In this document: one piece after another, positions 1 to 64,000 of the stretch | Numbering within the stretch: position 1 is the stretch's first letter | Layout of the letters: each line of letters starts with the position of its first letter | DNA from: a virus | Direction: 5' to 3' (one strand) | IMG/VR virus record: IMGVR_UViG_3300032223_003493 | Coordinates: 1-64,000 of that record | DNA length: 64,000 nt | The notes under the pieces: model-generated | What the model was told of the DNA's origin: nothing | What the model saw: the letters and a program-made list of their open reading frames with translations, nothing else | Databases searched by the model: none | Program-made: the position numbers and the translations under genes

Positions 1-345
1 GACTTCTTGGCAGAAAACGTTAATGGCGTTACCAACCCAACTGCAGGTTCTTCAGGATATGAAGGTCCAAGAAGAGGCGTAGGTGTTTTCAATACCCCAG
101 GCGCACAATTCATCACCGATAGATTTTCAACTACTAACGCTTCCAACGCTGCTCAAACTGATGGTGGTTCTGCATGGACCCCAACACCAGGCGATCTTTT
201 AACAATCGCTGCTGCATCTGGAAATGCTGGTAAGTTAGTAAAGCTTTCAACTCCAGGCACTGACGGACTTGTCGTTGGTAGAGTTGACAACTATGATTCA
301 GCTGCTGGCTTGCTTTACTTCACCCAATTAGCTGGTGGTGCATAA
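1..345 (+). CDS. Small virion-associated protein, 5' end missing
   Basis: The reading frame is open from the first base of the window, so the true start lies upstream and only the last 115 codons are visible. The TTG at position 7 need not be the start. The protein is rich in Gly, Ala, Ser and Thr, has no cysteine and ends in a beta-like segment (GLVVGRVDNYDSAAGLLYF). It lies 34 bases upstream of the probable major capsid gene on the same strand, where phages often keep a head decoration or capsid-stabilising protein. That role is inferred from position only; I do not recognise the family. Its codons resemble those of the capsid gene, which suggests high expression. Confidence 0.6.
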   Translation, partial: DFLAENVNGVTNPTAGSSGYEGPRRGVGVFNTPGAQFITDRFSTTNASNAAQTDGGSAWTPTPGDLLTIAAASGNAGKLVKLSTPGTDGLVVGRVDNYDSAAGLLYFTQLAGGA

Positions 346-363
346 TCTGTAGCTTAGGAAATT

Positions 364-369
364 AAGGAG
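364..369 (+). promoter_or_regulatory. Strong Shine-Dalgarno of the capsid gene
   Basis: AAGGAG ends ten bases before the ATG at 380. It supports that start over the in-frame ATG at 386 and fits a gene needing strong translation. Confidence 0.6.
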
Positions 370-379
370 AATTATTCAA

Positions 380-1234
380 ATGTCAATGATTAAGAGAAAC
401 ACAAATGAGCAAAGAGAATCCATTATTGCAATGGCTCTCGAGACTCCAGAGGGACGCACAGCTCTTGCACAAGCAATGGTTGAGCCAATCAAGACTTCCC
501 TCATGTACCAAGCCATCGGTCGCAAGCTTTTGATGGTTGATGAGCTCCCACAAGGTGCTCTTGCTCGCTACGAGAGAGACGTTGCTGTCAAGTCATACGT
601 CATTCCTAAGCGTGGTGCTGTTCCAACAGCTGAGGTTGAGGCTGAAGAGCTTCTCGTTCCTACAGTTGAATTAGCTGCACACCCACAAATCCGCTTGAAC
701 GAAATTCGCCAAAGAAGATTCTACATTGTCGATAGAGCTCAAGTCCGTGCTAAGGACTCCCTCCAAAGACAAGAAGATACTGAAGTCTTCAAGGTTATCA
801 ACGCTGGTGTTCCAACTGACCAAGCAATTTCTGTTTCCGGTACTCTCCAACCAGAGAACGTCAACCTTGCGTTGACCCTCATTGAAGAGCACGAGTTGAT
901 CGGTGCTAAGGTTGTTCTTCACCCACAACGCTACAAGGATATCAGAAACTGGGGTAAGGAGTTCTTCGATGAGGCAACTCAAAGAGACATCCTTATGACT
1001 GGTCTCTACGGACACATTTATTCCGCTGACATCCACGTTTCCACAATGGTTCCTAAGAACAGCGTTTACGTTCTTGCACCTGCCCAATTCGTTGGTGCAA
1101 TGCCAGTTCGCCAAGACATCACTGTCCTCCCAGCAGACGATCCAAAGAGACTTAGACTCGGATGGGTTGTTTACGAAGAGCTCGGTTTTGCTCTTATCAA
1201 TGACTATGCAGTTTCAAGAATTACCGTAAGCTAA
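380..1234 (+). CDS. Probable major capsid protein (HK97-like fold)
   Basis: This 284-residue protein fits the short HK97-fold capsid proteins of tailed phages. It has an N-terminal helical arm (residues 5-50), a beta-rich middle with RYERDVAVKSYVIPKRGAVP, an E/R-rich spine-helix region around residues 105-135 (RQRRFYIVDRAQVRAKDSLQ), and a C-terminal beta segment ending in ALINDYAVSRITV. Such an ending is common in capsid proteins. I see no N-terminal scaffold or protease domain. Codons differ sharply from the rest of the window: CTC, CGC, TCC and GGT/GGA dominate, as expected for the most abundant virion protein. A strong terminator follows directly. The fold is inferred from pattern and context, not from a search. 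Confidence 0.72.
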   Translation: MSMIKRNTNEQRESIIAMALETPEGRTALAQAMVEPIKTSLMYQAIGRKLLMVDELPQGALARYERDVAVKSYVIPKRGAVPTAEVEAEELLVPTVELAAHPQIRLNEIRQRRFYIVDRAQVRAKDSLQRQEDTEVFKVINAGVPTDQAISVSGTLQPENVNLALTLIEEHELIGAKVVLHPQRYKDIRNWGKEFFDEATQRDILMTGLYGHIYSADIHVSTMVPKNSVYVLAPAQFVGAMPVRQDITVLPADDPKRLRLGWVVYEELGFALINDYAVSRITVS

Positions 1235-1250
1235 TTCTAAACTAGTCATA

Positions 1251-1284
1251 AAAAAAGGAGAGTTGTTTTCAACTCTCCTTTTTT
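1251..1284. terminator. Bidirectional intrinsic terminator
   Basis: A perfect 9-bp stem, GGAGAGTTG at 1257-1265 and CAACTCTCC at 1270-1278 with a TTTT loop, is flanked by A6 on the left and T6 on the right. It works in both directions. It separates the capsid gene (+) from the convergent dioxygenase gene (-), and so marks the boundary between capsid module and sugar cassette. Confidence 0.9.
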
Positions 1285-1293
1285 GTTTAAAGT

Positions 1294-2163
1294 TTATTTT
1301 ATATATGCATGAAGTAAATGTCTATTTGTAGGATTATCTTCAATTATATCAAAAAACATATTTTCTTCTTGAACAAATTTTTCAGAATAATCTCTGTAAA
1401 AATTATTACTTTTATGCAAACAATATCTAGTCCAAAATAATAATCTATCCCCTTTGTTCAAAGGGTTTCCATGATGGAGTCCAAATGTATCTGCAAAAAT
1501 TGCAGTTCCAGCTTTTCCAGTAATAACTTTTTTATCACTCATATCATCTGAACCATTATGCGTATTAGCATAATAGATATGAGGACCATTATCTTCATCC
1601 ACATCAGATAAATAAATAAAAAATGCTAAGAACTTAAAATCATCATAGTCTCGGTGAAGATTTTGGGTATGAAATGTTTCACCTGTATATTTGCTCCACC
1701 ATGAACTTACTGAAGTTATTGTTGGAAGACAACCCAAATATTCTTGTATTGTGGCAATTACATCAGGTCTAGTTATTAAGTTTAATATTTGCGCATTGTG
1801 CATAAGATGATTAGTCTTGTAAGCACATGAATTCCAATTTAAATTAGCATCATACTTTTGAGGAATTTTGTTAAAAGCCCTGTTTGGAATGTGAAAATTA
1901 TATCCTTTTATGTCATTTAAGTAATTTTTAATTTTTACAACTTCGTCTTCAGATAGAAAATTTTCTACTACAGAATAACCATTTTCTCTAAGATCGTTTA
2001 CAATTTTATTATTAGGTTGCACATTGATTTTTGGTACGTGATCATTTACAACTTCACAGATTTCGCTTTGGTATTTTTCTCTTAAATCTACTTGTTTGTA
2101 AAGAGAAATATCTTCTCCTGGCGGCATATTGATTTTAGTTCTAATTAAATTTTCTATGTCCAT
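1294..2163 (-). CDS. Phytanoyl-CoA dioxygenase (PhyH) family Fe(II)/2-oxoglutarate oxygenase
   Basis: The 289-residue protein has the PhyH-type double-stranded beta-helix signature: an HxD iron ligand pair at H170/D172 (LHRDYDD), the distal histidine in GLHHGNP (residues 228-233), and the 2-oxoglutarate-binding arginine at about R240 (DRLLFWTRY). All metal ligands are present, so it should be active. The family hydroxylates small molecules, lipids, peptides or sugars, and the substrate here is unknown. A Shine-Dalgarno AAAGGAA lies six bases before the ATG. The gene is transcribed toward the capsid terminator and diverges from the RfbH-like gene. Such oxygenases occur in several marine phages, but at the edge of this cassette a role in modifying a sugar or virion protein is likely. 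Confidence 0.85.
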   Translation of the reverse strand: MDIENLIRTKINMPPGEDISLYKQVDLREKYQSEICEVVNDHVPKINVQPNNKIVNDLRENGYSVVENFLSEDEVVKIKNYLNDIKGYNFHIPNRAFNKIPQKYDANLNWNSCAYKTNHLMHNAQILNLITRPDVIATIQEYLGCLPTITSVSSWWSKYTGETFHTQNLHRDYDDFKFLAFFIYLSDVDEDNGPHIYYANTHNGSDDMSDKKVITGKAGTAIFADTFGLHHGNPLNKGDRLLFWTRYCLHKSNNFYRDYSEKFVQEENMFFDIIEDNPTNRHLLHAYIK

Positions 2164-2231
2164 ATAAATTCCTTTAAATTCATTTTACCAATTATTCAAT
2201 CTTATCATTACATGTATCGTTTATTTCAGAG

Positions 2232-2243
2232 TATAATTTGTTT
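2232..2243 (+). promoter_or_regulatory. Candidate -10 box placed for a leaderless transcript
   Basis: TATAAT at 2232-2237 is followed by exactly six bases and then the ATG at 2244, so transcription would start at the A of the ATG. No Shine-Dalgarno sequence is present and no good -35 box is visible. Confidence 0.4.
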
Positions 2244-3560
2244 ATGACTAAAGAAGAATTGCTTAAATTGGTTGAAGATTATGTGAAGAATGAGCCAACC
2301 AAAAAATGGCGTCCTGGCAAAGATCACGTTCATTATGCTGGTCCTTATTTTGACCATAGTGAAATTGTAAGATCGGTCTCTACATTATTAGATGGTTGGC
2401 TTGTATTGGGTGCCGAAGCATATAAAGCAGAGAAAAAATTAGCTTCATTATTTGGCAAAAATCACGCTTTATTGACTAATTCAGGCAGCAGTAGTAATCT
2501 TCTTATGATGTCTGCACTTAAGTCAAAAAGATACTTGAATTTACCTGAAGGAACCAAAGTATTGACTCCGATTGCTGGTTTTCCTACCACCATCAATCCT
2601 ATTTTCCAATGTGGATTTAAGCCCGTATTTGTAGATATTTCTTTGGATGGATTGAACCTAAATCTCGATGATGTTGAAGCAACATTGCAAGCAGACCCAG
2701 AAATAAAAATAATAACATTTGCTCACGTATTAGGAAATCCTCCTGATATGTACAGATTATTAGATATTATCGATCATTATGGATTGATATTACTGGAGGA
2801 TTGTTGTGATGCTTTGGGATCAATATACGACGGTAATCCTTTGGGCAGTTTTGGCACTATGGCTTCTTGCTCTTTCTACCCTGCTCATCATATTACTTGT
2901 GGAGAAGGCGGATTAGTTGTTTGCAATGATGAAAATTTAGAAAAAGTAATTCGTTCTATTCGTGATTGGGGTCGTGGTTGTTTCTGCATAGGTAAGCAAA
3001 ACATCACTGAATGTGGAGCTTGTAATCAAAGATTTTCAGAATGGCTACCAAGTATGCCAGGAGAAGTTTTTGATCATAAGTATGTTTATGAAGAAATTGG
3101 CTATAATCTCAAACCAATTGAAGTTCAAGCGAGTATGTTGTTAGCTCAAATTGAAAAACTTGGTGAAATTAAAAAATTACGTCAAAGAAATCATAAATTA
3201 CTTTTTGATATCTTCAGCAAATATGAAGAATATTTTGTTCTTCCTGTGGCTCAAAAGAATGCAGATGTGAATTGGTTTGCTTTTCCAATAACAGTTAAAG
3301 ACAATGCGCCATTTAAGAGAAGTGATATATGTCAGTATTTAGAATCAAAGAAAATTCAAACTAGACCATATTTTGCTGGAAATATTTTGATGCAACCAGC
3401 GTATAGTCATTTGGTTGGCGATATGGATCTGAACGATTTTCCAGTAGCCAAAAAAGTTACCACTGATACTTTCTTTTTAGGAACATCACCAGTTATAAAA
3501 GAAGAACAAATAGATTATATCGGTGAAGTTATTGATTCATTTTTTGTATCTATAGGGTAA
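2244..3560 (+). CDS. rfbH: RfbH-like CDP-4-dehydro-6-deoxyglucose 3-dehydratase (E1), PMP and [2Fe-2S]
   Basis: This 438-residue DegT-fold enzyme removes the 3-hydroxyl from a CDP-4-keto-6-deoxyhexose on the way to 3,6-dideoxysugars. Histidine replaces the usual PLP-anchoring lysine (SFYPAHHITCGEGG, H215/H216), as in E1/RfbH. Cluster cysteines are visible: C188, then 57 residues to C246, one residue to C248, followed by C257 and C260. This closely follows the known E1 spacing of C-X57-C-X1-C-X7-C, with one extra residue before the last cysteine. The ATG at 2244 is preferred to the TTG two codons earlier. No CDP-glucose pathway genes (rfbF, rfbG) or E3-type reductase are in the window, so the host or another part of the genome must supply them. 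The small HAD gene follows closely. Confidence 0.88.
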   Translation: MTKEELLKLVEDYVKNEPTKKWRPGKDHVHYAGPYFDHSEIVRSVSTLLDGWLVLGAEAYKAEKKLASLFGKNHALLTNSGSSSNLLMMSALKSKRYLNLPEGTKVLTPIAGFPTTINPIFQCGFKPVFVDISLDGLNLNLDDVEATLQADPEIKIITFAHVLGNPPDMYRLLDIIDHYGLILLEDCCDALGSIYDGNPLGSFGTMASCSFYPAHHITCGEGGLVVCNDENLEKVIRSIRDWGRGCFCIGKQNITECGACNQRFSEWLPSMPGEVFDHKYVYEEIGYNLKPIEVQASMLLAQIEKLGEIKKLRQRNHKLLFDIFSKYEEYFVLPVAQKNADVNWFAFPITVKDNAPFKRSDICQYLESKKIQTRPYFAGNILMQPAYSHLVGDMDLNDFPVAKKVTTDTFFLGTSPVIKEEQIDYIGEVIDSFFVSIG

Positions 3561-3564
3561 TTTT

Positions 3565-3927
3565 ATGATTTTATCAAAACCAACTATTTTTTGCGACATT
3601 GATGGTACTTTAGTTAAACACTGTCCATTATCTGAAAGTATAAAGCCAGATCACAAACTCGAACTTTTGCCTGGAACCATTGAAAAAATAAATGAATGGG
3701 AAAGTAAAGGATATAGAATTATTCTTACAACTGGCAGAAAAGAATGTTCAAGAAAAATATTAGAGAAGCAACTTTTTGAAGTTGGAATTTTTTATGATCA
3801 GCTTGTAATGAATATTGGCGGTGGTGCAAGATATCTAATCAATGATGATAAACCAGATGGTGAAAATGCATCCTTCGCAATTTGTATAAAAAGAAATGAA
3901 GGAATTTCTGGGGTTGAAATATCATGA
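3565..3927 (+). CDS. Small HAD-family phosphatase
   Basis: The 120-residue protein has HAD motif I, DIDGT (D11, D13), and motif II in IILTTGRKE around residue 50. The nucleophile and acid/base aspartates are intact. It has no room for a large cap domain, so it belongs with the small phosphatases of sugar-phosphate pathways. It sits four bases after the RfbH-like gene and overlaps the next gene by ATGA, so the three are probably one transcript. A sugar-phosphate substrate is likely. It is shorter than typical GmhB or KdsC, so neither name is assigned. Confidence 0.8.
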   Translation: MILSKPTIFCDIDGTLVKHCPLSESIKPDHKLELLPGTIEKINEWESKGYRIILTTGRKECSRKILEKQLFEVGIFYDQLVMNIGGGARYLINDDKPDGENASFAICIKRNEGISGVEIS

Positions 3928-5036
3928 TTTTATATATAAATGTTTTCATTACACAAGAAAAAATTGTCAATCAAGGTAATGTGGTCAGAGAAAATGCTAA
4001 ATATTCCAACAATTTAGACATTTATAAATATATGTTAGCAAGTTTATCGAATTTCTTTCCTTGGAAAAGAGTTATTATAAACACTAAACTTGATGATTAT
4101 TATGAATCACGTCGTGAAGAACTAAATAATTTTATCAATCAAGAATTTTCTCAATATGATTTGATTGTAAGAAATACAAGAAACGAATATCAAAATGATT
4201 GGCAGAATGATTATGATTTGATAAATGACAATTTACTTCTTTTTTTATGCAATCATGATCATATTTTTACAGATCCAGATCCAAGTTATTTTGCAAGTTT
4301 AGTAGACAAATTCAAAGACAGTGATGATTATATAGGCATTCAATTTACTGCTTATCCAGAATTAGGTATGTTTCCTTGGTGTCCAATTCCCTGGAATTCT
4401 TTAGAAAATATGAATTTTGAATTAGAAGAAGATTATATGTCTTTTAAATATCCATGTATTCATTCAGCTCAAGTAATTACTAAAAAGGTTTATCATCATT
4501 GGTGGTTTGATTATCAACTTCCAAACACTATTTTTGGAAGACCAGATTGGTTCACTGACCATATTACAGCTTACCATAAATATGAAGATTTAAAATTTAT
4601 AGTGCCATTCAGAGAGACAACTAGACACTTTGACGGATATCAACATTGCACTATCACTTTTGGAAACCAAGTTTGTCCAGTATTAGAAATACCTGATGGT
4701 TTTTTTGAAAATGATATCAAGATAAATTATTCAACTAACTACATAAATGGTAAAACAAATATCAATCCCATCACGAACAAGCTCAAGATTTACGCTGAAG
4801 ACGGCTTTGAACTTAACATGTCAAAAAAATACATCCCGCATTTTTGGAAAAATAAAATAAGTGAGTTTAAAGATGATTTTTCGCTAATTGGGGATGTATG
4901 GACAGAGAATGAATTGGATGAACTTTACATAAAAAGAATTACAGGCTTTTGGAATCACGTACCTAATAATGATTGCCATTTAGCACAAGAAATCAAAAAA
5001 AGGATTAGTAGCTGGTACAAAAAAGTCAAAACTTGA
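3924..5036 (+). CDS. Uncharacterised protein, possible glycosyltransferase
   Basis: I do not recognise this 370-residue protein with confidence. It begins with a beta strand (MILYINVFI), and has a candidate metal/sugar-nucleotide segment, FLCNHDHIFTDPDPSYF, resembling the DxD surroundings of GT-A enzymes. It is rich in Trp, Tyr and His and lacks signal or membrane segments. It starts by an ATGA overlap with the HAD gene. Its 3' end overlaps the end of the convergent Mpo1-like gene by 11 bases, with no hairpin between them. Position in a sugar cassette supports a transferase role, but this is inference. Confidence 0.5.
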   Translation: MILYINVFITQEKIVNQGNVVRENAKYSNNLDIYKYMLASLSNFFPWKRVIINTKLDDYYESRREELNNFINQEFSQYDLIVRNTRNEYQNDWQNDYDLINDNLLLFLCNHDHIFTDPDPSYFASLVDKFKDSDDYIGIQFTAYPELGMFPWCPIPWNSLENMNFELEEDYMSFKYPCIHSAQVITKKVYHHWWFDYQLPNTIFGRPDWFTDHITAYHKYEDLKFIVPFRETTRHFDGYQHCTITFGNQVCPVLEIPDGFFENDIKINYSTNYINGKTNINPITNKLKIYAEDGFELNMSKKYIPHFWKNKISEFKDDFSLIGDVWTENELDELYIKRITGFWNHVPNNDCHLAQEIKKRISSWYKKVKT

Positions 5037-5316
5037 TCTTTCCCCTTAAAATATCCCATAACATCATCCAGTCACTGATTTTTGCTTTGACTGGATCCTT
5101 GAAAGCAGCTGGTTGATTTTTCTCAAAAAAGAAATGTCCTGACCATGCAAAAGGATACACGATGAAAGGTGTTAAGAGCAATAAGAAATACATCTGATAA
5201 TAAAAGCAACCAATGACCCATAAAATTGTCATAAATTGTCCTAGAACGTGTAATCTTCTGCAAATTTTATTTTGATGCAACGTTAAATACATTGCGTAAT
5301 ATTCTTTCAAATTCAT
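5026..5316 (-). CDS. Mpo1-like (DUF962) membrane protein, putative 2-hydroxy fatty acid dioxygenase
   Basis: The protein of about 96 residues carries the family's conserved pattern: H14 and N16 (LTLHQNK), H23 and G26 (RLHVLG), two hydrophobic segments (about residues 28-38 and 42-58), then WSGHFFFEKNQPAAF with H61, E65, N67 and P69. Yeast Mpo1 is an Fe(II) dioxygenase that shortens 2-hydroxy fatty acids by alpha-oxidation; bacterial members are common but little studied. The ATG at 5316 is chosen because GGGAG lies ten bases upstream; for the alternative ATG at 5325 it is only one base away. The gene overlaps the kinase gene end, so both are probably co-translated. It is a surprising gene for a phage. 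Confidence 0.8.
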   Translation of the reverse strand: MNLKEYYAMYLTLHQNKICRRLHVLGQFMTILWVIGCFYYQMYFLLLLTPFIVYPFAWSGHFFFEKNQPAAFKDPVKAKISDWMMLWDILRGKIKF

Positions 5317-6080
5317 ATAGTACATACTCCCTTTTTTTGAACAACTATAGTTGCACAGTGTTGAGCAAATTTAATTGCGTCGATAATATTATTTGTGCGA
5401 ACATATTCACAAACTAATCCAGAGATAAAAGTGTCTCCCGCTCCTGAGACATCTTTGATATTAACTCTGTCTACTGGATATATTTTACCTTGATATTCAC
5501 AACCATCATTCGAACGTGTAATAATAAGTTGATCTTTGATATTTAATTGATCAATTGTGTGTTCAGTGCGATCATATTCAACATGATTAATTTTTATAAA
5601 AGAAACATGTTTACACCAATCACCTAAAATTTTCTTCGTGTCTAAAAAAATATTAGAATTATTTTTAGATATTTCACAAATATCTTCTTCACTTAAAAAA
5701 CCTTTACAATAATCGCTAATAATAATAGCATCATAAAACACTTCTAAATAAAAATTATTTTTAATTGATTGAATTATATCTTTACTTATTCTGTTAGCTT
5801 TGTCATTTGTATCTACTCTAAGTAAAAGACTATTAGTTCTGGAATCAACATATCTAGTTTTGACAATTTTTTCTTCTTGAGTAATCAAGGTCGAATTAGC
5901 ACCAATAGCATCAATATTATGCTTTACATTAAGAGCCATACCACCATTCTTTTGTTCGTGATGGGGGTTAAAAACTGGCACTGGGCCCTCAGGTGCTAGA
6001 CGAAATACATTTCCGTATAGAAAAACATCAGAGCAAGAATCGCCAATTACTAATATTTTTATGTCTTTATAATCATTCAT
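5313..6080 (-). CDS. PfkB-family sugar kinase, HldE/RfaE N-domain-like
   Basis: This 255-residue ribokinase-fold protein has the PfkB signature VSGAGDTF (catalytic D216), the N-terminal sugar-binding region LAPEGPVPVFNP, and the NGGMALNVKHNIDAIGA segment typical of the D-glycero-D-manno-heptose-7-phosphate kinase domain of HldE. It is shorter than the usual domain of about 310-330 residues, and has no nucleotidyltransferase domain. It follows the RmlC-like gene by seven bases. With the split transketolase nearby, which handles sedoheptulose 7-phosphate, it hints at a heptose pathway. GmhA-like isomerase and HldD-like epimerase are not visible here. Confidence 0.83.
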   Translation of the reverse strand: MNDYKDIKILVIGDSCSDVFLYGNVFRLAPEGPVPVFNPHHEQKNGGMALNVKHNIDAIGANSTLITQEEKIVKTRYVDSRTNSLLLRVDTNDKANRISKDIIQSIKNNFYLEVFYDAIIISDYCKGFLSEEDICEISKNNSNIFLDTKKILGDWCKHVSFIKINHVEYDRTEHTIDQLNIKDQLIITRSNDGCEYQGKIYPVDRVNIKDVSGAGDTFISGLVCEYVRTNNIIDAIKFAQHCATIVVQKKGVCTI

Positions 6081-6087
6081 AATATAA

Positions 6088-6597
6088 TTATCTTAAGAAT
6101 TGTGAATTTATATCTCTTTCTGACAAAATAGGATCATCAATACCCCAATCAATGTTTATTGTAGGATCTTTCCAATTTACTGAAAATTGTTGATCAACAT
6201 CAGGATAAGAGCCTTCATAACTCCATTTGTAATAAAACACTGCACTTTCACTTAAAACCAAATGTCCCGTTAAAAAATTAGGAGGTACTATCAAACTTTG
6301 CTTTATTGGACTACTACTATCAAGAGTGAAAATTTGCCACTTCAAATATTGATCAGAATCTTTTCTAAAATCTACAACAGCAAATTTGATTAAACCATGT
6401 ACACAAGAAATATATTTATGAGATTTGCTATCACCATGAAGGCCTCTCAAAACATTTTTCTTAGATACAGCAACCTTATCATGATTGAAGAACAAATCTA
6501 AAGGAAAATTATTTGAATTATAATTTGTCCAAAGATCTCCCCTCAAGTCAGAAAAGCAATCATTTTCAAACACTAAAACATCACGCAAATTATCCAT
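6088..6597 (-). CDS. RmlC-like dTDP-4-dehydrorhamnose 3,5-epimerase family (cupin)
   Basis: The 169-residue cupin has the RmlC hallmarks: LRGLHGD at residues 50-56 with catalytic H54, VPPNFLTGH near 104-112 in place of the usual PxGFAHGF, tyrosines in FYYKWSYEGSY, and the C-terminal IDWGIDDPILSERD. The family inverts C3 and/or C5 of 4-keto-6-deoxy nucleotide sugars. The ATG overlaps the stop of the ColD-like gene by eight bases, so the two are translationally coupled and may act on the same sugar. Members may be 3-, 5- or 3,5-epimerases, or isomerases; the exact reaction is not readable here. Confidence 0.85.
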   Translation of the reverse strand: MDNLRDVLVFENDCFSDLRGDLWTNYNSNNFPLDLFFNHDKVAVSKKNVLRGLHGDSKSHKYISCVHGLIKFAVVDFRKDSDQYLKWQIFTLDSSSPIKQSLIVPPNFLTGHLVLSESAVFYYKWSYEGSYPDVDQQFSVNWKDPTINIDWGIDDPILSERDINSQFLR

Positions 6598-7759
6598 TTA
6601 AGACCTCAAGAAGTTTAATAATTTTTTCTTTTTGTAAGCCTGGATAATTTCCAATATACCAGGAAAAATTATGTATATGTTCTATATTTGGAAAATCATC
6701 AAATTCATTGTAAATTGATTTAAAGAAGGGCTGTCTCATTTGATTGCCACCACCTGACAAGCCTCTTCTAAATTCAATGCCGTTTTCTTTGAGTTTATCT
6801 TCAAGAGCATTTCTCATTTCAAAGTCAGCGTCTTTCAAAATCACAATAAAAGCATAATTACAATTTCCATCTGTGTCCAAGGAAATATGATACTTTTCTG
6901 GATTTAAATTTGATATGAATAAATCAAAGTTGTCTCTTCTTTCTTGATTTTTTTCATCAAGTTTTTTAAGTTGAGAAAGTCCAATTACTGCATTTATTTC
7001 AGTGCTTCTAAAATTATGCGAAGGTCTTAAAAAAATAAAGTCTGGATTAAGATCAGGATTTTGATCAATAATTTGCTGCCTCATAGTAACATCTGATATT
7101 TCTCTTGTCATACCATGTGATCGCAAGGCTCTACAAATTTGATAAAACTTAGAATTATTGGTACAAATCATTCCACCTTCTATAGTGGACATATGATGAG
7201 CAAAGTAAAAACTGAAATTACTTGCAAAACCAAAATTTCCAACTTTGCTTCCCTGAAAAGTTGTGCCATGTGATTCGCAAACATCTTCAATTAACAAAAT
7301 ATCATTGTCTTCACATATTTTTAATAACTCATCACTTAGTCCATTGATTCCTAAAACGTGAGTAAGAAAAATAGCTTTTGTGTCAGGCGTGATTGCAGAT
7401 TTTAATTTTTCTAAATCAAAAGAAAGATTTGTTAAATTGACATCAACAAATACCAATTTATGTCCAGCAAATAAAACTGAAGAAATATCAGATATCCAAG
7501 TTAAAGGAGGAACAATAATTTCTCCCTCTCCCACCATTTGCGCAAGAGCAAGCATTGTTAATTCATTTGCTGAAGCTCCTGAATTTACAAATAGATTGTA
7601 TTTAGTACCGAGCCAATCTCCCCAAGCTTTTTCAAATTCCAAAACTTTTGGTCCATTTGTAAGCTTAGGTATGCTATCTTGAGACAAAAAATCAATTACA
7701 GAATTAACATCTTCTTTATCAATATTGTCATTCATTAAGGGAAGAAAAAAATTATTCAT
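6590..7759 (-). CDS. ColD-like nucleotide-sugar 3-dehydratase (DegT/DnrJ fold)
   Basis: The 389-residue DegT-family protein reads SFYFAHHMSTIEGGM where aminotransferases have the PLP-binding lysine. Counting from the ATG at 7759, the histidines are H188 and H189, matching the catalytic H188 known in ColD, GDP-4-keto-6-deoxy-D-mannose 3-dehydratase. Upstream motifs VNSGASANE and IEDVCESHG are typical of the fold. It should therefore deoxygenate C3 using PLP/PMP and glutamate, without the iron-sulphur cluster of RfbH. The TTG-initiated extension of five codons is rejected because it overlaps the previous gene. It is coupled downstream to the RmlC-like gene. GDP-mannose or another NDP-sugar could be the substrate. 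Confidence 0.82.
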   Translation of the reverse strand: MNNFFLPLMNDNIDKEDVNSVIDFLSQDSIPKLTNGPKVLEFEKAWGDWLGTKYNLFVNSGASANELTMLALAQMVGEGEIIVPPLTWISDISSVLFAGHKLVFVDVNLTNLSFDLEKLKSAITPDTKAIFLTHVLGINGLSDELLKICEDNDILLIEDVCESHGTTFQGSKVGNFGFASNFSFYFAHHMSTIEGGMICTNNSKFYQICRALRSHGMTREISDVTMRQQIIDQNPDLNPDFIFLRPSHNFRSTEINAVIGLSQLKKLDEKNQERRDNFDLFISNLNPEKYHISLDTDGNCNYAFIVILKDADFEMRNALEDKLKENGIEFRRGLSGGGNQMRQPFFKSIYNEFDDFPNIEHIHNFSWYIGNYPGLQKEKIIKLLEVLNG

Positions 7760-7766
7760 ATGAAAC

Positions 7767-8531
7767 TTATACAATCCAATCTTTAAACTTATCTAATTCT
7801 TCTGAAGGCAGATATCTTCTATATCTTTCTATAGCAAGCTCATAATGGGACTTAAAAATTGCTTGATAAGGAAAACCATTATAACAAGCCCTACATAATC
7901 CTTTATATATTGCCGCATCACTATCTGTTGATCCACGGAAGGTTTCATTGGAGATATTTTTCATAAAGGAATGATTCAATCCACCAGCTGGGATATTGTT
8001 GTAATAATTCCAGACACCAATCCAATTATCAACATAATGATGCTTGAATCCCAAATTCCACAAAAAACCACCATAATGTTCGTTTATGAGATCTTTTTTG
8101 ATTAGAGGATGTCCTAATTTTAAGCATGATTTGAAAACTTTTGTAGAGGTTTCTGCATCAAGTACATCTGAACTGTCTACAAAATGAGGCATATAATCTC
8201 TAGTAACCGTCCAAGCTTTATGCCCATTTCCAAGTTTGTAATGCTCCAAAATCTCATTGAAAGTTTTATTGAAATCTCCAACCATAACTTCGTCGTCTAC
8301 AAGAGCTAAAATGTATTCACCTTGGGCATAATATGATGTAACATTATATCCAATGACCCCTCCATAGGAGGGGACTTGTTCTTTTATCCATTTAAACTCT
8401 GGACCAGGATCTTCAGGACCAAAAACTATAAACTCAAAATCACCAGAATAACAATTCTTGATAGATTCATAAATTTTTTTAGTTTTGTCTAAGTTTCTAT
8501 TTGTGCTTATAGTCACAGAAAGACTTGACAT
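7767..8531 (-). CDS. GT-A-type glycosyltransferase
   Basis: The 254-residue protein begins with SLSVTISTNRN, a strand followed by the nucleotide-binding turn of GT2-like enzymes. It has a clear DxD-equivalent, LALVDDEV (D79, D80, E81), after an AQGEYI segment that normally precedes it. The C-terminal half is rich in His, Trp and Tyr. It starts one base after the stop of the radical SAM gene, so it is probably co-translated. Donor and acceptor are unknown. Confidence 0.75.
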   Translation of the reverse strand: MSSLSVTISTNRNLDKTKKIYESIKNCYSGDFEFIVFGPEDPGPEFKWIKEQVPSYGGVIGYNVTSYYAQGEYILALVDDEVMVGDFNKTFNEILEHYKLGNGHKAWTVTRDYMPHFVDSSDVLDAETSTKVFKSCLKLGHPLIKKDLINEHYGGFLWNLGFKHHYVDNWIGVWNYYNNIPAGGLNHSFMKNISNETFRGSTDSDAAIYKGLCRACYNGFPYQAIFKSHYELAIERYRRYLPSEELDKFKDWIV

Positions 8532-8532
8532 A

Positions 8533-10065
8533 TTACAACTCTTCTCTTACCAGAGTCCGTGAAATAATTTCTAGCATAGTGTTCTTTGCTATTGCACCAA
8601 ACTTACTTTCAACTTTACTCAAAAATTCAGGGCTTGAATGATAGTCATAAAATGCTTGATCTCTGAACTTGAGAATTTCCATTCTTGAAAGATTTTCATT
8701 GTACATAGGAAGAGTCTTCTTAGATAAGAATCCAAACTTGTCATATGTATCTGGTATTGGAAGTCCCGCATCTAAAGAGTCTTTATAAAGTTTGCTTCCA
8801 GGAAGAGCTATTGCTGGATAAGCATTCCATCCTCTGGTATTGAGTTCTTTCGATAAACTCAACGTAGCTTGCATACTTTCATGAGTATCACCAGGTAGAC
8901 CAAAAATAAAATTTGCCATCACATCAATGTCAGCATCTTCAATTTGTTCTACTACTTTTGTGATATCTACATCTTGAAATTTACCTTTAGAAACTTCAAG
9001 TCTAACATTTCTGTCAAAACTTTCAATTCCTAAACATAGCCATTTGATACCAGCACGTCGAACTAACTCTAACTTTCCAGGATCAGTGACAGTATCTACT
9101 CTTGAGTAAGCCCACATTCGTAGATCTTTACTGTATGTCCTAGCAGCAAGCATTTCACATAATGGAACATAATATTTCTTATTCAACAGAAACATTTCGT
9201 CTACTATACGAATTGTTTGGACACCTAATTCGTTAAGTTTGTCGAACTCTTTGATAATGAATTCTGGTGACCAAAATCTCATCTTTGAATAATTTGAAGC
9301 AACACCGACTTCCTCATTATCATTTCTGTTCAAGATGTTAATCATACAAAATGAACACCCAAATTGGCAACCTAAAGATGTTTGTAATGCAGCGTAAGGT
9401 GTTCTTTTACTTTCATCGTATTCAGCATGCCAAAGAGGTGATCTGTACAAGTCAAGAGGTTTTTCCTTGAATGGAAGTAAATCCCAAGCATATCCAGGTA
9501 AATCAATGTCCATTCTTTCGCTAGGAACAATCTCTTCAGGCTCGTTGAAAATAATTTTGCCATCTTTTCGCCAAGCAATTCCTTTGATGCTTCCTAAATC
9601 ATTAACATCAAGATTTTCAACTTTGAGTAAATTATGAAGAGCATATACTCCTTCATTCATAAAAACAAAGTCGATTGATTCTTCATCAATCAAAGCTTTT
9701 TTTGGGAGTGCCTGAACATATGAGCCAATGTATGCAAGAGGTGTTGATACACCTGAACTCTTAATATATTCTGAGAATTTGACAGCACCACTCATCGATA
9801 CTGTGCCTGCGTTTACATTCTGTCCATAAACAACAAAACAAATTAATTTAGGGCTTAGTTCGTTGATTCGCTTAAGGCCATCTTCTAAGGATAGATTTTC
9901 GGCTAGCATGTCTAAAATGCCCACATTGTATCCAAGAGAGCGACATGATTGTGCCAGTAACAAAGCCCATGTTGGTGTTTCTATAGCGGAAATTTCATCA
10001 GATAAAGATTGATAAATTTCCTTAGCATTACTTGGACTAACAAATAGAACATCTAAATTTTTCAT
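8533..10065 (-). CDS. B12-binding-domain radical SAM enzyme
   Basis: The 510-residue protein has an N-terminal Rossmann-like B12-binding domain (about residues 1-150: DVLFVSPSNA, LGYNVGILDML, AYIGSYVQAL). A radical SAM core follows, with the CxxxCxxC cluster motif at C233, C237 and C240 (LGCQFGCSFCMIN). Later core elements include IRIVDEMFLLNK, WLCLGIESFDRNV and ANFIFGLPGDTHES. The N-domain lacks a clear DxHxxG cobalamin ligand, which is common in this class. Members carry out C- or P-methylation, ring contraction or other radical chemistry. In this cassette a sugar-modifying role is plausible. It is probably the first gene of a leftward transcript through the ColD-like, RmlC-like, kinase and Mpo1-like genes. 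Confidence 0.88.
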   Translation of the reverse strand: MKNLDVLFVSPSNAKEIYQSLSDEISAIETPTWALLLAQSCRSLGYNVGILDMLAENLSLEDGLKRINELSPKLICFVVYGQNVNAGTVSMSGAVKFSEYIKSSGVSTPLAYIGSYVQALPKKALIDEESIDFVFMNEGVYALHNLLKVENLDVNDLGSIKGIAWRKDGKIIFNEPEEIVPSERMDIDLPGYAWDLLPFKEKPLDLYRSPLWHAEYDESKRTPYAALQTSLGCQFGCSFCMINILNRNDNEEVGVASNYSKMRFWSPEFIIKEFDKLNELGVQTIRIVDEMFLLNKKYYVPLCEMLAARTYSKDLRMWAYSRVDTVTDPGKLELVRRAGIKWLCLGIESFDRNVRLEVSKGKFQDVDITKVVEQIEDADIDVMANFIFGLPGDTHESMQATLSLSKELNTRGWNAYPAIALPGSKLYKDSLDAGLPIPDTYDKFGFLSKKTLPMYNENLSRMEILKFRDQAFYDYHSSPEFLSKVESKFGAIAKNTMLEIISRTLVREEL

Positions 10066-10091
10066 TTATTGTATATAAAACCTCACTTTAT

Positions 10092-10120
10092 ATTATAAAT
10101 GAAAAATGAAGAACTAGCAA
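10092..10120 (-). promoter_or_regulatory. Candidate sigma70-like promoter for the radical SAM operon
   Basis: On the minus strand TTGCTA (10115-10120) is followed by a 17-base spacer and TATAAT (10092-10097), about 27 bases before the ATG at 10065. The same TTGCT-N17-TATAAT arrangement occurs at 21827 on the plus strand. Confidence 0.5.
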
Positions 10121-11049
10121 TTGATCAAAATGTTTGAGTTTTGAACTATTGAATCCACTGAAAGACCATGTTTATCAAGTAAGTAATCTCTATCTCCATT
10201 ATCAAAAATATAATAATTTGGCAAACCCATTCTTTTGATAGAAATATTGATATTGTTATCAGAAATAAACTCACATAATGCCGAACTAAAATTACCAGAT
10301 AATGTTTGCTCTTCTACGGTCAATAAATGCGTATATGTGGACAACAAATCTATCAAAGGTTGTTCGTCTAAAGGTTTTATTTTTGAAATATCAACTACAC
10401 TTACTGATGTGTTTTTTGACATCACTTCAAATGCATCTAAGCATCTACCAAGCATATAGCCACTAGAAGCTACTAATAATCTTTTGGTAACATCTGCTTG
10501 AGATGATTTTATAATTTTAATGTATTCATAATCGCCATAATCTACATCAGCAACTTGTTTTGCATATGTTCTCTCAAGCCTTATATATCTCAAAAATGGA
10601 ATTGCTAGAGATAGACTTACTAAATTTTTAGTAGCCTTTTCATTCGACGGCGAATAAATCTCAATATTGTTTAATGATCTGACTAAAGCGATGTCTTCAT
10701 TGGGTTCATGAGCTGGTCCAGAAGGTGCATATCCAAAAGCAACACCATTAGCCAAAATAGTTATTGGTAAGTTTGCCATTGCACAAGAATATCTGATTTG
10801 CTCCAAGCATCTGCATGTCCAACTAGCCATAAAGTAAACATATACTTTTTTACCTTGACTAGCTAATCCAGCAGCAATATTGATAGCATTTTGTTCAGAG
10901 ATACCAGCAGCAATAAATTGATCTGGCAAATTTTCACGCCATTGGTCCAATGATGGAGCACCCATATCAGCAGAAATCATAATAATTTCTGAATTTGTTA
11001 ATGCTACTTTGTAAAGTTCATTGATAAAAATATCTCTTTGAGATGTCAT
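10114..11049 (-). CDS. Transketolase, C-terminal subunit
   Basis: The 311-residue protein covers the pyrimidine-binding and C-terminal domains of a split transketolase. Key features are ISADMGAPSL, the catalytic glutamate in AAGISEQNAINIAAGLA, and a C-terminal domain with LLVASSGYMLGRCLDAFE and the usual TVEEQTLSGNFSSAL. It overlaps the N-subunit stop by four bases (ATGA), so the two subunits should be made in equal amounts. Transketolase moves two-carbon ketol units between sugar phosphates; split forms occur in secondary and sugar-antigen clusters as well as central metabolism. Its presence next to a heptose-kinase-like gene suggests rare-sugar supply rather than housekeeping. Confidence 0.9.
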   Translation of the reverse strand: MTSQRDIFINELYKVALTNSEIIMISADMGAPSLDQWRENLPDQFIAAGISEQNAINIAAGLASQGKKVYVYFMASWTCRCLEQIRYSCAMANLPITILANGVAFGYAPSGPAHEPNEDIALVRSLNNIEIYSPSNEKATKNLVSLSLAIPFLRYIRLERTYAKQVADVDYGDYEYIKIIKSSQADVTKRLLVASSGYMLGRCLDAFEVMSKNTSVSVVDISKIKPLDEQPLIDLLSTYTHLLTVEEQTLSGNFSSALCEFISDNNINISIKRMGLPNYYIFDNGDRDYLLDKHGLSVDSIVQNSNILINC

Positions 11050-11816
11050 GACAAATCTTTTATACCTTGTTCTAAGTCTTGAGCGCTTTTTGGAATTATA
11101 GAGTGATATTCATATTTGTCTTCCATATAGCTTACTCCCTTACCCTTAATTGTGTTTGCAATAATAACTTTTACTTTTTTATTATTTTCAAATAAACAAG
11201 ACCTTAATTCAGTAAAATTATGTCCATCAATTGTAAACGTATCGAATCCAAAAGCAACAAATTTTTCGTGCAAAGGCTCCAATTTAAGTAAATCTTCTGT
11301 TGCACCCAAAATCCCATATTTATTTCTGTCAACTACAAGAGTTATATTTGTTAAATTGTGGTGGTTTATGAAAAGTAAAGTTTCCCATACAGAACCTTCA
11401 TAAAGTTCTGCATCACCTAAAATTACGAAAACATTTTTATCAGGACTAGCTTTTGCAATACCAGCAGCATAGCCAATACCATTTCCTAAAGAGCCTCCAA
11501 CAAAATGACACCCAGGTATAGAACCATCAGAATGAAGTCTCAAAATTCCTTCAGGAGTACAATATTTATCTAATTCTGATTTATCAAAATAATCTAAGTC
11601 TGCTAGTATAGGATATACAGCAGGGGAACCATGACCTTTGCTAAAAATCAAATAATCATTTTTATGATTAAAATTTGAAACTTCATCATAATATAAAGAA
11701 ACAACAATATCTACGCAACTTAAACAGCTTGCTAAATGGCCTACTGAAGATTTAGTTTTAAACTTAAAAATCTCTCTTCTAGTATATTGGGCTTTTTCTT
11801 CTAAAAATGAATTCAT
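11046..11816 (-). CDS. Transketolase, N-terminal TPP-binding subunit
   Basis: The 256-residue protein holds the diphosphate-binding domain of a split transketolase. SSVGHLASCLSCVDIVVSLYY and FSKGHGSPAVYPIL bracket the active site. The TPP motif runs from GDAELYEGS to the N-rich VVDRNKYGILG. The ATG at 11816 is preferred over the one at 11837 because AAGG lies at a good distance upstream and the longer form would overlap the previous gene. Length and motifs are complete for this half. It pairs with the downstream C-terminal subunit. Confidence 0.9.
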   Translation of the reverse strand: MNSFLEEKAQYTRREIFKFKTKSSVGHLASCLSCVDIVVSLYYDEVSNFNHKNDYLIFSKGHGSPAVYPILADLDYFDKSELDKYCTPEGILRLHSDGSIPGCHFVGGSLGNGIGYAAGIAKASPDKNVFVILGDAELYEGSVWETLLFINHHNLTNITLVVDRNKYGILGATEDLLKLEPLHEKFVAFGFDTFTIDGHNFTELRSCLFENNKKVKVIIANTIKGKGVSYMEDKYEYHSIIPKSAQDLEQGIKDLS

Positions 11817-11826
11817 TATTTGACCT

Positions 11827-12831
11827 TTATTTGTCATTTGACATAGAAAAAATATTTGACCACCATGCTTTTGCTGAATAGTTCTTTTTATAAGTTTCGT
11901 ACATAGAGTTTGCAGCTTGTATTCTAGATGCAGGATTGTCTAAATAATTCTTTATGATTTCTGCACAATTATTGACTTCTATGCCTACAAATTGTGAGTT
12001 TTCAGTAAACCATTCGCCTTTATGGCACTTAAGCGTTTCTGGAAAATTTGTAGCCATAAAGCTGCCTGAAGCTGCAATTTCAAAAATTCTTCCCTTTCTT
12101 TGTTTTGTAACACCACTATGATTAAAATTCAAAGAAATTTTTGATTGTCTAAACTTTTTTGCATATTCGGAAAATGATAATTCTTCTCCAATTCCGCCTT
12201 TGCCACCAAAAATATTCACATTAATTCCAGATTTATTTAAAGCATTAATAAATTCTAATCTTTCTGAAGTATAAACAGTTCCTACAAAAGAAACATCATA
12301 TATTCTTTCTTCTTCTGTTCCAGGATAATAAATTCTGTCATCTTGTGGAACTGAAACACAATAAATATTTGGAAACATTTCGCCATATCCATAATCATAT
12401 ACCAAAATGTTGCAGTATTCTGAATATTCTAAAATTGAATGTCTATATTTGATATATCCGATATCTGGAGCAGATTTTATAAAAATTCTAAAATTTGTGT
12501 AAAGATTGCTAGTGACTCCACAAGGAGTATCCCATACACATAAAAACAATTTTTTTCCAAGTTTTTTTGCTGTTTCTAAATAAACAGTGATATCTTTTAT
12601 AGAACTTACAACAGCAATATCAAACTCTTTTGATAACAACGCATTATTAAGTTCTTCAGCAGACTTTATTCCATCAGGCTCATCACAAATATGCAATGTT
12701 TCACATGAATGTTCGCTATCATTTTCGAAAGCAGCCATAAATGATCCTGTCAAATTGCTATTCGGATTTGACAAGATTGGATTTATTGGATCTACTTTAC
12801 TATATTTGTCATAAATCAATAATACTTTCAT
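11827..12831 (-). CDS. CgeB-like glycosyltransferase (GT-B fold)
   Basis: The 334-residue protein resembles the spore-maturation CgeB-like group of family 1/4 glycosyltransferases. It has an N-terminal MKVLLIYDKYSKVDP, a domain linker YDVSFVGTVYTSERLEFINAL, and the C-terminal donor-site region FRQSKISLNFNHSGVTKQRKGRIFEIAASG followed by an acidic stretch. The KQRKGRIFE segment with its Glu is the usual NDP-sugar contact. It lies six bases after the E1-beta-like gene. Donor and acceptor cannot be read from sequence. Confidence 0.78.
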   Translation of the reverse strand: MKVLLIYDKYSKVDPINPILSNPNSNLTGSFMAAFENDSEHSCETLHICDEPDGIKSAEELNNALLSKEFDIAVVSSIKDITVYLETAKKLGKKLFLCVWDTPCGVTSNLYTNFRIFIKSAPDIGYIKYRHSILEYSEYCNILVYDYGYGEMFPNIYCVSVPQDDRIYYPGTEEERIYDVSFVGTVYTSERLEFINALNKSGINVNIFGGKGGIGEELSFSEYAKKFRQSKISLNFNHSGVTKQRKGRIFEIAASGSFMATNFPETLKCHKGEWFTENSQFVGIEVNNCAEIIKNYLDNPASRIQAANSMYETYKKNYSAKAWWSNIFSMSNDK

Positions 12832-12837
12832 TATTTG

Positions 12838-13374
12838 CTACTTCTCACTGTAATAATCGCCCCATTCAACCAAAATTGTAGGACGAAAATCAGTTCTTAA
12901 ATAAGCATACTGATAAGCATCAAAAATTTGATTTGGTTCATCTAATCGAATAATATCAACAAAATCACACATTGCTCTAAATCCACCTGTATAGTCGGCT
13001 ATATGCTGATGTTGAGGATGCAAAGGTCTTTGAGATCCTATTGATGTTCTTATGATAATTTTAGGTTTGTACCCACCATCTGACATCACTTTTATCTTAT
13101 CCACATGATTGATAAGTTGATTTGATGCTAATAATAAGAAATTCCATCTAGGAAAAAAAGAAATAGGTACAGTTCCATTAAGTGCCATGCCAAGAGTAAT
13201 ACCCATTTGCATATCTTCATTAACTGGCATTTCTAGCAATTTAGAACGTTCCACATCTGACAAAGTATTAGTCATTGCCGTTCCAGGATATTCAACTGCT
13301 TGACCTAAAAATAATGTATCTGGTTGTTGAGCAAGCCAGTCCATAGATTTTTTTAATTCATCAAAATATTTCAT
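12838..13374 (-). CDS. Truncated E1-beta-like subunit of a TPP-dependent enzyme
   Basis: Only the pyrimidine-binding domain of the E1-beta family is present: 178 residues against the usual 320-340. The TPP-activating glutamate is kept (MPVNEDMQMGITLGMALNG, E53), and is followed by the family's VPISFFPRWNFLLLASNQLINH and IIIRTSIGSQRPLHPQHQH. The C-terminal lipoyl/anchor-type domain is absent, and a TAG stop ends the gene naturally with the next gene close behind. This looks like a miniature form rather than a fresh frameshift. It overlaps the alpha-like gene by one base (TAATG). The reaction is unknown. Confidence 0.8.
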   Translation of the reverse strand: MKYFDELKKSMDWLAQQPDTLFLGQAVEYPGTAMTNTLSDVERSKLLEMPVNEDMQMGITLGMALNGTVPISFFPRWNFLLLASNQLINHVDKIKVMSDGGYKPKIIIRTSIGSQRPLHPQHQHIADYTGGFRAMCDFVDIIRLDEPNQIFDAYQYAYLRTDFRPTILVEWGDYYSEK

Positions 13375-13979
13375 TAAAATTGAATCCTTTTACCAGCACC
13401 AGCATGTGGATATTTTGATTCGTATTGATAATAAACTATTTTTGGCATTGATTTTTCAAAAAACAAAACATTTGAATTCCAAACTTTTCTTGTGTCTGTA
13501 CATACTGATTTATTATTATCTTCCACTACAAAAGTAATAGGCAGATCAAAATTTACAGCATATTTGTAATTTTCAAAAAATGTTCCTGTTTCAGATGCCA
13601 TATCCCCAACAAAACACCAAACATGATTTGCTTGATTTTTTCGTTTAATATCTAATGCTACGCCGGTTGCAATTGGAATGTTTCCAGTAACAATTGCTGA
13701 AGAATAAACTTTGTATTTTGGATAACAAAGTGTAATAGATTTGCCATTCAAGATATCATTCTTGACGGTTTCTGGAGGAACGCCTTTGAGCAGACATTGG
13801 TAATGTGATCTCCAAGTGCAGAACACCCAATCATCTTCTTTCACATCTTGAAAAACTTTTATTATTTGATCTTCATTGCCACTATATAAATGAACAGGCG
13901 CTTTGATAGAGCCTCTGTTGAAACAGTCTGCTATATCATTTTCAAAGTCAATTAATTCTTGAGGTGTATATTCTTTCAT
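13374..13979 (-). CDS. Truncated E1-alpha-like subunit of a TPP-dependent enzyme
   Basis: The 201-residue protein matches the TPP-binding core of E1-alpha dehydrogenases, normally 320-400 residues. It contains CTWRSHYQCLLKGVP (R57, H59, the E1-alpha RxH region), TGNIPIATGVALD, and the TPP/Mg motif GDMASETGTFFE (from G125) through to VVEDNNKSV (N155-N156). The C-terminal third of E1-alpha, including phosphorylation loops and the dimer region, is missing. Downstream it is coupled to the beta-like partner. The pair probably forms a small alpha2beta2 enzyme that decarboxylates a 2-keto acid or transfers an aldehyde to a sugar; no lipoyl E2 is seen. Confidence 0.82.
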   Translation of the reverse strand: MKEYTPQELIDFENDIADCFNRGSIKAPVHLYSGNEDQIIKVFQDVKEDDWVFCTWRSHYQCLLKGVPPETVKNDILNGKSITLCYPKYKVYSSAIVTGNIPIATGVALDIKRKNQANHVWCFVGDMASETGTFFENYKYAVNFDLPITFVVEDNNKSVCTDTRKVWNSNVLFFEKSMPKIVYYQYESKYPHAGAGKRIQF

Positions 13980-13991
13980 TTTGCTGATCTA

Positions 13992-14507
13992 TCAATATCC
14001 ATTTATCTTAAACTTTTGAAAGACCATTATTCTTTTTTGACCATTCAAAATTTCATCATTTAATTTCTTAAGTGAATTAACATGAAAATTTACTTGATCA
14101 ATCAATAAATGTTTTCTTTCATCATTATTTTCAACGAGATGAACATATTTTATGTAATCATTTGATAACTTATCTACTATAGATCCCATGCCTTCACTAT
14201 GAGTTTCAGCATCTGGGTTTTGAAAATTTACATAGATTTGATCAATAAGTTGCATACATTCATTTCTAGCTGGATTATGTTTTAACCCACCTTCATATAC
14301 AAACTTAACAATATTTTCATCACCATTTTGATATTCTTCAATTAAATGCCATGCTACATAGTTGTGATAGCAAAGCTTTTTAGTCAAAGATAAAATATTA
14401 TCTTTTTCAACCTCTAAGTCAAAAATTTTCTTTTTTTCATTGTGCCACTGGTCAATTGAAAAAAATATATTTTCAACTAATTCATCTGTACTTATATTTT
14501 CAATCAT
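13992..14507 (-). CDS. DUF4254-like helical protein
   Basis: This 171-residue, all-helical protein has the DUF4254 hallmarks: an N-terminal helix, NYVAWHLIEEYQN in place of the family's LWHxEDEAR, and a C-terminal helix beginning with LIDQVNFHVNSLKKLNDEI. DUF4254 proteins often sit beside glycosyltransferases in bacterial gene clusters, but their function is not established. No catalytic motif or membrane segment is visible. It lies between the SDR gene and the E1 pair on one leftward transcript. Confidence 0.65.
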   Translation of the reverse strand: MIENISTDELVENIFFSIDQWHNEKKKIFDLEVEKDNILSLTKKLCYHNYVAWHLIEEYQNGDENIVKFVYEGGLKHNPARNECMQLIDQIYVNFQNPDAETHSEGMGSIVDKLSNDYIKYVHLVENNDERKHLLIDQVNFHVNSLKKLNDEILNGQKRIMVFQKFKINGY

Positions 14508-14509
14508 AG

Positions 14510-15448
14510 TTATAAATTAGTGAAGTCTTTGTTTTTAAAATTAGCAATCATCTTGTAGGCACTCAATAATTCTTGAATACCTGCATCTAAAGAATAATCA
14601 CAAGACCACCCAGTTTTTTCAAGCTTTTCATTTGATACAACATAATTGCGCTTATCAAAATCCTCTTTAAATTGCTCTTCAATAATAACTAGGTTAGGGA
14701 CATATTCCTTGATCTTTTGAGCAAGCTGTAATTTTGACATATTTGCAGACGTAAGACCAACGTTAAAAGCATTATTGTTGCAAGTCTCATAATTTTCAAT
14801 CAAATGAAGAAATGCCTTAGCCACATCTCTTACATGAACATAGTTGCGCAAAAAATGAGATTCGAAAAGTACTAAAAATTCATCTGTGAAAGCTCTGTAA
14901 ACAAAGTCATTCACAAGCAAATCCATTCTTTGTCGATATGAAACTCCAAATACTGTAGCTAATCTTAAAGAGATGCCATTACCAAATTCTAAAACACGCT
15001 TTTCAGCATCGCATTTTGTTTGAGCATATAAAGAAAGAGGATTAAATGGACTTTCTTCTGTGATGATTGTTTCTGAGCTACCATATTGAGAGTTTGTATT
15101 AGGAACTAACAATTTCTGACTTGGCTGAATTACCTCAACAATGTTTTTAATTTGTTGATAATTTACAGCTACTGTTAGATCTGGATCTTTTTTACAAGCT
15201 GGCATACCAACAATTGCAGCTAATGGAATAACGATGTCGTGAGTTTCTACCAGACTTGTAAGAAGCTTGGTATCACGTACATCCCCAACAACTAGATTGA
15301 AATTTTCATTATGACAAAATGATGTTAGAGAAAGTTGCTTATAAGTTAAATTATCTAAAACAGTAACTTTGTAGCCTTTGGACAATAAAACTTCTGTAAG
15401 CGTTGAGCCTAAATATCCTGCTCCACCTGTAATTAAAACTTTTTGCAT
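14510..15448 (-). CDS. NAD-dependent nucleotide-sugar epimerase/dehydratase (extended SDR)
   Basis: The 312-residue extended SDR has GGAGYLG for NAD binding near its start, PLAAIVGMPACKKDP, a PNTNSQYGSS strand where many family members have SSxxVYG, and the catalytic YAQTK (YxxxK). The annotated start is the ATG at 15448, because AGGAGG lies five bases upstream; a longer TTG-type start overlapping the methyltransferase gene is rejected. It is probably a 4,6-dehydratase, 4-reductase or epimerase acting on an NDP-sugar. The exact reaction is unknown. Confidence 0.87.
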   Translation of the reverse strand: MQKVLITGGAGYLGSTLTEVLLSKGYKVTVLDNLTYKQLSLTSFCHNENFNLVVGDVRDTKLLTSLVETHDIVIPLAAIVGMPACKKDPDLTVAVNYQQIKNIVEVIQPSQKLLVPNTNSQYGSSETIITEESPFNPLSLYAQTKCDAEKRVLEFGNGISLRLATVFGVSYRQRMDLLVNDFVYRAFTDEFLVLFESHFLRNYVHVRDVAKAFLHLIENYETCNNNAFNVGLTSANMSKLQLAQKIKEYVPNLVIIEEQFKEDFDKRNYVVSNEKLEKTGWSCDYSLDAGIQELLSAYKMIANFKNKDFTNL

Positions 15449-15456
15449 AATACCTC

Positions 15457-16143
15457 CTATTTTATAGTCGTATACCAAACAGAGCCTGAAGTTTCAGTTT
15501 TTCCAAAAAATTCAAAAACTGCTTGTGATACTCCTGGATGGTGTCCATTATAAAAATCAACCCTAAGCTCTTCCTGGGTATATGTATTTACATAATCAAA
15601 ACTATTCAAATCATGTCCAGACAAAATTCCACCTTTTTTTACCTTGGGCAGAGAAAGTTCAATATCTTTTTTTACAGATTCATAAATATGATCAGCATCA
15701 ATAAAGATAATGTCGCAATTATCAGGAAGTAAAGGTATCTTATTAAATGAAAATCCTTTATGAATAGTCATCATGTCTCTATAATCTTTGAACTTTTCTA
15801 AAAATGTATCATAAAGTAAATAATTATGAGATCCTTTCCAGTGAGGATTATTCTGGTTTTGTGCATAATTAGGATCTAATTTTTTAGTTTCTTCAGTTGG
15901 AATAGTTCCTGCAAATGTATCTATCACAATAACATGGCCATTATTTTTTTTGACAGTATCTATATATTTTCTAGTAGTAGCACCATCATAACAACCAATT
16001 TCAACAACAATCATTCCTTCGGACTGATTTTTTTCTACTAAATCAATGAAGTTTTGTTCGCCATCCCATGACCAATTATTCACTTTTTCAGCTACTTTTC
16101 TTTTTGTGTAAACGTCAAAGATACTTTGTGGACTAATAGCCAT
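15457..16143 (-). CDS. SAM-dependent methyltransferase (Methyltransf_24 type)
   Basis: The 228-residue protein has motif I, MIVVEIGCYDGATTRKYI; an acidic loop, VIVIDTFAGTIP; IIFIDADHIYESVKKDIE, where the DADH/D segment is typical of metal-assisted O-methyltransferases; and GGILSGHDLN. The start at 16143 (ATG) is chosen over an upstream TTG at 16194 because the latter would overlap the previous gene by 47 bases. It probably O-methylates a sugar or acts in polysaccharide modification. It lies upstream of the SDR gene. Confidence 0.82.
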   Translation of the reverse strand: MAISPQSIFDVYTKRKVAEKVNNWSWDGEQNFIDLVEKNQSEGMIVVEIGCYDGATTRKYIDTVKKNNGHVIVIDTFAGTIPTEETKKLDPNYAQNQNNPHWKGSHNYLLYDTFLEKFKDYRDMMTIHKGFSFNKIPLLPDNCDIIFIDADHIYESVKKDIELSLPKVKKGGILSGHDLNSFDYVNTYTQEELRVDFYNGHHPGVSQAVFEFFGKTETSGSVWYTTIK

Positions 16144-16147
16144 ATGT

Positions 16148-16549
16148 TTACCAACTGATTTCCCAATCTTTGAAATCAGCAGCGAGACAATCAATCTTGT
16201 AATCTTTTCTGCCGCCTACCACTTCTTGAATTTTATTTTTTGCAGTATTTCTAATGCCATTCAACCCATGAGTTAATTCAAGATTGTTGCCATCTTTTAT
16301 ACCTTTGCGATAATTTGTTTCATTATGCCAAATGTGCAAATTCATTTGAGATAAAACAATAATAGCACGAATTACTTCAGCATCTACTACTGCATTATTT
16401 TCATCAATATGCGCTTGAATATCATGAACAATTGCTGCAATTTCTTCTGCATATTCTGACTTGTGATCAGGGATAAATACTTCTTTAAGTTGCACAATTG
16501 AAAGGCGATCGATAAGTTCTGAAAGTGTTGGTAAATATTTTCGTTCCAT
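16148..16549 (-). CDS. Small conserved-looking helical protein
   Basis: The 133-residue protein starts with LPTLSELIDRLSIVQLKEVF, a striking amphipathic helix, and continues with IWHNETNYRKG and LTHGLNGIRNTAKNKI. I have the impression of a family seen beside glycan genes in phage and environmental sequences, related in style to DUF4254, but cannot assign a function. AAGAG lies six bases before the ATG. It is the first gene of a leftward unit and diverges from the gene at 16615. Confidence 0.6.
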   Translation of the reverse strand: MERKYLPTLSELIDRLSIVQLKEVFIPDHKSEYAEEIAAIVHDIQAHIDENNAVVDAEVIRAIIVLSQMNLHIWHNETNYRKGIKDGNNLELTHGLNGIRNTAKNKIQEVVGGRKDYKIDCLAADFKDWEISW

Positions 16550-16565
16550 AAAATTCTCTTGTTTT

Positions 16566-16571
16566 ATTATA
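16566..16571 (-). promoter_or_regulatory. Candidate -10 box, leftward promoter
   Basis: On the minus strand TATAAT lies 16 bases before the ATG at 16549, which leaves a short leader holding AAGAG. Part of a divergent promoter region with the box at 16587. No strong -35 element is seen. Confidence 0.4.
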
Positions 16572-16586
16572 CATCAAGATAAATCG

Positions 16587-16592
16587 TATAAT
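16587..16592 (+). promoter_or_regulatory. Candidate -10 box, rightward promoter
   Basis: TATAAT lies 22 bases before the ATG at 16615, and AGGTG sits at a normal ribosome-binding distance in between. With TTATTA 17 bases upstream it is a weak sigma70-like promoter for the rightward sugar genes. Confidence 0.4.
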
Positions 16593-16614
16593 ATTATTTA
16601 TTATAGGTGCAAAA

Positions 16615-17598
16615 ATGAAGATTCTTTTTTATAACGCTCATCAAAATGGTGACATTATTCTTTCAAGACAAGGTGTTAGGTGGATAATTGATAATTTGGG
16701 CAAAAATCATCAATATTTTTACCTACATAACAAGAACCCAAAGTCTATCTTTATCCATGAAAATGTTGAAGTTTTTTCTATTGATGGGAACTTTCATGGC
16801 AGCCCAATGCAAATTATGAAACGTCAACTTAAAAATCAATTACTAAATGAATGCCTTTGGGTAGATTCTTGGTTAGGATCTTTACATAATGGCGGGTTTG
16901 TGGTTGATGAAACTGGACAGTGGATTTTTTTATTGAATAATGAAAATGGACAAAGAATCTTGGGAGAATGCACTGAGGTTTGGGACAGTATTGATTGGCA
17001 AACTGTCTTATGGAAACAAAACGTTGATATTATCAATGATGCATTATCTTATGAGTTAACAAGTAAAAGATTGTCGTATCCAAAAGCTGAAGATTTAATT
17101 CCAAAATGGTCAGGGCAAACAAAAAATTCTTCAATAATTGATGAATTTATTTCAAAAAATGAAAATAAAAAATTTATATTAATTTGTAATTCCGAAGTTA
17201 CATCTAATCAAAGAAAAAATACTAATTTTGAATTAATATTAGAGCCTTTATATGAAACTTACAAAGATTTTATTTTTTGTTTTACTGACAAAATAAATGA
17301 CATGAATTATGACAATGTCTGTTGTTTAAGTGATCTTCTTCCTTTACCCAATTTAAATGAAATAGAATATTTCTCAAAATTTTGTTCTGTACTTACCACG
17401 AGTATGAGTGGTCCTGGGTGTATGGTTTTGAATGATGCTGTGTTTTCAGATCCTCAAAAAACTCTAATATACTTTACCAGAGATGTTTTAGGTAAGTATT
17501 ATGAAGAGGGTCAATGTAAGTATTTACATACATCAGATTTTAGTGATGAATCAATACTTGAGATTTTTAAAAAAGGGCTGGAGAATGTAATCAAATGA
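16615..17598 (+). CDS. Putative GT-B glycosyltransferase, heptosyltransferase (GT9)-like
   Basis: The 327-residue protein starts MKILFYNAHQNGDIILSRQ, resembling the GDxL region of ADP-heptose heptosyltransferases. The C-terminal part (LLPLPNLNEIEYFSKF, then SVLTTSMSGPGCM) matches the position where GT9 enzymes have a helix followed by a donor-site loop. Identity is low, so the family call is tentative. Four-base overlap with the RmlB-like gene indicates a shared transcript. A heptosyltransferase would fit the HldE-like kinase and transketolase elsewhere in the cassette. Confidence 0.55.
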   Translation: MKILFYNAHQNGDIILSRQGVRWIIDNLGKNHQYFYLHNKNPKSIFIHENVEVFSIDGNFHGSPMQIMKRQLKNQLLNECLWVDSWLGSLHNGGFVVDETGQWIFLLNNENGQRILGECTEVWDSIDWQTVLWKQNVDIINDALSYELTSKRLSYPKAEDLIPKWSGQTKNSSIIDEFISKNENKKFILICNSEVTSNQRKNTNFELILEPLYETYKDFIFCFTDKINDMNYDNVCCLSDLLPLPNLNEIEYFSKFCSVLTTSMSGPGCMVLNDAVFSDPQKTLIYFTRDVLGKYYEEGQCKYLHTSDFSDESILEIFKKGLENVIK

Positions 17599-18548
17599 TA
17601 GTTTATATTACAGGATGCTTGGGATTTATAGGCTCATATGTTACTAAAGCTTGCCTAGATCGTGGATGGTATGTGTATGGAATTGATAAATGTACATATG
17701 CCTCTAATTCATATAAGCTTGAGGAATTTTCTACATATCCAAAATTTAAATTTGAAGAGATTGATATTTGTAAAATTGATAGATTGATAGATTGTGATTA
17801 TTTCATAAATTGTGGAGCAGAAACTCATGTAGATAATTCTATTCGTAAGAGTGATGAGTTTATGCATTCAAATATTATGGGAGTATATAATATTCTTGAA
17901 TTATTGAAAAATTACAGAAGAGATAATAGCTCAACACCCGTATTTTTTCAGTTCAGTACTGATGAAGTGTATGGAGATATTATAGATGGATCTCACACCG
18001 AAACTGATATTCTTAAACCTTCTAATCCTTACTCTGCAACAAAAGCAGCAGCCGATCAACTAATTACTGCTTGGGCAAGGACTTATTCTTTTCCTTATAT
18101 TATTTTGAGACCTACTAATAATTACGGAATAGGACAATATGTAGAAAAGCTAATCCCAAAGTCTTGCAAATATCTCACATTAGGAAGAAAAATACCTTTG
18201 CACGATGAAGGTTTGCCTGTTCGAAACTGGTTGCATGCTAGAGACACAGCATCTGCAGTTATTACAATCATCGAATCAGGTCAAATTAATCAAATATTCA
18301 ATGTCGCTAGTAATTTTGAGCAAAGAAACATAGATACTGCAAAAAAAATTATTGCTAACTATTTTGGAACATCAGATATTGATTACATGGATTATATTGA
18401 TTTCAAATCATTGAATAGACCAGGCCAAGATATTAGATACGCTCTTGATGACAGTAAATTGAAAAATTTAGGATGGAGTGCTGTTTGTGATTTTGACAAA
18501 GAACTTGTAGAGATTGTGGATTATTATAAACATCACTTTGTATGGTAA
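17595..18548 (+). CDS. RmlB-like NDP-sugar 4,6-dehydratase
   Basis: This 317-residue extended SDR has the NAD-binding GCLGFIG (residues 7-13), the dehydratase catalytic triad segment FSTDEVYGD (T122-D123-E124), and YSATK (Y146, K150), then RPTNNYG. The T-D-E triad with YxxxK marks 4,6-dehydratases such as dTDP-glucose 4,6-dehydratase rather than simple epimerases. It would supply the 4-keto-6-deoxy sugars used by the RmlC-like and dehydratase enzymes. The nucleotide (dTDP, CDP, GDP or UDP) is not determined. ATGA-type overlaps lie at both ends. Confidence 0.87.
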   Translation: MIVYITGCLGFIGSYVTKACLDRGWYVYGIDKCTYASNSYKLEEFSTYPKFKFEEIDICKIDRLIDCDYFINCGAETHVDNSIRKSDEFMHSNIMGVYNILELLKNYRRDNSSTPVFFQFSTDEVYGDIIDGSHTETDILKPSNPYSATKAAADQLITAWARTYSFPYIILRPTNNYGIGQYVEKLIPKSCKYLTLGRKIPLHDEGLPVRNWLHARDTASAVITIIESGQINQIFNVASNFEQRNIDTAKKIIANYFGTSDIDYMDYIDFKSLNRPGQDIRYALDDSKLKNLGWSAVCDFDKELVEIVDYYKHHFVW

Positions 18549-20062
18549 AATTAAGTATGTTTAACTTTGAAAATCTTGTTATATTTGAAATGGCTAATAA
18601 TCATATGGGAGATATGAATCATGCCAAAAACATTATTCGTGAATTCTCATATTTTATTACGAAATATCCTCAATTCAAATTTGCAATGAAATTTCAAATG
18701 AGAGATTTAGACACACTCATACATGAAAGCCATAGACAAAACTCAACTAACAAAGCAGTTTTAAGATTTCAATCTACAAGATTATCTTATGATCAATTTT
18801 ACGAATTGAAAAATTTTGCATCTGAACAAGGATTTTACACAGCTTGTACTGCGTTTGACGAAATATCATTGCAAAAATTGATTGAAATCGATTTTGATAT
18901 CGTCAAAATAGCAAGTTGTTCAAATTCTGATTTTCCATTACTCAATGAAGTAGTAAAGCAAGATAAGCCAATTATTATAAGTTTTGGAGGATCTCAAATT
19001 GAACAAATTGATTTGACAGTAAATTTTTTCAAAAATAGAAAGAAAAATTTTGCTATACTTCATTGTGTTGGTGAATATCCTACACCTAGCAATCATTTGA
19101 ATCTAAATAAAATTGATAAGTACAAATCAAGATATGGTTTACCTGTCGGATATTCCACCCATGAAGAAACTTCTAATATACAAGCTGTTGGTCTTGCAAT
19201 TGCTAAAGGTGCTTGTATTTTAGAAAAGCATATTGGATTAGAAACGAATGAATATAAGCTAAATAATTATTCTACTAATTTAGAAGAAACTGACGCTTGG
19301 CTATTGTCTGCGCAAAAGGCATTAGAATCTTGTGGTGATATGTTTGCAGAGCCATCTGAACGTGAAATACAAGATATTTCTCAATTTGCTAGAGGTGTTT
19401 TTCTTAAAAGAAACATCCTTGCTGGTGAAAATATAACAAAGGATGATTTGTACTTTGGTATTCCACTTGACACTCAAAATGGACAAATTCCAGTGTCAGA
19501 TTTGTCGAAATATACATTGATGAAAGCATCTACAAATTTGTCTAAAGATGACAGTTTGTTGTATGAAGATGTTGAAATTTGCAATCTTAGAAACACGATA
19601 TTCAGCATTACAAAAGACGTGAATAAATTTGTTAAAGATGCTAACTTAATTATTCCTGAAGATTGCGTTTTAGAAATTTCAGCACATTATGGAATTTCAG
19701 ATTTTTACAAACATGGCTGTGCTATTTTTTCTTTGATAAACAGAGAATACTGCAAAAAATATATTATTTTACTTCCAGGTCAGATTCATCCAACTCAATA
19801 TCATAAAATAAAAGAAGAAACTTTTATTTTGATTTCTGGAGAATTGAAATTAAAAATCAATGAAGAAGTAAACCTTTTAAAGCCGGGAAGCGTTCATGTT
19901 ATTCAACGAGGCGCCAAACATGAAATGGTATCAGAAACTGGCTGTATTATTGAAGAATTATCTACTACTCATATTCCTAATGATTCATATTATTTAGATG
20001 ATAGCATAAATAAAAATGAAAATAGAAAGTTTGTTGTAAATTACTGGAGATTATATGATTAA
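18542..20062 (+). CDS. NeuB-family synthase with SAF and C-terminal cupin domain
   Basis: The 506-residue protein has three parts. Residues 1-270 form a NeuB TIM barrel (FEMANNHMGD, MKFQMRDLDTL, KIASCSNSDFPLL, GYSTHEE, LEKHI). Residues 280-350 form a SAF/antifreeze-like domain (FARGVFLKRNILAGENIT). Residues 390-490 are a cupin (PGQIHPTQYHKIKEETFILISG, LLKPGSVHVIQRGAKHEM). NeuB enzymes condense phosphoenolpyruvate with an aldose to make nonulosonic acids. The cupin may isomerise or bind the sugar substrate. NeuA- and NeuC-like genes are absent from the window. A second ATG at 18557 is possible. Confidence 0.88.
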   Translation: MVKLSMFNFENLVIFEMANNHMGDMNHAKNIIREFSYFITKYPQFKFAMKFQMRDLDTLIHESHRQNSTNKAVLRFQSTRLSYDQFYELKNFASEQGFYTACTAFDEISLQKLIEIDFDIVKIASCSNSDFPLLNEVVKQDKPIIISFGGSQIEQIDLTVNFFKNRKKNFAILHCVGEYPTPSNHLNLNKIDKYKSRYGLPVGYSTHEETSNIQAVGLAIAKGACILEKHIGLETNEYKLNNYSTNLEETDAWLLSAQKALESCGDMFAEPSEREIQDISQFARGVFLKRNILAGENITKDDLYFGIPLDTQNGQIPVSDLSKYTLMKASTNLSKDDSLLYEDVEICNLRNTIFSITKDVNKFVKDANLIIPEDCVLEISAHYGISDFYKHGCAIFSLINREYCKKYIILLPGQIHPTQYHKIKEETFILISGELKLKINEEVNLLKPGSVHVIQRGAKHEMVSETGCIIEELSTTHIPNDSYYLDDSINKNENRKFVVNYWRLYD

Positions 20063-21833
20063 AGTATCAGATTATATTATTCAAAGACTTGAAAGTGAAG
20101 TAAAACATATTTTCTTAATTCCAGGAGGAGGATGCATTCATTTAGTAGATTCTTTGGGTAAAAGCAATATACAACCTATAGCAAATTTGCACGAACAAGG
20201 GTCTGGTATTTGCGCTGAAGCATATTCTCAATATACTAATAATATTGGAGTTGCATTAGTAACTACTGGTCCAGGTGGTACTAATATAATTACTCCACTG
20301 ACGTCTGCTTGGCTTGATTCAATCCCAATGCTTGTTCTTGCTGGTCAAGTTCAAAAGAAAGATATGGTTAGCTATCATTCTATAAGGCAACTGGGATTTC
20401 AAGAAGTCAATCTAATCAAAATGGTTCAAGGAATTACTAAATATTCAGAGTGTGTCAAAAATCCTGAAGAAATTCCATATCATTTAGAAAAAGCACTTTA
20501 TTTAGCTAAAAATGGAAGACCAGGTCCTGTTGTTTTAGAGATCCCATTGGATGTTCAATCATCAACAATAGATTTAGATAATTGCAAGAAATTTCAAGCA
20601 CCTCAGCAAGAAGAAAATAAAATTGATATTGATTCCGTTATCCAAGCAATAAACAATAGTAAACGACCAATAATTCTCGCTGGAAATGGTGTTAGGCTTG
20701 CTGGTGCTGAAAATTTATTCACAGATTTTATAAATCAAGTAAAAATTCCCACACTTCTAACTTGGAAATCATTAGATTTTTTACCTGAAGATCATGAACT
20801 TTATGTTGGTAGACCTGGAGGAGTAGCATCCAGAGGTGCAAATTTCAACCAGCAAAATTCAGATCTAATTATTTGTTTGGGTGCAAGATTAGATCATGGA
20901 CAGTTAGCTTACCAAGCAAAATATTTTGCTAGAAAAGCAAAAAAAATTATAGTTGATATTGATATTTTTGAAATTAGAAAATTAGGAATTGAAGTTGACT
21001 TTGCAATAAATATAGATTGTAAAAAATTCCTAAATTTACTCTTAAGCAATATTGAAAAAATAAATATAAAAACTAATGATTGGCTAGATCACTGCAAAAA
21101 AGCATATGAAAAATATCCAATATGCTTACCAGAATACTACGAACAAAAAAACTTTATTAATAATTATGTTTTTATTGAAGAGTTATCAAAAAATCTTCCT
21201 GAAAATTCTTTGATTGTTCCTGGAAGTTCTGGTGCTTGTAGCGAAGTCACAATGCAAGCTATAAAAGTGAAATCTAATACAAGAATCTTCAATAGTGAAG
21301 GTTTGGGATCTATGGGTTTTGGCATACCTGCAGCAATTGGAGCTTGTATAGCTTCAGGTAAGAAGCCAACAATTTGCATAGATGGTGATGGCGGATTTGT
21401 CATGAATATGCAAGAGCTAGAATTAGTTAACAGATATAACTTACCAATAAAGTTTTTTATCTTAAACAATAATGGATATGGCTCAATAAAGACTACTCAA
21501 AACAATCACTTCGGTGGGAAACTTGTTGCAAGTGATCCATCTAGTGGATTGACTTTGCCAGATATAAGCAAGATTTCTTTTAGTTTTGGTATTGAACATA
21601 TTAAAATTTTTGATAACAATATGCTAATTTCTTTATTGCCAAAAATAATTAAAAAAGAATCAGCTTTAATTATTGAACTAATGATTGACCCAAATCATAA
21701 AACATTTCCAAAAGCAGCGGTATTCAAGACCGAAGATGGATTATTTTCAACAAGACCAATGGAAGATTTGCAACCTTTACTTAGCAGAGATGAATTAAGA
21801 TCAAACATGTTGATTGATACAATAGATTGCTGA
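20055..21833 (+). CDS. Acetolactate synthase-like TPP enzyme (possible YerE-like sugar acetyltransferase)
   Basis: The full-length 592-residue protein has three domains of the acetolactate synthase/pyruvate oxidase family. The N-terminal TPP-pyrimidine domain has catalytic E47 (IANLHEQGSG), a central domain follows (IILAGNGVRLAGAE), and the C-terminal TPP domain carries the GDGGFVMNMQELE...NNNGYGSI motif near residues 441-470. In Yersinia, YerE of this family attaches an acetyl group from pyruvate to a CDP-3,6-dideoxy-4-ketohexose to make yersiniose. An RfbH-like 3-dehydratase in this cassette makes that role attractive, though ordinary acetolactate synthesis cannot be excluded. No small regulatory subunit is seen. 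Confidence 0.85.
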   Translation: MIKVSDYIIQRLESEVKHIFLIPGGGCIHLVDSLGKSNIQPIANLHEQGSGICAEAYSQYTNNIGVALVTTGPGGTNIITPLTSAWLDSIPMLVLAGQVQKKDMVSYHSIRQLGFQEVNLIKMVQGITKYSECVKNPEEIPYHLEKALYLAKNGRPGPVVLEIPLDVQSSTIDLDNCKKFQAPQQEENKIDIDSVIQAINNSKRPIILAGNGVRLAGAENLFTDFINQVKIPTLLTWKSLDFLPEDHELYVGRPGGVASRGANFNQQNSDLIICLGARLDHGQLAYQAKYFARKAKKIIVDIDIFEIRKLGIEVDFAINIDCKKFLNLLLSNIEKINIKTNDWLDHCKKAYEKYPICLPEYYEQKNFINNYVFIEELSKNLPENSLIVPGSSGACSEVTMQAIKVKSNTRIFNSEGLGSMGFGIPAAIGACIASGKKPTICIDGDGGFVMNMQELELVNRYNLPIKFFILNNNGYGSIKTTQNNHFGGKLVASDPSSGLTLPDISKISFSFGIEHIKIFDNNMLISLLPKIIKKESALIIELMIDPNHKTFPKAAVFKTEDGLFSTRPMEDLQPLLSRDELRSNMLIDTIDC

Positions 21834-21855
21834 TAAAAAAACCCATCGGTATAAT
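21827..21855 (+). promoter_or_regulatory. Candidate sigma70-like promoter
   Basis: TTGCTG (21827-21832), a 17-base spacer and TATAAT (21850-21855) precede the FkbM-like gene at 21872, and GAGGT lies between box and ATG. The -35 overlaps the end of the previous gene. Confidence 0.5.
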
Positions 21856-21871
21856 AAAAAGAGGTAAATGA

Positions 21872-22387
21872 ATGAGTTTAATTAAGTTTCATGTTGAAGA
21901 TGAAAACCCATTTAACCATTGGGACCATTTGATAGTTAAGGATCAAGTTGTATTAGATCTTGGATGCGGTAAGCATTATATTCAAGATGGCTGGATGACT
22001 ACTCCAGAATTTTTTTTACATAAAGGTGCAAAAAAAGTAGTAGGTGTAGATCCACATATTGATGATATTGAGTATTACAAACAAGTTCATCCAGATTCTT
22101 TATTTTTCAAAGATTGTGTATTGAGTGCTGATCATCTTGATAGTTATATGAATAACTATGATGTTACTGCTGTCAAAATGGATATTGAAGGGCATGAAAG
22201 ACATCTAATTGAATCAGCTAGCACTTATCCAAATATCAAACACATTGCAGTAGAAACTCACAATCGTGAATTGTTCCATAATGTAATGATGCGTCTAGCA
22301 GATTTAGGTTTTGAAATCACTCATGTAGCTACATTTTATCCAAGAGTATACAATGAGTGTAATTTAATTGTAGCAAATAGGCCATAA
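21872..22387 (+). CDS. FkbM-like SAM-dependent methyltransferase
   Basis: The 171-residue protein has a SAM-binding motif I (QVVLDLGCGKHYI), and the FkbM signature VKMDIEGHERHLIE in which the D and E bracket the active site, followed by HIAVETHN. It is shorter than most FkbM proteins (about 220-260 residues) but appears complete. FkbM enzymes O-methylate sugars or polyketide hydroxyls. It is the first gene of a short unit behind a promoter, and its stop overlaps the next start (TAATG). Confidence 0.75.
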   Translation: MSLIKFHVEDENPFNHWDHLIVKDQVVLDLGCGKHYIQDGWMTTPEFFLHKGAKKVVGVDPHIDDIEYYKQVHPDSLFFKDCVLSADHLDSYMNNYDVTAVKMDIEGHERHLIESASTYPNIKHIAVETHNRELFHNVMMRLADLGFEITHVATFYPRVYNECNLIVANRP

Positions 22388-23280
22388 TGAGAATTTTAGT
22401 TACTGGAGCCAATGGTTTTATAGGGACTAACTTTATAAAAAAATTCAGTAACAAGTCTGATATTCTTGCAGTTTCAACTAGAAATACCAATATTGCTTCT
22501 TTCTCAGATGTAGAATTTTTAGAATTAGAACTTAAAAATTATGATAATTTACCGTCAATAGTAAATAAGTTTAAACCTGAAATAGTTCTACATTTAGCCT
22601 GGGAAGGAAGCAATACTTATTACCACACTAATTCAATAAATCAGTTTGAAAATATTACTAACTCTTTTAAACTCTTAGAAGCTATATCAGAATTAGAAAA
22701 TGTGCATTTCATTGGTATGGGAACAGGTGGAGAATATGGATATTATTCAGATTATGTTTCTGAAAGCTTTGAAGAAAATCCAGTTAGTCATTATGGGTTA
22801 GCTAAATTACTCTTTAAGCAAGGTTCAGAGATTTTCTGCTCCAAGAAAAACATAACATGGACATGGTTAAGACCTTTTATGTGTTATGGGCCTTATGATG
22901 TTAAAACAAGATTGATTCCCAAAGTTATCAACAGTTGTTTACTAAATGAATCTCTTAGATTAGATTCTTGCGAATCAAAAGTAGATTATTTGTACATTGA
23001 TGATGCTATAGATGCAATAGAAAAAATTATATATCTACGAAAAAGTGGCGTGTTCAATATTTGTTCAAACAAAGAGTACCAAGTTAGATCAATTATTGAA
23101 GTTATAACAAATCATTTTCAAGTAAATAATGTAATTTTTGATAGTTCTCTAAATAGAAAAAATTTTTGTGAGTCAGTTATTGGCGACAATTCAAAACTTA
23201 TAAATGAATTAGAATGGACGCACAAAACACAAATTTTTGAAGGTTTGTTAAAGACAATTGATTTTTTTAAAGGTAAGTAA
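22387..23280 (+). CDS. NAD-dependent nucleotide-sugar epimerase/reductase (extended SDR)
   Basis: The 297-residue SDR has GANGFIG (NAD binding), HLAWEGSNTYY, GMGTGGEYGYYSD in place of the usual serine strand, and YGLAK (YxxxK). The smaller substrate-binding domain suggests a 4-reductase or 4-epimerase rather than a dehydratase. A YerF-like or colitose-synthase (ColC-like) role would complete the deoxysugar pathways implied by the RfbH- and ColD-like enzymes, but the sequence alone does not decide this. It overlaps the previous gene and lies three bases before the next. Confidence 0.8.
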   Translation: MRILVTGANGFIGTNFIKKFSNKSDILAVSTRNTNIASFSDVEFLELELKNYDNLPSIVNKFKPEIVLHLAWEGSNTYYHTNSINQFENITNSFKLLEAISELENVHFIGMGTGGEYGYYSDYVSESFEENPVSHYGLAKLLFKQGSEIFCSKKNITWTWLRPFMCYGPYDVKTRLIPKVINSCLLNESLRLDSCESKVDYLYIDDAIDAIEKIIYLRKSGVFNICSNKEYQVRSIIEVITNHFQVNNVIFDSSLNRKNFCESVIGDNSKLINELEWTHKTQIFEGLLKTIDFFKGK

Positions 23281-23283
23281 ATT

Positions 23284-23937
23284 ATGAATAATTTTTCAAG
23301 CAAATTGGTATTTTTAGATGACAAATGGCATTGGAGAAATGATGATACAGATCTCAAGTGCTACAAAGGCTGGCAAGAAGAGAATCAGCTTTTAGAAATT
23401 TTAGAAAGACATTTAGATAAAAAAGATGTTATGGTTCAAGCTGGTGGAAATTGTGGAATGCAAGTTGTTAAGTTTGCTGACAAATTTAAAATGGTGTACA
23501 CATTTGAACCAGATCCAGTAAATTTTCAATGTTTAGTAGCAAATTTACCATACACTAACGTAGTAAAATTGCAAGCTTGTGTAGGCGATTCACATCAATT
23601 GTTAGACGTAGACTTCTTTGTTGATGATATCGGATCAATTCATGTGAAAAACAATAAAGGCAAAATCCCAACTCTTAAGATTGATGATTTAGCTTTAGAA
23701 TCATGTGATTTGATTCAGTTAGATGTTGAAGGCTTTGAATATTTTGCTTTGAATGGTGCTATTGAAACTATAAAGAAATTTCATCCACTTCTTTGCTTGG
23801 AGTTTACTTGGTTGCAAAGATATGGTGTAAATATGGACAAGATGATGCGTCTTTTAGCAAGTTTAGGTTATGAGCAAGTTGATTCATACACCAATGATTA
23901 TATTTTTAAATACAAGAAGTTGAGTTTTAGCATCTAA
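23284..23937 (+). CDS. FkbM-family methyltransferase
   Basis: The 217-residue protein is a clear FkbM: MVQAGGNCGMQVVKFAD (motif I), VYTFEPDPVNFQCL, KLQACVGDS, and the family hallmark CDLIQLDVEGFEYFALNGA followed by PLLCLEFTWLQRYG. It differs from the shorter FkbM-like gene at 21872, so the cassette encodes two such enzymes plus a third methyltransferase type. Shine-Dalgarno AGGTAAG precedes the ATG. The end overlaps the next start (TAATG). Confidence 0.83.
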   Translation: MNNFSSKLVFLDDKWHWRNDDTDLKCYKGWQEENQLLEILERHLDKKDVMVQAGGNCGMQVVKFADKFKMVYTFEPDPVNFQCLVANLPYTNVVKLQACVGDSHQLLDVDFFVDDIGSIHVKNNKGKIPTLKIDDLALESCDLIQLDVEGFEYFALNGAIETIKKFHPLLCLEFTWLQRYGVNMDKMMRLLASLGYEQVDSYTNDYIFKYKKLSFSI

Positions 23938-24749
23938 TGAAAAATGTACTTTTAAACTTCATTCAAGGAAAAAATATTGCTGATTCCTTAGATATGGAAA
24001 TTTATTTATCATCATTGAGTAAGTTCAAGACATTTGATAAAATTTTGTTTGCTAATTATATTACTGATGCTCAAACTGCAATGTTGAGCAAGTACTATGA
24101 TCAAATTATCAATGTTCCAGATAGAGAGTATCCAGTTGTAGGGTACAAAGTTTATCATGACTGGCTATGTGAATATGGTATGCATTATGAATATGCTATG
24201 CATTGTGATATGCGAGATGTAATTATTCAAAAAGATCCATTTGAATTTATGAGAAACATGCCCGAAAAAGATTTATTTTTGTGCGCTGAGGGAATGAAGA
24301 TATCTGAAAGCGAATGCAACAGAATTTGGCATGATTGGTTCTTGACAACTGTATCATTTAACAAACATAAGTATGATGATTCAGAAGTTTTGAATGGTGG
24401 AACTTATGGTGGAAAACTTTCTTCAGTTTTGCTTTTTACCCAAATGGTATTAATTGGAATGAATAGATTGACAATGAGACCTGCTGTAATGCCAGATCAA
24501 GCAGTTTTAGGATTTTTAGAAAGACAACTGAAAATTAATCCTAGAGTAAATATTTGTCATCCTTACAGAGACACATTTGCTTGCACTGGAGAAGCAATTA
24601 AATACGATGATATAGAAGTTTTTTATGATGGCAAACTAGTCACAAATAAAGATGGGGAACCTTATTGTATTTTTCATCAATGGGATAGAACAGAAATTTG
24701 CAATACAGTGAGAGAAAAAGCAGCTAATACTTTACATTTCTCTCTCTAA
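23937..24749 (+). CDS. Putative glycosyltransferase with DxRD motif
   Basis: The 270-residue protein shows the layout of a family of GT-A enzymes that use DxRD in place of DxD: MHCDMRDVIIQKDPFEF (around residue 98), LNGGTYGGKLSSVL in the acceptor-side position, and MPDQAVLGFL, with IFHQWDRTE near the C-terminus. I see it as a GT77/nucleotide-diphosphosugar transferase relative, tentatively. It is the last gene of the rightward sugar unit; its 3' end overlaps the convergent tail gene by 18 bases and no terminator hairpin lies between. Confidence 0.65.
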   Translation: MKNVLLNFIQGKNIADSLDMEIYLSSLSKFKTFDKILFANYITDAQTAMLSKYYDQIINVPDREYPVVGYKVYHDWLCEYGMHYEYAMHCDMRDVIIQKDPFEFMRNMPEKDLFLCAEGMKISESECNRIWHDWFLTTVSFNKHKYDDSEVLNGGTYGGKLSSVLLFTQMVLIGMNRLTMRPAVMPDQAVLGFLERQLKINPRVNICHPYRDTFACTGEAIKYDDIEVFYDGKLVTNKDGEPYCIFHQWDRTEICNTVREKAANTLHFSL

Positions 24750-25316
24750 ATCAATATCTAAATCTGCAGCTGTTTCTGGTTTTGCTTCATTTTTAGTTGC
24801 CAATATAAGTTGAATAGTTTCGAATTCTTTCATGCTTAAGTTTGAAAATTCATCTTTACTCATTGAAACTAATCCTCGTGTCATATAATCTATTTCAACA
24901 ATTAGTGGTGGCACGGGGTATGTTTCAGTATCATTTGGATTGTAATATTTTTTTGTAGCAACATAATAAAAGTTTGCTTCGTCGGCATTCAAATAAAGAT
25001 AATTTTGATATTCAACCCAAAGTTTTTCAATTGTACTGTGATCTATTAAGTGGATCAATGATTCTTCAAATTGCGGATAATAATCAGTATTTGTGCTTGT
25101 GTCGTAAGCTCTAAGTATTGCTAAACTAAGTATTTCACGCTTTTCAAATTCTGAGTTTTGGTAAATAATATTATCTTTTTTTCTAAATGATTTTGCATCA
25201 ATCAACAATCCTTCTTTCCAAGTAATTTCACGAATAATAAATTTCACAGAATCAATATTGATTATATGAATTTTATTAGATTTATTTTTTTCATAAAATT
25301 CAATAAATTCTTTCAT
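24732..25316 (-). CDS. Possible tail assembly chaperone-like protein
   Basis: I do not recognise this 194-residue protein firmly. It has an N-terminal beta/alpha segment (IIREITWKEGLLIDAK), of the type seen in tail assembly chaperones, a helical middle, and a very acidic C-terminus (TAADLDIDLEREM). It ends the leftward tail gene block and overlaps the upstream gene by ATGA. A role in tail assembly is inferred from position and from the segment. The end overlaps the convergent glycosyltransferase gene. Confidence 0.4.
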   Translation of the reverse strand: MKEFIEFYEKNKSNKIHIINIDSVKFIIREITWKEGLLIDAKSFRKKDNIIYQNSEFEKREILSLAILRAYDTSTNTDYYPQFEESLIHLIDHSTIEKLWVEYQNYLYLNADEANFYYVATKKYYNPNDTETYPVPPLIVEIDYMTRGLVSMSKDEFSNLSMKEFETIQLILATKNEAKPETAADLDIDLEREM

Positions 25317-26563
25317 AATATAAACTCAGAAACTCTACTGTTCAATAAACCATTGAAAGCTGTAAATTCTGTCATTCTTACAGTAAAGTTATACTCAATG
25401 AAATATCCATTTCCAGGACTTATAGTGATGACTGGTTGTTGCCAATCTACATTTTTCATGGTGTAGAAAAATACACTTCCGAAATACAATGTTAATGATG
25501 AAGCATTTGTATCAATAAAACTATAATTTTGAGGGCTGAAAAGTTTTATTGAACCAGTTACTCTTCTACTACTTAATGAAGCAAATCTGGGACCTGCTAC
25601 ATCATAAAATTCTTTCAAGATATTTCCTACAGAATATCCAGGATATGTATATACAAAATCTACAGATTGTTGTATTGATAATGACATGCCAACAATTTTA
25701 TGGATAGGCATACTATATGAACTATAAGCTTTTTGAACAGTATTAGCAAAATTTTGAAATGCATTAGTTCCAGTATAAAATCCTGGAGAAAAAGCACAAT
25801 CTGAGAGATTTATTGATCTATATTTATCTTGAAAGTTATTAGATTCATCAGTAATAAACTGATTATCACCTATATTCAAAGATTTCATTTTTATGTAACT
25901 GTTATTTGTGATAGGTCTAAAAACAGTTACGCCATCAGGTGAAATTACCGATCTGCCACCAACTACTGAGCATGTAATGTCAACGTCACCAAGTTGATCC
26001 ATACCATCTACTCTTATATTGAATGAACTTAAGAAAGATGGACCAAAAGATTTATGAGTTGGTATACTTGAACAGAACAATAGAGGATAAAGAGGTATTA
26101 CTGAAGCTCTATATATTGCCGTTTCTGCTGGGTATTGCTGATTAAAATTTGTTGACAAAATTGGATTGAAAGAAAAATTACCTGAATATTGATATGAATT
26201 AAATACAGGGTGATTCAATACTGACAATCCAGAGAAATTTTGCACTGGTTGATAAATATTTTCACCAGCGTTATCTGTAAAGCTTGAACAATATAATGGC
26301 TTGTAATCAGTTGAAAATCTTTTATAAAAAAAATTTCCAGATATATGTGTAGCTCGATTGGTCATATTTGCACTAAGCAGATATAAATCCCATAAATGTG
26401 ACCTTGAGCCTGAAGTGTTTTTGACGATTCTATGTCCGCCAAAAGACTTAAGTTGCTGATTATATAAACCTGTTTCATCAAACGGAGCCAGCTCACAAAC
26501 ATATATATTATGTCCTGAAGCTGGGTATATTCCATTTATGACATTGTTTATAATATCTGGCAT
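25313..26563 (-). CDS. Tail structural protein, possible tail-tube-like domain
   Basis: The 416-residue, beta-rich protein is unrecognised by name. It is Ser/Asn/Tyr-rich, with few cysteines. Its last 130 residues (RRVTGSIKLFSPQNYSF, SLTLYFGSVFFYTM, VDWQQPVITISPGNGYFIE) resemble the C-terminal part of the neighbouring 490-residue protein, so the two may be paralogs sharing a tail-tube or baseplate beta-barrel domain. It overlaps the downstream gene by four bases and starts one base after the 128-residue gene ends. Structural role is inferred from context. Confidence 0.45.
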   Translation of the reverse strand: MPDIINNVINGIYPASGHNIYVCELAPFDETGLYNQQLKSFGGHRIVKNTSGSRSHLWDLYLLSANMTNRATHISGNFFYKRFSTDYKPLYCSSFTDNAGENIYQPVQNFSGLSVLNHPVFNSYQYSGNFSFNPILSTNFNQQYPAETAIYRASVIPLYPLLFCSSIPTHKSFGPSFLSSFNIRVDGMDQLGDVDITCSVVGGRSVISPDGVTVFRPITNNSYIKMKSLNIGDNQFITDESNNFQDKYRSINLSDCAFSPGFYTGTNAFQNFANTVQKAYSSYSMPIHKIVGMSLSIQQSVDFVYTYPGYSVGNILKEFYDVAGPRFASLSSRRVTGSIKLFSPQNYSFIDTNASSLTLYFGSVFFYTMKNVDWQQPVITISPGNGYFIEYNFTVRMTEFTAFNGLLNSRVSEFIL

Positions 26564-26950
26564 TTATTTTCCGCCTGTCATCTCTAGCCATTTTTTGGAT
26601 AAAGCTTTCACCAATTCGTATCTCATCATGCTAACATTGTGAGGATCTGGATAATAAGTTTCTTCGTTATCACCATCTTTGATCTTAATAACAGAAAAGA
26701 AACTAGTTATAATATTTTTACAAAGCACAGAAGTTCTCAACAATGGATTGCCAGTAACTGAATTGATAATAGTTGCTTCTTCTATAATATTAGACATGTC
26801 AGCAAAATTTCTTCCTTTAACATCACAAGAAATTTCACATTCACCATTAGGATCCATTTTATAACAAAGCACTTCTCCGTCATCATTTTTGATAACATTA
26901 CAAGTTAATTTTAATTCAAATCTTTTTCCGGCGTCTACAAAAATACTCAT
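26564..26950 (-). CDS. Uncharacterised tail-module protein
   Basis: The 128-residue protein has a beta-rich first half (KRFELKLTCNVIKND, CEISCDVKGRNFADM) and a helical end (RYELVKALSKKWLEM). No catalytic motif is visible. It sits between the two probable tail-tube paralogs, with TAATG overlap to the upstream gene. A small tail or chaperone protein is plausible; nothing more can be read. Confidence 0.5.
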   Translation of the reverse strand: MSIFVDAGKRFELKLTCNVIKNDDGEVLCYKMDPNGECEISCDVKGRNFADMSNIIEEATIINSVTGNPLLRTSVLCKNIITSFFSVIKIKDGDNEETYYPDPHNVSMMRYELVKALSKKWLEMTGGK

Positions 26951-28422
26951 TAATAACTTCCTGTTGGTTTAAGTACTGGGTCAAATAAATAATTTTGAGT
27001 TGCTACTGAAAAATTAACTTTACCTTTTTGGTAATCCATTCTAGAATGTTCTTCAGATTCAGTTGACCATACAACTTCAGGCAATTCTAACTTAATTGGT
27101 CCCATATCAAAAGTTATACCGTCATTATTTATGCTGCTTGGTCCTGATAAGAATTCAACCATTGCCCAAGGTTTTATTGGACCAGTGTAGGTAATTGATC
27201 CTGAAATTTTACGTCCTTCAGAATAATATGCGTAAGGTAATGAATTCTTAAAAGAATTTATTTTTTTATCACTACTTTTACTGTTTAATGTAAATACTGG
27301 TTTTAAATTATTTTCAATGCTTATTGACATTTCAGTCACATAAATACTATCAAGCTGAGATTGTTGAAATCCCCTAAAAAGCTTTGAATCTAAAATACCG
27401 CCTAAACCAAAAAGACCATATTCTGGAGCACTTTTATAAACTCTTACATTGTATCCATTAAGAATATAGCTTGGTTTTTTCTTAAAGTAATTTTGAACTA
27501 TTGTTGCAAAATTGTTGTACATTTGAACTTGATATGTTCTGTCTACATTCAATACTTTCAAATCAATGTATGCAACTATTTGCTCTCCTGGAACAAAATT
27601 TATTGCAAATTTTTCAACCAAACATCCACTTAGTAATCCTTGTTTCAAAGTAAACAATGAGAATGATGCTTCTTTACCATTTGATTGTGGATTAGCCGAA
27701 ATATAAGAAGTATCTCTTGCAAATGCAGCATTAACTCCACCTCCTATAGTAAGTAATCGATTAGCTTTGTCCACTGCAGTAACTGTTACTAAATCGTAAC
27801 TAGTGCTTGTATCAGATTTTATCTTTGCCTGAAATGGTACTGATAATCCCATAAATTCAGCTATATTGTCAATGTAAAGTTGAGTTGTTCCAGCAGATAT
27901 TGTAGATGAATTATCAGAAGTAAATCTACCTATAAAAGAAGTTGGTGATCCTTTGAAAGCTTCAATACAATAATCAAAAAATGCCGCTAAAGAAAAATCT
28001 AAATATCCCCAACTATCTACTTTAAAAGGATATGTGAAGCTTACATTGTACTCTTTAGGTCCTAATTGAAAAGTATTAGGATTTGCCCCTTCACCCGCAT
28101 ATCTTTCTCCTGCATCAGAATCTTGTGCGCCTTGAATATTGAAATTATCAATAGAAAATAAATAATTTGTATTTATATTTGAAAAAGATAAATTGAAATC
28201 TGGATCTTCTCCAAATTCCCTAGAAAGTGCAAAGATATCATAATAACCAGCTTCAAAAGCCGGGGTATATAAATGCGAGCTGAAGTTATTATAAGCTTCT
28301 TTATAAAGGTATTGAGAAGGTGAATATTCTGAACTTCCAATACTAGGAACTACAACTGTTTGATCTACGCCAAAAGCTTTGATGCTTGATTTTGATGAAC
28401 TGGCTTTAACACTTTTTCTCAT
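26950..28422 (-). CDS. Tail structural protein, possible tail-tube/baseplate protein
   Basis: The 490-residue, beta-rich protein includes FTYPFKVDSWGYLDFSLAAF and a C-terminal region RKISGSITYTGPIKPWAMVE, then GPIKLELPEVVWSTE and QKGKVNFSVATQNYLF. The last region lines up in style with the end of the 416-residue protein downstream. Basic N-terminus (MRKSVKASSSKSSIKAFG) but no signal peptide. AGGT lies seven bases upstream of the ATG. It is unassigned beyond a structural role in the tail. Confidence 0.45.
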   Translation of the reverse strand: MRKSVKASSSKSSIKAFGVDQTVVVPSIGSSEYSPSQYLYKEAYNNFSSHLYTPAFEAGYYDIFALSREFGEDPDFNLSFSNINTNYLFSIDNFNIQGAQDSDAGERYAGEGANPNTFQLGPKEYNVSFTYPFKVDSWGYLDFSLAAFFDYCIEAFKGSPTSFIGRFTSDNSSTISAGTTQLYIDNIAEFMGLSVPFQAKIKSDTSTSYDLVTVTAVDKANRLLTIGGGVNAAFARDTSYISANPQSNGKEASFSLFTLKQGLLSGCLVEKFAINFVPGEQIVAYIDLKVLNVDRTYQVQMYNNFATIVQNYFKKKPSYILNGYNVRVYKSAPEYGLFGLGGILDSKLFRGFQQSQLDSIYVTEMSISIENNLKPVFTLNSKSSDKKINSFKNSLPYAYYSEGRKISGSITYTGPIKPWAMVEFLSGPSSINNDGITFDMGPIKLELPEVVWSTESEEHSRMDYQKGKVNFSVATQNYLFDPVLKPTGSY

Positions 28423-28430
28423 ATCAAAAC

Positions 28431-30881
28431 CTATGGTGTAGTTTCAATAGTTATAAGATCATAAATATCCCATAAAATTGGACCATTATTTATTCTTGTT
28501 ACATTAGTTCCAGGTGTTACATAAGCATCCAAAATTCTATCAAATAATTGCAAATCATTTCCCAATGCAAATCTTTGATTTCTTGCAGTGCCTTTTGGAA
28601 CTGTAGCTGTAAGAGTTGTAGGTTCGCCATTTTCACCATTTTGAGCAATGACTGTAACTACTAAATCATTTTTTATTGACTGATCATCTGTTGTAGCAAT
28701 TCCAGTTGTAGAACCATTGAAAACTACATTCGAAGTAGTCAAGTCATCTACATACGGGACATACACTGATAATTTTCTAGGCTCTAATGCAATTCTATTT
28801 GTAAGTTTGATGCCACGTCTTAGGATTTCTCCTGATATATTTCCATCATCAAGATATCCTCTAAATTTGTAATAAGCAGTTCCACCTGTTCCTGTCCAAG
28901 AAGACCCACTATTTACAGAAGTTAATCCTTGTCCAGAACTACCTGATACAACTCTAGTATAAAGCGAAGTAGATCCTAAACCAGTAGCAAAATCTGATGG
29001 TTTATTGATCATTAACCAGTAAGTTGTTCCTTGTAAAAGATTCGCTCCAGTACTAAACTTAACAGTATATTCGTTAGTGCCTTGAAGAACATCGGAATTT
29101 CTTATTACTGATGTGCTAGTAATCATTCCATTAGGTGTTGGTGTTGATCCAGTAGCAGAATAAATTGATATACTTATACCTGTTGTTCCTGATCCTGTAG
29201 ATTGACCGCCAGCAGAATATTTTAATTTTAATGTTACTCCACCAACAAAACAATTTTCATTTGGTGTTATTTTAAATGCTGTCAATCCGTTTCTTAAAAT
29301 TAAGTCTGTGTCATCTTGGATTGTAGCCATTGTATTGTAAGATGGATACTGTATTTCGTTGATATTGGTTAGTTTTCTTTCAATTAAATCACTACTTAAT
29401 TGTGGTTTTTTGTAAACATGATAGAAAAGTGGGTTTGTAATACCAGCACCGGACCAATTCAATTCAACAAGATAATTACTTGTAGTAAAATTTGAAGAAA
29501 CAAGATTACTATAAACTGGAATACTTTCTACATATTCATCCGTTGAAATGTTGTAAACAATAGTAACGCCATATATTTGAGTTCCAGACGATAATGAAGA
29601 GATATAGTTTGAACATGGAATAACTACATTAGTAAATCCTGTTGCAGCTGCTGTGTTATTACTTCCAATTGCTGCATTGTAAGTAATAAGATCTCCTCTA
29701 AAAATAGCAAATGTATGTTGAACATCAGAGCCTATAGTTTCATAATAAGCTTTAGCAAAATTATAAGGCAATTCAAATCTTTCTAGCCCACTGAAAGATG
29801 TGCCTTTGGAATAGAACTCAGTTTTTCTAAAAGGCTGGGTAGCTAATAATTCTCTATTTGTTTGACTGGAATTATAAGATACTGTGCTTAAATATCTATA
29901 AACTGCAGATACTGTATTTGAAACATAATCATTTGTTTGATAAGTGGCTAATGCATTATTTGCGTTAGTACAACTTTGAATAATTAAATTTTTATCTGTG
30001 GAATCACCTAAAATTTGATAAGTTGAAATGTCTGTTGGCATATCAACAATTGTTCTAGTTAAGCCTGTACCAGAATCAACAACAACTGGATTTTCAGGAT
30101 TTTTAACCATAACTTTGCTTATAGGAATCCAGCTTTTTGGAAGAGGCGGAAAATAATTAAAAGTATTTACATTTTCACTTGTTTCCAAAACAGGAAAACC
30201 AGTAATATACTTAACTCTAGGCTGAAATAAGAAAGTAACAGGATTATCCAAATAATAAGTTGCCGGTAATGTTCCGAAAGAAGAACCATTATAGTAAGAT
30301 GGATCAACAACTAATCCTGTTAAATCATCAGTAACATTTGAAAAAGAAATCAAATAATTTCCAACAAAAGCTTGAATTGGAAAACCTAAATTCACAGCAA
30401 TTGTTGCATCTTTCACATATAGAATATTTGTTCCAGACAAACATGTTGTACTTACTGTTGTTGTCCAAGTTTGAGTTGCTTTTTGAACTTCAGAAATTGG
30501 TAAGCCTAAAGTAACTCCATATTTATAACTTGCCCCAAATCCACCTGAGGAATAATTTTTTGACCATTCTTTTTTGAGTGGAATTTTTTGTGGCTGTAAA
30601 TTAAAGATAGAACCATTATAAGCAACTTGTCCACTTCTTACAGTAACATAATATGGATCGTAAGTTATATCGTAAGTTGTTTCACATCCTAGTGGAGCAG
30701 TTTCAAGAATACCAAAATATGGAAATCCTGTGTTTGCCATTGAAAGCAAATTATTAATTTCAAAGATAGAAGAACCAGGAGTGTTGATATCTCCGATGCC
30801 ATAATTCAAAGCATCATAAATATTGCCTACTGTTTTTGTTAATTCAAGAACTATCTCTTCTACTTTTGATGATATTGCCAT
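28431..30881 (-). CDS. Large tail/baseplate structural protein with beta-sandwich domain
   Basis: The 816-residue protein starts with a helical segment (KVEEIVLELTKTVGNIYDAL) and is then mostly beta. Residues about 540-640 hold a domain of the kind called choice-of-anchor R: FKITPNENCFVGGVTLKLKY, ISISIYSATGSTPTPNG, and LLQGTTYWLMINKPS. A related domain appears in the 1567-residue neighbour, so the two share a module. It is probably a baseplate or tail-spike component. The start follows the previous gene's stop by one base and no Shine-Dalgarno is obvious. Confidence 0.5.
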   Translation of the reverse strand: MAISSKVEEIVLELTKTVGNIYDALNYGIGDINTPGSSIFEINNLLSMANTGFPYFGILETAPLGCETTYDITYDPYYVTVRSGQVAYNGSIFNLQPQKIPLKKEWSKNYSSGGFGASYKYGVTLGLPISEVQKATQTWTTTVSTTCLSGTNILYVKDATIAVNLGFPIQAFVGNYLISFSNVTDDLTGLVVDPSYYNGSSFGTLPATYYLDNPVTFLFQPRVKYITGFPVLETSENVNTFNYFPPLPKSWIPISKVMVKNPENPVVVDSGTGLTRTIVDMPTDISTYQILGDSTDKNLIIQSCTNANNALATYQTNDYVSNTVSAVYRYLSTVSYNSSQTNRELLATQPFRKTEFYSKGTSFSGLERFELPYNFAKAYYETIGSDVQHTFAIFRGDLITYNAAIGSNNTAAATGFTNVVIPCSNYISSLSSGTQIYGVTIVYNISTDEYVESIPVYSNLVSSNFTTSNYLVELNWSGAGITNPLFYHVYKKPQLSSDLIERKLTNINEIQYPSYNTMATIQDDTDLILRNGLTAFKITPNENCFVGGVTLKLKYSAGGQSTGSGTTGISISIYSATGSTPTPNGMITSTSVIRNSDVLQGTNEYTVKFSTGANLLQGTTYWLMINKPSDFATGLGSTSLYTRVVSGSSGQGLTSVNSGSSWTGTGGTAYYKFRGYLDDGNISGEILRRGIKLTNRIALEPRKLSVYVPYVDDLTTSNVVFNGSTTGIATTDDQSIKNDLVVTVIAQNGENGEPTTLTATVPKGTARNQRFALGNDLQLFDRILDAYVTPGTNVTRINNGPILWDIYDLITIETTP

Positions 30882-30882
30882 T

Positions 30883-31737
30883 TTAAATATTTATACTCAA
30901 CTCTGATGAAAGATATGACAAAAGCCTAGTTGGTAAAGGTTTGTCGGAATTTTGCCAATAAGTTTTGAAATCTGGCTCCCAAGTTGAACTTCCTGTCCAA
31001 TTTGTAATAATTTCTTTAGTTAAATTTTTCTGCGTATTATATTGTTCTGAAATTATTGCATAATTTCTTATAATTGATGCTACTACTATTTTAGAAATAT
31101 TTTCTTCTGTATATCCAAAATAGCCTCTTGGTAATCTTTCGTCTATAAGTTTGAAAAATACTCTTGAATTTTTAATTGTTCCGTCATAGTAAGAAACATC
31201 TGCTATAAATTTATAAATTTCTAATGAATAAGTTTTATTTGTAGTGAAAGATAATTCTTGAGTTGTTCTTAAAATTTCTTCAGCTGTACTAATATCTATA
31301 TCTTTACTTATAATCAAAGGACTACCATTTGGATTATTTACAGGTCTTGCTAAAGAAAATGTAATTGCTTGTCCACCTGTATTATCAGAGGTCAAGAAAA
31401 CTTTACCAAAAACATAACTATCTGACATTGTGTCAAGATTTCCCAAAACCTGTTGAATTGTGTACCCTTGTTCATTTCCAGAAGGTAATTCTACATTTGT
31501 TGTAGATAAGACTGTTTTTATAAGACCTTTACCAAAACTTAAAATATCCAAAACCATGTTATAATTTTGTGATTTTATAGCAGACAATCCATACAATAGC
31601 TGCAAATTACGTTCAACTGTGTTATTAGATAAAGCATATTCTTGAGACGCTAAAGCCATATCTACTGTAGTTGCTGTTTGATCTAAAGCGAGCACTAAAT
31701 TGTTCATTGTGATCGCTGAAGCATAGTTCATTGCCAT
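30883..31737 (-). CDS. Uncharacterised tail-module protein
   Basis: The 284-residue protein has a helical N-terminal half rich in Ala, Leu and Asn (MAMNYASAITMNNLVLALDQ) and a more beta C-terminal half. No motif is recognised. It is one-base coupled to the large 1567-residue gene (TAATG) and leads directly into the 816-residue gene, so the three are likely co-expressed and may assemble together. Role inferred from context only. Confidence 0.45.
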   Translation of the reverse strand: MAMNYASAITMNNLVLALDQTATTVDMALASQEYALSNNTVERNLQLLYGLSAIKSQNYNMVLDILSFGKGLIKTVLSTTNVELPSGNEQGYTIQQVLGNLDTMSDSYVFGKVFLTSDNTGGQAITFSLARPVNNPNGSPLIISKDIDISTAEEILRTTQELSFTTNKTYSLEIYKFIADVSYYDGTIKNSRVFFKLIDERLPRGYFGYTEENISKIVVASIIRNYAIISEQYNTQKNLTKEIITNWTGSSTWEPDFKTYWQNSDKPLPTRLLSYLSSELSINI

Positions 31738-34700
31738 TACTTGTTCCTGATCACAATCTTGTCAGTAAGTGGAAATCCATAATTTTGATCATTAATTTCT
31801 TCCAAAGTTTTATTAACAACTAAATAAGATAGATTTTCTATTTTGTCGCTGCTTATTAATACTGGACTCACTGATACATCTTGATAGAAAGAGCTATCAA
31901 CTTCCTGCCAAGTTGAAGTTCCTGTTTTTCTCCATTCTAATTTAAGATTATGAATATTTTCATAATTGTTAAATTGTAATTCAAGAGATATTGGTTGAGA
32001 ACTACCAGTAGCTGCATACGAGGTTGTAAATGATGTTGAAGTTGAATTTTTCCAACTACTTATATATGGTTTTTCTTCATTATTGATATATAATTTTACT
32101 CCACCATTTGTAGTTACTTTGAAATCAAAAGTGGATCCTAATGATGCTTGAGTTGTGAAGTTTCCAATTGCAAATCCATTAAAATAATTTGTTTGCCCTA
32201 ATCCACTAAAATTATCAAAGTTTATATTGTGATGAGCTGAAGTTAAATCGCTCATACTATTATTTTCTAAATCAAGGTAATTCCAAGATGATTTGCTATA
32301 CCATTGGGTTATCCAAGTGGGAGATTTATCAAGCTTAATATAAGTTGTTTGCAAATGATTATCAACATAATATTTGAGATACAAATGAACATCATTTGCT
32401 CTTTTTACAAATCTATTTTGATTATCGCCAAAGTAATGAGTATTTGCTGATCCAGAAAGGTTGTTGCTTAAATAGACTTTGTAGATACTGTTAGTTGAAT
32501 CATAAGTTAAATTAGTAATTGCTGTTCCACTAGCAATAACACTTGAAGTTACAGCAATACCAACCATCACTGAAGGATCAAAATTTTCTTCTGGCATATA
32601 AAGTAAATTTGTTCCAGAAGTTCCAGTAGCTCCAATTGATACAACTCTAGAAACAAATGATCTTGGATAAATGTATAGCTGAGATGGGGTAAATAATGTT
32701 TGATTGTTTAATGTCCAAAACTCATCTACATAATAATCTATATCATTAGCTCTTGTAGTATTTGGTTCTGGCAAAATCAAGGAAGATGTGCTAAAGTCTC
32801 TATTGAATCCGCCATAAATTTCATCATCAAGCCCAAAGAAAACTACATAAGGTGTACCTGTTGAAGCTGTCCAAGAATATCCATCATAAAAAGCTAAATT
32901 TGATGCTGTAGGTGCAGATGATTCTTGTATTTGTAATCTAAGGTCATATTTGATTATATAATTTTGATTTGAACTTGTACCAGCGCTTCCTGAAATTGTC
33001 ATAACAGAAGAAGAGCCGATAGAAGCAATTTCATACCAAGTAGAAATGTTGCCATAAATAGTACTTCCAAATCCTATAGAAGCATATTTTTGGTATTTAT
33101 TAAAATCAGCAGTTGAGTTGTTTGATGGATTGTAAAGCCCACTTACTGCTGTTCCACTTACACTTACCAAACCTAAAGTTTTAGCATCGTAATTTGGAGG
33201 ATTGGTGTTAGATTCAAAAACAATCCAATAAGTTCTGTCTTTAGTAAGTGAATAATTTATATAGAAATGAACATCATCAAAAACATTTTTGATGTTCGAA
33301 TAGAAAGCTTTTGAACCAGTTATTAACTTTGTATTAGGTAAGCTATTATAATTATCCCAAATGCTACATTGAATATAAGCATCAGGATTATTCCAAACAG
33401 CCAAACTTTGCAATCTTATCTTAAGAGATTTGATATTTTGATAATCATTCGGCGTTATTTTAAAAGCAAATCTATTGTAATTTACGCTTTTGTATCCACC
33501 TTTAGTAGTTTGGTTTATATTAGTTGCATCAGAAATAGTAATTTGCTGTTTAAAAACATTTTCTAAATTGTTTATAGAAGCATCTGAAGTTGAATATCCA
33601 GCAATACTAATTGAGAAAGAATCAGATCTTAAGTCTAATAAATTTTGTGCTGTAAATGTTTGTAAATCTTTTTTACCACCTACTACCTCATCATAATTTG
33701 AAATCCAGTATTTGCTTCTGTTGTATGCGTAATTAGAAACAGTCATACCAATTTCTTTGATATTTGTAAATGTATTAGGAAATTGACTTGAATCAAGAGT
33801 ATAGAATGATTTTGTCAACTCATAATCATTAATTTTATCTTGTATTTCAGTCTGAGATATATTAGGATTTGCTGATTTCAAACTAGCAATAAAGTCCGCT
33901 TTAGTTTGTTTTGTAGAATCTGTAGGTTGAACTTGTTTTGTTAAAATTGCTCTACTTTCTCCCATTTGCATATTGGGAATAATTGCAGCACTTCCATACA
34001 ATCTATATTCTTCTATTGAATTGAAAGTACCCGGAGCATTATCATTTCTTTCAGTTTGAGAGCCTTGTTTAAAATATCCAGAAGTTGATAAATTTTTATT
34101 TTTTCTATTAGAATATTCATCATCAGTTATATAAAATTTTGACGAATTTAATTTAATATTTTTTACTAATTTATCACTAGTAGCATTTTCAAAAACAATT
34201 GAAAACGAATAATCTTTAGTTAGTCTATTGCCAGTGTTTTCTTGGTCTAATAAATCCGGTATGTTAGAAACTTCTTGGTAAAATTCAAATTCTGTATCAC
34301 TTTCAAAATTGATATCTTTCAATGTCATTCCATTTTCATCATATTTAAAAGCTATTGTAGTTGGAGGATTATTAAGCCAAGATATTAATGCATTAGCGCC
34401 TGGTTCTTGAACTTGAATATTAATAGGCTCTGTTTCTAGTGGACTGTTCTTAATTCCATATTGCAAACTATCTACAGTTGCTTTATAGTTCTCTTCAAGC
34501 GTTAAATATGTGTCATTTATCACAGACAATACTTGCCCATAAACTGTCATATTGTCTGAACTGTAAAGATAATCTCCTTCAGTAATTTCTGTTGTAAATT
34601 TAGACTGATTTCCAATGACTATATTACTTCCAGAAGCAATGGTAATTTTTCCAGTTCCTTTAGTTGTTTGATAATTTGATTTTAAGGCTGGGGCAATAGG

Positions 34701-36440
34701 ATATTTCAGTAAGTTGTGTAATAGAGTAGTTTTCTTAAAACTGTTATTCTTAACATCTATATAGCTGCTAGTACCATACAGTTTAAAATTGGTAAAAGGA
34801 GCTATTAAGTCTACACCTAATTTATCAAAAATATTTTTATAATCTACACTTCTAGTAAAATTTGTCAATGAAATAACATCTTGCAAGGTGTCATTTATTA
34901 AATCGCTATCACCTATTGGAGGAACAGCAAAATTATCAGCTTTTCTCTCTATGTGAACGATTGATGCATTGTTCAAGTTGTATGTAGTATTTGTTTTGTT
35001 TTTTATAGTCCCTGAAGTTTTAAACGATGGATAAGAAAGAATAATATTTGCAATAATATCGTAATCATTGTCAACTGGTGGATAATTTTCAAAATCATTC
35101 CAGTCAACAGGTACAGATTCTTGAGGCATAGCTTTACCAAAAAATAAATAAAAGTCTATGTCTCCATTCTCATATTGATTACCAGAAATAATATTTTTAG
35201 TAGCAATAACAACTGGAAGATACTCAAAAGAATTTAATGATACATAATTTGCTAGTGAATTTGTATCTCCCATACCAGTGAAAGTTTCTGGATACAAATA
35301 TCTAAAAGGTTCAGTAGTGGATATATAGTCGCCGTCAAAATATTTTTGATTTGTTTTGCTTCTTGAAAAAAGATAAATATTTGTATCATTTACACCTGTT
35401 TTATCAAATGTAAGATAATTTGTTATATCCTTTTGTAGATATGTTTTTCTAGGATAGATATTCCAAGTTGAACCTAAATTGCTAGGATTAAAAGTGGTTG
35501 CAGTTCCAGAAGTATATGTTGGATACGAGGATAGAAAATCTGTATCATGAGTATCCCAATAAAAAGCTAAGTGATACCAATAATTTGCTGTCCAAGATGC
35601 TGGTGTCTTGACCTTAAATAAATAATGATCTTTGATTCTGTCAGTTGTTGAACCAGTGGAAGATACTTCTGATACATTATAAGCAAGATAAGTTAAAGCT
35701 AATCCTGACATTGTTCCACTAAGTGAAAAAGTAGAACCTATACCTTGAGTTTTAAGGTATGTATGAGAGGCAATACCTAAATCTTTTGGCGTGTTTGTGT
35801 ACGGATTTATAAATTGAGTACCTTCAAAATAGGACTTTGGAATTAAAATATGTGCTTCATTATTTGATACTGAACCTGTATTTTTGACAGAGATCCATCT
35901 TGATGAATTAAATAAATTTACTCTTTGATATAAACTTCCATCCCATCTTACAGGGTAGTCATAGTTTGTTCTTTCTGATCCGTCTCCTGGCTCAGAATTG
36001 ATGTTGTAAATTATGTAAGCTGTATTTGCATTTCCAGCAGCATTATAAGGGGGAATATAGTATTGCCAAGCATTATAATCCCAAACTCCCCATCCTTCTG
36101 TAGCTGGCGGATTATAATATTGAGGAGTCCATCCACCTGTATTAGCGAAACTTGCAATTTTTAAATCTACTGCGTATTGTCCACCTTGAAAGCCAAAAGA
36201 AATATTATCATCAGCACCAAAAGTCTGATATGGCTTTGTAGTTAAACCATGAGGAGTAAGGCCAGCTAAATCATAGTCGTGAAAAATTGTTGATCCTCTA
36301 AACTTAACCGCAATTCTTTCGTAATCCAAAAAATATCCGTGTTTCAAAGACAAATCACCAATCAAATCTTTGTAAGCGTATTTTGCTTTACCAATTTGAT
36401 TGATGATAAATTCAAGACCTTTTTTGGATACGAGACTCAT
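31737..36440 (-). CDS. Giant beta-rich tail protein with PA14-like domain
   Basis: The 1567-residue protein is Asn, Ser, Thr and Tyr rich and almost free of cysteine. Two domains are recognisable. One, around residues 980-1090, is a choice-of-anchor-like beta sandwich (FKITPNDYQNIKSLKIRLQS, CSIWDNYNSLPNTKL, DRTYWIVFESN). The other, near residues 1420-1540, is PA14-like (FNGFAIGNFTTQASLGSTFD, GGVKLYINNEEKPY, LKLEWRKTGTSTWQEV). PA14 domains bind carbohydrate. It is likely a tail-fibre, spike or baseplate adhesin. It sits between the tail-terminator-like gene and the 284-residue gene. Confidence 0.6.
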   Translation of the reverse strand: MSLVSKKGLEFIINQIGKAKYAYKDLIGDLSLKHGYFLDYERIAVKFRGSTIFHDYDLAGLTPHGLTTKPYQTFGADDNISFGFQGGQYAVDLKIASFANTGGWTPQYYNPPATEGWGVWDYNAWQYYIPPYNAAGNANTAYIIYNINSEPGDGSERTNYDYPVRWDGSLYQRVNLFNSSRWISVKNTGSVSNNEAHILIPKSYFEGTQFINPYTNTPKDLGIASHTYLKTQGIGSTFSLSGTMSGLALTYLAYNVSEVSSTGSTTDRIKDHYLFKVKTPASWTANYWYHLAFYWDTHDTDFLSSYPTYTSGTATTFNPSNLGSTWNIYPRKTYLQKDITNYLTFDKTGVNDTNIYLFSRSKTNQKYFDGDYISTTEPFRYLYPETFTGMGDTNSLANYVSLNSFEYLPVVIATKNIISGNQYENGDIDFYLFFGKAMPQESVPVDWNDFENYPPVDNDYDIIANIILSYPSFKTSGTIKNKTNTTYNLNNASIVHIERKADNFAVPPIGDSDLINDTLQDVISLTNFTRSVDYKNIFDKLGVDLIAPFTNFKLYGTSSYIDVKNNSFKKTTLLHNLLKYPIAPALKSNYQTTKGTGKITIASGSNIVIGNQSKFTTEITEGDYLYSSDNMTVYGQVLSVINDTYLTLEENYKATVDSLQYGIKNSPLETEPINIQVQEPGANALISWLNNPPTTIAFKYDENGMTLKDINFESDTEFEFYQEVSNIPDLLDQENTGNRLTKDYSFSIVFENATSDKLVKNIKLNSSKFYITDDEYSNRKNKNLSTSGYFKQGSQTERNDNAPGTFNSIEEYRLYGSAAIIPNMQMGESRAILTKQVQPTDSTKQTKADFIASLKSANPNISQTEIQDKINDYELTKSFYTLDSSQFPNTFTNIKEIGMTVSNYAYNRSKYWISNYDEVVGGKKDLQTFTAQNLLDLRSDSFSISIAGYSTSDASINNLENVFKQQITISDATNINQTTKGGYKSVNYNRFAFKITPNDYQNIKSLKIRLQSLAVWNNPDAYIQCSIWDNYNSLPNTKLITGSKAFYSNIKNVFDDVHFYINYSLTKDRTYWIVFESNTNPPNYDAKTLGLVSVSGTAVSGLYNPSNNSTADFNKYQKYASIGFGSTIYGNISTWYEIASIGSSSVMTISGSAGTSSNQNYIIKYDLRLQIQESSAPTASNLAFYDGYSWTASTGTPYVVFFGLDDEIYGGFNRDFSTSSLILPEPNTTRANDIDYYVDEFWTLNNQTLFTPSQLYIYPRSFVSRVVSIGATGTSGTNLLYMPEENFDPSVMVGIAVTSSVIASGTAITNLTYDSTNSIYKVYLSNNLSGSANTHYFGDNQNRFVKRANDVHLYLKYYVDNHLQTTYIKLDKSPTWITQWYSKSSWNYLDLENNSMSDLTSAHHNINFDNFSGLGQTNYFNGFAIGNFTTQASLGSTFDFKVTTNGGVKLYINNEEKPYISSWKNSTSTSFTTSYAATGSSQPISLELQFNNYENIHNLKLEWRKTGTSTWQEVDSSFYQDVSVSPVLISSDKIENLSYLVVNKTLEEINDQNYGFPLTDKIVIRNK

Positions 36441-36442
36441 TT

Positions 36443-37219
36443 TTAATATGCAGTTGTTGGTACATTATCTGGACCAAAATAAATTTGTCTAACCAATTCT
36501 TTTGCTGAAATTGTTATATTCCCACTTCTGAAAAGTTGTTTACCTGTAGCATCATCAGAAGATTTGTTATCATTGCAAAGTACGTCATAAAGCATTCTGA
36601 TGGGTTCAACATTATCTGCTTGCATTCTAAGTATATTGTTTCTTGCAGTTGTAGATAAATTTGCTACCGATGTTCCAACCCCTACATCGTTATACATTCT
36701 GATAAATGCTTCTGCTGCTTTGCCTGAGTCAGGTAATGAAGGAGCAGATAAAGTTGCGGGGTGTGTTTCGGACCAAAGAGTGTTGAACTCATTTGTAACT
36801 GCTGTTGCGTATGGACTCAAAACATTATTATGATCTACAGTAAAGTGAGCTGGGGACAGGGTAAATTTTTCACACATTGGACAAATATCAACTACCCAGA
36901 TTCTTCTATGTTTTCTTAAGATTGATAAAATAATTCTTGTTGCTTCTTGAGTTACTCTTTCTGTAGTTTCTAAATTGTCAGCACCTACGTTTACTTCTAT
37001 ACTTACGTTATGCTCAAATTCTTGCAAGCCGAATGAAATATCTTTCAATGGAGAACTTGCACCCTTGAATATAATTGCAATACCATTTGGCCTTACAGCA
37101 GCTTCTCCAATATAAAATCCAGAAACAGGTCTATCAAAAATTACTGCTTCACCTTTTGCATTTTTTGGCAATTCATAAAATAAAATGCCTCTCAAGGTAT
37201 CATAAACTCGTTCAAGCAT
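36443..37219 (-). CDS. Neck or tail-terminator-like protein
   Basis: The 258-residue protein has a first domain reminiscent of tail completion proteins (VYDTLRGILFYEL, GFYIGEAAVRPNGIAIIF, FEHNVSIEVNVGADNLET, then a helix TQEATRIILSILRKHRR). This alternation of strands and a long helix matches the tail-terminator fold in outline. A short CPMCEKF segment is present, with no partner cysteines. Placement directly after the gp36-like connector is where a tail terminator is normally encoded. Shine-Dalgarno AGGTGA precedes the ATG. The assignment rests on pattern and order. Confidence 0.5.
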   Translation of the reverse strand: MLERVYDTLRGILFYELPKNAKGEAVIFDRPVSGFYIGEAAVRPNGIAIIFKGASSPLKDISFGLQEFEHNVSIEVNVGADNLETTERVTQEATRIILSILRKHRRIWVVDICPMCEKFTLSPAHFTVDHNNVLSPYATAVTNEFNTLWSETHPATLSAPSLPDSGKAAEAFIRMYNDVGVGTSVANLSTTARNNILRMQADNVEPIRMLYDVLCNDNKSSDDATGKQLFRSGNITISAKELVRQIYFGPDNVPTTAY

Positions 37220-37228
37220 TTATTTCAC

Positions 37229-37723
37229 CTATTGACTTTGGCCTTTTGAACGCTTGCCCTCTGTTGGGTTGTTTACCACTCCACGTAAGGTAGATCTAAC
37301 AAATCTATCTCCACGAGTATTTCTCTGTCCAAATAATCTAATCTCACCATTTTGAATTCTTACAATTTCATTTTGGGCAAAGTCAAATCTTACTTTTTGA
37401 GCCTCGGAATATTGTGGGTCTGCTCCTTGGAGTGCTTGCATATAATACATTTGTGCAGCAAGAATTGCACAAATAACAGGAACAGGGTGAGGATAAGCAA
37501 CATCTCCACCGATATTAACTTGCTTTAAAGGAACATCATACATCGTGGCAAGGTTAGCATCAATTTCTGCTGATGCTTGTTGGATAAAAAAGTCCAAATT
37601 TATGTTTGATGCCGATTCAGGAGTAGGATTTCTAAAGTTTGGAATCGGGTTATCACCTTCTGTAACAACGTTAGGCGGAAGGTATTGTTTTACATCATTT
37701 GTTGTGCAATAAGAACGTGGCAT
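37229..37723 (-). CDS. gp36/DUF1320-like head-tail connector
   Basis: The 164-residue protein starts MPRSYCTTNDVKQYLPP and includes FFIQQASAEIDANLATMYDV, then CAILAAQMYYMQALQG. This is the helix-turn pattern of DUF1320/gp36-type head-tail adaptors (gp6 and gp15 fold). A basic, disordered C-terminus (GKRSKGQSQ) follows. Strong Shine-Dalgarno AGGAG precedes the ATG, and the start overlaps the previous stop. It marks this region as the head-tail junction module. Confidence 0.75.
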   Translation of the reverse strand: MPRSYCTTNDVKQYLPPNVVTEGDNPIPNFRNPTPESASNINLDFFIQQASAEIDANLATMYDVPLKQVNIGGDVAYPHPVPVICAILAAQMYYMQALQGADPQYSEAQKVRFDFAQNEIVRIQNGEIRLFGQRNTRGDRFVRSTLRGVVNNPTEGKRSKGQSQ

Positions 37724-38403
37724 TATACTACTCCTGTGTTTGGCTTTAAATATTTCGGTGTGTAATCAACACCCTCGTCACCTTGTACTAATCCCATTTC
37801 TTGTGCCGTTTTTCTTTGCATCAAGGTAAAAACATTTGTATTTTCAAGATCATTAGCTGAAGTAGCTCCTGAACTTAAGAATCTTGGAAAATCTATATCA
37901 ATATCTCTGTAAGCTCCTGATTTAGCATTAAATATCTCAACTCCATCAGGGGCATATTTACTTCCCTGCAGTCTATTTAATGTGGCTCCAAGTTTTGAGT
38001 TAACATTGGTAGCTAAAACAAATCCATTGTTATCATGAACAAAGCCGCAAGCTTTGTCAATTGAAAGATTTTTTGGTACTGGCTTAAGTAAATTGTAAAC
38101 ATACAATTCTTCTTTACCAGTGCAAATGTAAGTTTGGCCAGGTATGACAACTATGTCCATTTGTTGTTCCTGAGCCATTTGCTTTGCTCTCAATCCAACA
38201 TTTGGCGTGTCAGGAGATAAAATTCCAATTACATCCAAGCCATTAATTATAGCTGCTGTAAGTATTGACTTTATTGTTGAGTTTAAGTAATCTTCGTTGG
38301 AAAATGCTTCTTCTTTGTCAATAAATACGCACAAATCAACTCTTAAGACATTTTTTCTAAGGGCTGTGCATTCTTTTGCTATGTGATACCAAGAGCGTTC
38401 CAT
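37723..38403 (-). CDS. Degenerate PHP-fold protein in the connector module
   Basis: The 226-residue protein follows the layout of PHP phosphoesterases: RVDLCVFID in place of DLHxH, LDVIGILSPDTPN in place of the ITDHDT strand (residues 57-67), and DIVVIPGQTYICT (83-95) as the IPGxE strand, then GFVHDNNGFVLATN. The metal-binding histidines at the first two sites are missing, so catalysis is unlikely. A scaffold or assembly role is more likely. It overlaps the connector gene by one base. A TATTTT box lies seven bases before the ATG, without a Shine-Dalgarno. The call is by pattern, not by search. Confidence 0.6.
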   Translation of the reverse strand: MERSWYHIAKECTALRKNVLRVDLCVFIDKEEAFSNEDYLNSTIKSILTAAIINGLDVIGILSPDTPNVGLRAKQMAQEQQMDIVVIPGQTYICTGKEELYVYNLLKPVPKNLSIDKACGFVHDNNGFVLATNVNSKLGATLNRLQGSKYAPDGVEIFNAKSGAYRDIDIDFPRFLSSGATSANDLENTNVFTLMQRKTAQEMGLVQGDEGVDYTPKYLKPNTGVV

Positions 38404-38437
38404 AATAAAGAAAATACTAGGTATCCAGCTTGTTTAC

Positions 38438-38974
38438 CTATCTTTTGTTTCCGCAGTCAGGACAGAACTTTTCCATTGTAAGAAATTTAAAGCCACATTC
38501 CACACAGAATTTTGCTAATTGAGCAGTGCCACATTTTAAACAAAATTTAGCATCAAGTGGCAAAGCATATAAGCACTCAGAATTAGAACATTCTTTGTAG
38601 TGCTTTTCAACTTGCTTTCGTACAGTGGTTCCATCCATCTCATCAAGCTCGGAAATCAAATCTGCGATATTCACCGTACTAGGGGTAATTGCTGCTTGAT
38701 GTTCTGTTTCTTGTTCTACTTCAGGTTCAGTTGGCTTCAATATAGGCTGTTTTTCTGCCCATTTTTGAAATTCTGGGCTATCAAAAAGACTTTGCTTTGG
38801 TTCTGCACTAACGTCCCCAAATTCATTGATTTTTAGGTCAATTTCACGATCAGGTAATTCCATCTCGTCCCCAAGCACTGTATGTCCAAATTTATTAACT
38901 TTTGGCTTGGGGAGATCTTCACGATGGGGATTGGTGAAAGAGTGTCTTAAAGCTTTGATCTGATCGTCGTTCAT
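38438..38974 (-). CDS. Zinc-ribbon protein with repeated CxxC knuckles
   Basis: The 178-residue protein has a polar, acidic N-terminal two-thirds without recognised domain. Its last 50 residues have four cysteine pairs: CSNSEC, FCLKCG, FCVECG and FCPDCG. They should form two zinc ribbons. Repeated zinc ribbons can bind nucleic acid or protein. It lies among neck genes, upstream of the PHP-like gene. It lacks a Shine-Dalgarno, and its ATG lies six bases after a TAAAAT box with an upstream -35-like ATGACA. Confidence 0.75.
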   Translation of the reverse strand: MNDDQIKALRHSFTNPHREDLPKPKVNKFGHTVLGDEMELPDREIDLKINEFGDVSAEPKQSLFDSPEFQKWAEKQPILKPTEPEVEQETEHQAAITPSTVNIADLISELDEMDGTTVRKQVEKHYKECSNSECLYALPLDAKFCLKCGTAQLAKFCVECGFKFLTMEKFCPDCGNKR

Positions 38975-38980
38975 AAACTA

Positions 38981-39010
38981 ATTTTACAGTTTATTGCTTC
39001 TTTTTGTCAT
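38981..39010 (-). promoter_or_regulatory. Candidate promoter giving a leaderless transcript
   Basis: On the minus strand ATGACA (39005-39010, five of six -35 positions), an 18-base spacer and TAAAAT (38981-38986) are followed by six bases and the ATG at 38974. Transcription would start at the start codon. The -35 lies in the end of the upstream gene. Confidence 0.5.
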
Positions 39011-39407
39011 CTCTTCTTTCGTATTTGAAGCTGACTACCTCAAATGAATTAGCTTCAGAATCATCTCCTGCAGCATATTCCTTGGCAGTATCTGAGTGAT
39101 TTTCAATTGCTTGTAAGATCTTGCTCATCAATTGTGTGTCTGGAATAGGTCCGTTGTGCTTTGCCTTAATTTCAACTGCAAAACTGTGTACTGTTCCATC
39201 ATCACCAACAACACTGACACTCGATTGTGGTTTGGCAAATGATTCGATTTTAGGGTGCATTCCAGTATCAATGGTTGAATCCTCTGTTTCCATTGGTTCA
39301 GTAGCTCCCATATCGTAAACTGCATCATTGATTTTGCTACCCAATTCTGGATTTACCTGTGCTACTCTAGTCTTTATGTCGTCCAAAACTCTTATCACTC
39401 TGTTCAT
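38991..39407 (-). CDS. Uncharacterised small protein of the neck module
   Basis: The 138-residue protein is acidic in the middle and basic at its end (YERRDDKKKQ). A beta pair (SVSVVGDDGTVHSFAVEIKA) lies in the centre, with a helix before it (NRVIRVLDDIKTRVAQV). No family is recognised. A strong Shine-Dalgarno AGAAGGAAG precedes the ATG, and a 151-base intergenic region lies upstream, so it may head a transcript of neck genes. Confidence 0.5.
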   Translation of the reverse strand: MNRVIRVLDDIKTRVAQVNPELGSKINDAVYDMGATEPMETEDSTIDTGMHPKIESFAKPQSSVSVVGDDGTVHSFAVEIKAKHNGPIPDTQLMSKILQAIENHSDTAKEYAAGDDSEANSFEVVSFKYERRDDKKKQ

Positions 39408-39558
39408 TTTTTCTTCCTTCTAGTTTTCTCTTTTTTTACACCCATTAATAATGGGAATTAACATTTAATATTAAAATGATTATTAACGTTAATCTTTAAA
39501 AGAAAATTGTTTTTTAAAATATTAAAATTAAATTGTTGCTACAATATGCAAAAACAAT
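39408..39558. promoter_or_regulatory. AT-rich intergenic region with palindrome
   Basis: The largest gap in the window, 151 bases, lies between two leftward genes. It is very AT-rich and contains a perfect 12-bp palindrome, ATTAACGTTAAT (39482-39493), and a 6-bp stem-loop, CCCATT/AATGGG (39441-39455). No open reading frame was seen. It may hold the promoter or operator for the neck genes. No clean -35/-10 pair was found by eye. Confidence 0.35.
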
Positions 39559-40668
39559 TTACCCTCCAGTACCAATATTCCAGATATATCTGAAAAATCT
39601 ACTTCTTCCTCCAGGCATATTAAACTCTGGTACAACAACTGATTTGATTCCAGGGTAGAAAGCAATAGGTAATTTTTCTAACATCTTTTCAAATTCTTCT
39701 TTGTACATTGTAGCTGATTGTCTTAAATCATCAGTAATTCTTGCATCAGGATCTTCTATAAGTAATCTTCGTTGTCTGTTTGTCAAGCTTGTTAGTAAAC
39801 TTCTTAAGATGTAATATGCTGCTCCGTACACTAATGCTGGATCATAGAAGTAAGGAGCATCACTGACTTTTTGATATTTTCTAGAACCTGGTTGAGAATT
39901 TATTGTTTGTAATGCCATATATAAGCTACTGTTCATATGATCATTTGTAATCATTTTTATGCTGTAGGAAACAAGAACATTATCATAGCTTTGAATTTCA
40001 ACAGGATTACCATTTGAATCAATAAAATATATGTTTCCCATAAAATCATACTTAACCAAAAGACCATTTGGGTAGTTATGTCCTCCAGAATATTGAGATT
40101 CATAACCATCTCTGTTTTTTATTATTGGGTCATAAGTAGTATTAATTGTTGAATAAATTGGAACTGTCTCCGACAATTGAATCAATGGATCTCTATCGCC
40201 TTGATTTGAAGGTCCACTTATTCTGACTTCTGGTTTTGGTACAGAATTCCAAAATGGAAATGCTACTGACCCAACACTTCTATTTCTTCTGAAAATTACT
40301 TCTTCGTCGTAGATAGGAATGTTCAAAAGATGCTCTAATTCGTACCTTAAACTACTTTTTACGAGTAATTCATCTCCTAGCATTGGTGAGGAAGTATTTA
40401 GTACATTTCCGCTTGAATCTACCTCTTGAATTCTGTAATAGTCTGAAGGGGATCCGTTAGTGTCTACACCTTCATTTGTTGGGAATGGTACTGTTGCTAT
40501 TGTTGTGTAAGTACCTTCAAAATTGGAACTTTTTTGAATTTTGTAAAAGGCAACATTTTGTGCACCACTTCTTTCCCATTCAATAAAAATTCCTGGGTTT
40601 GATGGTTGTGAATTGTAATAAACTAATGTACTGTTGCTAAATGATTGAGCTGAAAAATCTTGTGCCAT
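39559..40668 (-). CDS. Neck/connector candidate with N-terminal fibronectin III-like domain
   Basis: The ATG at 40668 is chosen because GGAG lies five bases upstream; this gives 369 residues. Residues about 20-95 read like a fibronectin type III domain (GIFIEWERSGAQNVAFYKIQ, PSDYYRIQEVDSSGNVL). The rest is unrecognised: a beta-rich middle, then a helix-rich end (VYGAAYYILRSLLTSLTNRQ, YKEEFEKMLEKL) and an aromatic C-terminus (RFFRYIWNIGTGG). Position just before the connector genes suggests a head-tail junction protein. It is preceded by a terminator-like hairpin. Confidence 0.5.
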   Translation of the reverse strand: MAQDFSAQSFSNSTLVYYNSQPSNPGIFIEWERSGAQNVAFYKIQKSSNFEGTYTTIATVPFPTNEGVDTNGSPSDYYRIQEVDSSGNVLNTSSPMLGDELLVKSSLRYELEHLLNIPIYDEEVIFRRNRSVGSVAFPFWNSVPKPEVRISGPSNQGDRDPLIQLSETVPIYSTINTTYDPIIKNRDGYESQYSGGHNYPNGLLVKYDFMGNIYFIDSNGNPVEIQSYDNVLVSYSIKMITNDHMNSSLYMALQTINSQPGSRKYQKVSDAPYFYDPALVYGAAYYILRSLLTSLTNRQRRLLIEDPDARITDDLRQSATMYKEEFEKMLEKLPIAFYPGIKSVVVPEFNMPGGRSRFFRYIWNIGTGG

Positions 40669-40677
40669 ATTTACTCC

Positions 40678-40714
40678 AAAAAAATAAAGGCCACCCAACT
40701 GGATAGCCTTTATT
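40678..40714 (-). terminator. Intrinsic terminator, leftward
   Basis: On the minus strand a 9-bp stem AATAAAGGC/GCCTTTATT closes a 14-base loop and is followed by five more T residues. It lies between the 261-residue gene and the fibronectin-domain gene, only ten bases before the next ATG, so it could act as an attenuator for it. Confidence 0.75.
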
Positions 40715-40732
40715 CAGTCTAGATTAAATTTT

Positions 40733-41518
40733 CTAAACTCTTCTGATTGAGCCCTCTTCTGCGTCGCCCATATCTGCTTCTAAATCAATAGCATCAGCAA
40801 TTGCATCATAGCCATCGTCGCCAGTATCGTTATAATCAAAATCAGCTCCAGCAACTCTTCTATCACGATTGTAGTTAGTCATCTGTACTTCACGAACACT
40901 TGATCCTCTAACTGCATCATTAGGAGGCTCAGCTACAAAAGCTCTTCCTTTTGTTTCTACTCCAGAGACAGAACTATTTGCATCTAGATTTTTTTGCTGA
41001 GCTAAAAGTTGGTTAATAATCCCTGGATTTCTTTGAACTCTTTCTGCAAATTGCTCTACTGATAAATCTTCTCCTTGAAGTTCAGCTTGTGTTTGCGCAA
41101 TATCTAAAGCCATTGCGTAAGAAAGGGAATCATTAGCATAGCCAGCAGTAGTAACATTATTATCTTTGTTTGAATAAGCTTTTTCTGCATCAATACTTTC
41201 TGCTTCAATTGTTTTGCCATCGACATCAACAGTTCTGAGATTATTGTTATTTTGCTGCTTAAGGAGTTCTTTCTTTCCCTTAATAGCTGCCTTTTCTTCA
41301 ATATTGTCAAATTGTTCTGGAGTTATTTTTCTCAAAAGTCCTAGTCGCAATGAATTTCTAAGGTCTTTAGAAGCCTTGACAACTTTAGGATCTTCCCAAG
41401 TAAGATCGATGGCTTGTAGAGGACCAAAGTTCAATCTAATATCACTTACATAATGAGGGCCAAGAGTTACATTTTGCACAATAAATGATTCTGGCTCTTG
41501 ATTTACACTTTCATTCAT
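40733..41518 (-). CDS. Uncharacterised polar protein with acidic C-terminus
   Basis: The 261-residue protein has a short beta start (FIVQNVTLGPHYVSDIRL), a Lys/Gln/Asn-rich middle with likely coiled coil (PEQFDNIEEKAAIKGKKELL, SYAMALDIAQTQAELQGEDL), and an acidic C-terminus (DGYDAIADAIDLEADMGDAE). This could be an internal head or neck protein, or an assembly factor. AAAGGAT precedes the ATG. It is followed by a terminator. Confidence 0.5.
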   Translation of the reverse strand: MNESVNQEPESFIVQNVTLGPHYVSDIRLNFGPLQAIDLTWEDPKVVKASKDLRNSLRLGLLRKITPEQFDNIEEKAAIKGKKELLKQQNNNNLRTVDVDGKTIEAESIDAEKAYSNKDNNVTTAGYANDSLSYAMALDIAQTQAELQGEDLSVEQFAERVQRNPGIINQLLAQQKNLDANSSVSGVETKGRAFVAEPPNDAVRGSSVREVQMTNYNRDRRVAGADFDYNDTGDDGYDAIADAIDLEADMGDAEEGSIRRV

Positions 41519-41521
41519 ATT

Positions 41522-41866
41522 TTAATCCTTTTTATTTACAGGTAAAGATGTTATACCGTCCAACCCTTCTTTTCCGGTCCAATACTCATTTGATTTAGCC
41601 TCTCTAGAAGTTGGGTCATAAGAGTTTTTTCTAACTGACTTTTGGTCTTTAACAAATTCTGTCATTTGTTTTCGTTTCACAGTGGTTCCGAATTGTTTTT
41701 CTTTTGCTGTCAAACCCTCTTGAACAGTAAAGCTATTAAAAATTCTTTTTGCTTCTCCAACTCCACAAGGGCAAGGAATTGTAGGATTGTATTCACTAAA
41801 AGAAAGAGATATTGTGAATGTTTTAGGTTCATTTGAGCATTCACATAAGTATTCGTATCTAGGCAT
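41522..41866 (-). CDS. FmdB-like zinc-ribbon protein
   Basis: The 114-residue protein begins MPRYEYLCECSNEPKTF and has IPCPCGVGEAKRIFNSF. This is the FmdB-type zinc ribbon (first pair C8/C10, second pair C32/C34), a domain usually placed at the N-terminus of small regulatory or chaperone-like proteins. The rest is basic and polar. It heads the leftward structural block and diverges from the zinc-ribbon miniprotein at 41944. Confidence 0.72.
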   Translation of the reverse strand: MPRYEYLCECSNEPKTFTISLSFSEYNPTIPCPCGVGEAKRIFNSFTVQEGLTAKEKQFGTTVKRKQMTEFVKDQKSVRKNSYDPTSREAKSNEYWTGKEGLDGITSLPVNKKD

Positions 41867-41943
41867 GTTTTGTTATTTGAAGTTAGAGATATACAGGTAT
41901 TTGTACAATATCTTTCGAAATCTTATATAAGGAGTACTCAAAA
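41867..41943. promoter_or_regulatory. Divergent intergenic region with RBS of the zinc-ribbon miniprotein
   Basis: This 77-base gap separates two divergent structural blocks and probably holds promoters both ways. AAGGAG ends nine bases before the ATG at 41944. TATATA (41934-41939) is a weak -10 candidate for the + strand; no convincing -35 was found. Confidence 0.4.
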
Positions 41944-42120
41944 ATGAGTTCAGAAATTACAGACGCAGGAACAACCCATCATATGTATTGTGTTAAGTGC
42001 AGAACTATGGTAATGGTTTCAGCTCCTAAAAAAATTGTTATGAAGAGCAGTAGACACGCACTTCAAGGCAAATGCCCTCACTGTTCTACATCTACTTTTA
42101 AAATTACAAAAGCAGAATAA
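41944..42120 (+). CDS. DUF5679-like zinc-ribbon miniprotein
   Basis: The 58-residue protein starts at an ATG with AAGGAG nine bases upstream and ends at TAA 42118-42120. Two cysteine pairs are visible, CVKC (C16, C19) and CPHC (C44, C47), with a 24-residue gap and a basic linker. This matches the DUF5679 pattern, yCvkCk then a loop and G-x-CPxC. A role in protein or nucleic acid binding is likely; DUF5679 members are frequent in phages and archaea. It is the first gene of the rightward tail module, five bases before the 897-residue gene. Confidence 0.82.
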   Translation: MSSEITDAGTTHHMYCVKCRTMVMVSAPKKIVMKSSRHALQGKCPHCSTSTFKITKAE

Positions 42121-42125
42121 TTCCT

Positions 42126-44819
42126 ATGAAATTTGTATTCAATGATAGTTTGACAGCATCGATATCAGTTAGTGATCAAAATCTAACTGATATTCGTTTT
42201 GTACCTAGTGGCATCATTTTAGAGAAAAAGATTGTCACTTCAGCAACTCTCAATAATCTTGACGAGTTGTTTGAAGCAATAAAGGGTTTCAAAACAGAAA
42301 AGGATGTGTTAAATTTTATTAAAACTAGCACTGATGCTCAAAATATCTTGAAAAACCCAGAAGATTTATTTAAATTTTCCAAAAAATTGCATTCAATGTT
42401 TGGTAGTAGCAGTTCTGGAGGTTCTTCCTTATCAGATCCTGTTGCAATAGCTAATCAAATGATAGGCGCTTCAGCTGATGAAGCAGGAGAACCAGCATCT
42501 CGTTTTGCTCCTTATTTATCTTCAAAAGATCAAATTATTGCAAGACTTAAGCCATTTATGTCAGATAAACAAATTGGTGATCTTTTTTACAAATTTGAAG
42601 AAGTAGTAAAACTTCCATTTACAGAAATTATTGGCATCTTAGAATATTGTATTCAGCAATCTAGATCTTGTAATGCCAAAGTAAAAGATTTAATTGATTT
42701 TTATATTGACCATTACTCACAAAAACGCCAAGGTGCAAATACAAAAAGAATTATTGAAACTGCTTGTCAGTATCAAAAATTAAATCCTACAGTTGATATA
42801 TTTTCTGTTTTAAGAGATGCTGTTCACGGAAATCAACCAAAAGTTGGTTTGGGATACTTATCAAAAGACCCTGATGCTCAATTAGTTTTTGATAACTTAA
42901 TTATGTTATCGCAAGCTAGTTTGCCTGAACAAGATGAAGAAATCAGAAGAAGATTCCAAGCAAGTAGAGACGCTTTGCAAAACCAAGAACAAAAAATCAA
43001 TATGCAAAGAGCTATTTACGACATGATGAAAACTGAAGAAAGAAATCTTCAGCTTGCAAAAATGATCAAAGGCCTTGGTTCTACATTCGAGTTTTTACTC
43101 ACCCAGCCAATGTATAGAGCATTGAAAGATATGTACTATAATTTGAGTGCTGGAAGAATATTGATGAATCAAACTGCAAGTATTTTTGGCGGTGATACAT
43201 CTCCAGAAAATAGAAGAGTCAAGCCTAGCGAACAACAAGCTGAGAATGAAAATACTTTTCCTCAAATTCCAGAAAATAAACAACCATTTTCAAATAGTCA
43301 ATACAATTTTCTTAAGTTGGCTAGCCCAGAAGTTTCTAAACATATATATGCTCAAACTGCTCCCACTACTACACCAGAACAGAAGAAAGAAGCTGAAAAT
43401 GGCTTAACTAGAATTTGGCAATCTGTAAGAGAAACAGCAAATAAAGTCATACAAACAATAAAAGAAAAATTGTCACAAACTGGGCAAGTTATAGATAATG
43501 CTTGGCAAAATATTATTGGAAGAATTGCAAACTTTTTCAAGGCGCTTGAAAATGCTGTCAAAAGCTTACTTAATCAAATTGCTTCAAATACAATAACTTT
43601 TGAAAGTGTTGCAAAAGCTTTTAGTGGAGTACTTGAGTTACTCCAAGGCGGAACTGGATTTGAACAAAGTTCTACTAAAATTGCATCAGTTGATATAAAT
43701 AGAACTTCTCAAAGAGCCCCTCAACAAGGCACTACATACCCTGGTGGAAATAAAGCCAATCAAATTGCCCTTAATACTATTGGATTACTATCACAAATAG
43801 GTGGTTTTATTATTGGTGCAATTGGAATTGAAAGAGGAGTGGCAGTTGCTATAGGCGAAAGAAATTGGCCAGCTATTGTAAATGCTATATTGCCTGTAAT
43901 GTCAATTTTTATTTCCAATTTACAAGAATTTTTATTACAAACTAACGCAATTGGTAAAAATGCTCCTCAAAGTTCAATGTTCTTTGACCCAAAAACTGGC
44001 AAAATGACTCAACAAGGTTTGCAAATTATGGCAAACAATCAAGAGACTATGATTTCTCTAGGAATAGCAGATGAAGATGCTATGGCCTTAAGTAAATTTA
44101 GAATTCAAAAGCAAGAACTCATGTCTCAATTATCAAAAAAAGAAAGTAGCCTAGAACTTTCAGAATCACAAACAATTCAAACTGGTGGTGGCAATAAAGA
44201 AACTACTGTTGGAGACTTGCCTGCTGATTTTCAAGTCAAGCTTAAAGATTTTCTAGATTTTTGTGAAAAAGTTGAATTACAATTTAAAGCAGCTCTAAAT
44301 ATATTTAGAAATGCAATTAATAATAATCAACAAAATTATAATGATGTTCAAAAAACTCAAGCGCAAGGATTGTTAGCTGAGTTTGAAAAGGATTTGAAAG
44401 AAGTTCAAGCAAAAAAATCAGAATGGTCTAGTATGAAAAATATTGCAGGTCATATGATGCGAAAAAGAATTTTATTGCAAAAATTAAAACCATTGCAAAC
44501 TCAATTAGACACATTGAAAAAATTGGGTATTCCAATGTCTAATATCATAGCTTCACCAAATGGAATTTTATCTCAAGTTGGTAGAATTAGAAGCGAAGAA
44601 CAACAAGCATTAGATAAATTGAGAAAAGAATATCACGAAAAAATGCAACTTTTGAAGAATCCAGACATAATTGCTCCAATGATGCAATATCCAACTGATA
44701 CCGGAATGACTAAATTACCTGAGAGTAAAGATCAATCAAATACAAATAAATCTCCTTTTGATGCACCTAAAGATTCACAATTCAAGATAAAAGAAGAAGA
44801 CAATACTGGAGTTGAATAA
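42126..44819 (+). CDS. Long helical tail protein, tape-measure candidate
   Basis: The 897-residue protein is largely helical. Coiled-coil stretches occur at residues 430-520 (VRETANKVIQTIKEKLSQTG) and 650-860 (EFEKDLKEVQAKKSEWSSMK). A hydrophobic segment at about residues 553-606 (GLLSQIGGFIIGAIGIERGV, then IVNAILPVMSIFISNLQEFL) is typical of tape-measure proteins, which line the tail tube and may cross the membrane on injection. The N-terminal 30 residues are beta-like. It lacks lysozyme-type motifs. It overlaps the next gene by one base (TAATG). The tape-measure role is inferred. Confidence 0.5.
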   Translation: MKFVFNDSLTASISVSDQNLTDIRFVPSGIILEKKIVTSATLNNLDELFEAIKGFKTEKDVLNFIKTSTDAQNILKNPEDLFKFSKKLHSMFGSSSSGGSSLSDPVAIANQMIGASADEAGEPASRFAPYLSSKDQIIARLKPFMSDKQIGDLFYKFEEVVKLPFTEIIGILEYCIQQSRSCNAKVKDLIDFYIDHYSQKRQGANTKRIIETACQYQKLNPTVDIFSVLRDAVHGNQPKVGLGYLSKDPDAQLVFDNLIMLSQASLPEQDEEIRRRFQASRDALQNQEQKINMQRAIYDMMKTEERNLQLAKMIKGLGSTFEFLLTQPMYRALKDMYYNLSAGRILMNQTASIFGGDTSPENRRVKPSEQQAENENTFPQIPENKQPFSNSQYNFLKLASPEVSKHIYAQTAPTTTPEQKKEAENGLTRIWQSVRETANKVIQTIKEKLSQTGQVIDNAWQNIIGRIANFFKALENAVKSLLNQIASNTITFESVAKAFSGVLELLQGGTGFEQSSTKIASVDINRTSQRAPQQGTTYPGGNKANQIALNTIGLLSQIGGFIIGAIGIERGVAVAIGERNWPAIVNAILPVMSIFISNLQEFLLQTNAIGKNAPQSSMFFDPKTGKMTQQGLQIMANNQETMISLGIADEDAMALSKFRIQKQELMSQLSKKESSLELSESQTIQTGGGNKETTVGDLPADFQVKLKDFLDFCEKVELQFKAALNIFRNAINNNQQNYNDVQKTQAQGLLAEFEKDLKEVQAKKSEWSSMKNIAGHMMRKRILLQKLKPLQTQLDTLKKLGIPMSNIIASPNGILSQVGRIRSEEQQALDKLRKEYHEKMQLLKNPDIIAPMMQYPTDTGMTKLPESKDQSNTNKSPFDAPKDSQFKIKEEDNTGVE

Positions 44820-45463
44820 TGTTTAGAAAAATTTATGCTCAAATTGATGAATATATAACAACTTTGTCTAAATCTGATTTTGACAAAAATGAATCAAAGA
44901 TTGATCAAGAAATTAAAAATATTGAAAAAAAAATTCCTACAGACCAACAAATTTTAGTAAATGTTAATTTCAATAATAAAAAACAATCTCTTGAAGATTA
45001 TTTGAAATTATTAAAGCAACAAAAAGCTGATTTGGAAGAAAAGAAAAAAGTTGGTCAGATGTATGATTCTTCTTTATTTCAAGGCATTGGAAGTAAAAAT
45101 GTTGATGTTTCTACTGAAGAAGGCCGTGAAAGCTTGAAAAGAGATATAGCAGCTCTTGAAAAACAGATACAAGTTAGAGAACAAACATTAGCAGAAATAG
45201 ACAATTATGTAGTTACTTTGCTTACTGGAGAAATGGGACAATTGAATATCGCACACACTAATTCAAAATTTGTAAAGATTGCTGATAAACCATCAGAAGA
45301 AGAAGTTTTAGAGCCTGTTCAAGAATACTTTGATAAACTTTATGATGATACTCCAGGTAGCCCAAACTACGGTAAGCTCATGACTCATCCTGAAAAGCAT
45401 AGAAATGAACTTTCCACAGAAGCGCAAACACAAACCTCAAAACCAAAGTTCAAAAAGAAATAA
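44819..45463 (+). CDS. Coiled-coil protein, tail module
   Basis: The 214-residue protein is highly charged and helical, with long Lys/Glu stretches (LKLLKQQKADLEEKKKVGQM, REQTLAEIDNYVVTLLTGEM) that suggest a coiled coil. The C-terminus is basic and disordered (TSKPKFKKK). It follows the 897-residue gene by a TAATG overlap, and its position between two long helical proteins suggests a partner in tail assembly. No family is recognised. Confidence 0.5.
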   Translation: MFRKIYAQIDEYITTLSKSDFDKNESKIDQEIKNIEKKIPTDQQILVNVNFNNKKQSLEDYLKLLKQQKADLEEKKKVGQMYDSSLFQGIGSKNVDVSTEEGRESLKRDIAALEKQIQVREQTLAEIDNYVVTLLTGEMGQLNIAHTNSKFVKIADKPSEEEVLEPVQEYFDKLYDDTPGSPNYGKLMTHPEKHRNELSTEAQTQTSKPKFKKK

Positions 45464-45470
45464 TATCTTT

Positions 45471-45482
45471 TACAATTAATTT
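45471..45482 (+). promoter_or_regulatory. Candidate -10 box for a leaderless transcript
   Basis: TACAAT (45471-45476) is followed by exactly six bases and the ATG at 45483. There is no Shine-Dalgarno. A -35-like TTCAAA lies 16 bases upstream. Confidence 0.35.
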
Positions 45483-48400
45483 ATGTCAGATATTGATTTT
45501 ATCGAATATGATAAAATTTCAATTAAGTCAGACGCTTTTATTTCGTCTGATGAATTAAATTGTTATTTTCAATATATACCTTCTACTAAAGCAATTTCTT
45601 ATAATATTAAGAAAGAATTGCATACTGCTGGCACGACTGAAGATCCCAACGACTATAAAGTTCCTGATGTTTCTCAAAAAATTCTTCCAAGAAAACTTTA
45701 TAGAATAAATCCTTTTCACACAAATTATTCTGAAAATTTAGAACTTAATAAAATAAACACTGACCCTGATATTATTTATCCAACTAAAATAAAAGAACAC
45801 AGAGAAAAGATTATAGATTACAGTGCTTTTGGTTTAAATTCAGATCAAATTGAATTTATGATGGCATTACAAAATCTAAGATCCTTGAAAACTGATGAGT
45901 CAATTAAGAAGCTAGATATAGAACAATTTGAAGCTGTAGATGAAAAAGTTATGAATGGCTTTTTTCAAATTTATCCAAGATTTATGGAGATGATGTCTAC
46001 AGGAATTTCAAGTGGTTTTAATCAGTTCTATGAAGATACAGAAACTACTGAATCTATTCATGAAAATGAAGCTTTGATCAATGATAGTTTAAAAAAATTA
46101 GGCCTGAATCCAAGTGAAGTCAGAGTAAAAAAAAAATTTGAAGTAAGATCTGGCAATGCTAATAAAAATGAAGTGAATTCATATCTTCAGGATATTTCAT
46201 TATCAAACAATACTTCTAATAACACAAGATCTATCAACAACAATTCTATCACTAATGTAAATCAATTAAATTTACAAAATAATAATAAAATAGAATTACA
46301 AGTTCGTTCTTCCAAAACTGTCAACAATATTAGAACAGCAAATAATACTGATTTTAATTTCATCAGTAATAATAACAAAACAATAAATCAACAAATAAAT
46401 AATGTAAGCAAATTTTCTGAAGCTACTAAAATTGATTTTGAAAATTTATATAAATCTTTTCTGAAGGACTTGAATATAGCGCCAAATGTTGAAAATCAAT
46501 TCTTCAAAATAGTCAATCAATATAGTAAAAACCTAAGTATTGAGTTTAATAGAATTTTAAATCATTCTGAAAAAACAGTTTATGAAACAAATTTAAAAAA
46601 CTTATCAACATCATATAATTTCTATAGACACATTGAAAATAGATATAGAGAATTTATTCAAAACTTAAATTTCTTCAATGAAACAGTTCAACAAATTAAG
46701 CAAACTGAAGTCAATCTCAAGAATACTTATCAAAATATTCATAGACACAGTGTTACTCATAAAAACAATCATTATAAGAACATTGTCAATCTTACAAAAA
46801 ATGTCAATTATGAATATACTGCCAATGATTATGAATTCCAATATGCTGTTCTTAAAACTATTAAAAACAGTAATCAGTATGTTGAAAATAAAATCACAAA
46901 GATTAAAAATGACCTCAATGTAGCTCAACAAAATATTTCTTTTGTTCATCATAGAATGGTTCACATTCAAGAAAAAACAAGTAATTTTGTGGCAAAAGAG
47001 ATAAAGAATGTTCTCAATAATACAGATTATATTGATGAATATTCAAACATCATTGTCAATAAAATAAGCAATATATCAAACAATCAAACAGTTAGGGCAT
47101 TATTATCATTAGTTACTAACGAAGAGCAACTCAATAGTATTTACACAGTGTTGAGGCAAAGCAATATCAACACTTCTAATATCAAGAATTTAGTAGATGT
47201 TATAAATTATTCTAAAAATAATAATTTGGAAATTACAAAAGTTTCAAGCGCCACAATAGAAAATATCAAGAACTTAGTAAATCTTTCCAAAAATATTGTT
47301 GATTTTAACAACACTGAAAACAAGATAATTCATAATGTTGATAAAAATATTGTTAATAAATTGTCCTCAATAAATGTTAATGAATTCAAATCTTTTGTAA
47401 ATCTTTCAGAATCTAAATCTTTTGTAAATTTTGCCAAAAGCATAAGTAGCATAACCAATCAAGATGTTAATAATTTATTATCATTATCTGCTAATACTAA
47501 CAATATAAAAAATCTTTATTCTTTGTCAAAACACAGCGCAATAGATCTTAATAATATTGAAAATTTATATAAAATAATAAACTTTTCAAAAAATAATAAT
47601 TTCGATATTACAAGAGTTAGTGGATCAACAATAGAGAATATAAATAATTTAGTAAATCTGACAAACAATCAGTTAGTATCAAAGGTTGATCAAAATATTA
47701 TTAATAAAATGTCTTCATCTAATTTCAATGAAGAATTTAAGTCTTTTGTCAATTTATCAGAATCAAAATCTTTCACCAGAATTGCGCAGAGTTATAAGAA
47801 CATTTCAAATATTTTTGAAAATCTGAATACAATTTCTGTTAGCCCTAAATTATCTACAATTTATTTGGATCAGAAAAAGGTAGAAAATCTTAGTGTTATT
47901 CAAAATTTAAGAAATGTTCAGCAAATTAAAGAGTTGTCTCAAATTGTAAATCAATCCAGTACATCTTACATTTTAGAAAAATTATCCAATTTTAATACTG
48001 AAAATATTACAGAAAAAATTAATTTACTTAAGAATATTAATATAACTCAAGATGTCAAGAAAACTGAAAATGTTGTTAGAAAAATAACTAGACTTGCTAG
48101 ATATAACAATGTCAATCAAATTACAGAAAATCTTGATGAAATAACAAATATAGACAAGAATATCAGCACCACTCAATTCAAAACTGAAATACAAAATTTA
48201 AAAAATCTTATCAATATAACTAAAAATGTAGATCAAGTTAATGTAGATAACATTAGTAAAATTGATGTATCCAAGTTAAATAATATAAAAGTTTCACAGT
48301 TCAATTTATTGTTAGATAACATCACTCAACTATCTAAGATAAGTCAGGTAAGAAATCTGACCGAAGAACACTTGGGTGTAATTAAGAAAATTAGTCAAAT

Positions 48401-50129
48401 TCAAAATATAAACCAACTTCAAAATGTTGATCAGAATACAATCCAGAAAATAAATCAACTTCAAAATATAAACCAACTTCAAAATGTTAGTCAATTCACT
48501 ATTAGAAAAGTAAGTGAATTGAAAAATATCGATGAAAATACAATTTTAGCTATCAATCAGATTCAAAATATAGGTCAAGAAAATATTTACAGAATAAGCC
48601 AGATAAAGAATGTTGATCTAAACACAATTCAAGCAATCAATCAAATTCGCAATGTAACTGAGCAGCAAATTAATCTTGTCAAATCTGTAAATCAAATTAG
48701 TGATATTCAAAATGTCTCAAAATTTATAAATCTTACAAATAAGAATGAGATTTCTGATATCAAGTTATCTAACATTAATCAAATTACAGAAGTTGCGCAA
48801 AAAATTTCTAAAATTGAAAATAAAGATTTACTTAATGTTGTGAATTTATCCAAAGTTGTTCAAGAAAGAAGAATCTATAATAGGATATCTAATCTTGTTA
48901 AAAATGTTGAAGTATTGGATACCGTAAATGTCACTCAAGAAACTGCTCAAAATATTTCTAAAATTTCTAATACTAATAATATCAATCAAATTACTAAAGA
49001 TTTAAATTTGATTTCCCAGAACTATCAGGAATTCAAGACAAGCGTTCAGCAAATTAATAAGATTGCGCAAGTTAAGAATGTTGATCAAATAGTAAAGAAT
49101 TTGAATTATGTAAACAATGTAATTCAAGAAAATAATATTGTAAATCGTGTCAGTAAAATTGATCAAAAAGAATTTATCACTGCCATAAATTTGAGCAAAA
49201 ATTATATTCAGTCTTTCAATAGGATTGAAAGTAAGATTAGCAATATTTCTCAGAGACAAAAGATAAGAGAAACACTACAAGATATCAACATTGTAAATAA
49301 TGAGGTCAATAATTCAACTGTCCAAATTACAAACAAAACACAAAAAGTTCAATTGCAAGAATTTATTCAAAATCTCAATTTGCTTGAAACTGAAAAGAAT
49401 ACAACTATCTTGAATCGATATAGTTTTGAGAGTAATAAAAAGAATATTTCAAATCTATTTACTGAACTGAATCTTACGCAACAAATAAAGCAAGAAAAAC
49501 GAACAGAAAGAGAATTTGCCCGTATTTCAAAGCGTTTAGATAGGATGAATAGAGAAACTATCAAAGTCCAAGGCAATTCATATAAAGTTGAACAAAATTT
49601 CTTCGATATGATGAATTTTTACAATGAACAGAAAGTGACAAAAACAAGCAAAGATAGAAAGGTTAATAATTTCTTTCAATTGTTGGAAACACTTAATGTT
49701 CAAAAGACTACTAATGAAAGAAAAATCACTCAAAAAATTCAGAAGATCGAGCAAGTTCAAAACAGAATTGTAAACAATACTTCTCAAATTAAAATTGATG
49801 TTTACAGAGAGAAAAAAGATAATTATTACAAAGTAGACAATCGCCAAACTTTCACTACTAATAATTATCATCAAGAGAAAGAAGAGCAGAAAAAGACAGA
49901 AAAGATAGTTGAAAACAAAGTAGAAGAGTTGCTTGTCAAGAAAATTGAAAATGTAACAAATAATTTAGTGACAAATGTTATCACTAAAAATGAATTTAAT
50001 TCTATCAAAAAAGAAATAATCCAAGAAATCTACAACATAGAAATGAAGACAGAAGAGCGTATTAAAGAGCTACGTAAGGAAACCCAGCAGACTGTACAAA
50101 CTATGTTAGAAAGATTCTTAAGAAGTTAA
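45483..50129 (+). CDS. Giant Asn-rich repeat helical protein, tape-measure or fibre candidate
   Basis: The 1548-residue protein is dominated by Asn, Ile, Lys, Gln and Ser. Residues 1-230 are a non-repetitive acidic head. Residues 230-1330 form an Asn-rich repeat region with hydrophobic residues about every three to four positions, as expected for a long helix or coiled coil. A 125-residue unit is duplicated (from residues 568 and 693), and 14-residue units of the form NVDxNTIQxINQIx recur at about 970-1090. The C-terminus (ERIKELRKETQQTVQTMLER) is a clear coiled coil. Cysteines are absent. A length-setting tail protein or fibre shaft fits best; the two cannot be separated from sequence. Confidence 0.55.
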   Translation: MSDIDFIEYDKISIKSDAFISSDELNCYFQYIPSTKAISYNIKKELHTAGTTEDPNDYKVPDVSQKILPRKLYRINPFHTNYSENLELNKINTDPDIIYPTKIKEHREKIIDYSAFGLNSDQIEFMMALQNLRSLKTDESIKKLDIEQFEAVDEKVMNGFFQIYPRFMEMMSTGISSGFNQFYEDTETTESIHENEALINDSLKKLGLNPSEVRVKKKFEVRSGNANKNEVNSYLQDISLSNNTSNNTRSINNNSITNVNQLNLQNNNKIELQVRSSKTVNNIRTANNTDFNFISNNNKTINQQINNVSKFSEATKIDFENLYKSFLKDLNIAPNVENQFFKIVNQYSKNLSIEFNRILNHSEKTVYETNLKNLSTSYNFYRHIENRYREFIQNLNFFNETVQQIKQTEVNLKNTYQNIHRHSVTHKNNHYKNIVNLTKNVNYEYTANDYEFQYAVLKTIKNSNQYVENKITKIKNDLNVAQQNISFVHHRMVHIQEKTSNFVAKEIKNVLNNTDYIDEYSNIIVNKISNISNNQTVRALLSLVTNEEQLNSIYTVLRQSNINTSNIKNLVDVINYSKNNNLEITKVSSATIENIKNLVNLSKNIVDFNNTENKIIHNVDKNIVNKLSSINVNEFKSFVNLSESKSFVNFAKSISSITNQDVNNLLSLSANTNNIKNLYSLSKHSAIDLNNIENLYKIINFSKNNNFDITRVSGSTIENINNLVNLTNNQLVSKVDQNIINKMSSSNFNEEFKSFVNLSESKSFTRIAQSYKNISNIFENLNTISVSPKLSTIYLDQKKVENLSVIQNLRNVQQIKELSQIVNQSSTSYILEKLSNFNTENITEKINLLKNINITQDVKKTENVVRKITRLARYNNVNQITENLDEITNIDKNISTTQFKTEIQNLKNLINITKNVDQVNVDNISKIDVSKLNNIKVSQFNLLLDNITQLSKISQVRNLTEEHLGVIKKISQIQNINQLQNVDQNTIQKINQLQNINQLQNVSQFTIRKVSELKNIDENTILAINQIQNIGQENIYRISQIKNVDLNTIQAINQIRNVTEQQINLVKSVNQISDIQNVSKFINLTNKNEISDIKLSNINQITEVAQKISKIENKDLLNVVNLSKVVQERRIYNRISNLVKNVEVLDTVNVTQETAQNISKISNTNNINQITKDLNLISQNYQEFKTSVQQINKIAQVKNVDQIVKNLNYVNNVIQENNIVNRVSKIDQKEFITAINLSKNYIQSFNRIESKISNISQRQKIRETLQDINIVNNEVNNSTVQITNKTQKVQLQEFIQNLNLLETEKNTTILNRYSFESNKKNISNLFTELNLTQQIKQEKRTEREFARISKRLDRMNRETIKVQGNSYKVEQNFFDMMNFYNEQKVTKTSKDRKVNNFFQLLETLNVQKTTNERKITQKIQKIEQVQNRIVNNTSQIKIDVYREKKDNYYKVDNRQTFTTNNYHQEKEEQKKTEKIVENKVEELLVKKIENVTNNLVTNVITKNEFNSIKKEIIQEIYNIEMKTEERIKELRKETQQTVQTMLERFLRS
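47184..47800 (+). repeat. 125-codon internal duplication
   Basis: Two units inside the 1548-residue protein, starting at residues 568 and 693, share SKNNN, I-T-K/R-V-S, TIEN, NLVNL and FKSFVNLSESKSF in the same order. The offset is 375 bases. Confidence 0.7.
48401..48488 (+). repeat. Recent 60-bp tandem duplication
   Basis: A 28-base exact repeat occurs at 48401-48428 and 48461-48488 with a 60-base period, i.e. 20 codons. It duplicates a NINQLQNV-type segment in frame. The identity at base level points to recent expansion. Confidence 0.85.
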
Positions 50130-50130
50130 T

Positions 50131-53100
50131 ATGGCCACATATAGGTTAAATGATCCCAGAAATATATCATTTATAGGCAAATTTAAGTTTGACTATGTAG
50201 TTCAACTCGTTAATAAGGGTCAAAAAGGATCAAAAGTTTGGGATGATGCAAATTATATCACAGGAGCTTTTGTTCAATTTCAACGAGGAGAAGAATTTAA
50301 CGCTCAATGTATTATAGCAAATGTTCAACCTGACCAGCCTACTAATGCTGGGTCTTCTTTTTTTACTCATCCTTATGGAGGTAATGGAGGTTTTGGCGGA
50401 ATAGTTGACCCTACCACCTTCAAAAGAGAAATAAAATTTCAATTTTTTATAAAGTCTGGACAATCAGTGCCGTTGAGAGGATACTTTGTTTTAGAAACTC
50501 CATCTCCCCCTACTGATGCTGACTTAAGAGATATGGATGATTTTGGTATAGCAACCAAGTATGTCAGAAATGTAAGTGGCACAGTAGAAGGATATGTTTA
50601 TGAGAATTCGCCCCATAATGAATTTGTAGATATTCAAGAATATTACCCATCTGAAAACTATTTCCAAATTTCACCAGTTTGTCCAGATAATGAAAATGAA
50701 TATTGGCGTGATAAACCTTTAGACGAAAAAACTGTAAGACAATTTCCAAGATACACAACATTAAATTGGTTCGAAATGCCTGATCCAACCAGAAAAGGTA
50801 CTGCTGGAATTGTAATTAGGCAATCAAGTGGTAAAGGTGCATCAAATTACAGAAGAGATATTGTTACAAATTCAGCCTTATTTACTTCATATGAATATAC
50901 TAAAAAATTAAATGCTTGGTCTACAGCTGCCTCAAATTCAGGGTATATAGTAATTGCCTCAAATTTATCAGATGATTCTTACTCTAAAAGTATCAGTATA
51001 TCTTCTGCTAACTGTACTACTGATACTTTTAGTATTAGTTCAAATTCAGATTATATAAATTACAGAGAAGCTAAAATTGATCTTAAAACTGATGCATCCA
51101 GAAAGGTAACTTTCAATTCTGAAATTTATGACTGGAAAAATAATCACTCTGATGAAATAACAGCTTATTTAGTCGGGTTTGGTAGCACAGGGTTGACAGA
51201 GATTTTCGATCAAGGTGTTGGAAAAATAATATACCCAGTACCATCATATAGTGTAGTAAAAACGAAAAGCGGCGTTATCTCAGACTCCCAGGTTTTTAGA
51301 TATTTTGATGGATACATTTCTTTGATAGGACCTGGTGGAGAGAGTAATTCAGCTACGTTATTTTTTGATAATAGACAAAAATGGCTTTTTGGTATGATCG
51401 ATGCTTCATTATCCAAAGAAACGTTTGATGATTTGGAAAGTCCACCCTGCCATTTTGATTACCCAGATTACTATGTTCGATCAGCAGTTGGATGTAGAAA
51501 CTTAAATGAATATAATCAAATACTTACAATTGATGATGAAAAACTACAAGGTTTAACTGGTTCATATTCTTTGATTCCAATTCCCATAAAGGGTTGGAAA
51601 TTTAATGCAATGACTCTTAAACAAGATAAGGATTTCACTATTGAAGGTTCTGGGAATGTTAGAAATTTTACTGGGACAAATGCAGAACCTCATTATTATG
51701 GAGATACCAATTTATCAGGCTACAGATATTTAAATATTGAATTAAGATCCAAAAATAATGATTTGCAAAATGGCAATATTACTATTTACGAAACATCGAA
51801 AGGACCAACTACAAATCAGGATAATACTAATATAAATTTAAAATCTTGGAAAATATCTACTGACTCAAATAATTTCAAAAGTCTAAGAATAGATTTATGT
51901 AATCCAGATAACAAGATTGATTATGTTGATAATCAAGATTCTCCTTATCCAAGACTCAATGTTTACACTACATCTAAACCTCTATCAACAGCACCATTTG
52001 GTTATTTAAGTGTTGAAAACAAACCTACTGATATATTTATTGAAACAAAGCAACAATTAAATGTTTCGTCAAAATTTTGGATTGATGACAAACTCAAATC
52101 CAAAATATCCAATTCTGGATTTGTATATATTACAGATGATAAAACCAAAAATATAGATTATTTCGAAGTTAATACTAAAGCTTTTCCTGGAGCTGGAGTA
52201 GGAACAAACTTAATTTTTGTCAAACCTAGAACATACAACGGAAAGATCAAACTGGCAAAACCTTGGAATAGCAATAATGCCATTTTGCCTGAATATAGGA
52301 AAACTTTATTTTTATATATTGTCAAGAATGATTTGACATCCGGTAAATCTATTGATGATTTGTTAGGCAAAAATAAGCAAAATGAATACCCTGATGAATT
52401 TGAAATTTATGATATGGATCCAGGATATCCAGATATTACTGATAAACTTTCTGTATTGACAAGTGATTTTGTCGATGGACAAACTAGAATTTTTGTCAAT
52501 CCAATTCCTTTATTTGAACAACCAACTGTAATTCCTTATGATGCCATAATTTTAGAAGACTCAGTTAGTAAAAATAAAATAACATATAAATTTGAAAATT
52601 ATGAAAATAACAAAAATGATGGAATTACTTTTATAGATATAAAGCGTAATTCAAGTTTTGATAATAATGTTAAGTTTAAATTAGGCTCAACTTCAGTGAA
52701 ATTAACTTTTTTTAATGGAACTGATGATCAAAAAAGAACAGTTGTAGTAAAATTCAAGTCAGTAGAAAAACAAGGCAATCTTTATAAAGCTACTTTAGAA
52801 TATGCCAAATATGATGCAAATAGTCCGCAAATCACAGATGGTATTCCACTAGAAAGCCCTGATGGTAAAAAATTATATTTTTCAGAAAATGCACCAGTCA
52901 TAACAGTAAACCCCCCTAGACTTGTAGAGTTCACTTTTCCAGTAGACTCAATTTTGCAAACTAGTTTAGTTACAAATACTCCTAGTGGTCCAGAAGTAAA
53001 TGCAATTGATGATTATCCAGAAGACGAAGTTTCAAATGGTCCATATTATGGTGTTTCTAGAATTACTAAAATCGAAATTGATAATGATCAATTAGAACTT

Positions 53101-56100
53101 GGAAAAATTAATTTAACCAGAAATAATTCATTATCAAATTTTGTTATTTCTGGATTGAACAATACTTTTGAATCTCAAACTAAATTTGATGCTTCTTCTA
53201 CAACTACCACAGAGTATTATACCAGAAGATTTTGGCAGCAAAACACTGATGGTAGAGATGAAGAAGAAGGAGACTTAAGCTGGCAACATACAAAATCTGA
53301 AAATGTTGATTATTGGTCAGCTTATCCAAAAACAATTTCGAGTTTATGCGATGATATAAATAAAGTCGATGAATATGTAGCTCCAAGGTGGCTCAATGTA
53401 GCAAATCCTTCATCAAGTGTTATTAGACATCCTGGATGGAAAGCAAATAAAATTACAAAAGCATTTTCAGTTGATCCAATAACAGGAGAGAGAATTTATG
53501 GAAACAATTTAGATCCAGATTATTTGAACTCTGATACTGGATATGCAGCTTGGGTATTCGGTGGTGGAGTAATTGCAATTCCTAGCGGAAAAAATTCTGG
53601 TAGCGGAACATCGTATATAAAAGCTATAGACATAAATTTTAATGATCTAAGGACTATTTTAGCACAAACAGTTTTTCATAGAATAAATGCTGATTTTCCG
53701 CCTGGAAAAAATGATTTGTTTGGAAATACATCTATAATAAACACAGATGGTACTAAAGAAGAATCAACTCTGCATTTAAGAGGAGCATTGATAACTCGAG
53801 GACCAGGATATGGTTTGATATTACCACCACAAGTTAGTACTACTGATAACTTAAGAGAAGCTAATCTGATAGATACTACTGAGCGTAATACTAATTATGG
53901 CAAAGGTCAGTCAGATTCTAAAGGTTATTTTGAAACTGGATCTGCATATGGTAAAAATTCCCATAATAATTACATTGAATTAGAAAAATCGAAAAATTTC
54001 ACAACTCCATCTGATTATAGAAGCTCTACAAGGAAAATGTCTCAAGCAAAAAGAGAAAGAGCTGCTTTCAAAGGAGGCAAACAAAATGTTGCGACAAACC
54101 TTTCGGCTTGTGAATCTGGTTTTGAAAAATCAATTGTAATAGCATATACAGTTCCCACAACAAAAGCTGGCGATGAAAACCAAACTGCAATTATAACCAC
54201 AGATTCATTTTTTACGTCGCAATATGAAAAGTATCCTGTAGGCTATAATACGATTACTGGCTCTGGAGTGACAATAAAAGGTGAATTTCCATTTGTTTTA
54301 GGTTCAGAAACTCATATAAATCATGCTTATAGAGTGAATACATTTTTACTAACAGAAAGAAATTCAAATACAAAAGCTACTAGTTCTCACAATTATGATT
54401 CTTTAATTGCTGCAAATACAGATATGAGGAATAAACTTTCTTGGTTTCCCTTTGTAGAGGGACAAGCCAAGATAGATGCTAATTTTTCAACTCTTGCCAA
54501 AGCATTTACTAACACAAAATACAATTCATACACAGTATCTGATCAATCTCCACAATTATTTAATGTGGGTTATGCAGATCCTGGAGCAATTGTTTTTAGA
54601 TCAATACCTTTAAATTTAGCCAATATAAAAGCTCCAGTTACTGATAAAACTATATTTATTGATGGCGTTGCACCAACTTATACTTCTGATTTTAGATTAT
54701 TAGAACCAATAACTTCCTCAGGTGCAGCTTGTTCATCATTTCCAACAGTAGCTCAAATATCATCAAGAGAATATATAGTTGCTTATTCTTTAAATGCAAC
54801 GCCTAGAAAAATTAATTTCAAGATAATTGCTAACTATCAAGTGCAAGATAAAAACATTTTAATTGATTTGGATGCTCTTACTGGAAATACACTTTCAGAT
54901 AAATATAACATATATGGATTGACTTCAAATTATGATGAAAACTTAGGACTTCATAGATCAATTTTTTGGTGCAATGGTGGAATTTATTATTTTGAATATG
55001 CCTTATCATCAAGCAACATCGGAACAAAAAGAACTGATAAATTACATTTGGTTAAGGGCAAACTTGATGACGATTTAGTAAAAGAATTAAGTAATAGACA
55101 AAATATTATCACTTATTATGATTCAGCTAGTGTTTTAAATGCTGAAGTTCCAAAGCAAAAACCAGCTTTAATTACTTGCCAAAAACAAGAATATAATGGA
55201 AGTGTATTTGTTGCTTACGATACTGGAAAATGCTATATAGAAGCAGTATTATTCCATCCTTATTCACAAATTTTAGGCACGAGAAAGTTTGATATTGAGT
55301 GCGTAAATACATCTGGATCAACATCAACCACTGCATCTCCAATTGCAGACATTCAAGCTAATCCAACTAGTGGACAATCAGCATTACTGGTTAACTTCCT
55401 ATCGAGTAATTCATATGATCCAGGTGGTAGCACACTAACTTATGCTTGGAACTTTGGTGATGGAACTCAATCTTCTGAAGAAAATCCAGTACATACTTTT
55501 GTCAATACTACTGCAAATCCAATAACTTTGACTGTATCTCTTGTAGTCACAAACGCTAGTGGTGTAAGTAGCGATCCAGCAACAATAACAATAACAGTAA
55601 ATCCTGCTCCAATTAATAACCTTTCGCCTCAAGCCAAATTCAATGCAACTCCAACTGCTGGCACCGTTCCATTGATCGTTACTTTTACGGATCAATCAAC
55701 ACCAGCAAATGATGGTTCTGTGATACAAACATACGATTGGGATTTTGGTGATGGTAATACAGCATTAAAACTTGACAATGTATCTTTCACTCACGAATAT
55801 ACGAATGCTGGGACATATGTACCTACTCTTATAATTAAAGATAATTTGGGTAGAGTATCAAGTAAGTTTTATGGCACACCAATAAAAGTAGATGGAACAA
55901 TAAACAATCCGCCATCCCCAAACTTTACCTGGGCTCAAACTTCTTACTCTCCAACTTTGAAAATTCAATTTACAGATACTTCTGTTGATGTTGAAGGTCC
56001 ATTGGTTGCATGGCATTGGGATTTTGGAGATACTCAAACTGCTGATGTTCAAAACCCAGAACATATTTATGCTAATCCAGGTACTTACTCAGTAGTTCTT

Positions 56101-59100
56101 ACAGTAACAGATTCTGGTGGTTTACAAGCTTCAGGAACAAAACAAGTTACAGTTTCGCCTCCTGGAAATAATCCGCCCATTGCAAACTTTAATTATTTGC
56201 AACAAAACAGGAAACTAGTAATAGATTTTGCTGACACATCCATCGATACTGACGGCACAATTGTATCTTGGAGTTGGAGTTTTGGCGATCAAACCACAAG
56301 CATAACAAAAAATCCTTCACATACATATGCCTTGGCTGGAACATATCAAGTCATATTGACAGTAACTGATAATGGTGGAAAAACTGGATCAATAACCAAA
56401 AACGTTGTTGTAAATCCATTAGTAAATCAGCCTCCTGTAATTTCCAATATTACTGGCACACAAACTAGTTTTAAACCATTAATTGGAACATTTTCAGAAA
56501 CATCTTCTGATCCTGATGGTTTTATTACTCAATGGGATTGGAATTTTGGAGATAGTCAGGTTTTTTCCACTACAAATAGTGCACTTAAGAACCCAACACA
56601 CACTTATAACTTTCCAGGATCTTACACTGTTACATTGACTGTTACTGATGATGGTTTGCCCGATGGAACTAGCAAGAAAACAGCAACATCTTCAATTCCA
56701 TTCGTAGTAGCACCACCACCACCTAATATACCTCCTGTCGCACTTTTCACAGTAGACACTAATAATGCATTTGCTCCTTTAACAGTCAACTTTACAGACA
56801 ATTCTACTGACGCTGATGGGAAAATTGTAAGTTGGCTGTGGGAATTTGAAACAGGTAGTACACTATTCTTCAATGCTCAAACTTATCAAAAAACTGTTTC
56901 GCATACATTTACAAAATCAGGAACTTATCCAGTTAAATTAACCGTAACTGATGATGGAAATCTTACAAATTTTTATATATTAAATATTGTTGTGAGAAAT
57001 AATCCTCCAGTATCAATTTTATCTGCATCTCCCAATCCTGTTCTATCGTTGTTGCCAGTTAGTTTCTTTGGCAATAATTCTTATGATATTGATGGAAATA
57101 TAACAAAATACTCTTGGGATTTTGGCGACGGTACAACTATACTTCAAGGTACTACTGCAGAAACACATACATATACAAAACCTGGGACTTACAAAGCATC
57201 ACTTACAGTAATTGATAACTTAGGAGATAGTTCAACTGCTAGTTTGTTTATAAATGTGTCAAACAGAAACCCAGTTGCAAAAATAACTTACACTACTCTA
57301 ACAGTTAAAGCACCTGGAAGTTTAACATTCAATGGGGATACATCTACTGATTTAGACGGAACAATTGTTTCTTACAATTGGACAGTTTCAAATGGATTAA
57401 CTGCTTCAACACCTAATGCTACTTTCAATTTCTCAACGCAAGGTACATTTGCAGTATCTTTAACTGTTACAGATGATTCTGGTGGCACAAATTCAACTAG
57501 TGTCATAGTAACGGTAACACCACCTGACAATATTTTACCTGTAGCTATATTGAACGTAAATAAAAATTCTGGAGTTATCAATGACTCATTCATTTTCAAT
57601 GTGTCAAATTCAAATGATCCTGATGGCTCTATAATTTTATATCAATTAGATTTTGGAGATGGAACTTCAACTCAATTTGTGAATCCTGCACCTATATCTC
57701 ATATATATAAAACAGTTGGTTCATTTACAGCAAAATTAACTGTTACTGATAATAGAAATGGCGTTAGTTTAGAAACAACAAATTCAGTACAAAATATCAC
57801 TATAAATAACCAGCCTCCAATAGCTAATTTCTCATTTAGTCCAATTGGTGCATTTACGTTTGATCTTATTACATTTACAGATAATTCGAGTGATCCTGAA
57901 AATGCATTATCTAAATGGGTCTGGGATTATGGTGATGGAACTAATTTTACAACAAATGATCCTTTGCAAAAAAGTCCAATTAAATCTTACAACAAAGGAA
58001 ATAAAGACTATACTGTATCATTGACAGTTTATGATAATTTTAATTTATCAAGCACAACTTCACAACTAGTGCATATCAATAATAGAAAACCATTTGCTGT
58101 AATTTCAACAAGCAGTACTCCAATAAATAATGTAATTACCGGAATAGCTCCATTTACTGTAATTTTTGATTCTAATTCGTATGATTTAGATGGTACAGTG
58201 ACAAATTATGAATGGTACTTAAATGGACTTGTAGGAACTCCATTTACTACAAAATCATTCACATATACTTTCAACACAGCTTCTTTCACTCCTTATGTAG
58301 TCACTTTAAGAGTGCAAGACGATGATGGTGTTTGGAGTGATTTAGCAAATATAGGAGTCCAAGTTAACGCTCCAAATACTCCTCCAATTGCTGTTATTAA
58401 AGCTAATCCATTGTCAAATACAAGTCAAGCTCCAATTACAGTTAATTTCTCTGGTGCTGGAAGTTATGATCCAGATAACATTAATGGCACTTTGATTTAC
58501 GCATGGGATTTTGGCAATGGTAGTATTTCAAATCAAGTTAACGCAAGCACCACTTATAATAACCCTGGAACATATAAAGTTTCTCTTACCGTTACAGATA
58601 ATTTAGGAGCAACAAATACTGCTACATTAGATTATATTGTTTTGAATAGTAAACCAATAGCAATATTAGATACTGTTCCATCAGGTATAACTCAAGCTCA
58701 AATTAATACGGCAGTTTTATTTACATCTGCTGGAAGTAATGATCCTGATTCTGGTCAATTTATTAATGGGTATAAATGGTTAGTTGATGGAGTGAATCAA
58801 AATTCTAACACTTCAACATTATCCACCTCATTCAGCACTATTGGAAATCATATTGTAACTCTTTCTGTTTTTGATAACTTGGGACTTGAATCTAATCCAG
58901 TTTCAAAGACTATATTTGTTATATCTGCTCCACCTCCACCACCAGTAAACCAAAATCCAATAGCAATACTTGGCAATGAGCCAAGTATTACTGGATATAT
59001 AGAACTTAAAGTTGGAGACACTTTTACATTTGACGGCACTACTTCTTATGACCCTGAAGATGGATCAAATATAACTTTTGAATGGTCAATAGATGGAGTA

Positions 59101-60525
59101 AAGTCTGGATATACTTCAACATTTGTGAATCAGTTCAATGCAATAGGAATATTTACTGTAAGCTTAGTTGTATTTGACACACTAAAATTAGCTTCTACTC
59201 CTGCTACTAATTTAGGAAAAAGATATACTGTAAATGTCAATGTATCTGCTGCACCTAATCCTCTTGCAAATAAATTATTCTCATCAGGTCAAGCACTTAA
59301 TGGAGCGATAGCAAGTGGTAGTAATTCTCCAGACAGATATGGTTTTCAGTTAGTTGATGATACAAAACAATATACAATTATTGAAGCTGGTTTAAATCAT
59401 ACTTTTGTAGTTGATGCAGCAGGGGTACTGTATGCAGCAGGGTCAAATAGTAATGGACAGCTTGGTTTCTCATCTAACATTACTCAATTAAATTCCTTAA
59501 CTGCTGTACCTTTAGCATCCAAATATAAAGTAGTAAAAGTTTCTGCTGGCGATCTTTGCTCAGCTATAATTGCAGATGATACAACTTTGAATAAAAGAGT
59601 ACTATTGGTATGTGGTTCTAATATAAATGGAATTTTTGGACAAGCCTTACCAAGAACAAATATTTATAATTTCCAGCCAATTCTTGAAAGAGCAACAACA
59701 AATAATGGAGCAAGTTATCTTTCAAATAATAGTTTCTTAGATGTTTCTTGTAATTCTTATATCTTGGCATTCACTGACAATAGACAAGTTTGGGTTGCTG
59801 GAAAACATAATTACATCAACAAAACTGGAATAAGCGACACTGGTTTTTTCCCAATCAACATAGATCCAAATCCTGATCTATTATTAGGCAGCATAAATTA
59901 TCTCAATCCGTTTAGATTAGAAGTTGGTTTTAATAATCAATTAGGTTTTGTAACTGGACTTTCGTATGATATTGATAACCAAATAGTGTGGTTTGCAGGT
60001 CTTTCTAGCTTGAGAGGTTGGGGATATGCATACGATATTTCAACTTATGAAAATAGTATTGTAGTAATTACAGCATCACAAGACCCTTTCTTTGATCACG
60101 CAATTTATCTTTACTTCTTCTCTTATAATGAAATACCTCAATTTAATGTTAGTGCTGGTTTGGCAGCTGACTTAAACCCAGGAGAAAATTTCTTGAAAGT
60201 ATCTACAGGGAGATTTGGGTATTTAGCTTTGTCTGAAACTTTATTTTATCCTTACGGCATAAATGACTATGGACAGCTTGGATATGCTCAGTCTATAACG
60301 AGTTCTATTGCTTTGAATAATCAATATAGTTTACCAGGTGGAGTAGTTTTGCCCAATAAAAGTGTTACAGGTATATCTGATATTGCTGCTGGTGGAAATC
60401 ATTCGATAATTTTAGCATCTAATGTAAAGCCATCATCACAATCATTCACAATTACAAAACCTGGTGGATATGCTACAGATCCTCAGTTTCCTACTTCTTA
60501 CCCAATTACACAAATAGCTGGGTAA
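50131..60525 (+). CDS. Giant adhesin: unknown N-region, 14 PKD domains, RCC1-like C-terminal region
   Basis: The 3464-residue protein has a 1735-residue N-terminal region without recognised domains, beta-rich, starting TYRLNDPRNISFIGKFKFDY and likely anchoring it to the virion. Residues about 1736-3040 hold 14 PKD domains, most with the W-x-F-G-D-G turn (YAWNFGDGTQSS, YDWDFGDGNT) and the TYxVxLTVTD strand. PKD 6, 8, 9, 11, 13 and 14 have degenerate turns. Residues about 3045-3440 contain RCC1-like repeats (GSNSNGQLGF, GINDYGQLGY, AAGGNHSIIL), likely a beta-propeller. No signal peptide is present. It starts one base after the previous stop. A long extended tail fibre ending in a propeller is the best reading. 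Confidence 0.72.
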   Translation: MATYRLNDPRNISFIGKFKFDYVVQLVNKGQKGSKVWDDANYITGAFVQFQRGEEFNAQCIIANVQPDQPTNAGSSFFTHPYGGNGGFGGIVDPTTFKREIKFQFFIKSGQSVPLRGYFVLETPSPPTDADLRDMDDFGIATKYVRNVSGTVEGYVYENSPHNEFVDIQEYYPSENYFQISPVCPDNENEYWRDKPLDEKTVRQFPRYTTLNWFEMPDPTRKGTAGIVIRQSSGKGASNYRRDIVTNSALFTSYEYTKKLNAWSTAASNSGYIVIASNLSDDSYSKSISISSANCTTDTFSISSNSDYINYREAKIDLKTDASRKVTFNSEIYDWKNNHSDEITAYLVGFGSTGLTEIFDQGVGKIIYPVPSYSVVKTKSGVISDSQVFRYFDGYISLIGPGGESNSATLFFDNRQKWLFGMIDASLSKETFDDLESPPCHFDYPDYYVRSAVGCRNLNEYNQILTIDDEKLQGLTGSYSLIPIPIKGWKFNAMTLKQDKDFTIEGSGNVRNFTGTNAEPHYYGDTNLSGYRYLNIELRSKNNDLQNGNITIYETSKGPTTNQDNTNINLKSWKISTDSNNFKSLRIDLCNPDNKIDYVDNQDSPYPRLNVYTTSKPLSTAPFGYLSVENKPTDIFIETKQQLNVSSKFWIDDKLKSKISNSGFVYITDDKTKNIDYFEVNTKAFPGAGVGTNLIFVKPRTYNGKIKLAKPWNSNNAILPEYRKTLFLYIVKNDLTSGKSIDDLLGKNKQNEYPDEFEIYDMDPGYPDITDKLSVLTSDFVDGQTRIFVNPIPLFEQPTVIPYDAIILEDSVSKNKITYKFENYENNKNDGITFIDIKRNSSFDNNVKFKLGSTSVKLTFFNGTDDQKRTVVVKFKSVEKQGNLYKATLEYAKYDANSPQITDGIPLESPDGKKLYFSENAPVITVNPPRLVEFTFPVDSILQTSLVTNTPSGPEVNAIDDYPEDEVSNGPYYGVSRITKIEIDNDQLELGKINLTRNNSLSNFVISGLNNTFESQTKFDASSTTTTEYYTRRFWQQNTDGRDEEEGDLSWQHTKSENVDYWSAYPKTISSLCDDINKVDEYVAPRWLNVANPSSSVIRHPGWKANKITKAFSVDPITGERIYGNNLDPDYLNSDTGYAAWVFGGGVIAIPSGKNSGSGTSYIKAIDINFNDLRTILAQTVFHRINADFPPGKNDLFGNTSIINTDGTKEESTLHLRGALITRGPGYGLILPPQVSTTDNLREANLIDTTERNTNYGKGQSDSKGYFETGSAYGKNSHNNYIELEKSKNFTTPSDYRSSTRKMSQAKRERAAFKGGKQNVATNLSACESGFEKSIVIAYTVPTTKAGDENQTAIITTDSFFTSQYEKYPVGYNTITGSGVTIKGEFPFVLGSETHINHAYRVNTFLLTERNSNTKATSSHNYDSLIAANTDMRNKLSWFPFVEGQAKIDANFSTLAKAFTNTKYNSYTVSDQSPQLFNVGYADPGAIVFRSIPLNLANIKAPVTDKTIFIDGVAPTYTSDFRLLEPITSSGAACSSFPTVAQISSREYIVAYSLNATPRKINFKIIANYQVQDKNILIDLDALTGNTLSDKYNIYGLTSNYDENLGLHRSIFWCNGGIYYFEYALSSSNIGTKRTDKLHLVKGKLDDDLVKELSNRQNIITYYDSASVLNAEVPKQKPALITCQKQEYNGSVFVAYDTGKCYIEAVLFHPYSQILGTRKFDIECVNTSGSTSTTASPIADIQANPTSGQSALLVNFLSSNSYDPGGSTLTYAWNFGDGTQSSEENPVHTFVNTTANPITLTVSLVVTNASGVSSDPATITITVNPAPINNLSPQAKFNATPTAGTVPLIVTFTDQSTPANDGSVIQTYDWDFGDGNTALKLDNVSFTHEYTNAGTYVPTLIIKDNLGRVSSKFYGTPIKVDGTINNPPSPNFTWAQTSYSPTLKIQFTDTSVDVEGPLVAWHWDFGDTQTADVQNPEHIYANPGTYSVVLTVTDSGGLQASGTKQVTVSPPGNNPPIANFNYLQQNRKLVIDFADTSIDTDGTIVSWSWSFGDQTTSITKNPSHTYALAGTYQVILTVTDNGGKTGSITKNVVVNPLVNQPPVISNITGTQTSFKPLIGTFSETSSDPDGFITQWDWNFGDSQVFSTTNSALKNPTHTYNFPGSYTVTLTVTDDGLPDGTSKKTATSSIPFVVAPPPPNIPPVALFTVDTNNAFAPLTVNFTDNSTDADGKIVSWLWEFETGSTLFFNAQTYQKTVSHTFTKSGTYPVKLTVTDDGNLTNFYILNIVVRNNPPVSILSASPNPVLSLLPVSFFGNNSYDIDGNITKYSWDFGDGTTILQGTTAETHTYTKPGTYKASLTVIDNLGDSSTASLFINVSNRNPVAKITYTTLTVKAPGSLTFNGDTSTDLDGTIVSYNWTVSNGLTASTPNATFNFSTQGTFAVSLTVTDDSGGTNSTSVIVTVTPPDNILPVAILNVNKNSGVINDSFIFNVSNSNDPDGSIILYQLDFGDGTSTQFVNPAPISHIYKTVGSFTAKLTVTDNRNGVSLETTNSVQNITINNQPPIANFSFSPIGAFTFDLITFTDNSSDPENALSKWVWDYGDGTNFTTNDPLQKSPIKSYNKGNKDYTVSLTVYDNFNLSSTTSQLVHINNRKPFAVISTSSTPINNVITGIAPFTVIFDSNSYDLDGTVTNYEWYLNGLVGTPFTTKSFTYTFNTASFTPYVVTLRVQDDDGVWSDLANIGVQVNAPNTPPIAVIKANPLSNTSQAPITVNFSGAGSYDPDNINGTLIYAWDFGNGSISNQVNASTTYNNPGTYKVSLTVTDNLGATNTATLDYIVLNSKPIAILDTVPSGITQAQINTAVLFTSAGSNDPDSGQFINGYKWLVDGVNQNSNTSTLSTSFSTIGNHIVTLSVFDNLGLESNPVSKTIFVISAPPPPPVNQNPIAILGNEPSITGYIELKVGDTFTFDGTTSYDPEDGSNITFEWSIDGVKSGYTSTFVNQFNAIGIFTVSLVVFDTLKLASTPATNLGKRYTVNVNVSAAPNPLANKLFSSGQALNGAIASGSNSPDRYGFQLVDDTKQYTIIEAGLNHTFVVDAAGVLYAAGSNSNGQLGFSSNITQLNSLTAVPLASKYKVVKVSAGDLCSAIIADDTTLNKRVLLVCGSNINGIFGQALPRTNIYNFQPILERATTNNGASYLSNNSFLDVSCNSYILAFTDNRQVWVAGKHNYINKTGISDTGFFPINIDPNPDLLLGSINYLNPFRLEVGFNNQLGFVTGLSYDIDNQIVWFAGLSSLRGWGYAYDISTYENSIVVITASQDPFFDHAIYLYFFSYNEIPQFNVSAGLAADLNPGENFLKVSTGRFGYLALSETLFYPYGINDYGQLGYAQSITSSIALNNQYSLPGGVVLPNKSVTGISDIAAGGNHSIILASNVKPSSQSFTITKPGGYATDPQFPTSYPITQIAG
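55336..59256 (+). repeat. Array of 14 PKD domains
   Basis: Counted by eye from the repeated PPxAxF...DxDG...W-x-F-G-D-G...H-x-Y...G-x-Y-x-V-x-L-T-V-x-D pattern, each about 85-100 residues, with linkers such as PPPPNI and PPPPPVNQ. The units are clearly diverged from each other, so the array is old rather than freshly amplified. Confidence 0.85.
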
Positions 60526-60548
60526 AGGTATAAACGTCTTTTATTTTT

Positions 60549-60560
60549 TATAATATTATT
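60549..60560 (+). promoter_or_regulatory. Candidate -10 box for a leaderless transcript
   Basis: TATAAT (60549-60554) is followed by exactly six bases and the ATG at 60561, in a T-rich 35-base gap without a Shine-Dalgarno. No good -35 element is visible. Confidence 0.35.
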
Positions 60561-63461
60561 ATGAACCTTTCCCCAGATCCAAGACAATTAAAAACAAAAG
60601 TCACTTTGAGTATTTTGAATGCTCCAGAAAGTGGTTTCTTTTCTGGAGAATATACTTCATCTACAGCTACAAAATCACAAGATAACTTAAATGTTTTAAA
60701 TTCTGATTTTGAGCCTTATTACACTTATGAAAATGGTGTAACCGAACCTAAATACAGCCAAAGATTAAAAGTTGTATCTTCTTTACAAAATGCAAGAATT
60801 CCTGAACTCAACACTGTAATAAGTGCTTCATCTTGTACTTTTGCTTTTGGTGCAATTGTTCCAGGAGAAGTTGATCCAGTTTTGAATAGACTAAAAGGAC
60901 CTACAATTGGTTATAATCCTAATTTTGTAGATAGTCCATTACAAGGAACTGTCAGCACATCAGATTTCAAATCATATCCTGAAGTGCCCAAAATTCCTTT
61001 CACCGATGTTGGAAATGTTTTAACAACTTATAATATTTGGCAAAAAAAGTCACTTGGTGTTTTTATCTCAGATGATGCATACAAATATATTGGCCCTGCA
61101 ATTAAAAATACTAACACTGGTACCTTGAGAACAGTCAAGGATCCAGTTTATGGAGCACAAGTAGAAGTTACATCTATTCAAGATATTACTCTTGTTGAAA
61201 GAATTTTTCCAACTTCTTTTGATGCTATATATCAAGAAGGTGCTCAAGTTCATAATCCAGATGGCACAAAACAAGATATATTTGCTCGTGGTACAAATGG
61301 TGGAAATAGTTTTCATTTAAATCTTTCATTCTCAAATATGCAAGAAAACTCATCAGCTTTTAGTCTCGGATTAACTTCACCTCGAGATGATAATTATATA
61401 AATAGTTTTCTTTTAGATTTAGAAATTGACAAGAAGCCAATTTTAAAAATATATGATCCAGAACTAAAACAATATATTGTTCAAACTGATATTATAGCTC
61501 CCGTTTTAGATAGGAATAACATGGGTTCTTATGACATATTTGTTCATTTTGTTGGTCCAAATATGATGATTGGTTTTAGCCCCGATATAACAAGATGGAA
61601 TACAATTATTAATTTAAGTGGTAGAGAAGTTTTCTTCTCGCCTAATACTCGTATAGCACTGTCAATCAAGAATTGTAATTTAAAATTTAGATATTCTGCG
61701 TTAATTTTTAATAATTTTAATTATTCTCAATTGCAAACATCTTTATCTGCTAAAAATTATATTACTGCAGAGATAAGGTATTCAAAAGAAAAAATTAAGG
61801 ATTTAGGAAATTTCTTATCAACAATTAACAAATCATTTGAAGATGCTTCATATAGATTAAATAATTCTCCTAAAAATACTGGCTTTAATGACACTGCAAC
61901 TTCAACTAATACTAAAAATCCTATAGATAAAAATATATCATATTTTGCAGATTTACGACTCATTGGCAATCAATTTGAACCAATAACCCAAATTTTTTCA
62001 CCAAAAAATAAAAGTGCTGATCCTGACAAAGTAACAGTTTACTTTAAGATGATTTACAACACTACCATCGAAGGCCCAGCATTTATGCAAGTAGAAGTGC
62101 CTCATCCTGGAGTTTTAGCAGCTGGCGGAGCAGCAGATCTAGGATCAGGAGGAGCTGATGATTATCAATTTTCAAATCCTTTGCTAAATAGCTTGTTTTA
62201 CGATGTTGGAGATATTACATCTTGGGTTGAGACTTGGAATATAAGTTGTCAAGCACAATTATCAAACCTTTCAAAAATAACAAAATCTGCATCAATAACT
62301 TTAAAAAATATTGATTCATTAGAAGGTCAAAAATTCATTAATGCAATCGAAAACAATTTACTAGTTGTGTCCATTGATGCTGGATATGTTACAGGAAGTC
62401 TTCCAACTTTTTTCCAAGGGTTTATTACAAATACAAGTTATTTCAGAAAAGGAAACGATAGTACTTTTACATTAGATTGCACAGATATAGCCTCGTTCGT
62501 TTTGGAAAATCTTTACTTTGATAAAAATATGATGTTAGCTGGAATGAGGCATGATCTAGCTATTGATTCTATTTTAGCTTGTTCTGGATTCTGGTCATAT
62601 TATTCGAGAAATAATTCTGATTTTCAAAATGGTGGATCTATTTATGGTATTGACTTAAGATTAAACAGTAATTCAACAAATAATCAGGATTTAATTAAAT
62701 TGAATCCTCTAGATAAGATTTACGAAAAACTTGGAAGGCTGCTTGAAAGGTTAAACAATCCATATTCTCTACCTACTTTTAGATGGGCAGAAAGATATGG
62801 TTTGAAGCTTGAATGTAGAAATAATTATGTTGATACTGATTTGAAATTTACAGGATTGACCTCTAATGGAAATGCATATAGCTTCAATAGTAATTCTTCA
62901 AATGCAAACTACTTGACAAATTTTCAAACTGATCTTCATGGATTGTTGGTTGATGATTATAGAATTACAACAAATGTTTCTAATCTTTCATCAGGAGTTA
63001 GAGTCTTTGGTGTTGCTATGACTGGTTTTTTAGCTGATGAAAGGTATTCTCCAGATTCCGTTTCAGTGGCTAATCTCCCATTGCAAAAACAAGTTGATCT
63101 TTTGAAATACTTGGCTAACGCACCTTTTGATTCTGCTCAAGCTCCTTATGTTGGATTCAAAAAATATTTAATGTGGTCAATGCAAAGAAACGAAATTCCA
63201 GATCAAGAAGTTTTGAAAAGAATTACTGACAGCGTAGAATTAGTTTCAAAAACACCGATTAGTTCTATTTCATTTCAATGTTATGTTACAAAACCTTTAA
63301 GTTTTCATGGAAAGTTCATTATCAACGTATTTCAAGGCAGCGTTGTAAATGCTACTGATCAATATATTTATCAATCTATTGATTACACATACAATAAAGC
63401 TAATAACTTGATAACAGCTTCTGTCAAAGGAACTAATATGCCAATTTCGTTAGGAGTATAA
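60561..63461 (+). CDS. Baseplate hub-like protein
   Basis: The 966-residue protein has a non-conserved N-terminal part (residues 1-530), then a region resembling tail-hub (gpD/gp44-type) barrels: SWVETWNISCQAQLSNLSKI, SITLKNIDSLEGQKFINAIE, FFQGFITNTSYFRKG, and TFTLDCTDIASFVLENLYFD. The C-terminal part (FHGKFIINVFQGSVVN, YTYNKANNLITASVKGTNMP) ends the way many late-control-type hub proteins do. Acidic and aromatic residues are plentiful. Position after the adhesin and before small baseplate genes fits. The homology is inferred from pattern only. Confidence 0.5.
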   Translation: MNLSPDPRQLKTKVTLSILNAPESGFFSGEYTSSTATKSQDNLNVLNSDFEPYYTYENGVTEPKYSQRLKVVSSLQNARIPELNTVISASSCTFAFGAIVPGEVDPVLNRLKGPTIGYNPNFVDSPLQGTVSTSDFKSYPEVPKIPFTDVGNVLTTYNIWQKKSLGVFISDDAYKYIGPAIKNTNTGTLRTVKDPVYGAQVEVTSIQDITLVERIFPTSFDAIYQEGAQVHNPDGTKQDIFARGTNGGNSFHLNLSFSNMQENSSAFSLGLTSPRDDNYINSFLLDLEIDKKPILKIYDPELKQYIVQTDIIAPVLDRNNMGSYDIFVHFVGPNMMIGFSPDITRWNTIINLSGREVFFSPNTRIALSIKNCNLKFRYSALIFNNFNYSQLQTSLSAKNYITAEIRYSKEKIKDLGNFLSTINKSFEDASYRLNNSPKNTGFNDTATSTNTKNPIDKNISYFADLRLIGNQFEPITQIFSPKNKSADPDKVTVYFKMIYNTTIEGPAFMQVEVPHPGVLAAGGAADLGSGGADDYQFSNPLLNSLFYDVGDITSWVETWNISCQAQLSNLSKITKSASITLKNIDSLEGQKFINAIENNLLVVSIDAGYVTGSLPTFFQGFITNTSYFRKGNDSTFTLDCTDIASFVLENLYFDKNMMLAGMRHDLAIDSILACSGFWSYYSRNNSDFQNGGSIYGIDLRLNSNSTNNQDLIKLNPLDKIYEKLGRLLERLNNPYSLPTFRWAERYGLKLECRNNYVDTDLKFTGLTSNGNAYSFNSNSSNANYLTNFQTDLHGLLVDDYRITTNVSNLSSGVRVFGVAMTGFLADERYSPDSVSVANLPLQKQVDLLKYLANAPFDSAQAPYVGFKKYLMWSMQRNEIPDQEVLKRITDSVELVSKTPISSISFQCYVTKPLSFHGKFIINVFQGSVVNATDQYIYQSIDYTYNKANNLITASVKGTNMPISLGV

Positions 63462-63462
63462 A

Positions 63463-63690
63463 ATGCCACTTTTCCAATCACTTTCATTTGTAATTAATGA
63501 TCAAATTAGACAAAACACTATTGATATGCAAAGTGGTTTGACCTTAAGATCAAATGTCACACAAACTTTACAAGTTATTAATGTTAATAAAAATAATATA
63601 ATACAAGAGCCAGATGTTTTGCGCTGGGGTTATGCAAACTGGGGTGTTGAAAAAGTAACATCAGAATATAAGCCACAAGAAATTAAATAA
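63463..63690 (+). CDS. Small baseplate-module protein
   Basis: The 75-residue protein is beta-like at its start (LFQSLSFVINDQIRQN) and lacks cysteine or catalytic motifs. It starts one base after the hub-like gene ends and overlaps the next ATG by one base (TAATG). Small proteins at this position are often baseplate connectors; I do not recognise the family. Confidence 0.55.
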   Translation: MPLFQSLSFVINDQIRQNTIDMQSGLTLRSNVTQTLQVINVNKNNIIQEPDVLRWGYANWGVEKVTSEYKPQEIK

Positions 63691-64000
63691 TGGGAAATAC
63701 ACCAATTTATGGGTTTGGATACATCGAGCCAAACCAAGATCTTTCAGAAAACATTGATTTAGATGAGCTTCGTTTTAAAGCTATCGAAAATCAAATGTAC
63801 AATCTTTATCAAATCTTCAAAAATGGAATTATTGAAGATGATCCATTAGTCCCATCATGGCGTATTCAAACTTACTCAAACGAATTTAAATTAACAAAAA
63901 TTACAATTACTTCTGGCAAGGGATTTGTTTCGTATAAAGCTGGAAAAACCACAGCTTCTAAAGATGTAACATTACCAACAATTCCTACAACAGTTGGCTT
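63690..64000 (+). CDS. Start of a further tail or baseplate protein, 3' end outside window
   Basis: An ATG at 63690 opens a frame that runs off the window end (103 codons seen). The visible part begins MGNTPIYGFGYIEPNQDLSE, has an acidic segment IDLDELRFKAIENQMYNLYQ, then a beta-rich part ITITSGKGFVSYKAGKTTAS. It is coupled to the previous gene. A fibre or baseplate-wedge N-terminus is plausible but unproven. Confidence 0.6.
   Translation, partial: MGNTPIYGFGYIEPNQDLSENIDLDELRFKAIENQMYNLYQIFKNGIIEDDPLVPSWRIQTYSNEFKLTKITITSGKGFVSYKAGKTTASKDVTLPTIPTTVG

Follow-up and report, generated by a model that had tools for sequence, protein, structure and literature searches.

A giant phage tail-module protein with an exchangeable N-terminal cassette, a conserved core and a constant array of 14 PKD domains followed by an RCC1-like propeller

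The window, a stretch of 64,000 nucleotides taken from an 82.9-kb virus record (IMGVR_UViG_3300032223_003493), carries at positions 50131-60525 (+ strand) the complete gene of a giant tail-module protein of 3464 residues, which we regard with moderate confidence as a composite tail-tip adhesin made of a swappable N-terminal module, a conserved core, a constant PKD stalk and a propeller. The frame starts with ATG and contains no stop codon, and since dN/dS ranges from 0.07 to 0.18 in each segment among three close relatives (L010, L011 and L023), the gene is real and not a chance frame; on these sequence comparisons, the selection acting on it is strongly purifying. All segments being on the + strand, the protein begins with an exchangeable cassette and proposed specificity module (residues 1-480, 50131-51570), delimited by identity, a break in DNA similarity and hhalign, and continues with part A of a conserved core (residues 481-615, 51571-51975), recognized by alignment with short PKD-free proteins, an insert found only in the long form (residues 616-953, 51976-52989), which is a gap in all aligned short relatives, and part B of the core (residues 954-1330, 52990-54120), which carries the motif YYTRRFWQQNTDGRDEEEGD and is defined by its identity to short and long relatives. 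A connecting region of no known fold, strongly conserved among the long-form proteins (residues 1331-1734, 54121-55332), leads to 14 tandem PKD (Ig-like) domains (residues 1735-3029, 55333-59217) and to the RCC1-like propeller domain (residues 3036-3464, 59236-60522). A 3464-residue frame with a PKD array and an RCC1-like C-terminus had already been described in a sequence-only reading of this DNA, and is confirmed here by the open reading frame, Pfam and a profile built from the protein itself. The interpretation attached to it, however, stands only in part: the PKD array, the RCC1-like end, the tail setting and the absence of isolate relatives hold, but the N-terminal virion anchor does not.

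The PKD array was recognized by Pfam PKD_4 in 14 stretches (552.7 bits, whole-protein E 4.2e-170), passing the curated PKD cut-off, and the profile built from the giant protein likewise returned 14 domains, spaced 86-101 residues apart, so that the exact count given earlier is borne out by both. Seven further long-form proteins were found (L009, L010, L011, L023, L025, L035 and L069), all sharing this layout; that of L009 is truncated at the contig end and the six complete ones measure 3461-3479 residues. The self-built profile found 14 PKD domains in each of the seven, and the count is thus invariant in eight of eight long proteins. Between the window and L069, PKD domains at equal positions are on average 56% identical and those at unequal positions 34%, with the ortholog ranking first at 11 of the 14 positions; the array is therefore old and fixed, orthologous positions being closer than paralogous ones. 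L069, which is the outgroup in the PKD array (about 55%), sits on a contig of 358 kb (IMGVR_UViG_3300027759_006101), for which reason the carriers of the long form are probably a family of jumbo phages.

The C-terminus was assigned to the RCC1-like propellers by several routes. RCC1 (PF00415) scores 38.7 bits in two stretches, against a curated cut-off of 21.7, while the WD40_RLD (RCC1-like domain) profile reaches 77.5 bits, under its curated cut-off of 150. Sequence profiles match the last 429 residues to the known propeller structures RPGR (E 5e-16), UVR8 and RCC1. AlphaFold modelled residues 2840-3464 with moderate quality (mean pLDDT 62, poor in the last 40 residues), and the best matches of this model in the PDB, as searched with Foldseek, are the full-length RCC1-like propellers of HERC2, RPGR, RCC1 and UVR8 (best E 3.2e-13), with about 390-415 columns aligned and a TM-score by target of 0.57. 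The fold and the recognizable repeats of residues ~3040-3460 accordingly resemble those of the RCC1, HERC2 RLD, RPGR and UVR8 propellers, and the whole domain may form seven blades, although the fold alignments are only about 15% identical and no evidence was found for nucleotide-exchange or DNA-binding roles in the domain of the giant protein. Residues 3036-3270 are 78-86% identical in six of the seven long relatives, and the RCC1 "tip" is mostly conserved and not variable. It is not wholly constant, since identity drops to 45-62% over its last ~190 residues in L025, L035 and L069, where they form a second, smaller variable zone.

The distribution of variation along the protein is opposite to that expected of a classical fibre. 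In the usual phage fibre the N-terminus is conserved and the C-terminus variable. Here, conservation is lowest in residues 1-480, where the window and every long relative are 35-39% identical; identity rises to 66-73% in residues 954-1330 and, in six of the seven relatives, to 72-86% over residues 1331-3270 (50-57% for L069); within the latter, the connecting region alone gives 72-85% for the same six and 50% for L069. The same holds among pairs, which are mostly 32-39% identical in residues 1-480 and mostly 70-89% in residues 1331-3270. Between the window and L011, dN drops from 0.66 over residues 1-480 to 0.10-0.14 over residues 1331-3464, whereas dS in both segments falls in a range from about 0.8 to 1.35. 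At the DNA level, similarity of 81-89% continues through the last part of the preceding gene and is lost at codons 2-4 of the giant gene in six of seven comparisons, the exception being L025, in which it is lost at codon 23; past the break only short matches are found, until continuous similarity resumes between residues 483 and 1027. The change of the cassette looks like allele replacement, because dN/dS by segment stays below 0.2 among close relatives. In addition, L035 and L069 are 54% identical in residues 1-480, where closer pairs reach 32-39%, even though their PKD arrays share only about 55%, and this common N-terminal allele favours replacement over uniformly fast evolution.

The region before the PKD array had been said to hold no recognizable domain. 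No Pfam family exceeds its own cut-off over residues 1-1734, as stated, yet the region does have relatives, since counterparts of residues 205-615 and 954-1329 occur in PKD-free proteins 970-1034 residues long, which smaller environmental phages encode on shorter contigs, mostly of 12-57 kb. Core part B is 28-34% identical to these proteins (E down to 3e-41), and by hhalign (prob 96, E 4e-9) residues 6-425 of the giant protein are homologous almost end to end to residues 4-353 of the short family. The giant protein and the short family (for example L036, L046, L055 and A0A6J7WIV8) thus have a homologous cassette and core and a tape-measure-like gene nearby, a 510-aa gene beside the short-family gene giving a tape-measure match. 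They differ in that the short proteins have neither the insert of 340 residues nor a PKD array or propeller, and end in a region weakly like BNR repeats in L018; moreover, the long form has its core gene ahead of the hub gene, and the short form has it beside tape-measure-like genes. A 750-aa protein of the small phages, suspected by eye to be a homologue of the 966-aa hub of the window, found no support in hhalign (prob 0.3). In the fold search recommended earlier for the N-terminal region, a core model of moderate confidence (pLDDT 65) found as its best match in BFVD the uncharacterized 970-aa phage protein A0A6J7WIV8 (E 1.5e-24), but no solved structure in the PDB resembles the core or the cassette, and none was found for the connecting region. 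PDB matches of the core to CDTb, the Sf11 tail and the JBD30 baseplate were set aside (prob 0.30 or less, small TM-scores). Bacterial genomes yielded no relatives of the core.

Two members of the short family record a natural exchange. The DNA of L046 and L055 is 94.5% identical over 7.8 kb as far as the ninth base of the core-protein gene; then comes a stretch of about 1.1 kb without a match, after which identity returns, at 94.7% over 6.3 kb. The difference thus covers roughly the first 370 codons; in the core protein the first 355 residues are 38-41% identical and the remainder 88-99%, while the two proteins encoded directly upstream are 99.4-99.8% identical. For its N-terminal segment, the closer counterparts of L055 are instead L047 and L054 (79-92% identity), both far less similar to it elsewhere, and its cassette DNA matches that of L047 at 81.5% over 941 bases. 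A second gene differs between L046 and L055, encoding a 679-aa putative spike (from the 5' end to about 1750 in L046, 1115-3154 in L055) with a variable N-terminal and a conserved C-terminal part; by eye the N-terminal part looks like a beta-helix spike, which Pfam did not confirm.

These results bear directly on the earlier proposal that residues 1-1735 are a new virion anchor. Its first 480 residues are the least conserved and allelic, with the break at the start codon, and about residues 480-1330 are homologous to the PKD-free phage proteins; an anchor role for residues 1-480 is not supported, given the conservation pattern together with allele exchange. Given the low identity, the break at the start codon and the L046/L055 swap, the N-terminus behaves as an exchangeable cassette, and the scaffold is to be sought in the middle, which PKD-free proteins have in common with it. 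A classical fibre, with an N-terminal virion anchor, a PKD spacer and an RCC1-like receptor-binding tip, is consequently an unlikely description of the protein. The domain order does fit, PKD arrays serve as spacers and the last ~190 residues vary in three relatives, but the supposed anchor would be the least conserved part of the gene, it is swapped in L046/L055 while adjoining tail proteins remain 99% identical, and the propeller is highly conserved up to residue 3270 in all relatives except one.

The gene lies among tail genes. Upstream, on the same strand, are an 897-aa tape-measure-like gene (42126-44819), with weak matches only (phrog_167, E 1.8e-4; phrog_4200, E 5e-4), a 214-aa gene and a 1548-aa gene (45483-50129) whose Asn-rich product is probably a coiled coil; downstream follow a 966-aa baseplate-hub-like gene (60561-63461, + strand, PHROG 196, matched by six of the six members tested) and more large genes. 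This placement between tape-measure-like and hub genes is kept in the relatives, and from it a position of the giant protein at the tail tip of the virion is inferred. The 1548-aa protein is about 240 residues longer in the window than in relatives (1294-1324 residues) and its gene contains short tandem repeats at 48396-48485; a role as length ruler is possible. Its last ~295 residues are 93-96% identical in L023 and L025, reaching the break point. No match to the contractile sheath family PF04984 was obtained in ten records, with which a divergent sheath is still compatible, nor did a search for the terminase PF03237 give a match. Further adhesins are possible in the downstream tail module of L013, where a 505-aa gene (3701-5218) has an SWM repeat and a 1299-aa gene (5208-9107) a PA14 domain. 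Elsewhere in the window, positions 2238-24749 hold on both strands a large sugar-synthesis cluster, with two DegT aminotransferases, NeuB, TPP enzymes, transketolase halves, several epimerases/dehydratases, a PfkB kinase, a glycosyltransferase and a radical SAM/B12 protein, which could serve host-surface remodelling or virion glycosylation.

The main rival to our interpretation is that the cassette is an adaptor which co-varies with another variable virion protein, such as the spike or the tape-measure-like protein, and does not bind the host. The upstream genes are indeed variable as well. Between the window and its relatives, identity is mostly 91-94% in head-side genes (82-95% in one small gene), 78-90% in several tail genes further downstream and 68-73% in the hub (about 50% in L069), whereas the 897-aa and 1548-aa genes of most long relatives are at 50-66%, and the 679-aa putative spike differs in L046/L055 along with the cassette. 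In L069 the upstream and hub genes, at 36-50%, are far more diverged than in the other relatives. Against an adaptor, identity between L009 and the window falls from 78% (897-aa gene) and 82% (214-aa gene) to just 35% over the cassette, the two genes directly upstream of the core gene are nearly invariant in L046/L055, and the constant part of the spike is its C-terminal half, which leaves no obvious variable partner surface. We therefore consider an adaptor improbable.

The earlier reading knew of no common phage fibre with this domain order, and in a tblastn search of 50,697 INPHARED phage records neither the N-terminal half nor the hub nor the short core had a match. The propeller part gave a single weak match, covering 20% of the domain, to an "RCC1 domain-containing protein" of Clostridioides phage LIBA6276 (MF547662, E 9e-3). 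LR756511, a 595-kb uncultured phage, and MT835675 were discarded as relatives, as they match the PKD part only; in LR756511 the match (557303-557812) lies in a module of much smaller genes. In the collection of papers searched, none was found joining PKD domain, RCC1 and phage, and the "PKD" of PMC11823257 is a pyocin knob and irrelevant. RCC1-like domains are encoded by the jumbo coliphages phAPEC6 (eleven) and GAP32 (Gp1), for which their authors guess at DNA ordering; unlike the giant protein, no PKD array or core homology is reported for them in the passages of that paper that describe them (PMC7247149). PKD/Ig-like domains are also found in T4 Hoc and gut-phage adhesins, but Hoc is capsid-bound and has two PKD domains and one further Ig-like domain where the giant protein has 14 PKD domains, and the descriptions of these proteins in the two sources mention no RCC1-like domain (PMC13370021, PMC11821841). 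Since such proteins, Hoc included, mediate mucus or epithelial adherence (PMC13370021), the PKD array and propeller might form a general surface adhesin for mucus or polysaccharide that concentrates phages near their hosts, with which the conserved C-terminal half and the variable cassette agree. Unlike a Hoc-like capsid decoration, however, the giant gene is placed in the tail-tip module between tape-measure-like and hub genes, away from capsid genes, and its product has no family match in PHROG, hence none to a capsid-decoration family. As an explanation in its own right we hold a general adhesin to be very improbable; it is compatible with a composite tail-tip adhesin and not its opposite.

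According to the composite model that we prefer, the middle of the protein (about residues 480-1330) would be a scaffold that probably holds it in the tail tip, and the first ~480 residues would be a binding module setting specificity, presumably towards the host, replaced when phages recombine, one crossover falling at the start codon. The long form would have gained the insert and the connecting region, along with a fixed-length stalk and its propeller. If extended, at about 4 nm per Ig-like domain, the 14 PKD domains might span perhaps 55-60 nm, although the array could be compact, and the stalk would present the RCC1-like propeller, probably to a more constant partner. The constant number of domains suggests selection on arm length itself. 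More tentatively, and with less confidence than we give to the composite model, we may hypothesize a double-ended adhesin of inverted polarity, anchored in the middle, whose N-terminus would be a host-range cassette exchanged at the start codon in large and small phages alike, and whose fixed PKD-RCC1 arm would grip a conserved surface feature. If true, the start codon would be a place at which phages generally recombine to switch hosts. The L046/L055 pair, which over ~14 kb differs mainly in the cassette and one gene, makes the host-range determinant directly testable. Receptor-binding proteins are usually sought through a conserved N-terminus and a variable C-terminus; since the variation sits at the opposite end in two separate phage groups, conventional searches would pick the wrong domain.
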